Below, one piece after another: positions 1 through 38,157 of a stretch of DNA of 38,157 nt. Each line of letters starts with the position of its first letter. The first letter of the stretch is position 1. The stretch lies in IMG/VR virus record IMGVR_UViG_3300012032_000003, positions 1 to 38,157 of that record; one strand, written 5' to 3'. Under the pieces are notes generated by a model. That model did no database searches and had not been told where the DNA came from. It worked only from the letters and a program-made list of their open reading frames with translations. A program made the position numbers and the translations under genes. The DNA comes from a virus.

Positions 1-109
1 ATGTGAAGCTAGAGTAAGGGGTACCGGTCAACCGCCTCTGATGCAGAAATGCAAATCTCTTTTGTTAAGATGGTGATGCTCACTCAGATGAAATTCTGTT
101 TTTCCATTA

Positions 110-134
110 AATTCACCCCTAGTACGGGTGAATT
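110..134. repeat. Perfect inverted repeat (hairpin)
   Basis: AATTCACCC and GGGTGAATT form a perfect 9-bp stem around the 7-nt loop CTAGTAC. No T-run follows on either strand, so it is not a standard rho-independent terminator. It may be an RNA processing or protein-binding site, or the end of a transcript from outside the window. Confidence 0.5.
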
Positions 135-256
135 ATGACTCCGCTATCTAGATGAATATAAGAACAATCCACTTCGTGTCTTGCAAAACAATTACTTTAT
201 TACTTCTTAAAACAAATAAAAGAAAGAATAGTGTAGTTTGAGCGCAAGCGAAAACT

Positions 257-276
257 TGTGTTAGCTTGCTAACACA
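257..276. repeat. Perfect inverted repeat (hairpin)
   Basis: TGTGTTAGC and GCTAACACA form a perfect 9-bp inverted repeat separated by only TT. As DNA it is a near-palindrome suited to a dimeric protein; as RNA it would fold with a 4-nt loop. It lies in non-coding DNA and has no adjoining T-run. Confidence 0.45.
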
Positions 277-360
277 CATACATTAAGTAAAACGTTTTAG
301 TAAATGGCATGCTCTGGCTTGAATATCTTGTTTGGCTTTTGTGTTTGAGAATGTTTAGTC

Positions 361-391
361 AAAAAAAAGCACCTACGTTTGTAAGTGCTTT
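361..391 (-). terminator. Rho-independent terminator of the gp26 operon
   Basis: Read on the minus strand, an 11-bp stem (AAAGCACTTAC with GTAGGTGCTTT, one G-U pair) closes a 4-nt loop and runs directly into eight T residues. It starts about 17 nt past the stop codon of the small baseplate gene ending at 408. This is a textbook intrinsic terminator for the leftward gp26 transcript. Confidence 0.85.
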
Positions 392-407
392 GATGTAATC
401 TTTGATT

Positions 408-635
408 TTAAAAGAAAGGCATCCCTGAGCGCTTGGTCGTTTCTAAATTCTCTTCGATGATGTCAGCTATCAGCATTCTATCTTCTGGTCCTAGGTAAAA
501 TGCTTCTTCAAAAGTCAATCCACCCCGCATATACCAACACATCTTGGTTAGTTCACTCTTAAACTGTTTGTATTGTCCTTCAAGGGTTTCAACTTCTTTG
601 AGAATTTCAGGGAGAGTTAACGCTAAAACCCTCAT
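408..635 (-). CDS. Small baseplate-hub-associated protein (gp51-position)
   Basis: A 75-residue protein, start ATG at 635, translationally coupled to the upstream gene 26 by an ATGA overlap (632-635). It carries a WYMRGG motif near residue 35 and ends in MPFF. I associate both with the small proteins that follow gp26 in T4-like phages of marine bacteria, often labelled base plate hub assembly catalyst gp51. T4 gene 51 also directly follows gene 26, so position supports a role in assembling the hub. However, T4 gp51 is much longer (about 249 residues), so homology is uncertain. The protein is mostly helical in character, with no signal peptide or membrane segment. It is co-transcribed with gene 26 and ends at the 361-391 terminator. 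Confidence 0.65.
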   Translation of the reverse strand: MRVLALTLPEILKEVETLEGQYKQFKSELTKMCWYMRGGLTFEEAFYLGPEDRMLIADIIEENLETTKRSGMPFF

Positions 636-1501
636 CCGAAAAAATTGGATTGGTCAAACGTCACTGGAATCTTATAAGTCTCTGGAACACCTTTCTCAAT
701 CTCTTCTGGGGTAGCATCTATTAGCATAGGCTTAATTGAAAACTTCTCACGCTCTGCTTCTAAGTGTTCTGTGATAGCTTTGAACATGTCTTTGTCAGCA
801 TTCTTGGTGAATTCTTTGATATGGTCTGTATTTGTAACCACGGTGTCTGACAAATGAATAGCTGCAATGCTTTTTTCTAGTGTACCAACAGTCATTTCAG
901 TCAACTTCTTAAAGCTCTGGTTGAAAGCAGCTAACTTATCAGCTTCGTCCATCTCTTCGTCATTAACAACTTTGAAAATACGCTGTTCTTCAAAGGTCCT
1001 AATGCTGGTTTCGGTAAACTCTCGGTAGTTTAGCGGGCGCAGTTCAAAAGTCATATCACCAAACGGTACGACGTTGTTGTATTCAGAAGCAATCAGATGG
1101 TCTAGTAATGTTCTTAGATCAACTTCGAACGACTTTTCCTCGCCAGTTACTGGAACTTTGATGTCTATGTCCATCTTCTCGCCATACGTTGCGATACGAA
1201 TAGCAATTAGAATAGCATCAACGTCTAGACTGGGGATCTTCCAAGCATCCTTGATATTAGGCATGCAACTTTCAATTACTGCTACTGTTGCCTCGCCGTT
1301 TAGTAGAGCATCTGGTGTTTTCATAGTAAGCTCGTCTCGAGCTGTCATTGAATACACCGGGTATTCACCGTTTTCTGTTAGATCTAACGCTCCTTGAGGG
1401 TAAAATTTGCCCTGACTTGGTAGCGAAACGAATATTTTAGGCTGTCTAAAGTATTTTTGTAGTGGATTAGCACCTTGTGATGATGCTGTAAAGTCTGCCA
1501 T
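632..1501 (-). CDS. 26: Baseplate hub subunit gp26
   Basis: A 289-residue protein resembling the T4-type baseplate hub protein gp26. The N-terminal part has the family-like block FVSLPSQGKFYP followed by MTARDELTMKTPDALLNGEA, near residues 24-70, and then a helical, acidic C-terminal half. T4 gp26 is about 208 residues, so this version is longer. In T4 the protein belongs to the central hub of the hexagonal baseplate, from which the tail tube is built. The start is ATG at 1501, with an AGGAG ribosome site just upstream on the minus strand and a late-promoter-like CATAAATA 42 nt further up. The next gene overlaps its stop by 4 bp. It is divergent from the tape measure gene, unlike T4, where the hub genes form one operon. 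Confidence 0.82.
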   Translation of the reverse strand: MADFTASSQGANPLQKYFRQPKIFVSLPSQGKFYPQGALDLTENGEYPVYSMTARDELTMKTPDALLNGEATVAVIESCMPNIKDAWKIPSLDVDAILIAIRIATYGEKMDIDIKVPVTGEEKSFEVDLRTLLDHLIASEYNNVVPFGDMTFELRPLNYREFTETSIRTFEEQRIFKVVNDEEMDEADKLAAFNQSFKKLTEMTVGTLEKSIAAIHLSDTVVTNTDHIKEFTKNADKDMFKAITEHLEAEREKFSIKPMLIDATPEEIEKGVPETYKIPVTFDQSNFFG

Positions 1502-1512
1502 GTATTTCTCCT

Positions 1513-1520
1513 GATAAATA
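1513..1520 (+). promoter_or_regulatory. Candidate T4-type late promoter for the tape measure gene
   Basis: GATAAATA matches the T4 late core TATAAATA in seven of eight positions. It is the same variant found upstream of the gene at 12789 and the gene at 15286. It lies 56 nt before the GTG at 1577, with no other plausible promoter between. The surrounding sequence is very AT-rich, so chance matches are possible. Confidence 0.45.
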
Positions 1521-1542
1521 TATTACAAGTATATATCTTATC

Positions 1543-1550
1543 TATTTATG
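1543..1550 (-). promoter_or_regulatory. Candidate T4-type late promoter for gene 26
   Basis: On the minus strand CATAAATA differs from the T4 late consensus only in its first base and lies 42 nt upstream of the gene 26 ATG. It faces the plus-strand candidate at 1513-1520, so transcripts from the two would start within about 10 nt of each other and overlap at their 5' ends. Confidence 0.45.
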
Positions 1551-1576
1551 TACATATATAACTAGGAATCTAAGTA

Positions 1577-4345
1577 GTGGCAGACCAAGTCAATATAGAA
1601 AACGTAGGCGGTGATCAGGGCATAGCAAGTGAAGTAACACTTCAACGTCTTTTGGTTACAATGGAGTTGTTGGCAAACAAAACGGGCGCTGACAGTACCA
1701 TCGCCATTAAAAAGGCTAAAGAACAATATAAGAAATCAATTAGAGACTTAGATAAGCAGACCAAAGAGTCTACTAAAACACAAGAAGAGTCAACCAAAAC
1801 CCGCAAAAAAGCAAAAAAGAGTGTAGACGAGTTTGCAGAAAGCATTGATGACGTTACAGAAACGTTTCTAGGGCAACTTGTAGGCAGTACACTTAAACTA
1901 GGCGAAGCATTAGTATCAGACGGCAAATCATTAACTGACTTTGCAGAAAATTTACCGGTAATCGGTAGCTATCTCAAAGTATTTTCACAATTTATCGATA
2001 CAACCATTGACACGTTCAGGACTTTGTCTTCAGTGGGTGCAGGATTTGGTAATGACTTAACAATGTTAAGGACTCAAGCAGCAGAAGCTGGTCTAACATT
2101 GTCAGAGTTTGGCGCCTTGATATCATCTAATGCAGAAACATTGCGTTTCTTGGGCGGAACCGTAAGTCAAGGTGTGAATAGCTTCATGGCTCTTAACAAA
2201 GTGTTCAAACAAACAGGTAATTTCGATTCTTTGGCACGCTTAGGCTTTTCAGTTGAAGAAATTAACGAAGGTCTCCTTGGATATGTTGAATTGCAGGGTA
2301 GGTTGGGAAGAATACAGCGTATGGATACCCAACAACAAAGCGAAGGTGCCGCTGCATACCTCAAACAACTTGACTTGTTGGCTAAGGCCACAGGTAGATC
2401 TCGCAAAGAGATAGAAGAAACAATGAAGGGGCAGGCCACTGACGCTGCATTCCGACAGTTAGAAAAGAACTTCAAAGCAGGCAGCCAGGAATTAGAAAAC
2501 TTTAGAGCAAGCATGACGCTAATAGACAGCCTGCCAGCAGAACTTGCTACAGGTTTTAGAGATCTAGCAGACGGTACTGCACAAACTGCAGAAGGCCAAC
2601 GCCTTCTTGCAGCCGCTGGACCAGAAGTACAAGAAGCAATGATGGCTGTTGCCAAAGGTGCTGATCCTCAAATTCTTATCAACTCATTCAAGAATGCAGG
2701 AACAAACTTGGAAGAGTTTGCTGATGGCTTTGGTGCAGAAGGTATTGCAGCATTGAGAGAAAGCCAACCTGTGCTAGCAGCACTGCTCGATCAAGCTACT
2801 CAACTGCAAAAAGCAGGTGACCTAAACTTAGACCAGCTGAGAAAAGAACAGGCAATGGCTGACAAAGAGTCAGCATCACTGCTACAGTTTGAAAACAGCA
2901 TTAGGGACTTGAGAGAGTCAATACAAACGGCGTTAATAAGATCCGGCGTGCTTGATACGTTGACTCAAGGCTTTGCCGGACTAGCTGACATTGTAGATTC
3001 AATACCTAAAGATGCTGTCACAGGGTTCTTTGACTCGCTAAAGTCTACTGTTAAGGACTGGGTTGAATGGACTGACGGCTCCGGTGCAGGCATGATCGTG
3101 GGTGCTATTGTTGCTGCAATAGGCGCCGCCGCGGTTGTTGCTATTCCTAGGATAATAACAAAAGGTCTAGGTGCTATGCTCGGCGGTGGCCTGGGAATGT
3201 TTGGATTCGGCAGTGACGATGACGACGACGATAAGAAAAAGAAAGGCCGCGGCCGCAGCCGAGGAGGCAAAGGAGGATTGCTTGCTGGGTTAGGAGCAGG
3301 AGCTGGCAGACTTATCTCTGGGTTAGCTGCTGGGTTTAAAATGGCAGGCAGGGCTTCCGTGGCTATTGTCAAAGGTGCATCAGCAATTGCGATAGCTATT
3401 GGTGTTATAGGCGGAGCAATTGCAGGTGTAGCTTGGCTAACAGGCAAGGCATTACCTACATTTACTGAAGGACTGTCAGGGTTCGGTGAACTAGACGGTG
3501 ATGCACTAATCGATTCTGCAAAAGGTATCGCAGCATTTGGTGCAGCGATGGCCGCGTTCGGCGCAGGCAGCTTGATAGGCAGCGTAAGTTCTGGTGTTGG
3601 AGCAATTGCCGACGGTCTGGCAGGGCTTACTGGCAATTCGATGATGGACAGGCTAAAAGAATTTGGCTCTCACAAAATAAATCAAAGCAACGTGCTAAAC
3701 AACGCAGCGGCACTCAAAGCATTTGGTGAAGCTCTAGGCAGTGTGCCAGCAATAGGTCCAAGTGCTGGATCATTCGTTGAGGGACTGTCGTCACTGTTTG
3801 GTACTTCTACTATAGAAAGACTAGAAGAATTCAGCGAAGCAAAAATAAAATCAGACGCAGTAATCAAGAATGCAAAAGCAATGGCAATGTTTGGCAAAGC
3901 ATTTCAGTCGCTTGCTCAAGCAGACATCAGCGGTGTAGACATTGACTTCGGTGTTATTTCAGGAATAGAAAATCTAAGTGAGATAAACGGAAGCAGACTT
4001 TCTGAGACTGCTATAGGAATGAAAGACATTGCAGAGATACGCGGCTTCGAATCCAAAATGACCTCACTCAAGGGACTTGATGCTGGTGAAGTTGAGAACT
4101 ATACAGACGCATTAAAAGAACTTGTAGAGACCCTACAAGAACTAAATGACGCCATGGCGGGGGACAGAGGACTGCTTGCATCTACGCCAGACACTACTGC
4201 CGGCGACGTAGTTACTCAATTAAAAGATCAATTTGGTAAAACTGACGTAAATAGTGGTAACATGCTAAGAATTCTTCAAGAAATTAGAGATATCAACAGA
4301 AGAACCTTAGAAGCAGTTAGAAAGAATTCAAACACGTTATATTAA
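1577..4345 (+). CDS. Tail tape measure protein
   Basis: A 922-residue protein with tape measure character. It has a charged, helical N-terminus (residues 40-85, rich in K, E, T and S), a long Ala/Gly/Leu helical body, and two hydrophobic Ala/Gly/Ile segments (about 502-545 and 589-628) like the membrane-penetrating segments of tape measures. Between these lies a charged linker of six Asp followed by Lys/Arg (about 546-565). The C-terminus is helical and polar (residues 840-922). The protein would span the tail tube, set its length and leave during DNA ejection. At about 1.5 angstrom per residue it would specify a tail near 138 nm. It is longer than T4 gp29 (590 residues) and I see no direct gp29 signature. 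The start is GTG with AGGA ten bases upstream, the only non-ATG start in this window. It sits between the hub gene and portal gene 20. Confidence 0.72.
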   Translation: MADQVNIENVGGDQGIASEVTLQRLLVTMELLANKTGADSTIAIKKAKEQYKKSIRDLDKQTKESTKTQEESTKTRKKAKKSVDEFAESIDDVTETFLGQLVGSTLKLGEALVSDGKSLTDFAENLPVIGSYLKVFSQFIDTTIDTFRTLSSVGAGFGNDLTMLRTQAAEAGLTLSEFGALISSNAETLRFLGGTVSQGVNSFMALNKVFKQTGNFDSLARLGFSVEEINEGLLGYVELQGRLGRIQRMDTQQQSEGAAAYLKQLDLLAKATGRSRKEIEETMKGQATDAAFRQLEKNFKAGSQELENFRASMTLIDSLPAELATGFRDLADGTAQTAEGQRLLAAAGPEVQEAMMAVAKGADPQILINSFKNAGTNLEEFADGFGAEGIAALRESQPVLAALLDQATQLQKAGDLNLDQLRKEQAMADKESASLLQFENSIRDLRESIQTALIRSGVLDTLTQGFAGLADIVDSIPKDAVTGFFDSLKSTVKDWVEWTDGSGAGMIVGAIVAAIGAAAVVAIPRIITKGLGAMLGGGLGMFGFGSDDDDDDKKKKGRGRSRGGKGGLLAGLGAGAGRLISGLAAGFKMAGRASVAIVKGASAIAIAIGVIGGAIAGVAWLTGKALPTFTEGLSGFGELDGDALIDSAKGIAAFGAAMAAFGAGSLIGSVSSGVGAIADGLAGLTGNSMMDRLKEFGSHKINQSNVLNNAAALKAFGEALGSVPAIGPSAGSFVEGLSSLFGTSTIERLEEFSEAKIKSDAVIKNAKAMAMFGKAFQSLAQADISGVDIDFGVISGIENLSEINGSRLSETAIGMKDIAEIRGFESKMTSLKGLDAGEVENYTDALKELVETLQELNDAMAGDRGLLASTPDTTAGDVVTQLKDQFGKTDVNSGNMLRILQEIRDINRRTLEAVRKNSNTLY

Positions 4346-4346
4346 A

Positions 4347-4358
4347 GGTCCAAGGACC
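4347..4358 (+). other. Short hairpin between tape measure and portal genes
   Basis: GGTCCAAGGACC begins 1 nt after the tape measure stop codon and can fold as a 4-bp stem with loop CAAG. It has no T-run and lies directly before the AAAGGA ribosome site of gene 20 (4359-4364). It may slightly modulate translation or RNA decay; it is too weak to call a terminator. Confidence 0.3.
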
Positions 4359-4374
4359 AAAGGAATAAATTTAT

Positions 4375-6111
4375 ATGTCATGGCGTAAACACTTTACTCC
4401 CGTACCAACAGGAAGTAACAGCACAGGAAGTTTTTCACCTCTAGGGGGCAGCAATGGCATGATGCCAGGACCTGCTACAAAGAACTATAATTCTTACCTT
4501 CCAGATGTGTACACAGGGTCACCAAACCGTATTGAACGATACAATCAATACAACACTATGGACCAAGACTCAGAAGTAAATGCGGCGCTTGACATCCTTG
4601 CTGAATTCTGCACCCAAGAGAACAAGCAGAACGGTACTACATTTTACATTGACTTTAACCAACAAGCAAGCACTTCTGAAACAACTGTTCTGCAGAAATA
4701 TCTACAGCAATGGTACAAGCTCAACAAGTTCGAAACAAGAATGTTTCGTATTGTAAGAAACACATTCAAGTACGGTGATCAAATCTTTGTACGTGATCCT
4801 GAGACTAAGAAAATGTATCACGTGGATCCAGGCAACCTTACAAAAATTATCGTGAACGAGAGTGAAGGCAAGCTGCCTGAGCAATACGTCATAAAAGATT
4901 TTAACATTAGCTTCAAACATCTAGTAGCAACTACACCGTACCCGGCACAGGGTCAAGTTGGTGATCATGCAACTTCGTATACCAAAGGCGGAAGCGGCCA
5001 GGGGTACTTAGCAGGTCAGTATCCTAGCAACGCTACTACAAGGTTCTCATTAGACCAAGAAGAAGTTGCAGTATCTGCTGAGAATGTGGTCCACTTGTCA
5101 ATGAGCGAAGGCTTAGACGTTAACTACCCATTTGGCAACAGCTTGCTCGAAACTATTTTCAAAGTATACAAGCAAAAAGAATTACTTGAAGATGCTATTA
5201 TCATCTATCGTGTGCAACGTGCACCAGAACGTCGTGTGTTCTATGTTGACGTAGGTAACATGCCTAGTCACCTTGCGATGCAGTTTGTTGAGCGAGTTAA
5301 GACAGAGATACACCAAAGACGCATACCAAGCAGAACAGGCGGCGGCCAGAACGTAATCGATTCAACCTACAATCCACTTTCAATTAACGAAGACTACTTC
5401 TTCCCGCAGACAGCAGAAGGCCGTGGTTCTAAGGTTGAAACACTACCAGGCGGTACCAACCTTGGTGAGATCGATGACCTGCGTTACTTCACTAACAAAA
5501 TGGTTAGGGCTCTGCGTATTCCTAGTTCGTACCTTCCAACAGGTGCTGAGGATTCGAGTTCACAGTACAACGACGGTCGAGTAGGTACTGCTTACATTCA
5601 AGAGCTTCGTTTCAATACTTACTGTGAACGTTTACAAGGACTGTTGGTAGAAGACTTTGACACAGAGTTCAAATGTTATCTCTTAGAGAAAGGCGTAAAC
5701 ATTGATACGTCAATGTTTGATTTGAGGTTCCAGCCACCACAGAACTTCGCTGCATATCGTCAAAGTGAAATCGACAACGCTCGTATTCCTACGTTTACAC
5801 AGATGACCGAAGTGCCGTTTATATCAAATCGCTTTGCACTCAAACGCTTCTTGGGTCTTACTGAAGAAGAGATTGCAGAAAACGAACGTCTCTGGAAGGA
5901 AGAGAACGAAGACGACTTTGAAACAGAAGGCGGCGACGCTGCTGATGAAATGCGCGGCGGCGGCATCACAGGCGGCGGCATTGACGACGACCTTGGCGGT
6001 CTAGAAGACGAAGTTGAAGGTGGTGACGGTGAGTTTGCTGGTGATGGTGAAGGACCTACTTCAACCACAGACGAGCAACCATCTGGCGGCGATGCCGATA
6101 TAGACTTATAA
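4375..6111 (+). CDS. 20: Portal vertex protein gp20
   Basis: A 578-residue T4-type portal protein. It forms the dodecameric ring at one head vertex that initiates prohead assembly, docks the terminase and is the DNA channel. Recognisable blocks are the N-terminal RIERYNQYNTMDQDSEVNAA region (about 53-72), the core around RAPERRVFYVDVGNMP (about 282-298) and the block ending in KMVRALRIPSSYLP (about 370-385). T4 gp20 is 524 residues; the extra length here is a Gly/Asp/Glu-rich C-terminal tail from about residue 515. The start ATG has AAAGGA 10 nt upstream. It opens the head module, with order 20 - small ORFs - gp67-like - 21 - 22 - 23 as in T4. Confidence 0.95.
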   Translation: MSWRKHFTPVPTGSNSTGSFSPLGGSNGMMPGPATKNYNSYLPDVYTGSPNRIERYNQYNTMDQDSEVNAALDILAEFCTQENKQNGTTFYIDFNQQASTSETTVLQKYLQQWYKLNKFETRMFRIVRNTFKYGDQIFVRDPETKKMYHVDPGNLTKIIVNESEGKLPEQYVIKDFNISFKHLVATTPYPAQGQVGDHATSYTKGGSGQGYLAGQYPSNATTRFSLDQEEVAVSAENVVHLSMSEGLDVNYPFGNSLLETIFKVYKQKELLEDAIIIYRVQRAPERRVFYVDVGNMPSHLAMQFVERVKTEIHQRRIPSRTGGGQNVIDSTYNPLSINEDYFFPQTAEGRGSKVETLPGGTNLGEIDDLRYFTNKMVRALRIPSSYLPTGAEDSSSQYNDGRVGTAYIQELRFNTYCERLQGLLVEDFDTEFKCYLLEKGVNIDTSMFDLRFQPPQNFAAYRQSEIDNARIPTFTQMTEVPFISNRFALKRFLGLTEEEIAENERLWKEENEDDFETEGGDAADEMRGGGITGGGIDDDLGGLEDEVEGGDGEFAGDGEGPTSTTDEQPSGGDADIDL

Positions 6112-6112
6112 G

Positions 6113-6120
6113 AATAAATA
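6113..6120 (+). promoter_or_regulatory. Possible late promoter before the 80-residue gene
   Basis: AATAAATA followed by C matches the T4 late core except for the first base. It begins 2 nt after the gene 20 stop and ends 5 nt before the next ATG (6126). A T4-type start point would fall at or next to that ATG, giving a nearly leaderless transcript. No ribosome site is visible, so this is uncertain. Confidence 0.3.
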
Positions 6121-6125
6121 CTACT

Positions 6126-6368
6126 ATGATACTAAGAGAACTTTTCTACTTTGACAAAGACACAGTAGAGCCTGAGACCGATAACAGTTACGAGCCGGAG
6201 CACGATAAGACTCCGGCTAAGCCGTCTGACACAAGAAAGACACGACTAACACTTGGTCAACTTAACCGCATAAGAAAATCAAACGAGTATCACAACCAAC
6301 AGAAAGAAAAAGATCTAGAACACGTTAGACAGATGTACGGAGCGCCTCCGGCAGAAGAAGGACTATAA
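6126..6368 (+). CDS. Conserved-type small protein of the gp20-gp21 interval, unknown function
   Basis: An 80-residue hydrophilic protein, about 2:1 charged to apolar. The N-terminal LRELFYFD segment is followed by an acidic/Pro linker (residues 14-35) and then a basic amphipathic helical half starting at TRLTLGQLNRIRK (about 39-51) and ending in VRQMYGAPP. I do not recognise a named family. Small proteins of this shape occur after the portal gene in T4-like phages, and T4 gp67 happens to be the same length, but the composition is not that of acidic gp67. Its place in the head operon suggests a prohead core or assembly role. Translation probably depends on coupling to gene 20, since no clear ribosome site is present. 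The stop codon directly abuts the next ATG. Confidence 0.65.
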   Translation: MILRELFYFDKDTVEPETDNSYEPEHDKTPAKPSDTRKTRLTLGQLNRIRKSNEYHNQQKEKDLEHVRQMYGAPPAEEGL

Positions 6369-6959
6369 ATGAAGGTGGCCTTTGTTTTGGGCAACGGAAC
6401 TAGCCGATCATTTATTACAATACCGGAACTCAAAGATCTCGGCACAGTCTACGCTTGTAATGCAGTGTTTCGAAACGACTCCCCTGATCACCTAATTGCT
6501 GTAGACGCAAGGATGGTGCTCGAAATAACCAGATCTGGTTATCACTTAAACAACAAAGTATGGACAAATAAAAAGAAGAGTACATCAAGTTTTTCTGATG
6601 TAAGTTTTGTTGACGAACCTAATGGATGGAGCTCTGGTCCAACTGCACTTTGGTTAGCGGCGGCACACAGTTACGATAAGATTTACATACTTGGATTTGA
6701 TTACAGCGGAGTTGACGACGGTACAAAGATCAACAATGTATTTGCAGGGACACCCAACTACAAAAGCAAGAATAGCAAAGCAACTTACTTCGGCAACTGG
6801 CTTAGCCAAACTGAAAAAACTATAAAGAATTTTCCAAATACTCAGTTTATACGAATTATCCAGCCTGATAATTATTGTCCTCCTGGGCTAAATAGTTTTG
6901 AGAACTTTAATACTATTACAGTATCAGACTTCTTTAAACACACAGAATTCCACTCATAA
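6369..6959 (+). CDS. Putative Rossmann-like protein, DUF115/sialyltransferase-like, function unknown
   Basis: A 196-residue soluble protein starting immediately after the preceding TAA. The N-terminus VAFVLGNGTSRSF (about 3-15) looks like a nucleotide-binding beta-strand and Gly loop. Next come YACNAVFRND (28-37) and a DHLIAVDARM segment (40-49). A central SSGPTALWLAAAHSYDKIYI block (about 87-106) runs into LGFDYSG. This order (G-N-G, CNA, VD, SG..A..A, hydrophobic strand ending GxD) is reminiscent of DUF115-type and GT42 sialyltransferase-like Rossmann proteins. That resemblance is from memory of the fold pattern, not a search. If true it would bind a nucleotide or nucleotide sugar, perhaps modifying a head protein or a cell-surface precursor. 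An enzyme-like gene within a head operon is unexpected. A hairpin follows its stop. Confidence 0.6.
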   Translation: MKVAFVLGNGTSRSFITIPELKDLGTVYACNAVFRNDSPDHLIAVDARMVLEITRSGYHLNNKVWTNKKKSTSSFSDVSFVDEPNGWSSGPTALWLAAAHSYDKIYILGFDYSGVDDGTKINNVFAGTPNYKSKNSKATYFGNWLSQTEKTIKNFPNTQFIRIIQPDNYCPPGLNSFENFNTITVSDFFKHTEFHS

Positions 6960-6981
6960 CTCAAAATGGCTCATTTTGAGT
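6959..6981 (+). terminator. Hairpin, probable weak terminator
   Basis: ACTCAAAATG and CATTTTGAGT form a perfect 10-bp stem around a GCT loop, overlapping the last base of the preceding stop codon. The following sequence (TGTCTTTATATGC, then five Ts further on) is only moderately T-rich, so termination may be partial. It separates the portal subgroup from the gp67-21-22-23 subgroup. Confidence 0.55.
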
Positions 6982-7009
6982 GTCTTTATATGCTGTTTTT
7001 ATCATTGTT

Positions 7010-7018
7010 GTTAAATAC
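7010..7018 (+). promoter_or_regulatory. Weak candidate late promoter for the core/capsid subgroup
   Basis: GTTAAATAC resembles the late core with T in place of A at its second position. It sits between the 6959-6981 hairpin and the gp67-like gene, 49 nt before its ATG. A similar GTTAAATAG lies before the gene at 24073. Position is good, sequence match is modest. Confidence 0.3.
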
Positions 7019-7066
7019 AAATGACAGCCTTACCATAGGTAAATTTTATTAACAGGAGATACAAAC

Positions 7067-8053
7067 ATGGCAGATCTAAGCAAATTTGAACAAATGCTAG
7101 AGCGGCTCATTAATGAAGACCGTGACGGCGCACAAGAATTATTCCACGACATCGTTGTAGAAAAATCTCGTAGCATTTACGAATCACTTCTTGAGAGCGA
7201 TAAAGAAGAAGACGAAGACGAAGACGAAGACGTTGAAGAAGCAGCTGAAGACGAAGACGAAGATGATGTAAGTGAATCTGAAGAATCAGACGAAGATGAA
7301 GATGACATGGACGAAGGTTTCAACCTAGACGAGTTCGAAGTTGAAGGCGACGACGACATGATGGGCGGCGACGCAACTGACGACATGATCGGTGACCTAG
7401 GCTCAGAAGACGGCGAAGGCGACGAGATTGACTTTGACATGGCCGGCGGCGAAGAAGGTGAAGGCGACATGGAAGACCGTGTAGTTGACCTTGAAGACGC
7501 ACTTGACGACCTAAAAGCTGAGTTCGACAAAATGATGGGCGGCGAAGACGACATGGGCATGATGCCAGGTGACGACGACGACGAACAGGAATACGACGAC
7601 GAAGACGAAGAAGGCGAAGAAGAGGAAGAAAGTTTCCAATTCGAAGCAAAGAAAGACGACAAGAAAGACGCAAAGAAAGACGACAAGAAAGACGCAAAGA
7701 AAAAGAATGCTAACGAAGAAATGCGTGAGTACGTCGAAAAGGTTCAGGGCGGCGAGCTTGGCTCAAAGACTAGTGGCGACAACGGCACTAACACTAAGTC
7801 AACAGTAGCAAGTCCAAACAAAATGGGTGACGGCACTACAGACAACATCGTGCGCGATGACGAAGAAAGTGGCGGTGACCATGCTGGTCTAGGCGATCTA
7901 AACGCTAAAGACCATGACGCTGGCAACGTTAACAAGCCAGGTGGCAAAGCATCTAAGTCGATGAAGACTCAGTCAAAAGGCCACGGTGCTGAGAAAAAGG
8001 GATCAGGCGACAACGGAGTTAACTCTAAGTCACCACTCGGCAGCAAGAAGTAA
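7067..8053 (+). CDS. 67: Acidic prohead core protein (gp67-like)
   Basis: A 328-residue protein. Its N-terminus, roughly LSKFEQMLERLINEDRDGAQ then ELFHDIVVEKSRSIYESLLE, resembles the helical head of T4-type prohead core protein gp67. From about residue 45 to 190 it is extremely Asp/Glu-rich with Gly and Met. Around 194-215 it switches to Lys/Asp repeats, and the last 110 residues are Gly/Ser/Asn/Lys-rich. T4 gp67 is only 80 residues, so this is a large expansion. In T4, gp67 and gp68 are core components that help shape the prohead and are cleaved by gp21. Position between genes 20 and 21 supports the call. The AGGAG site at 7054-7058 is well placed for the ATG. The low-complexity body limits confidence in homology. 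Confidence 0.65.
   Translation: MADLSKFEQMLERLINEDRDGAQELFHDIVVEKSRSIYESLLESDKEEDEDEDEDVEEAAEDEDEDDVSESEESDEDEDDMDEGFNLDEFEVEGDDDMMGGDATDDMIGDLGSEDGEGDEIDFDMAGGEEGEGDMEDRVVDLEDALDDLKAEFDKMMGGEDDMGMMPGDDDDEQEYDDEDEEGEEEEESFQFEAKKDDKKDAKKDDKKDAKKKNANEEMREYVEKVQGGELGSKTSGDNGTNTKSTVASPNKMGDGTTDNIVRDDEESGGDHAGLGDLNAKDHDAGNVNKPGGKASKSMKTQSKGHGAEKKGSGDNGVNSKSPLGSKK
7648..7695 (+). repeat. 24-bp tandem duplication in the core protein gene
   Basis: Two consecutive copies of a 24-nt unit (7648-7671 and 7672-7695) encode the Lys/Asp segment KKDDKKDA twice. The copies look identical. The reading frame is preserved, so changes in copy number would only lengthen the charged linker. Confidence 0.7.
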
Positions 8054-8066
8054 AAGGGACATTTGA

Positions 8067-8699
8067 ATGAGAACTTTACAAGAGAATTTGACATTCGACC
8101 AAGCTGGAATGGTCATTGAGTCTGCTGAGAACGCTACGGGCGGCAAGGACCTTTATATGAAAGGTGTTTGTATTCAAGGCGGTGTACGCAATGCTAACCA
8201 GCGTGTGTATCCTGTAAATGAAATTGGCAGGGCTGTCAAAACTCTCAATGATCAAATCACAGGAGGTTATTCAGTTCTCGGTGAAGTTGATCATCCAGAG
8301 GGTCTCAACATTAACCTAGACCGTGTAAGCCATATGATCACAGAAATGTGGATGGATGGACCAAACGGCTACGGCAAGATGAAAATATTACCGACTCCTA
8401 TGGGGAACCTAGTAAAGACGATGCTTGAAGCAGGCGTTAAGCTAGGTGTCTCTTCTAGGGGCTCGGGTAACGTATCAGAAGATGGTAATAGCGAAGTGTC
8501 TGACTTTGAAATCATTACCGTCGACTGTGTCGCTCAACCAAGCGCGCCAGGTGCGTATCCAACCGCTATTTATGAACACATGATGAACACTAGAGGCGGA
8601 ATGAAAGCGTATGAGCTAGCGGAAGCGGCAAAGTATGATCCAAAGGCACAGAAATATCTTAAAGAGAGCTTATTAACCATAATAAGCGGGCTCCGATAA
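8067..8699 (+). CDS. 21: Prohead core protease gp21
   Basis: A 210-residue T4-type maturation protease (herpes assemblin-like serine protease fold, family S77). The block LGEVDHPEG places the catalytic His at about residue 76, and GVSSRGSG places the nucleophile Ser at about 129-130. This His-to-Ser distance of about 54 fits the T4 enzyme. The following SDFEIITVDCVAQPSAPGAY segment is also typical of the family. T4 gp21 (212 residues) is almost the same length. It cleaves core and shell proteins after a short (L/I)xE motif before DNA packaging. The start ATG is preceded by AAAGGGA at 8053-8058. It lies between the core protein gene and scaffold gene 22, the T4 order. Confidence 0.95.
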   Translation: MRTLQENLTFDQAGMVIESAENATGGKDLYMKGVCIQGGVRNANQRVYPVNEIGRAVKTLNDQITGGYSVLGEVDHPEGLNINLDRVSHMITEMWMDGPNGYGKMKILPTPMGNLVKTMLEAGVKLGVSSRGSGNVSEDGNSEVSDFEIITVDCVAQPSAPGAYPTAIYEHMMNTRGGMKAYELAEAAKYDPKAQKYLKESLLTIISGLR

Positions 8700-8713
8700 G
8701 CGAGGAGAAAAAC

Positions 8714-9817
8714 ATGTTGGATGCATTAAAATCACTCTTCGAAAGCACAGCAATTTCGGAAGAAGTAAAAGCAGAACTACAAGAAGCTTGGGAAACGAAA
8801 GTTAGAGAAAATCGTCAACAAGTTACTGCTGAGCTTCGTGAAGAATTTGCCCAAAAGTATGAGCATGACAAGCAGACAATGGTGGAAGCTATTGATCAGA
8901 TGCTCAGCGAAAGACTAGCTGAAGAAATTCAAGAGTTTGCAGACGATCGCAAGCAACTTGCAGAGGCCAAAGCAAAGTACTCAATGGCTATGCGTGAAAA
9001 CGCAAAGACACTAAAGAGCTTTGTAATGGAGCAGCTAAAGTCTGAAGTGGCAGAACTACACGAAGACAAGAAGGCGCAGGCAGAGAAATTTGCTAAGCTG
9101 GAAGAATTTGTAGTTGACGCTCTTGCACATGAGATTGCAGAGTTTTACGAAGACAAGAAAGACCTATCAGAGACTAAGGTTCGCCTAGTACGCGAGGCTA
9201 AGGTACACTTTGGTAAGGTTAAGAAAGACTTCATTGAAAGAAGTGCTAAAGCAGTATCTGAAACAGTTGACGGAGCCCTACGCGGTGAAATCGGCCAGTT
9301 GAAAGAAGATATTGAAGAAGCACGTCGTAACGACTTCGGTCGCAAGGTGTTTGAAGCATTTGCTTCTGAGTATTCAAACAGCTACTTAAATGAAAAAGGC
9401 GAAACAGTTAAGTTGATGAAACTTATCAATTCGCAGAAGAAGCAAATCGAAGAAGCTAAAAAGGTTGCTACTAAAGCAAATACTTTAGTGGAATCACAGC
9501 AGAAGCAATATAAAAAGCTTCAAGAATCTACACGCAGAAAAGAGATCATGTCTAATCTAGTTGCTCCTTTGAACAGGGATCAAAAAGAAATCATGTCTGA
9601 TTTACTTGAAGGCGTGCAAACAGATAGACTTCGAGTGTCGTTTGACAAGTATCTACCTAGTGTAATTGATGGAAACAAGAGAGTTCCACAAGGTCGCAAA
9701 GCAGTACTGTCAGAAGGCAAAGAAGTAACAGGCAACAAAGCAACAACACAAAATGACACAGCTAAAGCAGACGATTCAAATGTACTTGAGTTACGCCGTC
9801 TCGCTGGACTGAAATAA
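8714..9817 (+). CDS. 22: Scaffold prohead core protein gp22
   Basis: A 367-residue, almost entirely alpha-helical, highly charged protein with long Glu/Lys/Ala-rich coiled-coil stretches (about 15-200). Its C-terminal part carries the RVSFDKYLPSVIDG segment (about 298-311), a block I associate with gp22 of T4-like phages. The protein forms the inner scaffold around which gp23 assembles and is destroyed by gp21 during maturation. T4 gp22 is 269 residues, so this one is longer, mostly in the coiled-coil region. A GAGGAG ribosome site sits 5 nt before the ATG. Its stop codon overlaps the ribosome site of gene 23, which points to coupled expression. Confidence 0.9.
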   Translation: MLDALKSLFESTAISEEVKAELQEAWETKVRENRQQVTAELREEFAQKYEHDKQTMVEAIDQMLSERLAEEIQEFADDRKQLAEAKAKYSMAMRENAKTLKSFVMEQLKSEVAELHEDKKAQAEKFAKLEEFVVDALAHEIAEFYEDKKDLSETKVRLVREAKVHFGKVKKDFIERSAKAVSETVDGALRGEIGQLKEDIEEARRNDFGRKVFEAFASEYSNSYLNEKGETVKLMKLINSQKKQIEEAKKVATKANTLVESQQKQYKKLQESTRRKEIMSNLVAPLNRDQKEIMSDLLEGVQTDRLRVSFDKYLPSVIDGNKRVPQGRKAVLSEGKEVTGNKATTQNDTAKADDSNVLELRRLAGLK

Positions 9818-9827
9818 GGAGAATATG

Positions 9828-10994
9828 ATGTCAGAACTATTAGAATCACGCTGGCAGGATACCAAAACTGCTCTTCTTGAAGGCCTTGACGGTAACAAGA
9901 AGTCTGTAATGGCAGCCACGCTAGAAAACACTAAGAAGCACTTGCAAGAGAGTGCAACAGCAGGCGCAACTTCAGCTGGTAACGTAGCTACACTAAACCG
10001 TGTAATCCTACCTGTTATCAGACGTGTAATGCCTACAGTAATTGCTAACGAGCTAGTTGGTGTTCAGCCAATGACAGGCCCAGTTGGTCAGATCCATACA
10101 CTTCGTGTACGTTACGCTGATGGCGACAATGGCGCGAATGCTGGTGAAGAGGCTCTAAGCCCATTCAAGATTGCTGAAGCTTACTCAGGTGCTCCTGGAA
10201 GCAACAAGGCGCCAGCTGCAACATCTTCACTAGAAGGTAACGCAGGTAACCGTCTAAGCATCCAGATCTTGAAGCAGACTGTTGAAGCCAAGTCACGCAA
10301 GCTAAGCGCTCGCTGGACCTTTGAAGGTGCACAAGATGCACAGTCAATGCACGGCATCGACGTTGAAGCAGAGATCATGGCTGCACTAGCACAAGAAATT
10401 ACTGCTGAAATTGACCAAGAGGTTCTAAGTAGCCTTGAAAGTCTAGCAGGTACAGCAAGCGAAACTTACGACCAGGCTGCCGTTAGCGGTACTGCTACAT
10501 TCGTAGGTGATGAGCACGCTGCATTAGCTGTTCAGATCAACCGCGTAAGCAACTTGATCGCTCAGCGTACACGTCGTGGCGCAGGTAACTGGGCAGTGGT
10601 ATCACCATTTGCACTAACTATCCTACAAAGTGCTACAACAAGTGCGTTTGCTCGTACAACAGAAGGTACTTTCGAAGCACCAACCAACACTAAGATGGTA
10701 GGTACTTTGAACAATGCTATGAAAGTGTATGTTAACACATACTCACCAGACAACGCACCAGTTCTTATTGGTTACAAGGGTACAAGCGAGTCGGATGCTG
10801 CGGCGTTCTATTGCCCATATATTCCGCTAATGAGCTCAGGTGTTGTGCTGGATCCAAGCACTTTCGAACCTGTTGTTAGCTTTATGACACGCTACGGCTA
10901 TGTCGAGCTAAGCAACGCTGCTTCGTCACTTGGTAACGCAGCAGACTACCTAGGCAAGGTGGCTATTACTAACAGCAATGTTAGCTTCAGCTAA
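9828..10994 (+). CDS. 23: Major capsid protein gp23
   Basis: A 388-residue T4-type major capsid protein. Recognisable blocks are LNRVILPVIRRVMPTVIANE (about 56-75), GVQPMTGPVGQI, the RKLSARWTFE block (about 160-170), EIDQEVL, and the C-terminal MTRYGYVE (about 360). Two ATGs lie in tandem at 9825 and 9828. The second was chosen because it is 6 nt from AAGGAG (9816-9821), while the first is only 3 nt away. A gp21-type cleavage motif LQE is visible at about residues 39-41, which would remove a short N-terminal propeptide. It is clearly shorter than T4 gp23 (521 residues), so it probably lacks an insertion domain. A strong terminator follows. Confidence 0.95.
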   Translation: MSELLESRWQDTKTALLEGLDGNKKSVMAATLENTKKHLQESATAGATSAGNVATLNRVILPVIRRVMPTVIANELVGVQPMTGPVGQIHTLRVRYADGDNGANAGEEALSPFKIAEAYSGAPGSNKAPAATSSLEGNAGNRLSIQILKQTVEAKSRKLSARWTFEGAQDAQSMHGIDVEAEIMAALAQEITAEIDQEVLSSLESLAGTASETYDQAAVSGTATFVGDEHAALAVQINRVSNLIAQRTRRGAGNWAVVSPFALTILQSATTSAFARTTEGTFEAPTNTKMVGTLNNAMKVYVNTYSPDNAPVLIGYKGTSESDAAAFYCPYIPLMSSGVVLDPSTFEPVVSFMTRYGYVELSNAASSLGNAADYLGKVAITNSNVSFS

Positions 10995-11017
10995 TCTTCC
11001 TTAGGGATAGAGAAACT

Positions 11018-11047
11018 AAAATAGGTCCTACGGGGCCTATTTTTTTG
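11018..11047 (+). terminator. Strong terminator after gene 23
   Basis: AAATAGGTCC and GGGCCTATTT pair over 10 bp (one G-T) around a TACG tetraloop closed by C-G, the very stable UNCG class, and are followed directly by a T-run. It begins 24 nt after the gp23 stop codon and ends the head operon. The T-run overlaps the -35 element of the next promoter. Confidence 0.9.
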
Positions 11048-11073
11048 ACTATCCTTTTCGTGTGTGCTATAAT
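11045..11073 (+). promoter_or_regulatory. Sigma70-type promoter for the endonuclease gene
   Basis: TTGACT (11045-11050) and TATAAT (11068-11073) are separated by exactly 17 nt. The -10 is preceded by TGC, giving an extended -10. This is close to the ideal host housekeeping promoter and stands alone in this late-gene window. It would allow the endonuclease gene to be read by unmodified host polymerase early in infection. Confidence 0.75.
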
Positions 11074-11087
11074 GTAACTCAGTAGTG

Positions 11088-11095
11088 TATAAATA
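11088..11095 (+). promoter_or_regulatory. Perfect T4-type late promoter
   Basis: TATAAATA, a full match to the T4 late consensus, followed by C as in the other late promoters here. It lies 33 nt before the endonuclease ATG and 15 nt after the sigma70-type -10 element, so the gene has both early-type and late-type promoters. Confidence 0.75.
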
Positions 11096-11128
11096 CGTGC
11101 AGAGGCAGCCCCAAAGGTAATGTGATCA

Positions 11129-12697
11129 ATGACAGTCAAAGACAGCTTAGTAAGTATAATAGAAAACACACCAGTAAGACAGTTGTCAGCTAAAGTCAAA
11201 GCAGATGCTACTGTTTACAGTTACGTAATAGCGTTCCCTGGAGACTCGTTGTCTGAAAAAATATACAATGCTGTTAACCCAGGAGCTAACGTCTGTGACT
11301 TAGGTAACAAGAAGAAGTTCAACAGCATAACACAGGGATATAGGTTTTGCGGAAGAGCTAATGTATGTTCTTGCGCAAAGGAGTCTGTGAGTAATAAAGT
11401 CTCTGCCACAAAGAACAACTATAGTAACTCTGAAAAAGAATCTATTTCTGAGAAACGTAAAAAAACAACGCTTGCTCGGTACGGCGTTGAGAACACTGGT
11501 CAGACTGCTGTAGCAAAAAAGAACCACGCTGCTGTGTACAACGACACAGAGAGAGTGGCTAATATTGTAGACGGTGTTCAAGAAACTAAACTGTTAAAGT
11601 ACGGGTCACGTTTTTACAACAATCCAATACAGATTAAAAAGACGTTTAAAGAAAAAGATACTAATTACTGGTCTGCGAGATACTTTGACAAAGGTATTGA
11701 GAAACTTAGAGACCCAGCAGCAATGACAGAAATGTTTAATACTATGTCTGTGTATGATATTGCTGACGAGTTAAACGTTCATATACAAACTATATATAGA
11801 TACTTAAATAAGCACAAAATAAAGCAACCGTTTAAGAGTATAGAAGAAAAACAAGTAGTTGATTTTATAAAAAGTTTAGGAATAACAAATATTGTAGAAA
11901 ACAGTCGTTTGATACTTCCTTCGAGGAAAGAGATAGATATATTTCTCCCGGACTTTAATATAGCAATAGAGTACAACGGCGTGTATTGGCATCACGATGA
12001 CGTGGATCATATTACAAGAAGTTATCATCATAACAAGTATAAAGAGTGTAAAGATCAAGGGATTCAATTAATAACTATCTTTTCAACGTACTGGAAGTCA
12101 AAGAACGACATTGTAAAGAAGTTTATAAAAAACAAATTAAATCAACAATCACAACGAGTATTTGCTCGTAAGTGTGTTATTAAAGAAGTAAGTTCTGTAG
12201 ATTCAAAGACATTCTTAGCAACCAATCACATATTAGGTTATACTCCGGCAAGTGTCCGCCTGGGACTTTATTACAACGACGATCTGGTGTCTTTAATGAC
12301 GTTTGCCCAAAAACGTATTGCTATAGGCAAAGCTGAAACCGGCCACGAACTGGTGCGATATGCTACCTCTGTATCTGTAGTCGGCGGAGCGTCAAAGTTG
12401 TTAAAGGCCTTTATGAAGCAGTATACCCCTGAGAAGGTTATATCGTATTCTGACAACGAATGGAGCAACGGTAACTTGTACCGAGTATTGGGGTTTACCT
12501 TAGAAAAAGAAATCCCGCCCAGCTACTGGTATGTGAAACCGAGAGAAGAACGCTTGTACCACCGTTTTACATTCTCGAAACAAAAGCTGGTTAAGAAAGG
12601 TTACGACCCAGCACTAACTGAAAAACAGATCACCAAGCAAATGGGCTTGTTAAAAGTATGGGACTGCGGAAAACTGAAGTGGGTACTTGAAAGATAA
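11129..12697 (+). CDS. Putative free-standing homing endonuclease (Vsr/EDxHD-like core)
   Basis: A 522-residue protein with several parts. Residues 1-110 are unrecognised and contain a Cys cluster (CDLG near 56, then CGRANVCSC). Two short DNA-binding-type motifs of the ARYGVEN/KYG kind (NUMOD-like) lie at about 113-126 and 153-166. A helix-turn-helix segment follows at about 207-232 (VYDIADELNVHIQTIYRYL). The nuclease core is EIDIFLPDFNIAIEYNGVYW plus HHD (about 268-291), with an HHNKYKECKDQGI helix after it, the pattern of Vsr-like and EDxHD phage nucleases. A C-terminal domain (about 345-522) is of a kind often attached to these nucleases. Codons are more A/T-rich than in gp23, which suggests transfer. 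The gene lies between the gp23 terminator and the fibre genes. Its target site is unknown. AAAGG is 11 nt before the ATG. Confidence 0.8.
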   Translation: MTVKDSLVSIIENTPVRQLSAKVKADATVYSYVIAFPGDSLSEKIYNAVNPGANVCDLGNKKKFNSITQGYRFCGRANVCSCAKESVSNKVSATKNNYSNSEKESISEKRKKTTLARYGVENTGQTAVAKKNHAAVYNDTERVANIVDGVQETKLLKYGSRFYNNPIQIKKTFKEKDTNYWSARYFDKGIEKLRDPAAMTEMFNTMSVYDIADELNVHIQTIYRYLNKHKIKQPFKSIEEKQVVDFIKSLGITNIVENSRLILPSRKEIDIFLPDFNIAIEYNGVYWHHDDVDHITRSYHHNKYKECKDQGIQLITIFSTYWKSKNDIVKKFIKNKLNQQSQRVFARKCVIKEVSSVDSKTFLATNHILGYTPASVRLGLYYNDDLVSLMTFAQKRIAIGKAETGHELVRYATSVSVVGGASKLLKAFMKQYTPEKVISYSDNEWSNGNLYRVLGFTLEKEIPPSYWYVKPREERLYHRFTFSKQKLVKKGYDPALTEKQITKQMGLLKVWDCGKLKWVLER

Positions 12698-12700
12698 ATA
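12693..12700 (+). promoter_or_regulatory. T4-type late promoter overlapping the endonuclease stop
   Basis: GATAAATA overlaps the endonuclease TAA (12695-12697) and lies about 90 nt before the ATG at 12789. The full 14-mer GATAAATACTTGTG recurs identically at 15183-15196 before another fibre-type gene, which supports a functional promoter. Confidence 0.65.
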
Positions 12701-12788
12701 CTTGTGTCAAAAATCGTGCCACATACAGTGGACTTATGCGGAAATGACCCGCCGCGTATTACTTAGAACGTAACCAAGGAGAAAACAA
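12701..12788 (+). other. Structured 5' leader of the virion protein operon
   Basis: An 88-nt untranslated leader between the late promoter and the ATG at 12789. It contains a small hairpin (CCAC 12719-12722 with GTGG 12728-12731) and a 7-bp stem (TATGCGG 12735-12741 with CCGCGTA 12752-12758, one T-G pair), then an AAGGAG ribosome site 7 nt before the ATG. Function unknown; it may stabilise the late mRNA or regulate translation. Confidence 0.4.
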
Positions 12789-13166
12789 ATGGGACGTCCG
12801 ATAAACAAAAGACATTTAGGCCAAGTTGAATCTGGTACTACAGATGGCAACTTCACAGCAATTGTATACGTACCTGGTGCTTCGGTATCAGAAAACGGTA
12901 TCATCATTAGCCAACGCTCAGAAACACTATTCGTAGTAAACGATACAGCAGACGGCACTGGTAACCAAGGTTCGTGCAGACTAGTTGACAAAGCTACTCC
13001 GGCAGAAGGCGAAATGGTTATTCAAGGATTTGTTGCAGGAAGCGGCACTCCAGTAAACATTCGTAAGCTACACAACAGAACTGTTATTGACTTTGACAAC
13101 AACAGATACGACTGGGAAATCCAAGACGATTCAACTGCTAACATCCTAGTACTAACACAGATGTAA
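12789..13166 (+). CDS. Putative virion structural protein, GRPINK type
   Basis: A 125-residue, beta-rich protein beginning MGRPINKRHLG. It is followed by Gly/Thr/Val-rich strand-forming sequence, including NFTAIVYVPGASVSE, IISQRSETLFVV and a C-terminal DNNRYDWEIQDDSTA. I associate small proteins with a GRP(I/L)NK start with structural genes next to capsid and fibre genes in T4-like phages of marine bacteria; this is recollection, not a search result. It is first in a four-gene unit driven by the late promoter at 12693, with a strong AAGGAG site. There is no membrane segment or signal peptide. A capsid decoration, neck or fibre-attachment role is possible. Confidence 0.6.
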   Translation: MGRPINKRHLGQVESGTTDGNFTAIVYVPGASVSENGIIISQRSETLFVVNDTADGTGNQGSCRLVDKATPAEGEMVIQGFVAGSGTPVNIRKLHNRTVIDFDNNRYDWEIQDDSTANILVLTQM

Positions 13167-13188
13167 TCCAACGGATAGGATTTAACGA

Positions 13189-14196
13189 ATGTCAAAATTT
13201 CTAAACGTAACAAACGGTGATTACACAATTACAGTTGATGACGATGGTATTATCAATCTAAACGCTGCCTCTGTGGTAATCAACGGCGATTTAGATATCA
13301 GAGGCACACAGACAGATATTTCTACAACTGTATTAGTTGTTGAAGATAATATTATTGAACTTAACAAAGTTGACACTGGAGATCCAGAAGATATCTCTGG
13401 TATCTCAATAAACAGAGCTCAAGGCATTCCGAGTGCGTTATGGGTATTTGACGAATTTATTAAGTACGAAAGTCCGCAAAATCTGCCAGAAGATCAGGAG
13501 TTCGGCATCGGCGGCTGGGCGCCAAGAGATGTCAATAATTTGTATCTCGCGCTCGAGCTAACCAGTATTACTACTCCTGGTACTGACTTAAATCTGTTGG
13601 GAATATATAACGGACCGGGCGATACTGATCTGCCAAACCCAGGCAAACTAACTGTAAAAGGTACAGAAGCTTACGAAAATCGTGTTACAGAACCTAGTGA
13701 TATCCCAAACAAAAAGTATGTTGACGATTCGATCCTAGCGTTTCTGAGTTCTGAGTTCCAGGACACAATACGTGAAGGCACATTCGCAGGAGCAGAAACA
13801 GAAGTTGAAGTACAAGACACAACTGTTACCGGTAACCCAAGTCAGATTAGGCTTTCTGTCGGTGGCGCTCTTGTTGCAACGTACTTCGAAGACAGTGTTA
13901 ACTTATACGATATAAAAATCGACGGTAACGAAATTTCTGCCACGCAACCAAACGAAGATCTAGTACTAACAGCAAACGGAATAGGTGCTGTTCGTGTTGA
14001 AGACGGATTAAACTTAACAACAACGCCACACAACGGAACAGGGGTTATTGACCCAGCAGAGCCTGATTCGGGCACTTTGCTCTATAGCAAAGAAAGAGGA
14101 TTAGGCGGCACAGGTGTGCATTTTGTTAACGAAGACGAAACTAGAGATGAAATTATTAGCGCCAATAGAGCGTTAGTATACAGCATGATTTTTTAA
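13189..14196 (+). CDS. Fibre-type virion structural protein
   Basis: A 335-residue beta-rich protein. Near the N-terminus it has VVINGDLDIRGTQTDISTT (about 28-46) followed by VLVVEDNIIELNK. This is the same domain type (GNL.V.GTTTT..S then (V)DDVNIEL) that is repeated in the giant fibre genes at 24073 and 31130. Later come the segment DIPNKKYVDDSI (about 173-184), common in fibre proteins, and a beta-repeat region (GNEISATQPNEDLVLTANGI, about 246-265). The C-terminus (HFVNEDETRDEII) may form a small cap. It probably forms part of a tail fibre or a fibre-attachment collar. AGGA lies 8 nt before the ATG. The exact place in the virion cannot be read from sequence. Confidence 0.65.
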   Translation: MSKFLNVTNGDYTITVDDDGIINLNAASVVINGDLDIRGTQTDISTTVLVVEDNIIELNKVDTGDPEDISGISINRAQGIPSALWVFDEFIKYESPQNLPEDQEFGIGGWAPRDVNNLYLALELTSITTPGTDLNLLGIYNGPGDTDLPNPGKLTVKGTEAYENRVTEPSDIPNKKYVDDSILAFLSSEFQDTIREGTFAGAETEVEVQDTTVTGNPSQIRLSVGGALVATYFEDSVNLYDIKIDGNEISATQPNEDLVLTANGIGAVRVEDGLNLTTTPHNGTGVIDPAEPDSGTLLYSKERGLGGTGVHFVNEDETRDEIISANRALVYSMIF

Positions 14197-14208
14197 TAGG
14201 AAACAAAC

Positions 14209-14571
14209 ATGGCAATAGCAAACGTACCAATTATAGAGCAGCCAGGCGACTCAGGTAACTATAGATGGGATGTGCTTACTGGGTCACTAGGAAAGAGATA
14301 CGCAATCACTACGGTGTTGGTGTGTAACAAATACGATCCTGGAGCAGTAAGTCCAGAGAATGAAGAGACTGCTTTTGATATGCACCTTGTGCCAGCAGGC
14401 GAAGCTGTATCTCCAGACCAAACTATAGTTGTAAGAAAGCTATCGTTGCCAGCAGGTGAAACGTTTACGTTCGACTCAGAAAAGATAGTACTCGAAGAGG
14501 ATGACAGACTAGTAATTGAAGGTGTAGTACCTGCGAACTTGGTAGCTACTGTAAGTTATTTGGAAGTATAA
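14209..14571 (+). CDS. Small beta-sandwich-like virion protein, unknown role
   Basis: A 120-residue acidic protein made of alternating beta-strand stretches (RYAITTVLVCNKYDP, TAFDMHLVPAGEA, TIVVRKLSLPAGETFTF, DDRLVIEGVVPANLV). No catalytic motif, signal or membrane segment is visible. This pattern suits a small beta-sandwich attached to the capsid or a fibre. It is in the same operon as its neighbours: TAGGAAAC precedes its ATG, and its TAA directly abuts the ATG of the next gene. I do not recognise a named family. Confidence 0.6.
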   Translation: MAIANVPIIEQPGDSGNYRWDVLTGSLGKRYAITTVLVCNKYDPGAVSPENEETAFDMHLVPAGEAVSPDQTIVVRKLSLPAGETFTFDSEKIVLEEDDRLVIEGVVPANLVATVSYLEV

Positions 14572-15147
14572 ATGAGACTGCTAAAAGCGCAAAACACAAA
14601 TCAAAGAAACATAAAAGGCAACGGTGTAAAGTACGATGTTGATGATCAAGTCATTATGGACAGTAACAACGTACTTCTTATTCCTAAAGGTTCTTTGTCA
14701 GAGCGTCCAGCTAATCCAACAAACGGACACATCCGTTTTAACACAGACGATGATCAGTTTGAAGCGTACCAAGACGGTGAATGGCGCGAGCTAAGGTTCA
14801 AAGAACCATTTAGAGATCCAGGCATTACTCAGCAATACTTGGGCGACGGTGACCTACAAGCAGGCAAAACAGTATTTGGGCCGTTGGATTCTGGTGATAC
14901 AGATTATCCTGTTCCTGCAACTGCTAAGAATATCTTAGTGTTTGTAGAGAACGTTTATCAAATTCCAGGACCGTTGCTGGATAGCAACACTATCGAAATT
15001 CACAACTATACACTTCAAGAAAGTACAGTAGGTATTCCACTGTCAGATCCAACAAATGCTAGTTATGCACCTGGCTGGTATATAGTATTTGAAAGTCCGC
15101 CAGACGATGGCAAACCTGTAGTAGTTACACACAACTTCGACAAATAA
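14572..15147 (+). CDS. Fibre-type protein with RPANPTNGHIRFN motif
   Basis: A 191-residue protein. Residues about 43-75 hold the fibre motif SERPANPTNGHIRFN followed by FEAYQDGEWREL. Related forms (RP..P..G.IRYN then YEGYNGTVW) occur twice in the gene at 15286. The next segment (about 97-150: DLQAGKTVFGPL then ILVFVENVYQIPGP) is the kind of receptor-end or linker domain seen in phage fibre proteins. It is the last gene of the operon that starts at 12693 and is followed by a terminator starting at its stop codon. It probably works with the larger fibre protein encoded next. Confidence 0.65.
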   Translation: MRLLKAQNTNQRNIKGNGVKYDVDDQVIMDSNNVLLIPKGSLSERPANPTNGHIRFNTDDDQFEAYQDGEWRELRFKEPFRDPGITQQYLGDGDLQAGKTVFGPLDSGDTDYPVPATAKNILVFVENVYQIPGPLLDSNTIEIHNYTLQESTVGIPLSDPTNASYAPGWYIVFESPPDDGKPVVVTHNFDK

Positions 15148-15170
15148 AGCTGCTATATGCAGCTTTTTTA
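15147..15170 (+). terminator. Rho-independent terminator
   Basis: AAGCTGC and GCAGCTT form a 7-bp stem around TATAT, followed by TTTTTATT. It starts on the last base of the preceding stop codon and closes the 12789-15147 operon. Confidence 0.85.
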
Positions 15171-15182
15171 TTCTATATAAAC

Positions 15183-15190
15183 GATAAATA
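15183..15190 (+). promoter_or_regulatory. T4-type late promoter for the large fibre genes
   Basis: GATAAATA, with CTTGTG following, is identical over 14 nt to the promoter at 12693-12706. It lies just downstream of a terminator and about 95 nt before the ATG at 15286, the expected place for a new late transcript. Confidence 0.7.
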
Positions 15191-15285
15191 CTTGTGATGC
15201 AGAAAAGGATAATGCAGGAACAAACCGTGGTTAACCCGCGAGGTAATGAGGTTAGAGGGACAGGATCCCCGCATAAGGAGACATA
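15191..15285 (+). other. Structured 5' leader of the large fibre operon
   Basis: A 95-nt leader with two predicted hairpins: CGTGG/CCGCG around TTAAC (15226-15240) and GGGA/TCCC around CAGGA (15257-15269). AAGGAG follows 6 nt before the ATG. Like the leader at 12701-12788 it is unusually long for this compact genome and carries GC-rich stems. Function unknown. Confidence 0.4.
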
Positions 15286-17478
15286 ATGGCTGTTGGTAGA
15301 ATTTCGGGTCCGCTATTAAAAGCAAACCTAGAGAGAAATGGAATAGATTTAGCAGTTGAAACCAGTCTCCTTTATTTTGATGTAAACAACAACCGCATAG
15401 GTATTAACACAGCAACACCTGCTTACGACTTAGATGTAGCAGGCACCACCCGCACTACTGATTTACTTGCAGGCTCTGCAGAAGTAGATAATGTAAAAAT
15501 TGACAACTCAGAAATAACTGCTCTTGCAGGCAACCTTGAAATCAACAGTGCAACAACTACTGACTTTGTTAATATAAACGGTCTTGCATTTTCACGCAAT
15601 ATAATGACCACTGTCGCATCAGGCGACAACATTCTTGTTAACACCGACTCAGGCGGTGAAGTAATAATCAACAACAGGCTGTTTATTCCTGATGAGAACT
15701 CGCTGTCGAACGATATGATCTTCGGTAGTGTAACTATATTAGGCGAGCCTACACAAGCCGAAATCAGCACTAACGTCGGCAACCTTGATCTAGAACTTAG
15801 AGCAAACGGTACTGGCGAAATTATTCTAAACAGCGTTACTGATATTAACGGCAACTTAAATGTAGACGGTAATGTTGATGTAACAGGTAACATTTCAGCA
15901 GACGGTAATATTACTGTAGGCGGCAATATTACTATTGGTGACGCAAACACCGACACTATTACAATATCAGCAGACTTTACATCAAGTATCCGTCCAGATG
16001 TATCTGATACTTATGACATTGGTACTCCAAGTAAGATTTGGAGAGACTTGTATGTTGCAGACTTCCTACTAACTGACAACAGAATTTCAACAACAGTTAC
16101 AGACGGCGATATCAATATTACGCCAGCTGGTGAAGGTACAATAATTGCAGACACTACGAAGTCGATTAGAGTTCCGAATGGTACAACTGCTCAGCGTCCA
16201 ACAGTAACAGACCCAGGGCACACGCGCTGGAATACAACCGACAATCGCTACGAAGGCTTTGACGGAACTGTTTGGCGTCCTATTCCTTTTGGACAGGTAA
16301 TTCAAAGAAACTATTTTACTGCTTCTGCCGGACAGACTGTGTTTACTGGCACAGACGACAACGGAAGTACTTTTAACATTATAGCTGGAACAGAGATAGT
16401 TGTCAAGAACGGCGAAGTCCTAGAAAAGACTTCAGACTACACGGTCACTAATACAACACTTACTCTTACTGCTGGCGCGAACCTAAACGACGAAGTTAAC
16501 GTTATATCATTTGGCACCTACACAATCGGTGACGTTGTTAGACAGAGTACAGGTGGTACGTTTAACGGCGGTATTACAGTTACTGGTAACTTATCGGTTA
16601 CAAACAACTCAACAACCAACGGTACTTTGTTTGCTAATGGTGCGAGCACTTATCTCAATTCGTCAAACACGAATACAGTTGATAGGATCCCGTCAATAGG
16701 CACAGCAGCTAATGGTGCTAACCCAACAAGTGATGATAACCAAGACAGAGGCATCAACTTCAAATGGCATGATGGCGGCACATCTAAAAACGGGTTCTTT
16801 GGATTCGACGACTCTACAGGTTACTTTACTTTTGTTCCTGACGCTAGTATAGCAGGTAACATTGTATCCGGGACACGCGGTGACATTCAAGCAACTAATT
16901 TCAGGGGTAACGTAATATCTCCTAACGTGTCGACTAGCACTATTACAACTACAGGTAACGTCGTAATAGGCGGTGACTTAACTGTTGCTGGGACACCGAC
17001 GTTTAACTCGACTGATGCACTAAAGTTGCCAACGGGTGACACTAGTGAACGACCAGCATCACCTACTGTAGGTGATATAAGATATAACTCACAGCTCGCA
17101 CGATACGAAGGGTATAACGGAACTGTTTGGACTTTACTAGGCGGTGTTGCTGACACAGACCAAGACACCTTTGTTCGTGCAGAAACTACGCCAACAGCAG
17201 ACAATGACCAGTTAGAGTTCTTTGTAGCTAGTACTAGAGAATTGTTAGTTGACAGTAACGGTTTAACTCTAAACCAACAGTTAACAGTACCAAACGGCGG
17301 TACTGGTGTAACATCGTTTACTACGAACGGTGTTCTATTTGGTGACAACACAAGTGCTATACAGGTTACAGCAGCAAGTAATCCAGGCTCAAACGCAAAC
17401 ACAAGTTATGGCGTGCTTTCAACAGACGTGAACAACATTCCGCAGTGGACTGATACAATCGACGGCGGCGCTTATTAA
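15286..17478 (+). CDS. Tail fibre-like structural protein
   Basis: A 730-residue beta-rich protein. The N-terminus has NNRIGINTATPAYDLDVAG (about 29-47), a common fibre opening. A run of short VDGNVDVTGNISADGNITVG repeats follows at about 190-215, typical of a trimeric beta-shaft. Two copies of the RP..P.(P/V)G..R(W/Y)N then YEGFDGTVW / YEGYNGTVW motif lie at about 304-330 and 588-615. Between them is an ASAGQTVF...VKNGEVLEKTSDYTV domain (about 346-385). Near the C-terminus is PNGGTGVTSFTTNGVLFGDN (about 669-688), a known fibre/knob repeat type. It is the first gene of the large fibre operon, with AAGGAG 6 nt before its ATG. Its exact location in the tail is unknown. Confidence 0.75.
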   Translation: MAVGRISGPLLKANLERNGIDLAVETSLLYFDVNNNRIGINTATPAYDLDVAGTTRTTDLLAGSAEVDNVKIDNSEITALAGNLEINSATTTDFVNINGLAFSRNIMTTVASGDNILVNTDSGGEVIINNRLFIPDENSLSNDMIFGSVTILGEPTQAEISTNVGNLDLELRANGTGEIILNSVTDINGNLNVDGNVDVTGNISADGNITVGGNITIGDANTDTITISADFTSSIRPDVSDTYDIGTPSKIWRDLYVADFLLTDNRISTTVTDGDINITPAGEGTIIADTTKSIRVPNGTTAQRPTVTDPGHTRWNTTDNRYEGFDGTVWRPIPFGQVIQRNYFTASAGQTVFTGTDDNGSTFNIIAGTEIVVKNGEVLEKTSDYTVTNTTLTLTAGANLNDEVNVISFGTYTIGDVVRQSTGGTFNGGITVTGNLSVTNNSTTNGTLFANGASTYLNSSNTNTVDRIPSIGTAANGANPTSDDNQDRGINFKWHDGGTSKNGFFGFDDSTGYFTFVPDASIAGNIVSGTRGDIQATNFRGNVISPNVSTSTITTTGNVVIGGDLTVAGTPTFNSTDALKLPTGDTSERPASPTVGDIRYNSQLARYEGYNGTVWTLLGGVADTDQDTFVRAETTPTADNDQLEFFVASTRELLVDSNGLTLNQQLTVPNGGTGVTSFTTNGVLFGDNTSAIQVTAASNPGSNANTSYGVLSTDVNNIPQWTDTIDGGAY

Positions 17479-17496
17479 TGATCAAGGTAACATATA

Positions 17497-20400
17497 ATGT
17501 CAACTAGAATTTTACACAAAAGAAACTCAACAGCAAATACGCCTCCACAAGCAGGTGACTTGTCAGCAGGCGAGTTAGCATTTAACACAGCCGACGGTAA
17601 GCTGTATCTCAAGCGCGACGACAACGTTATTATAGATGTTTCACAGTCTATCTTCCAACGCGACACAAAGTTTACTGTAGTAGACGATGGTGTAAACCCT
17701 GGAACAATCACAGGTGAAATTGACGGTACCCAGGTGCTACAGGTAGACGCTGCTGGTGTAACACTAGACGGTGGACTAGAGATTAACTCTGCAGAAACAC
17801 TATTTTTTAACGATGCTGACAATAGTGAGTATGTAGGAGTAAGAGTTCCCGACACCGTTGGCTCTAGCTATATCATTAAGCTGCCTGACACACTACCACA
17901 GGATAAAAAGTCTTTATTGTCGATTGATAATAAAGGTAACACCCTATGGGACGAAGTTAACCCATTTGCCGCCTTTACAATCTATGTAAGCGAAGAGTAT
18001 GGCGACGATACAGGCGACGGTTTCCAAAATCCTGTTAAGACAGTTAAGCGTGGTGCACAGTTAGCAGCAGAGATGTCGAAGGTTCCTACTACACCTGCTA
18101 CTGATAGTCAGCTAGCAGTTAAAAGGCTGGTACCAGACAACATTGACTTCTTGATCGAAGAAACTATAGGCTTTGTCAACACAACATATCCTGGATTGAC
18201 ATATACAGAAAACCTATGGCGTAGTACATTTAGGTTGGCAATCGAAGCTGTTCGATATGATAACTTTCTTAGTGGTAACTCGGCCACAGTAGCCGCTGGC
18301 GAGACAGCAAACACAGACATTACTGATGAAACAGAGTTTGTTGCGGCATTAGAACATCTACGAGATATTACAGTCAACGTAATTAATAATCAACCTCCTG
18401 CAACAAGCTACCAGGGACTCATTGAACAAGAGACTGTAGAACAACTAGACGGAAGTGCAGAAAACTCTAACATTATCGCAGGTTACAATACGATTAGAGA
18501 CATCATTTCTAGTGACACTTCACCAGCAGTAGTTGAAGCAGACTTTAAAGTTGTTCCAGTAACAGTTAGTCTTGCGGGAGGTGAGTTTAATGTAGACAAT
18601 CCTGTGATAATTTCTGACAACGTAACAGTAAGCGGTTCGAGCTCTCGTGGTGTTGTACTACGCCCATTAAATGCTAACGCTGACATGTTCAGAGTGCGTA
18701 ACGCAAGTGGCATATTAAACCTAACCTTGCGTGATGCAATAGACGCCTCGGGCAATCCTACAGGCAAGTTCCAGTGGGCGGTAGCATTTGACGATCCATC
18801 TGATCCTACTGTTAGTCGAGTAGACTACTTTGGTCTGCTTAACACTAAACCAGTAATTAGTGTTCCACCACTATTTCAAAACGTACTCCTTGTTTCGTTC
18901 TTAGGAGCAAACGGTATTGAAGTAGACGGGTCAAAAGTTGATAGACCTGCTAGCTTTCCTGCACCAGAAGTACAGCGACAGATTTTCCGAGGCTTTGGTT
19001 TTGCGTTTTCAACCTTTGGTGGCATAGGTGTACTAGCGTCCAATAACGGTAATGCCCAGATCAGTTCATGCACGTTCTCGTTCTGTTCAAACGGCATATA
19101 CGCACGCTCGGGCGGTTTCGTCGAAGCTACAAACTCAGGTACTGCATTTGGTATCTACGGTCTGCGTGCTTCAGGATATCGTCAATCGGCTCTCTTAGAT
19201 GACACAGGTATTGTTGTTGACACAGGACTTACAGCAGAAGGTACTCAGTTTATGCGTCTAGTGGGACCAAGAAGATTCCCATTAGAAGAATATGTTATTA
19301 GAATAAGGGATGTCGGAACAGAAGCCGACATAACAAATTCTTTTAAGACGCCGACTACTGTTAACTCATTTAACGCGGCAACAGCCGTAAATGCATCAAC
19401 TAACGTGTTTACAATTACAAGTCACGGGTACTCCGACGGTGATGCTGTGGTATACTCACCTGATGGTAACACACCAATCGACGGACTAGAAGAGGGTGTT
19501 TCGTATTACGTTGACGCTGTTACAACAGATACATTCGAGCTTTACAACGACGAGGGTCTACAGTTTGCTGTTAATATAACAGCAGCGTCAACAGGCACAC
19601 ACGAGTTCTCAAGTGACACTGAAGAGTTCTTTATTGAGAGTCGTAGAGACCTACACGCAGACTACCAAGTAGTTGTTACCGAGCCAGGTTCATTTGCTTT
19701 CCAACCAGGTGACTTGATACTAGGCACAACCGTCGGCCAGACAAACACTGCATACGTATATTCATACAACGACAGCACAGATACGTTAATACTATCAAAC
19801 GAAGAAACAGCTGGTAGTAAAGTTTTGTTCGATAACACCAGTGTTATTACAGACATCGCTGGGTCAAGCGTTAGTATTAACGTTAATTCTGCTAATTCGT
19901 TAAGCGAGTATAGAACAGCAACAGTAATTGTTGACTCAACTGTGCCAGCAAGTACGGTTCAAAATATCAGCAACGCCGAAGGTCAGATTATTAGACTACA
20001 TAGGCCAAGTACTGTTGTAGCAAGTTCACATGTATGGGAATATGCAGGCGCTGGCACAGACTTTGATGCGCTAGACGAAACACTGTGCTGTAGTGAAGGA
20101 ACTACCTTCCAGTACAGACAAGACTTGCCAGGCCGCGTTTATCCGACAGGCTCTGACGAACGAGGCGACTGGAAACTCAACGGAATAATGGTAGCCGAAC
20201 CAAGAGGCAACAAAGTTAAGTTCAACAGTATAGTTGAGATGGAAGACCTGCGAGTAGTTGAACTATCTCTTAACGATGTAACAGTTACTGAGATATCAAC
20301 TGACGTTGGCCTAGGTGACAACGAGCCGTTCGGTGCGCAGGACACGAGACTTTCAACTCAGCGAGCTGTTAGATCATTTGCAGCCAACAGACTAGGCAAC

Positions 20401-23400
20401 GTACTCGATAAAGCTGTATCGTCATCTGCGGTTCCTAGGGCACTAGTACAGCTAAACGCTAATGGTCAGATTAACGCTGGCCTACTTCCTCCGGGACGAG
20501 GTATCTCGACTATTCCTGTCGCCGGATTTGAATCTCGCTTAGATGTCAGCAGAGAAATTCCTGCAACATCTCTACTAGTTGGTGACCAGGTTGCTGAGAC
20601 TTACGACCAACAAGTGTTAGACCTAACAGGCACTGTGACAGTCGCTAAAGGCAGTGAAATTATACAGCAAAACACAGGAGCAACAGGTTACGTTAAAGAA
20701 GACGTTAGTTCAGGAACTTCTGTAATTTTAGTAGGTCCACTAAGTGGCACATTTAACACAACTGACGAACTAGAAGACGACGGTTCTGCCCTAGGAGCAA
20801 ACAGTGTTCCTACTGTAGTTGGCACAGTTGACACTATCACAGACAACTACTTCTTGACTACAGACACAGATAGCCAGTTCTTGCAGTTGAGTACATCAGG
20901 CACATATGACTTTACTGGGGTTACAGCCGTAGAAAGTGCACGTTCAGGCGGCACTGGTGATATTACAAGCGGTCCTGTTGAAGGCGTGCTCACAACTGTC
21001 AACAACCTCGTTGCAGGCAGCGGCTATACTCCGTTAAGTGGTACTGAGACATACGAGCTTGTAAGTTTAACAGGTGGCACTGGCACAACCGCTCACGCAG
21101 ATATTACTGTTACTGACGGTGCAGTAGTTGATGTAGACATTAGAAGAGGTGGTGAAGACTACGTAGTCGGCGATACTCTAAGTGCTAACGCAGCAGACAT
21201 CGGCGGCACAGGTTCTAGCTTTAGTGTTGACGTTGACTCTGTTCAGGTACGTTTGTTTGTAGACCTAACAGGCAATCGTATACAGTTTAATGCAAACTCG
21301 CAGGTTCCTGACTACATTGAAGACGCAAATGCTGACGTGAATACTATTGCTGACCTAACAGTAGCAAACGTACAGAACTTTGATGCAGAAGACACAGGTG
21401 CAGCAGGTGACGTAAGTTACTTGTCAGAAACAATCACAATTACTGGACACCCATACGCAAGTGGTGATCCTGTTGAGTATGATGACGGCGGCAACGGCAT
21501 AATTGGCAACTTAACAGTTGGCAACTCTTATTGGGTTAAGGTATTAGACGCAAACACTATTGAATTATACGCAGACTATGCATTGTCTAGTGGTAGCCAG
21601 ATATTATTTGGAACCCAGTCAACTGGCGTGCACAGCTTAACTAGATACACAGTCGACACGAACATTAACGAATTTGTCATTATAAATCACGGATACAATA
21701 CAGGTGATCCAATTCAGATTGAAGGCAGTGACTTGCCAGATCCTTTGGAAGATGGCGAATTCTTTTATGTAGGTAGTGTAAGGCCTGACTCGTTTACAGT
21801 CCACGTGTCTCGCACAGATGCGTTAGCTAGTATATCAGGTGCTAGTATAAGTCCTGTTGTGTTCTCTACCACAGGCACAGGTTCAGCAACATTTACTACT
21901 CAAAACGTTGAAGTAGTCGGAGCAGTAAATACGTCTTCAAGAGATATCGCAAACTGGAATGTCATATCTCAGCAGACTATTGATGCTTCTAACATTGTGA
22001 GCGGTACAGTAGCTACTCAGAGACTTGCTTCGGGTACAGCTAACGACACAACATTCTTGCGAGGCGACCAATCCTGGGCACGAGCAGTTCAGACAATGAC
22101 AACTCCGTCAACTGATCCTATTCGTTTAACAGGCACGTTCTTTACTGACACTGGCACTGACTTCTATTACGATTCTGTGCAAGTAGCAGTGAATTCAGTT
22201 CAGCCTGGAACAGACCCAACATACTCGACTCTAGGTGTTGCGCAGTTTAATAAGAACCAATTTAACATCAGTGCTGGTCAGGTGTCTATCCTTAACAATA
22301 CTATTAACGCTGGCTTCTTAAATGGTAATGACGGTTCTTATTACCTTGATCCTGCTAACATATCAGGCACAGTGCAGACCGGAATAGGCGGCACTGGTCT
22401 AACAACATATACTACAGGCGACTTGCTCTACAGTGGTGCGTCTAACAGTTTATCTCAGTTAGCGATTGGCGCTCCGAACACCGTCCTTACAAGTAACGGT
22501 AGTATCCCGGCCTGGCGTTCAAGTCTTACTCTTGCAAGCACCCTAACTGTTGCAGGCATAACAGAAGTTACCAACGCAACTCAGTCGTCTAGTACAACGT
22601 CAGGCGCATTGCAGGTTGACGGCGGCGCTGGCATAGTTAAGAACTTAAATGTTGGCGGAGACACTGACATCGCAGGCGGATTAACAGTTAACGGTAATAC
22701 AACCTTTAACTCACCTTCATTCAACTCAACTGGCCTTACTATTGTGGTAGCAGATGGATCAGCAAATGCTGCCGCGGCAGACGGCGCCGGCTTAGTTGTT
22801 GACTTAGGGTCAAGCGGTACGTCAAGTTTCTTGTACGATAGCAGTGACAATGTAATGAACCTTAACAAAGGGTTAACACTTGACAACGGATTGTCAGGTG
22901 ATACAATCTTTACAATTCGCGCGGACTCAGACGATAATGCTGAAGGCGATCACCCGAGCATACGTCTAAAGCAAGACGGTGACAATGTTGACTACAGAAT
23001 TGGCTTGGGCGTTAACGACGGTGATACTGTAGGGGCAACTGCTAACGCATTAGTAATTAATGCATTGTCAGGTGTTGCCGCAGACTCATTAAAGTTCTCG
23101 CCAGATAATGGTGTAACAGTTAACACAATATTCCATGACGGTTATCATCCAAACGCAGACACACTTACAACAGCAAGAAATATCAGTGTAAGTGGTGCAG
23201 TTACAGGTAGCGTTAGTTTTGATGGCTCAGGCAATGTTGATATTGCAACAACAGCAACCAGTGACCCTACCTTAACACTAGCAGGTGACTTGAGTGGTTC
23301 AGCAACGTTTACTAATCTAGGCAACGCTACACTGACTGCCGCAGTAGCAGATGACAGTCACAACCACACAACACTAAGCAACGTTACAGCAATTAACTTT

Positions 23401-24009
23401 GCGGCCCAGACCACTGACGCAGCTTCAATATCAACTATTATTGATGTTGATACTACTTACTTAGACTTTAATTTAGGTAACGACAATAACCAAGAAGAGT
23501 TCCGTTGGAGATTCTCTCCGGATGGGTCTTCGTCGTACACTGCAATGCGTCTTGTGCCACAGACTGATACTCAATCTTCGCTTGAAGTTTCAGGCAACGT
23601 TAGAAGTGAATCTATTGTACTGCAAGACCTAGTAGTTAAGACTGTGGCAACAGCGTCGACAACCACTACTGGGCAGTTTACTTTGATAGAGTTCCCAGCA
23701 GTAGACTATCAAAGTGCAGAAGTGTTCATTCAGGCAGTCGAAGGTAACTTTGTCCATGTATCGAAGCTGATTATTGCACACAACGGAACTACAGCTTCTG
23801 CAACTGAGTTCGGTTCAATTAAAACCGACGGTGTATTGTTTACAACAGATGTTGATATCAACAGTGGTAATGTAAGAGTATTAGTCACATCAGCACAGGT
23901 AGATTTAACTGCGTACACAGCTAACTACACGCTAGTTTCTAGATCACCGGCAACTACAATAGCAGGCGGTGCGCCACTAGTAGTTTCAGACTTTAGCCCT
24001 AACAGTTAA
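17497..24009 (+). CDS. Giant fibre/adhesin with beta-helix-like region
   Basis: A 2170-residue structural protein. Residues 1-50 form an attachment-type N-terminus (RILHKRNSTANTPPQAGDLS, then NTADGKLYLKRDDNVI). An IYVSEEYGDDTGDGFQNPVK block at about 162-181 leads into a right-handed beta-helix-like region (about 350-570). Three copies of a roughly 65-residue domain (H-G/P-Y..GD.V.Y...GL..G..YYV....DTFELY) lie near nt 19420-19615, 21440-21650 and 21685-21880. A GGTGLTTYTTGDLLYSGASN knob motif is at about 1631-1650. A hybrid of the two module types found in the following fibre genes covers about 1890-1957 and includes one DDSHNH (His 1955 and 1957). The C-terminal 180 residues form a distinct domain. 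It probably makes a trimeric tail fibre or spike; no catalytic residues can be assigned. Confidence 0.75.
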   Translation: MSTRILHKRNSTANTPPQAGDLSAGELAFNTADGKLYLKRDDNVIIDVSQSIFQRDTKFTVVDDGVNPGTITGEIDGTQVLQVDAAGVTLDGGLEINSAETLFFNDADNSEYVGVRVPDTVGSSYIIKLPDTLPQDKKSLLSIDNKGNTLWDEVNPFAAFTIYVSEEYGDDTGDGFQNPVKTVKRGAQLAAEMSKVPTTPATDSQLAVKRLVPDNIDFLIEETIGFVNTTYPGLTYTENLWRSTFRLAIEAVRYDNFLSGNSATVAAGETANTDITDETEFVAALEHLRDITVNVINNQPPATSYQGLIEQETVEQLDGSAENSNIIAGYNTIRDIISSDTSPAVVEADFKVVPVTVSLAGGEFNVDNPVIISDNVTVSGSSSRGVVLRPLNANADMFRVRNASGILNLTLRDAIDASGNPTGKFQWAVAFDDPSDPTVSRVDYFGLLNTKPVISVPPLFQNVLLVSFLGANGIEVDGSKVDRPASFPAPEVQRQIFRGFGFAFSTFGGIGVLASNNGNAQISSCTFSFCSNGIYARSGGFVEATNSGTAFGIYGLRASGYRQSALLDDTGIVVDTGLTAEGTQFMRLVGPRRFPLEEYVIRIRDVGTEADITNSFKTPTTVNSFNAATAVNASTNVFTITSHGYSDGDAVVYSPDGNTPIDGLEEGVSYYVDAVTTDTFELYNDEGLQFAVNITAASTGTHEFSSDTEEFFIESRRDLHADYQVVVTEPGSFAFQPGDLILGTTVGQTNTAYVYSYNDSTDTLILSNEETAGSKVLFDNTSVITDIAGSSVSINVNSANSLSEYRTATVIVDSTVPASTVQNISNAEGQIIRLHRPSTVVASSHVWEYAGAGTDFDALDETLCCSEGTTFQYRQDLPGRVYPTGSDERGDWKLNGIMVAEPRGNKVKFNSIVEMEDLRVVELSLNDVTVTEISTDVGLGDNEPFGAQDTRLSTQRAVRSFAANRLGNVLDKAVSSSAVPRALVQLNANGQINAGLLPPGRGISTIPVAGFESRLDVSREIPATSLLVGDQVAETYDQQVLDLTGTVTVAKGSEIIQQNTGATGYVKEDVSSGTSVILVGPLSGTFNTTDELEDDGSALGANSVPTVVGTVDTITDNYFLTTDTDSQFLQLSTSGTYDFTGVTAVESARSGGTGDITSGPVEGVLTTVNNLVAGSGYTPLSGTETYELVSLTGGTGTTAHADITVTDGAVVDVDIRRGGEDYVVGDTLSANAADIGGTGSSFSVDVDSVQVRLFVDLTGNRIQFNANSQVPDYIEDANADVNTIADLTVANVQNFDAEDTGAAGDVSYLSETITITGHPYASGDPVEYDDGGNGIIGNLTVGNSYWVKVLDANTIELYADYALSSGSQILFGTQSTGVHSLTRYTVDTNINEFVIINHGYNTGDPIQIEGSDLPDPLEDGEFFYVGSVRPDSFTVHVSRTDALASISGASISPVVFSTTGTGSATFTTQNVEVVGAVNTSSRDIANWNVISQQTIDASNIVSGTVATQRLASGTANDTTFLRGDQSWARAVQTMTTPSTDPIRLTGTFFTDTGTDFYYDSVQVAVNSVQPGTDPTYSTLGVAQFNKNQFNISAGQVSILNNTINAGFLNGNDGSYYLDPANISGTVQTGIGGTGLTTYTTGDLLYSGASNSLSQLAIGAPNTVLTSNGSIPAWRSSLTLASTLTVAGITEVTNATQSSSTTSGALQVDGGAGIVKNLNVGGDTDIAGGLTVNGNTTFNSPSFNSTGLTIVVADGSANAAAADGAGLVVDLGSSGTSSFLYDSSDNVMNLNKGLTLDNGLSGDTIFTIRADSDDNAEGDHPSIRLKQDGDNVDYRIGLGVNDGDTVGATANALVINALSGVAADSLKFSPDNGVTVNTIFHDGYHPNADTLTTARNISVSGAVTGSVSFDGSGNVDIATTATSDPTLTLAGDLSGSATFTNLGNATLTAAVADDSHNHTTLSNVTAINFAAQTTDAASISTIIDVDTTYLDFNLGNDNNQEEFRWRFSPDGSSSYTAMRLVPQTDTQSSLEVSGNVRSESIVLQDLVVKTVATASTTTTGQFTLIEFPAVDYQSAEVFIQAVEGNFVHVSKLIIAHNGTTASATEFGSIKTDGVLFTTDVDINSGNVRVLVTSAQVDLTAYTANYTLVSRSPATTIAGGAPLVVSDFSPNS

Positions 24010-24031
24010 TCTGCATGGCTAGAACTAGAAG

Positions 24032-24038
24032 TTAAATA
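24032..24038 (+). promoter_or_regulatory. Weak candidate late promoter
   Basis: TTAAATA, preceded by G and followed by G, resembles the variant upstream of the gp67-like gene (7010-7018). It lies 34 nt before the ATG at 24073 in the only gap over 50 bp between the large fibre genes. No terminator precedes it, so read-through from 15183 is equally possible. Confidence 0.25.
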
Positions 24039-24072
24039 GTGTATATAGAACAATTAACAAGGAGTTAGCTGG

Positions 24073-27000
24073 ATGGCTAATGATAGAAATTTTGAGGTAA
24101 AGAACGGATTATTAACTACGCAGACTGTAACAGCAGGCGCGTTTGTAGGTGACGGTAGTCAACTTACAAACCTAGACTATGCGAAGATAACCTCAAACTT
24201 ACCAGACCCTATTCTAACGCTTGCAGGTGATGCAAGCGGTACAGCCACATTCACAGATCTAGGAAATGCAACACTAACGGTTGCAATCGACGGTGGTAAC
24301 GCAGATACTTTCGTTAATCTAGTTCCTGCTGACTTTACTCTTGACCGTGTAACAGACAACGGCAACACAACTACAAACGCTATCTCGGTTGGCAACATTA
24401 CAGCCGGTGGATATCTAAGAGGACCAGCAAGTCTTACTATTGATCCAAGTCCGTACGGTGACATTGGCGGTACAGTAGTAATCAGAGGTAACCTACAAGT
24501 TGACGGTGTAACAACAACGGTTAACTCAACAAACATCAGTGTTGACGATGTTAACATAGAACTAGCAGCAGGCGCAGAAAATGCAGGAGCAGCTAACGGC
24601 GCCGGCCTAACAGTTGACCTAGGTACAGATGGTGCTACAGCTATAACATACGACTCAAGTGTTAATCGCTGGACGTTTGACAGAGACGTTGAAGCCGATA
24701 CATTTATAGGTGACTTAACAGGTAACGCAACTTCGGCAGACCAATGGAGCACCGCTAGAACAATTACGCTGACCGGCGCAGTTACTGGTAATACTTCAAT
24801 CGATGGTTCAGGGAACGTCACTTTGGCAACTACCGCCACAAGTGATCCTACCCTAACACTAGCAGGTGATGCAAGTGGCACGGCCACGTTCACAGACCTT
24901 GGTAACGCAACTCTTACAGTCGCAATAGACGGTGGTAATGCTGACACGTTTGTTAATCTAGTCCCAACAGACTTTACTCTTGATTTTGTAACAGATAATG
25001 GTGCGTCAACTTCTAACAACCTAGCAATAGGCGATTTAACAGCAGGCGAAATTACAGTTGACAATATTATCTCGTCTGGTTTCTTGCGTGGTCCTTCAAC
25101 GTTTACAATCGATCCGGTGGCCTACCTTGACAACACAGGCACAGTTGATATTGCCGGCAACCTAGAAGTAGGTGGCGCGACTACTACAATTAACTCAACT
25201 GATGTTACTATTGCCGCTGCAAACATTGAACTAGCATCAGGCAACGTGTCAAACGCCACCGCAGCAGACGGCGCAGGTATAACAGTTGATCTAGGCACAG
25301 ATGGTACTACTTCTGCTATCTACGACGCAGGAACAGATAGATGGGTATTTGACAGAGTAGTTGAAGCAGATTCGTTTGTAGGTGCAATTGCAGGCACGGC
25401 AGCAACAGCTGACCAATGGACTACTGCACGAACTTTAACACTTACTGGGTCTGTTACTGGCAGCGTTAGTATAGACGGTTCACAGGACGTTACGCTTAAC
25501 ACATCACCAACAAACGATCCTACTCTAACTATTAACGGCGACGCGGCTGGCTCGGCTACATTCACTAACTTAGGAGACGCTACTCTTACACTTGCGGTTG
25601 ATGGTGGTAACGCAGATACACTTGATAACCTGGACTCAACAGACTTCACACTTGACTTTGTTGCAGCAAATGGTAATACTACTTCTAGTCCTATAACAGT
25701 TGGCAACATAACAGCAGACGATGCTAGTTTCGATAACATTACTACTACTGGATACCTCAGAGGTCCTGCAAACTTTGTGATTGATCCAGCAGCTTTTGGC
25801 GACGATACTGGCACAGTGGTCATTGCAGGTAACTTGCAGATTGACGGTACCACAACTACTATTAATTCAACTAATGTAAGTGTTGAAGATCTACAAATTG
25901 AACTTGCGTCAGGTGCCACAAATCCAGCAGCAGCAGATACAGCAGGTCTACTAGTTAACCTCGGCAGCAGCACGGTTGCGTCGATTACATACGAGTCAGC
26001 CAATGACTTATGGGCATCTAACAAGCCGATAGTTGCAACTACGTTTGCCGGCGACTTAATTGGCAACGCCGACACAGCGAGCACTTTAGAAACAGCAAGA
26101 AACGTCAGCTTATCTGGTGCTGTTACCGGTGTTGCTAGCTTTGATGGTTCGAGCAATATTACAATTGCAACAACAGCAACAAGTGATCCTACACTTACAT
26201 TATCAGGTGATGCAAGTGGTACAGCTACGTTTACAAACTTAGGTGATGCTACTCTAAGTGTAAGTATTGATGGCGGTAATGCTGATACGTTCGCTACCTT
26301 AGTGCCAACAGACTTTGATCTTGCGAGAGTAACAAACAGCGGCAACACAACAACCAATAACATCTCAGTAGGCACTGTTACAGCAACTGACTTTATCGGC
26401 GACGGTAGTCAAGTGTCCAATATTAACTTTGCTAACATCAGTAGCAACTTACCAGACCCTACGCTAACGCTTGACGGCGACGCGACAGGCACCGCTACGT
26501 TTACGGATTTAGGCGATGTCACACTTAACGTAACAGTCGACGGCGGCAATGCAGAGACGCTAGACGGTATAGACTCAACTGGCTTTACCCTCGACCGTGT
26601 AACTGGCAATGGCAGCACAACAACTAACGCTATCTCAGTCGGCAACATCACAGGCAGCACGATTGATGTAGGGCAGATAACAACCTCGGGCAACTTGCGC
26701 GGGCCTGCAACGTTTATTATAGACCCAAGTCCGTTTGCTGATATAGCAGGTACTGTAGTTATTCGTGGTGACCTAGAAGTAGAGGGCACAACCACTACTA
26801 TTAACTCAACTACAATAAGTGTTGATGATGTTAACCTTACACTAGCAAATGGTGCAACCAACGCTGGAGCTGCCGACGGAGCAGGCATAACAGTTGACTT
26901 AGGCACAAACGGAACAACCGCGTTTACTTATGTTGCGTCACTTGACCGTTGGGATCTTGACAGAGAACTACAAGCAGGAAGATTCATTGGCGATGTTACT

Positions 27001-29199
27001 GGCGATGTTACTGGCGATGTTACCGGAAACGCTGACACAGCATCTGCTTGGGAAACTGCTAGAACTGTTACGTTGTCTGGAGCAGTTACAGGGTCTGCAA
27101 GCGTCGACGGTGCAAGTAACGTAAACATAGCAACCACAGCTACAAGTGATCCTACACTAACGCTAGACGGTGACGTAAGTGGTACAGCTACGTTTACTAA
27201 CTTAGGCGACGCAACCTTAACAGTCGCAGTAGATGGTGGTAATGCCGAGACTCTTGACAACTTAGACTCTGCCCAGTTCTTGCGCTCAGACACAGACACA
27301 ATATTTGATTCTAACTCAGACACACAAAGGTTATACATCACTGCGGAAGGCAATACAGACGAATCACTGTCATTCTCAGTTAGTGGTAATACTGCGTTTA
27401 TACGAAGAGAAGAAATAGGATCTACAGCAAACCTACAGTTTGATTTAACAGGCTCACTAGGTACTGGAAACATTGTATTTGAACACGATGGCACCGATAC
27501 ACAAATTGTTATTGACTCTAATCGTGTGCTTACGGAAGCAGACTTATTAGCAATCAGTGACGCAGATACTTTGGACGGTGAAGAAGGTACATATTATCTT
27601 GACTTCAATAACTTTACAAGTGCACCTAGTCCGACCCTAACACTGAGTGGCGACGCCGCAGGCACTGCTACGTTTACAGAACTAGGTAACACAACTCTAA
27701 ACGTTTCAATTGATGGCGGTAATGCAGATACACTTGATAACTTAGATTCTACTCAGTTCTTGCGCTCTGACCAAAGTGATACGCTGGAAGGTAGTTTAAC
27801 ACTGCAAGCAACAGGTCCAGAAGTATTTCTGGACAACACAACTGCTGGTGGTGAATCTTTAAAAATTAAAACAACCACCACAGAAAGTTTTATTAAGTTC
27901 ACTAATACCGGTAGCTTTGGTATACAACCTGTGTCAGATGTTGCAACAGATGTAACCGCTCCGGTTGCGTTTGTTATGGCCGGCAACGGCGACATTAGTA
28001 TGTCTGGTGACGTATCCGTTGGCGGCATTATCTCAGGCGACGGTAGCGGCTTGTCAAACCTTGACTTCAACGACATCACAGCTAATATACCAGATCCTAC
28101 TCTAACACTAGATGGTGACGTAAGTGGTACAGCTACCTTTACTAACCTAGGTAACACAACACTTTCTGTTAGTGTTGATGGCGGCAACGCTGACACTGTT
28201 GACAATCTAAGTGCTACTGACTTTACGCTAGACAGAGTAACGTTCTACGGTAACAACACAGTTAACCCGATCAACGTAGGCACAGTAACAACATCAGGTG
28301 CTTTAAGAGGACCAGCAACGTTTATAGTTGACCCTGTGCCGTATGATAACATCGGTGGTACTGTTATCGTTAGAGGTAACCTACAGGTCGAAGGTACAAC
28401 TACAACAATAGAATCGACTGCGGTTACAATCGAAGATGTCAACATTGAATTAGCAAATGGCGCAGCGAATGCGAGTGAAGCAAACGGTGCAGGTATTACG
28501 GCCAACTTAGGCACAGACGGTAATGCGACAATCACATATGACTCGCTTACTGACACCTGGAACATGAACAAAGATCTGGTCGCAAGCAACTTTGTCGGTG
28601 ACCTAACAGGTAATGCAGATACAGCAACACGTTGGGCTGTAACTAGAAATATCAGCGTAAGTGGTGCAGTAACAGGCACAGCGACAATTGACGGTACAGG
28701 CGACGTTGATATTACTACAACAGCAACCAGTGATCCAACACTAACACTAGACGGTGACGTAAGTGGTACAGCTACATTTACTAACCTAGGTGATGCAACA
28801 TTAACGGTTAGCGTTGATGGCGGTAATGCAGATACACTTGATAACTTAAATTCGACTCAGTTTGTTAGAAGTGATGTCGACGATACGTTAGATGGTACGT
28901 ATACAGTAACAGGTGCACTAACGGTCGACGGTGACTTGTCTGTTTACGGCAATACCATAAACTTTATTTCAGGCACAAGCGCACGCATCGAAGTAACTGA
29001 TGTCGATACAGCAAACACTGGATCGGAATTTGTATTCTACGGTGACGACACTGAAGGCAACGCAAAGCTAAAAGCCAACGAGTATGAAGGCGACACTGTT
29101 AGAACATACAAAACAAGTTACACAAATACAGCAAGAACAGAAGGCGTAGACGTAGAGTACAACGACAATTCTAAGTCACTAGACTACAACTTCTTCTAA
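24073..29199 (+). CDS. Giant repetitive tail fibre protein
   Basis: A 1708-residue protein built almost entirely of beta-rich repeats. The basic block, beginning DPTLTLxGDxSGTATFTNLG and continuing to DGGNADT, occurs nine times (for example nt 24205, 24844, 25516, 26185, 26455, 27148, 28093). Five of these lead into a longer module of about 213-231 residues with LRGPA...IDP (nt 24411, 25081, 25752, 26690, 28298), then a NLQVDGTTTTINST strand pair and a DRW.FDR.VEA segment. A 90-codon insert (27274-27543) recurs in the next giant gene. The last 90 residues (from about FISGTSARIEVTDVD) form a different, non-repeat C-terminal domain. It probably forms a long trimeric shaft. AAGGAG precedes the ATG. 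It is likely co-transcribed with its neighbours. Confidence 0.78.
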   Translation: MANDRNFEVKNGLLTTQTVTAGAFVGDGSQLTNLDYAKITSNLPDPILTLAGDASGTATFTDLGNATLTVAIDGGNADTFVNLVPADFTLDRVTDNGNTTTNAISVGNITAGGYLRGPASLTIDPSPYGDIGGTVVIRGNLQVDGVTTTVNSTNISVDDVNIELAAGAENAGAANGAGLTVDLGTDGATAITYDSSVNRWTFDRDVEADTFIGDLTGNATSADQWSTARTITLTGAVTGNTSIDGSGNVTLATTATSDPTLTLAGDASGTATFTDLGNATLTVAIDGGNADTFVNLVPTDFTLDFVTDNGASTSNNLAIGDLTAGEITVDNIISSGFLRGPSTFTIDPVAYLDNTGTVDIAGNLEVGGATTTINSTDVTIAAANIELASGNVSNATAADGAGITVDLGTDGTTSAIYDAGTDRWVFDRVVEADSFVGAIAGTAATADQWTTARTLTLTGSVTGSVSIDGSQDVTLNTSPTNDPTLTINGDAAGSATFTNLGDATLTLAVDGGNADTLDNLDSTDFTLDFVAANGNTTSSPITVGNITADDASFDNITTTGYLRGPANFVIDPAAFGDDTGTVVIAGNLQIDGTTTTINSTNVSVEDLQIELASGATNPAAADTAGLLVNLGSSTVASITYESANDLWASNKPIVATTFAGDLIGNADTASTLETARNVSLSGAVTGVASFDGSSNITIATTATSDPTLTLSGDASGTATFTNLGDATLSVSIDGGNADTFATLVPTDFDLARVTNSGNTTTNNISVGTVTATDFIGDGSQVSNINFANISSNLPDPTLTLDGDATGTATFTDLGDVTLNVTVDGGNAETLDGIDSTGFTLDRVTGNGSTTTNAISVGNITGSTIDVGQITTSGNLRGPATFIIDPSPFADIAGTVVIRGDLEVEGTTTTINSTTISVDDVNLTLANGATNAGAADGAGITVDLGTNGTTAFTYVASLDRWDLDRELQAGRFIGDVTGDVTGDVTGNADTASAWETARTVTLSGAVTGSASVDGASNVNIATTATSDPTLTLDGDVSGTATFTNLGDATLTVAVDGGNAETLDNLDSAQFLRSDTDTIFDSNSDTQRLYITAEGNTDESLSFSVSGNTAFIRREEIGSTANLQFDLTGSLGTGNIVFEHDGTDTQIVIDSNRVLTEADLLAISDADTLDGEEGTYYLDFNNFTSAPSPTLTLSGDAAGTATFTELGNTTLNVSIDGGNADTLDNLDSTQFLRSDQSDTLEGSLTLQATGPEVFLDNTTAGGESLKIKTTTTESFIKFTNTGSFGIQPVSDVATDVTAPVAFVMAGNGDISMSGDVSVGGIISGDGSGLSNLDFNDITANIPDPTLTLDGDVSGTATFTNLGNTTLSVSVDGGNADTVDNLSATDFTLDRVTFYGNNTVNPINVGTVTTSGALRGPATFIVDPVPYDNIGGTVIVRGNLQVEGTTTTIESTAVTIEDVNIELANGAANASEANGAGITANLGTDGNATITYDSLTDTWNMNKDLVASNFVGDLTGNADTATRWAVTRNISVSGAVTGTATIDGTGDVDITTTATSDPTLTLDGDVSGTATFTNLGDATLTVSVDGGNADTLDNLNSTQFVRSDVDDTLDGTYTVTGALTVDGDLSVYGNTINFISGTSARIEVTDVDTANTGSEFVFYGDDTEGNAKLKANEYEGDTVRTYKTSYTNTARTEGVDVEYNDNSKSLDYNFF
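26989..27024 (+). repeat. 12-bp tandem repeat, three copies
   Basis: GGCGATGTTACT is repeated three times head to tail (26989-27000, 27001-27012, and 27013-27024 with a final C), encoding Gly-Asp-Val-Thr three times. Other modules in the same protein have a single GDLTG at this position, so this is a local expansion that keeps the frame. Confidence 0.9.
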
Positions 29200-29209
29200 A
29201 GGAAATTAA

Positions 29210-31120
29210 ATGGGCTTAGTAGCATACTATCCGTTAAATGGCAATTCGCAGGACTATATTACTGAAGATTTTGCAACTGTAGAAAACGTTATTTGGACAG
29301 ACGGTAAAGTTGGAGACTGTGGTAGTTTTAACGGTACAACCTCACAGATTATTATTCCCGACGAACCTAAATACAAGTCTAGGTCAGAAATAAGTGCGGC
29401 AGCTTGGGTTTATTCTACACGGAACTTAGCAGCTCGTCAAGTGGTATTAATGGTCGGCCGCGACATGAGTTCAGGATACCTCTTACTAACTGACGACGGT
29501 ACAACATTTAGAGCTAGAATTAACACCTCAGGTGGTCAGGTGGAAGCGTCAGCAACAGTGACCCTAAACACATGGAACCACTTTGCGTTTTCGTATTCAT
29601 ACGAAACTGGTCTGCGTCTATACTTGAACGGAGCATTGATTAGCGAACAGCCAGCAAACGGTACTATCACTTATCCTGAGATATTTGGCGACGGTAATTC
29701 TATAGGTGCTCACGGAGGTCAGTATTACTTCGAAGGGTTTATTGACGAGGTCGAACTATACAATCATGTGCTTTCCGCCAAGGAAGTGCAAAACATTTAT
29801 AGAGCACTTTATTTTTCTGCTAGCCTGCGTTATTCATCTAACTCAAACGTCAAAGAAGATACAATAACCGAGGTTGGCACAGTTACCTTTAACAATGGCT
29901 TTATAGGAACAAGCTCGGGCGGCATCGAATACAACAACCTAGATGCCAGAATAACCGAGGCAACGGTTAGCATATACGCAAGACTAGATGCAGTTGGGTT
30001 AAATCAAGTACTTGATACTTCTCTGCCAAGAGGTATTGTATTAAAGTGGCAGGACAATTCATCTAGTGCACTAGTTGGCGGCTTTGATGGAAGTTTCGTA
30101 ACTGTCCCTATAACCTATACACTAGGACAAGAAATACATATTGTAATGACCTATGACGGGTCAACTCAAAAGTTTTTTATTGACGGACAAAAAGTTCAAG
30201 AAAACGCTAAGACTGGTGCATTCAATTTATCTACGTTATATGTTGGCAAGTATTTTGCTAATTCAGATTACGACTTTGAAGGCAAGCTAAGAGATGCACA
30301 GGTATTTCAAAGGTTGTTCTCAGAAACAGAAGTGTATGAGTTCTCTAGAAACGCTATGTCCATTCACAATACTGGTATTATGCAACCTAAGTATTTGATC
30401 GAAACAGGTAACGAACTAGACTTTCTTTCTGTTAGATATGATAGTATACAAATAGGCGAGTTTAGCGAGATAGGCGCTGGAAGAGAAATGGTAAACTGGT
30501 TACCGTTTAATGACTCGAATGTAGACAAAACAGGCATAGGTACAGATGCAACGTTAAATAACGGAGCATTTGTTGATGTAGACGGCTTGTTTGTGGACGG
30601 TACAGACGATTATGCAACTATAAGTCAACCAGACTTAGATTTTAGTTCTCATCATTGGACTGTTTCGTTTCTTATATATCCGCTAGCAATCGACGGAACG
30701 TTTGTAGTGTCACCAAACTCTGCAGGAGTAGATCACGGATTTAGGTTCGGCGGCTCTGGCAATATCTCGATGCTGTACGCTGAGTCAGCAGATACTAACA
30801 CTAGAGCAGTAACAGGTAGCTTGCCGTTAAACGAATGGACACACGTTGTTGGACAGATTGATGAAAACTTGACAGCACGACTCTTTATAAATGGTGAACT
30901 AGTAGACGAAGAAACAAATACTATTCCTATCGCATACTGGACAGATGGCTGGAGTATTGGCCAAAGAGCAAACGCTACTTTCTACAGTAATTTTAGAATG
31001 AAAAACTTTAAAGTCTTTGATTCGGTATTAACTGTACAAGAAATCGGTGCTGAATATAGAATGGGCAAAGCTTCGGTAAATAAGAACACTGCATACGCAA
31101 AAGAAATAATAGAAGGTTAA
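29210..31120 (+). CDS. Triple LamG-like adhesin
   Basis: A 636-residue protein with three concanavalin A/LamG-type jelly-roll domains: about 1-197 (LVAYYPLNGNSQD ... GDCGSFNGTTSQI ... WNHFAFSY ... LRLYLNGALISE ... IDEVELYNHVLS), about 200-378 (EIHIVMTYDGSTQKFFIDGQ ... LRDAQVFQRLFS) and about 430-620 (WLPFNDS ... FVDGTDDYATI ... WTHVVGQI ... ARLFINGELVDE ... FKVFDSVLT). Each shows the characteristic strand ending in (N/D)G and the final strand before a helix. LamG folds usually bind glycans, so this may be a receptor-binding tip or side protein working with the adjacent fibres. The start follows AAAGGAAA, 10 bp after the previous stop. There are no membrane segments or signal peptide, as expected for a virion protein. 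Confidence 0.78.
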   Translation: MGLVAYYPLNGNSQDYITEDFATVENVIWTDGKVGDCGSFNGTTSQIIIPDEPKYKSRSEISAAAWVYSTRNLAARQVVLMVGRDMSSGYLLLTDDGTTFRARINTSGGQVEASATVTLNTWNHFAFSYSYETGLRLYLNGALISEQPANGTITYPEIFGDGNSIGAHGGQYYFEGFIDEVELYNHVLSAKEVQNIYRALYFSASLRYSSNSNVKEDTITEVGTVTFNNGFIGTSSGGIEYNNLDARITEATVSIYARLDAVGLNQVLDTSLPRGIVLKWQDNSSSALVGGFDGSFVTVPITYTLGQEIHIVMTYDGSTQKFFIDGQKVQENAKTGAFNLSTLYVGKYFANSDYDFEGKLRDAQVFQRLFSETEVYEFSRNAMSIHNTGIMQPKYLIETGNELDFLSVRYDSIQIGEFSEIGAGREMVNWLPFNDSNVDKTGIGTDATLNNGAFVDVDGLFVDGTDDYATISQPDLDFSSHHWTVSFLIYPLAIDGTFVVSPNSAGVDHGFRFGGSGNISMLYAESADTNTRAVTGSLPLNEWTHVVGQIDENLTARLFINGELVDEETNTIPIAYWTDGWSIGQRANATFYSNFRMKNFKVFDSVLTVQEIGAEYRMGKASVNKNTAYAKEIIEG

Positions 31121-31129
31121 AAACACTAA

Positions 31130-34100
31130 ATGGCTAGATTAAACGATTCGATTACGTTTGGCAATCACTCAATAACAGGTGACGTAGACGTCGCTGGACA
31201 GCTTATAGTTGCTGGTTCGCAAGTTATCACCTCATCAACTGTAGCAACTACCGCTGACGCACTAGAAACAGCTAGGACGATTACTCTAGGTGGTGACTTA
31301 TCTGGCAGTGTGTCATTCGATGGCTCGCAGGATGTAACCATTACTGCTACGGTTGCAGACGATAGTCACAACCACATAATTGCTAACGTAGACGGGTTAC
31401 AAGCAGCTCTTAGCAACAAACTAAGCCTAACAGGCAAGGCAGCAGATGCTGAATTATTAGATGGCCAAGAAGGTGCATTCTACCAAAATGCTTCAAACTT
31501 AAATGCCGGTACAATCAGTGACGCTCGTCTTCCAGGTACTATTACAAGTGACGTTACAGGCAACGCTGCAACAGCTTCGCAGTGGCTAACATCTCGCACT
31601 ATTACACTTGGCGGCGATCTAAGCGGCTCGGCGGGAATTGACGGTAGCTCTAACGTAACGCTGAGTGCCACTGTAGCAGACGACAGTCACGACCACATAA
31701 TTGCCAACGTGGACGGACTTCAGACTGCCCTTGACGGCAAAGTAGGAGTTAACGCAGTCGCAGCCGACTCAGACTTGCTTGACGGCCGAGAGGGCGTATT
31801 TTATCAAAACGCAACAAATCTTATCTCTGGCACTGTTAACGATGCACGATTGCCTAACACAATCACGAGTGACATCACAGGCAACGCTGCTACTGCAACG
31901 GCATTAGCAACGGCAAGAACTATTTCTCTAAGTGGTGACGTGTCTGGCGCCGTTAGCTTTGACGGAACAGCGAACGCAGCAATAACAGTAACAGTAGCCG
32001 ACGATAGTCACAACCACATAATTGCTAACGTAGACGGGTTACAAGACGCACTTGATACAAAACTCAGTAACAGTGGTACAGCAGCAAACGCTACACTACT
32101 TGACAACTTGGATTCTACACAGTTCCTGCGTTCAGACGCTGAAGCTATATTTGATTCTGCATTAGACACACAAAGACTATACATCACATCTGAAGGTGCT
32201 ACTGATGAGTCGTTGTCGTTCTCAGTCAACGGTAGTACTGCGTTTATAAGAAGAGAAGAGCTGGGAACTTCGGCAAACCTACAGTTTGATTTAACAGGAT
32301 CTTTAGGAACAGGCAACATTGTATTTGTGCACGACGGTACCGATACACGTATTATAATCGACAACAACCGTGTTCTTACTGAAGCAGACGAAGGCGCAGG
32401 CAACGGATTAGACAGTGACACGTTAGATAGCGAGGAAGGTACCTATTACCTAGACTTTAACAACTTCACTAATTTGCCAGATCCGACTATTACTCTAGGT
32501 GGCGACGCGACTGGTGATATAACACTAACCGATCTAAACAGCGGAACACTAGACGTAACGGTTGTTAGTGGTAATGCTACAACACTAAACAGTCAACCGG
32601 GCGCGTTTTACCAAAACGCAACTAACTTGATTTCAGGTACAATCAGCGACTCGAGACTACCAGGCACTATTTCAAGCGACATCACAGGTAATGCTAACAC
32701 AGCAACCTCTGCACTAGCATGGACAACTGCTAGAACTATTAGCTTGTCAGGCGCTGTTACTGGCAGTGTATCAGTAGACGGATCACAAAACGTTACAATA
32801 GCTGCAACAGCAACCAGCGACCCAACTCTAACTCTTGCAGGTGATGCAACAGGTACAGCTACATTTACTAACCTAGGCAACGCAACACTAACAGTCGCAG
32901 TTGATGGTGGCAACGCTGATACACTTGGTGGGCAAGCTGGTACATTCTATCAAGATGCATCAAACCTTACAACAGGTACTATTGATGATCTATTGTTACC
33001 AACTACTATATCAAGTGATATTACTGGCAACGCAGCAACCGCAACCGCACTTAAAACCGCAAGAACGTTTACACTTAGTGGTGACATCACAGGCAGCGTA
33101 TCGTTTGACGGAACCTCAAACGTTACTATATCAACAGTAATAGCAGACGATAGCCACAGCCATATAATTGCAAACATTGATGGACTACAGGCAGCACTTG
33201 ATGCAAAACTAGATGCGAGTGCACAGTCGTCGGATGCCGACACACTAGACGGAGAACAAGGAACTTATTATCTTGACTTTGTTAACTTTACAAACGTACC
33301 GGATCCGACTATCACAGTTACAGGTGACGCTACAGGAGTAGTTACACTTACAGACCTAGCAAGCGGAGGTTTGGTTCTTACAGTCGACGGTGGTAATGCT
33401 GACACCGTTGACAACCTAAACGCAACAGACTTTGACCTAGACACTGTTACTGGACACGGAGCAACTACTACAAACAACATTAGCGTAGGCGATGTTACAG
33501 CAGGCGCGCTAGATGTAGGAAACATCTTAACTAGTGGTTACTTGAGAGGACCTGCTACATTTGTCATCGACCCAAGTTTGTACGACGACCCGTCAGGTAC
33601 CGTTATAATTAAAGGTAACCTGCAGGTTGACGGTACAACAACTACAGTTGATTCGGCTTCGATATTAACTAGTGACTTAACGATTACTGTAGCAACTAAC
33701 GCTGCAAACGCAGGCGCAGCAGACGGCGCTGGTCTAATAGCCGACTTAGGTACAGATGGCCAGGCCGAAATGTTGTATGTAGAATCTTCTAATAGATGGA
33801 CGTTTAACACAGACCTAGAAGCTGCGAATTTTGTTGGCGACTTAACAGGCAACGCTGTTTCAGCAGACGCTCTATCAACAGCAAGAACAATTGCACTAGG
33901 CGGCGACGTTACTGGTTCAGCTAGCTTCGATGGCAGCTCTAACATCACAATTACTGCAACTGTTGCAGACGACAGTCACAACCATACAATTGCAAACGTA
34001 GACGGTCTACAAACTGCATTAAACAGCAAGTTAGGCACAGCGGGTACAGCAGCGAACTCTCAGCTACTAGACAGTTTGGACTCTACACAATTTATAAGAA

Positions 34101-37100
34101 GCGACGTATCTGACATTGTTACGGGAGTGTTAAGTTTTCAGAACAACGTATTCATTGACGGAGCCCAAACAGTATTCTTTGACGACGGCGCTTCGCACAT
34201 TGTATTCAGAGACAGTGGCACAGCAGAGTGGGAGATTGAAAGTAATGTTTCTGGAGACTTGAATTTTGTCAATTCCGATGCAACTGGAGATCTTACACTC
34301 GACGGTAACAGAATACTTACTACTAACGATCTAACAAACCTTGACGATGCAGAAACACTCGACGGTAATAACAGCGCGTTTTATCGCAACGCATCGAATC
34401 TAAATGCTGGCACAATTAGTGATGCACTATTACCAGGAACGATTACAAGTAACGTTACAGGCAACGCTGGCTCAGCAGACGCACTATCAACGGCAAGAGA
34501 TGTTTCACTTGGTGGTGATGTAACTGGTTCAGCTACCTTTGACGGCAGTGCAAACATTACTATTACAGCAACGGTTGCCGACGACAGCCACAATCACATA
34601 ATTGCCAACGTAGACGGATTGCAAGCTGCTCTTGACGACAAGCTAGCTACAACAGGAATTGCAGCAGATTCAGAATTACTTGATGGCCAAGACGGTCTGT
34701 ATTACCGCAATGCAACTAACTTGATTTCAGGTACAATCAGCGACTTGAGACTACCAGGCACTATTTCAAGCGACATCACAGGTAACGCGGCTTCTGCTAA
34801 TGTGCTTTCTACAGCACGTTCGATTACACTTGGTGGTGATGTAACAGGCGGAGCATTATTTGACGGGAGCGCAAACCTTACAATTACCGCAACTGTTGCA
34901 GACGATAGTCACAACCACATTATAAGTAACATCGACGGATTGCAATCTGCTCTTGATGCAAAACTAGGTGATAACGACGTGGCAGCAGACGCAGAATTAC
35001 TTGACGGCCGAGAAGGTGCGTATTACCAAAACGCTTCAAACTTAAATGCCGGTACCATTAGCGATGCACGCCTACCGAACTCTATAACAAGTGACGTTAC
35101 AGGCAACGCTGCAACTGCAACAGCGTTAGCAACCACAAGATCAATTTCGCTGTCAGGTGATGCATCCGGTACAGCAAACTTTGACGGTACATCAAATGCT
35201 GTTATTTCTGTTAGCATTGCAGACGATAGTCACAACCACATTATAAGTAACATCGACGGATTGCAATCTGCTCTTGATGCAAAACTAGATGCAAGTGCTC
35301 AGTCATCAGACGCAGACACACTAGACGGTATAAACAGCACACAGTTTGTACGAACAGATGTTAATAACGAAATAACCGCTAAGCACAGTGTTACTGGCAT
35401 AGGCGAGTTGATGGCATTTGGCGACAGCCAAAACAACACTACCGATGCATGGATCAGAATAGGTAACGGTGATGACGTTTCTGACTTCAGCTGGTTAATA
35501 AACTATCAAGGTTCAACGGATACTACTGACGGCAATGAATTACAGTTTGTTAGCCTAAACGAAGGAACCGGTCTTCAGCTGGATCACTTGGGCAACATCG
35601 AACCTGTCGGCGGCGCAGTATTTGGTGGCGCAGGCAACAACCTAACAGGTGTAAACGCAGCAACACTTAACGGCAACACCAGCAGCTTTTTCCAAAACGC
35701 TGACAACTTGACGTCTGGAGTAATTGCTGACGCACGTCTACCAAACACTATTTCAAGCGATATCACAGGTAACGCTGCATCAGCAGACACCCTGTCAACT
35801 GCTCGTTCGATTGCACTAAGTGGCGACGTTACTGGCAGCGCATTGTTCGACGGTGGTTCAAGCATTACTATTTCTGCAACTGTTGCAGACGATAGTCACA
35901 GCCATATAATCGCAAACGTAGATGGGCTACAGTCTGCATTAGATAATAAACTCGACACTGGTGCTACAGCAGCAGACTCGGATTTACTTGACGGGCAGGA
36001 CAGTCTTTTCTACAGAGATGCCTCAAACCTAAACGCCGGTACTGTTGCTGATGCACGTCTACCTGCTAGTATATCAAGCGACATTACTGGCAATGCTGCA
36101 ACAGCAACCGAACTAGAAACAGCTAGAACAATTGCACTAGGTGGTGACGTATCAGGCAGTGCATCGTTTGACGGTACTGCAAACGTTACAATTACAGCAA
36201 CAGTAGCAGACGACAGCCACAATCACGTTATATCTAATGTTGACGGCCTGCAGACAGCACTTAACGGTAAGCTAGACATTTCTGCAAAAGCAGCAGATGC
36301 CGATTTACTTGACGGTAATGACAGTCTGTTCTACACAAATGCAAGTAATTTAGCTTCCGGCACAATAAGCGATCTATTATTGCCAGGCACTATTTCAAGC
36401 GATATTACAGGCAACGCTACAACAGCAGATGAATTATCAACCGCAAGAACAATTGAACTAACAGGCGACGTCACCGGTACTGTAAGTTTCGACGGTAGTT
36501 CAAACGTAGCAATTGCAACAACTGTTGTAAACGGTGGCGGCGCAGCGACTCAGGATCCAACTCTAACATTAGCAGGTGATGCAAGTGGATCGGCTACATT
36601 TACTGACTTGTCAGACGCAACTCTAACAGTTACAGTTGATGGCGGCAATGCTGATACGCTTGACAACCTAAACTCAACGCAGTTCACACTTGATAGAGTA
36701 ACAGACAACGGATCTTCAACTACTAACGCTATATCAACAGGCACGATCACTACATCAGGCGAGTTGAGAGGTCCGGCTAACTTTGTAATTGATCCAGCCG
36801 CGATAGGTAACAACACTGGTACTGTTGTTATCAAAGGTGACCTGCAGGTTGACGGTACTTCAACAATTATTAACTCAACCTCGTTAGCAATTGATGACTT
36901 GAACATACTAATAGCCAACGGTGCTGCTGATGCTGCATCAGCCAACGGCGCAGGTATAACTGTTGATCTAGGTACCTCAGGTACTACAAACATCGCATAC
37001 GATTCGAGTGTAAATAGATGGACATTTGATCGTAACGTTGAAGCTAACACGTTTATTGGTAACTTGACAGGCAGTGTTACAGGTAATGCAAGTTCAGCAA

Positions 37101-38157
37101 GCACTCTACAAACAGCAAGAAGTATTTCACTAGGCGGCGATCTAAGTGGCAGCACATCGTTTGACGGTAGTTCGAATGTTACAATAAACGCTGTTGTACA
37201 AGATGACAGTCACAATCACATCATTAGTAACATTGACGGATTGCAATCAGAGCTAAATGGCAAGTTGAGTTCTACTGGCACTGCCGTAGATTCAGCCCTG
37301 CTGGACGGCCAAGACGGCTCATTCTATAGAGATGCATCAAATCTAAACACAGGAACTATCAGTGACGCAAGACTGCCTGGCACAATCACAAGTAACATCA
37401 CAGGTAATGCTGCATCAGCCAATCAGTGGAGCACAGCAAGAACTATTAGTTTGTCGGGTGCTGTTAACGGTAGTACGTCAATAGACGGTTCTGGCAACGT
37501 GTCTATCGCAACTACAGCCACAAGTGATCCCACACTAACTCTAAGTGGTGATGCAAGTGGTTCGGCTACGTTTACAAACCTAGGCAATGCTACACTATTA
37601 GTGAATGTTAGTCAAGCAGCTAACGCCGGTACACTAGACGGAATTAACTCAACGCAGTTCCTAAGAAGCGACCAGAGTGACACAATGACCGGCGACTTAA
37701 CAATCGCCAAAAACAATCCTTGGATTGAACTAGACAGCCCAGGCAGCGGAGCAACAGGCGACGAGCAGGGCGCAGGCATATCAATAGGTGAGAGTGGTTA
37801 CAAAGGTACAACAGCACTACACTTGACTTATACAGGTGACGGGGTGGGCCATATTGGCATGGGCGCAGTAACTGACAGTGTGCCTCAGTTTGAAGTAATG
37901 CGTATGCAGTACCAAAGCAACAATGTTGAGTTCTTAGGTACTATTACAGGTAATGGCAGCGGGTTAACAAACTTGCCGTTTGGTAGCTTAACCGGGCTGC
38001 CGGATCCTACTCTTACACTAACTGGTGACGTGAGTGGTTCAGCTACATTCACAAACCTAGGCAATACATCGTTGTCGGTGAGCGTTAACAACGCAAACAA
38101 TCTAGACGGCCTTAACTCAACTGAGTTCTTACGCAGTAATGCTAGTGATACGTTCAC
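31130..38157 (+). CDS. Giant repetitive tail fibre protein with HxH array, 3' end outside window
   Basis: An open frame of 2342 complete codons with no stop before the window end, so the protein is longer. The start ATG at 31130 follows GAAGG 13 nt upstream and begins MARLNDSITFGNHSITGDV. It consists of 107-residue modules. Each has a GGDVSGSxxFDGSxNVTITA strand block, then DDSHNH, NVDGLQxALxxKL, a LLDGQ..FY.NASNL segment, TISDARLPG and SSDITGNA. Eleven DDSH(N/D/S)H motifs occur, with first His at residues 80, 187, 294, 676, 950, 1154, 1261, 1368, 1590, 1697 and 2028. Longer modules of the type in the gene at 24073 are interspersed, with LRGPA at nt 33537 and 36759. It probably forms a very long trimeric fibre. 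I traced the frame line by line and saw no frameshift. Confidence 0.8.
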   Translation, partial: MARLNDSITFGNHSITGDVDVAGQLIVAGSQVITSSTVATTADALETARTITLGGDLSGSVSFDGSQDVTITATVADDSHNHIIANVDGLQAALSNKLSLTGKAADAELLDGQEGAFYQNASNLNAGTISDARLPGTITSDVTGNAATASQWLTSRTITLGGDLSGSAGIDGSSNVTLSATVADDSHDHIIANVDGLQTALDGKVGVNAVAADSDLLDGREGVFYQNATNLISGTVNDARLPNTITSDITGNAATATALATARTISLSGDVSGAVSFDGTANAAITVTVADDSHNHIIANVDGLQDALDTKLSNSGTAANATLLDNLDSTQFLRSDAEAIFDSALDTQRLYITSEGATDESLSFSVNGSTAFIRREELGTSANLQFDLTGSLGTGNIVFVHDGTDTRIIIDNNRVLTEADEGAGNGLDSDTLDSEEGTYYLDFNNFTNLPDPTITLGGDATGDITLTDLNSGTLDVTVVSGNATTLNSQPGAFYQNATNLISGTISDSRLPGTISSDITGNANTATSALAWTTARTISLSGAVTGSVSVDGSQNVTIAATATSDPTLTLAGDATGTATFTNLGNATLTVAVDGGNADTLGGQAGTFYQDASNLTTGTIDDLLLPTTISSDITGNAATATALKTARTFTLSGDITGSVSFDGTSNVTISTVIADDSHSHIIANIDGLQAALDAKLDASAQSSDADTLDGEQGTYYLDFVNFTNVPDPTITVTGDATGVVTLTDLASGGLVLTVDGGNADTVDNLNATDFDLDTVTGHGATTTNNISVGDVTAGALDVGNILTSGYLRGPATFVIDPSLYDDPSGTVIIKGNLQVDGTTTTVDSASILTSDLTITVATNAANAGAADGAGLIADLGTDGQAEMLYVESSNRWTFNTDLEAANFVGDLTGNAVSADALSTARTIALGGDVTGSASFDGSSNITITATVADDSHNHTIANVDGLQTALNSKLGTAGTAANSQLLDSLDSTQFIRSDVSDIVTGVLSFQNNVFIDGAQTVFFDDGASHIVFRDSGTAEWEIESNVSGDLNFVNSDATGDLTLDGNRILTTNDLTNLDDAETLDGNNSAFYRNASNLNAGTISDALLPGTITSNVTGNAGSADALSTARDVSLGGDVTGSATFDGSANITITATVADDSHNHIIANVDGLQAALDDKLATTGIAADSELLDGQDGLYYRNATNLISGTISDLRLPGTISSDITGNAASANVLSTARSITLGGDVTGGALFDGSANLTITATVADDSHNHIISNIDGLQSALDAKLGDNDVAADAELLDGREGAYYQNASNLNAGTISDARLPNSITSDVTGNAATATALATTRSISLSGDASGTANFDGTSNAVISVSIADDSHNHIISNIDGLQSALDAKLDASAQSSDADTLDGINSTQFVRTDVNNEITAKHSVTGIGELMAFGDSQNNTTDAWIRIGNGDDVSDFSWLINYQGSTDTTDGNELQFVSLNEGTGLQLDHLGNIEPVGGAVFGGAGNNLTGVNAATLNGNTSSFFQNADNLTSGVIADARLPNTISSDITGNAASADTLSTARSIALSGDVTGSALFDGGSSITISATVADDSHSHIIANVDGLQSALDNKLDTGATAADSDLLDGQDSLFYRDASNLNAGTVADARLPASISSDITGNAATATELETARTIALGGDVSGSASFDGTANVTITATVADDSHNHVISNVDGLQTALNGKLDISAKAADADLLDGNDSLFYTNASNLASGTISDLLLPGTISSDITGNATTADELSTARTIELTGDVTGTVSFDGSSNVAIATTVVNGGGAATQDPTLTLAGDASGSATFTDLSDATLTVTVDGGNADTLDNLNSTQFTLDRVTDNGSSTTNAISTGTITTSGELRGPANFVIDPAAIGNNTGTVVIKGDLQVDGTSTIINSTSLAIDDLNILIANGAADAASANGAGITVDLGTSGTTNIAYDSSVNRWTFDRNVEANTFIGNLTGSVTGNASSASTLQTARSISLGGDLSGSTSFDGSSNVTINAVVQDDSHNHIISNIDGLQSELNGKLSSTGTAVDSALLDGQDGSFYRDASNLNTGTISDARLPGTITSNITGNAASANQWSTARTISLSGAVNGSTSIDGSGNVSIATTATSDPTLTLSGDASGSATFTNLGNATLLVNVSQAANAGTLDGINSTQFLRSDQSDTMTGDLTIAKNNPWIELDSPGSGATGDEQGAGISIGESGYKGTTALHLTYTGDGVGHIGMGAVTDSVPQFEVMRMQYQSNNVEFLGTITGNGSGLTNLPFGSLTGLPDPTLTLTGDVSGSATFTNLGNTSLSVSVNNANNLDGLNSTEFLRSNASDTF
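34896..34967 (+). repeat. 72-bp perfect direct repeat, copy 1
   Basis: This 72-nt stretch over the DDSHNH motif and the following NIDGLQSALDAKL segment is identical to 35217-35288, 321 bp downstream. Most other module copies differ at many synonymous sites, so this pair is likely a recent duplication or gene conversion. Confidence 0.85.
35217..35288 (+). repeat. 72-bp perfect direct repeat, copy 2
   Basis: Identical in sequence to 34896-34967. The units upstream of the two copies differ (the FDGSANLTITATV type versus the FDGTSNAVISVSI type), so only part of the module was homogenised. Confidence 0.85.

What the first reader, a model, noticed from the sequence alone, without database searches (positions are those of the whole stretch)
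31367..37219. Periodic HxH array: a possible metal-studded fibre shaft
Eleven in-frame DDSH-x-H motifs lie in one unfinished fibre gene, many exactly 107 residues apart, and one more lies in the neighbouring giant gene (His 1955/1957 of the protein starting at 17497). In T4 gp37, HxH motifs from three chains together hold iron ions along the fibre axis, and gp12 has a comparable metal site. If these proteins are trimers, each motif could hold one metal ion, giving at least eleven per fibre, more than the seven in the T4 gp37 tip. In a marine phage this would bear on the published Ferrojan horse idea, that phage fibres carry iron. What is seen is motifs and spacing; metal binding is inferred.
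Basis: partly seen in the sequence, partly recalled or inferred. Interest (0 to 1): 0.75.

Follow-up and report, generated by a model that had tools for sequence, protein, structure and literature searches.

The report
Phage fibre with repeated histidine clamps
A giant tail-fibre gene from a T4-like jumbo phage carries eleven copies of a known histidine pair that probably holds one metal ion between the fibre's three strands; the array is real and long, but the motif is widespread and there is no sign that it evolved to carry iron in the sea.

Summary
The 3'-cut ORF 31130-38155 has eleven DDSHxH motifs at the stated positions; five of ten intervals are exactly 107 residues. 22 of its 30 His lie in these motifs, and shuffling gives 0.36 on average. 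One more motif is in the neighbouring 2170-aa protein. The motif belongs to a known repeat, Pfam PF12789 (PTR), and follows a beta module also found in phage L Dec. A profile of the motif matches a solved phage fibre chain (9d93, gp4, E 8e-8). In searches that did not use the histidines, both are present in 74/75 and 30/30 distinct helix instances, so the pair is under strong constraint. The deeper prediction places strands before the pair and a helix after it. Best reading: a trimeric HxH metal clamp at a beta-to-helix joint, of the kind solved in T4 gp37 and R-pyocins. Metal binding was not tested. The Ferrojan part is not supported: the unit also occurs in gut Clostridia and an E. coli phage, and the neighbouring fibre is built from the same beta modules without any HxH. 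Long arrays are not unique: another viral contig encodes a 3755-aa fibre with 16 motifs. New member of a known kind.

The parts
31130..38155 (+). fibre gene, at least 2342 aa, cut by the end of the contig; 14 beta modules, 11 of them followed by DDSHxH + GLQ helix
31226..32188 (+). modules 1-3, tandem at exactly 107 aa
31367..31375 (+). HxH 1 (His80/82)
31688..31696 (+). HxH 2 (His187/189)
32009..32017 (+). HxH 3 (His294/296)
33155..33163 (+). HxH 4 (His676/678)
33977..33985 (+). HxH 5 (His950/952)
34448..35410 (+). modules 6-8, tandem at exactly 107 aa; module 6 was the query of the deeper structure prediction
34589..34597 (+). HxH 6 (His1154/1156)
34910..34918 (+). HxH 7 (His1261/1263)
35231..35239 (+). 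HxH 8 (His1368/1370)
35897..35905 (+). HxH 9 (His1590/1592)
36218..36226 (+). HxH 10 (His1697/1699)
37211..37219 (+). HxH 11 (His2028/2030)
17497..24009 (+). 2170-aa fibre/structural protein with one DDSHNH near its C-terminus
23359..23367 (+). HxH 12 (His1955/1957 of the 17497 protein), not followed by a GLQ helix
24073..29199 (+). 1708-aa sister fibre: five of the same beta modules, each followed by T(S/N)DPTLT, with no HxH; internal control that the shaft can be built without it

Best explanation
The ORF is the shaft of a long, presumably homotrimeric tail fibre of a T4-like jumbo myovirus. It is assembled from exchangeable cassettes: a beta module (TARTIxLxGDVxGSxxFDGSxNVTITATV), a joint (ADDSHxH), a short amphipathic helix (IxNVDGLQxALDxKL) and a linker often ending in GTISDARLP. 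At each joint the six His of three chains form a ring on the axis that holds one metal ion, most likely Fe(II) by analogy. The metal clamps the three chains in register where the shaft passes from intertwined beta strands to a three-helix bundle. The purpose is folding, register and stiffness of a very long fibre. Shown here: motifs, spacing, conservation, cassette structure and the predicted strand-HxH-helix order. Inferred: trimer, His pointing inward, metal bound, identity of the metal, and function.
For: All 11 modules match PTR PF12789, in the module shown over the HxH-GLQ segment. Searches without the His: both His in 74/75 distinct instances in loci found by the helix part and 30/30 in loci found by the beta part; 12/12 in loci from bacterial genomes, whose query included the motif. 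After a beta module, 143/303 distinct sequences have HxH, 140 of them at the same offset. The deeper AF2 model (pLDDT 71.5; strands 42-46, 50-56, 65-68 in blocks with means above 90) puts His 73/75 in a non-helical stretch after the strands and before helix 83-91, which suits an i, i+2 pair facing one side. Solved relatives: phage L Dec for the beta part (E 7e-11) and a tail collar fibre gp4 with SHTHSIANVTGLQDALDEKL, nine chains in 9d93 (E 8e-8). HxH iron sites are solved in R1/R2 pyocin fibres, T4 gp37, P2 gpV and phi92, with Zn in T4 gp12; a folding/register and stiffness role is proposed there (PMC6116203).
Against: No trimer could be modelled. The shallow AF2 model places HxH inside the first turn of the helix (47-70), where i, i+2 would not face the same way, and confidence at the joint in the deeper model is only about 69. 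Fold search against the PDB gave nothing usable. A profile of the motif does not reach T4 gp37 or pyocin fibres, so the metal site is carried over from structures that are not demonstrable homologues. Whether a metal is modelled in 9d93 could not be read.
Confidence: 0.72

Rival explanations
1. Ferrojan horse: the fibre is studded with iron so that the phage is taken for an iron complex and docks on siderophore or TonB-dependent receptors, or so that phages carry iron in the sea.
For: Published hypothesis (Bonnain 2016, cited in PMC10892097) and a six-HxH Alteromonas phage fibre read this way (PMC11705849). Eleven or more sites per fibre would hold more iron than the T4 tip.
Against: The same HxH-GLQ unit is in a sheep-colon Clostridia MAG (L260) and an Aeromonadaceae MAG, and related HxH in Clostridium (L255) and a wastewater E. 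coli phage (QDNSHNH, L273). Sites would be buried along the shaft, not at a tip (inference). Vi01-like phages infected TonB and FeoB mutants as well as wild type (PMC10892097). Marine origin is not proven. HxH is replaced by other elements after the same beta module in about half of cases.
Confidence: 0.06
2. Metal-free joint: the DDSHxH segment is a conserved turn and helix cap, and the His pack or hydrogen-bond across the trimer without metal, or sense pH.
For: Asp, Ser and Asn around the His are also strongly conserved (D 93%, S 95%, N 92%), as for a capping box. One model begins the helix at the HxH. No metal has been shown for PTR in anything I could read.
Against: Both His are kept together at 99% while the residue between them varies (N, A, S, T, D), which is what a two-His ligand set predicts; solved fibres with the same HxH spacing hold metal (PMC6116203).
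Confidence: 0.18
3. The motif is only a recombination landmark: conserved joints between modules that make fibre genes easy to shuffle, with no selection on the His themselves.
For: The joint sits between exchangeable cassettes and several different elements can follow either side.
Against: Nucleotides between modules differ (mean identity 65%, third bases differ at about half of identical residues) while the amino acids of the joint are kept. Selection is therefore on protein.
Confidence: 0.03

Closest known systems
Phage tail repeat-like family PTR (Pfam PF12789)
   Same: All 11 modules match it; whole protein 107 bits against a cut-off of 27.
   Different: Number of copies (11 or more) and partly tandem 107-aa spacing.
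Tail collar fibre gp4 in PDB 9d93 (mycobacteriophage Bxb1)
   Same: SHTHSIANVTGLQDALDEKL and a second HDHVAADVTDL; nine chains in the solved tail.
   Different: 356 aa, two HxH units, no TARTI beta module in front.
T4 gp37 receptor-binding tip and R1/R2 pyocin fibres (HxH iron sites)
   Same: HxH, trimeric fibre, site from six His (PMC6116203).
   Different: No sequence match by profile; there the motifs sit in the tip or in one shaft domain, here each precedes a predicted helix and they recur along the known length.
Alteromonas phage R22Y gp12 (six putative HxH iron sites)
   Same: Several HxH along a marine phage fibre, iron binding predicted (PMC11705849).
   Different: Shorter (676 aa) and differently spaced; iron was docked, not measured.
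Fibre of contig IMGVR_UViG_3300010389_000023 (L268)
   Same: DDSHNHIISNVDGLQ units, 16 HxH in one complete ORF of about 3755 aa.
   Different: Mostly a shorter beta part (FGGDVSGTYNAIVVADDSHNH) and irregular spacing.
Phage L decoration protein Dec (6e3c)
   Same: Same beta module (TARTITLTGAVTGSASFDGSANVTI; E 7e-11).
   Different: Ends before the HxH joint; a head decoration protein.

Membership tests
PTR PF12789 | score above Pfam's gathering cut-off | tested here: met
   107.2 bits against 27 for the whole protein; single modules match 11 of 11 at E up to 0.1, the one shown in full scoring below the cut-off
HxH trimeric metal-site fibres (T4 gp37 / pyocin type) | HxH pair conserved as a unit | tested here: met
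   74/75 and 30/30 without using the His in the query
HxH trimeric metal-site fibres (T4 gp37 / pyocin type) | homotrimer with His on the axis | not testable with these tools
   no multimer prediction offered; the solved relative of the HxH-GLQ part has nine chains in 9d93
HxH trimeric metal-site fibres (T4 gp37 / pyocin type) | bound metal | not testable with these tools
   needs ICP-MS or a structure
T4 gp37 tip family | sequence relationship to gp37 | tested here: not met
   profiles A1, A2 and A5 do not find gp37 in the PDB set at E up to 10
Ferrojan horse fibres | iron used for receptor docking | not tested
   needs host and virion; indirect evidence is against
T4-like jumbo myovirus | gp23-like capsid, portal and protease gene block | tested here: met
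   PHROG portal, protease and capsid; capsid 72% to Vibrio phage 2.275 and 68% to CBB/GAP32, same head gene order

The most novel reading that the evidence does not exclude
Some jumbo phages build fibres with eleven to sixteen or more iron atoms each on the axis, so that a virion with six such fibres would carry some 66 to 96 or more iron atoms in its tail, possibly enough to matter for trace-metal budgets.
Probability: 0.25. Interest if true: 0.55.

Novelty: new member of a known kind. Interest (0 to 1): 0.33.

Why it matters
If each joint holds a metal, these are among the most metal-rich phage fibres described, and PTR, a common domain named only as a repeat, gains a testable role: a metal clamp at beta-to-helix joints. 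It would also mean that HxH counts in marine fibres reflect fibre architecture rather than an iron-piracy strategy, which weakens a line of evidence used for the Ferrojan horse idea.

Tried and rejected
AF2 of one module with its 10 sister modules was poor (pLDDT 61); with 93 rows it was better, in the beta part above all. Foldseek of that model against the PDB gave no match with E below 2.8. The Bxb1 structure paper was not held, so metal in 9d93 could not be checked. Close relatives with the same fibre were sought through its N-terminus (one weak locus) and through the capsid (80 loci): of 14 longer contigs of that clade seven gave only weak matches, mostly to the beta part, and no HxH-GLQ array was seen in the loci fetched, but these are fragments. 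The plasmid collection had no match. Recent duplication as a cause of the His conservation was rejected.

Full report
What is there. ORF 31130-38155 (at least 2342 aa) runs to the end of the record; the window is the whole virus record, 38157 bases, so the gene is cut. Eleven DDSHxH motifs are at the stated places. Five of ten intervals are exactly 107 aa; 22 of 30 His lie in the motifs; shuffles give 0.36 on average, at most 3. A twelfth is at residues 1955/1957 of the 2170-aa protein.

Anatomy. The protein is a mosaic of cassettes. Fourteen beta modules (TARTIxLxGDVxGSxxFDGSxNVTITATV) were found; eleven are followed by a DDSHxH joint and a GLQ segment, two by TSDPTLTL and one by a related VNGGGAATQDPTLTL. 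The sister fibre 24073-29199 has five of the same beta modules, all followed by T(S/N)DPTLT and none by HxH, and shares diverged blocks with the array gene (64-82% nt). A shaft of this type therefore does not need HxH. The IxNVDGLQxALDxKL segment has a 3-4 hydrophobic pattern and is at least partly helical in both predictions. In the deeper model the strands are confident, HxH is in the stretch between the last strand and the helix, and confidence there is modest; in the shallow model the helix already begins at the HxH.

Conservation. To avoid circularity I searched viral contigs with the beta part alone and the helix part alone. GLQ-helix instances in those loci have both His in 30/30 and 74/75 distinct cases; loci from bacterial genomes, found with the whole module, have 12/12. 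The residue between the His varies. Conversely, of 303 distinct sequences after a beta module, 143 have HxH, 140 at the same offset; the rest have other elements. HxH is thus optional for the beta module but close to obligatory for the GLQ helix. It can also precede other elements (HTHDGRYYTE and others). Within the window, modules share only 65% of their nucleotides on average and their third bases differ at about half of the identical residues, yet all 22 His are kept.

Known relatives. The unit is Pfam PTR. A profile of it finds a solved tail collar fibre, gp4 of 9d93 (other papers identify 9D93 as mycobacteriophage Bxb1). The beta part is that of phage L Dec. HxH iron sites are solved in R1/R2 pyocin fibres, T4 gp37, P2 gpV and phi92, and a Zn site in T4 gp12; the authors of the pyocin study suggest folding reference points and a balance of stiffness and flexibility (PMC6116203). 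Sequence alone does not link the window to T4 gp37. Fibres with several HxH are published: seven in a Burkholderia phage (PMC8174754), six in Alteromonas phage R22Y (PMC11705849). A complete viral fibre ORF of about 3755 aa with 16 HxH is in L268, so eleven is high but not extreme.

The phage. Portal, head protease and gp23-like capsid genes, capsid 72% identical to Vibrio phage 2.275 and 68% to CBB and GAP32, and conserved head gene order make it a fragment of a T4-like jumbo myovirus. Its 2170-aa protein has relatives only in Vibrio, Synechococcus/cyanophage, Prochlorococcus and Roseobacter phages of the collection, so an aquatic source is likely but not shown. In 14 contigs of the capsid clade no HxH-GLQ array was found, so the array looks accessory, with the reservation that these are fragments.

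Mechanism. I take each joint to be a trimeric metal clamp at a beta-to-helix transition. The rival that the joint holds no metal cannot be excluded with these tools (0.18). The Ferrojan reading gets 0.06: the unit is not marine-specific, it is modular and by inference buried, and the one test found in the library was negative (PMC10892097).

Verdict. Real, orderly and longer than the published cases I found, but a new member of a known kind; the iron-carrying idea remains untested.

Noticed in passing
11129-12697 +: A 522-aa homing/HNH endonuclease (phrog_3339, E 2.5e-115) sits directly behind the major capsid gene.
   Followed up: no
29210-31120 +: A 636-aa protein with three Laminin_G_3/ConA-like lectin matches lies between the two long fibre genes; possible sugar-binding adhesin.
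   Followed up: partly
24073-29199 and 31130-38155 +: Adjacent fibre genes share diverged blocks (64-82% nt), including a non-repeat insert (DTQRLYIT...NRVLTEAD) present once in each: module exchange between neighbours.
   Followed up: partly
1577-4345 +: 922-aa protein between baseplate hub and portal genes without any PHROG match at E 1e-4.
   Followed up: no
G002 (contig of L284), about 6365-7192 -: An open frame of 8783 aa with weak matches to the same beta module in a relative of this phage: an exceptionally long open frame.
   Followed up: no
L268 (ORF of about 3755 aa): The 16-HxH fibre ends in a sequence that looks like an S74-type intramolecular chaperone (SDITLKENIE...GVIAQEVEEVLPEAV).
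   Followed up: no
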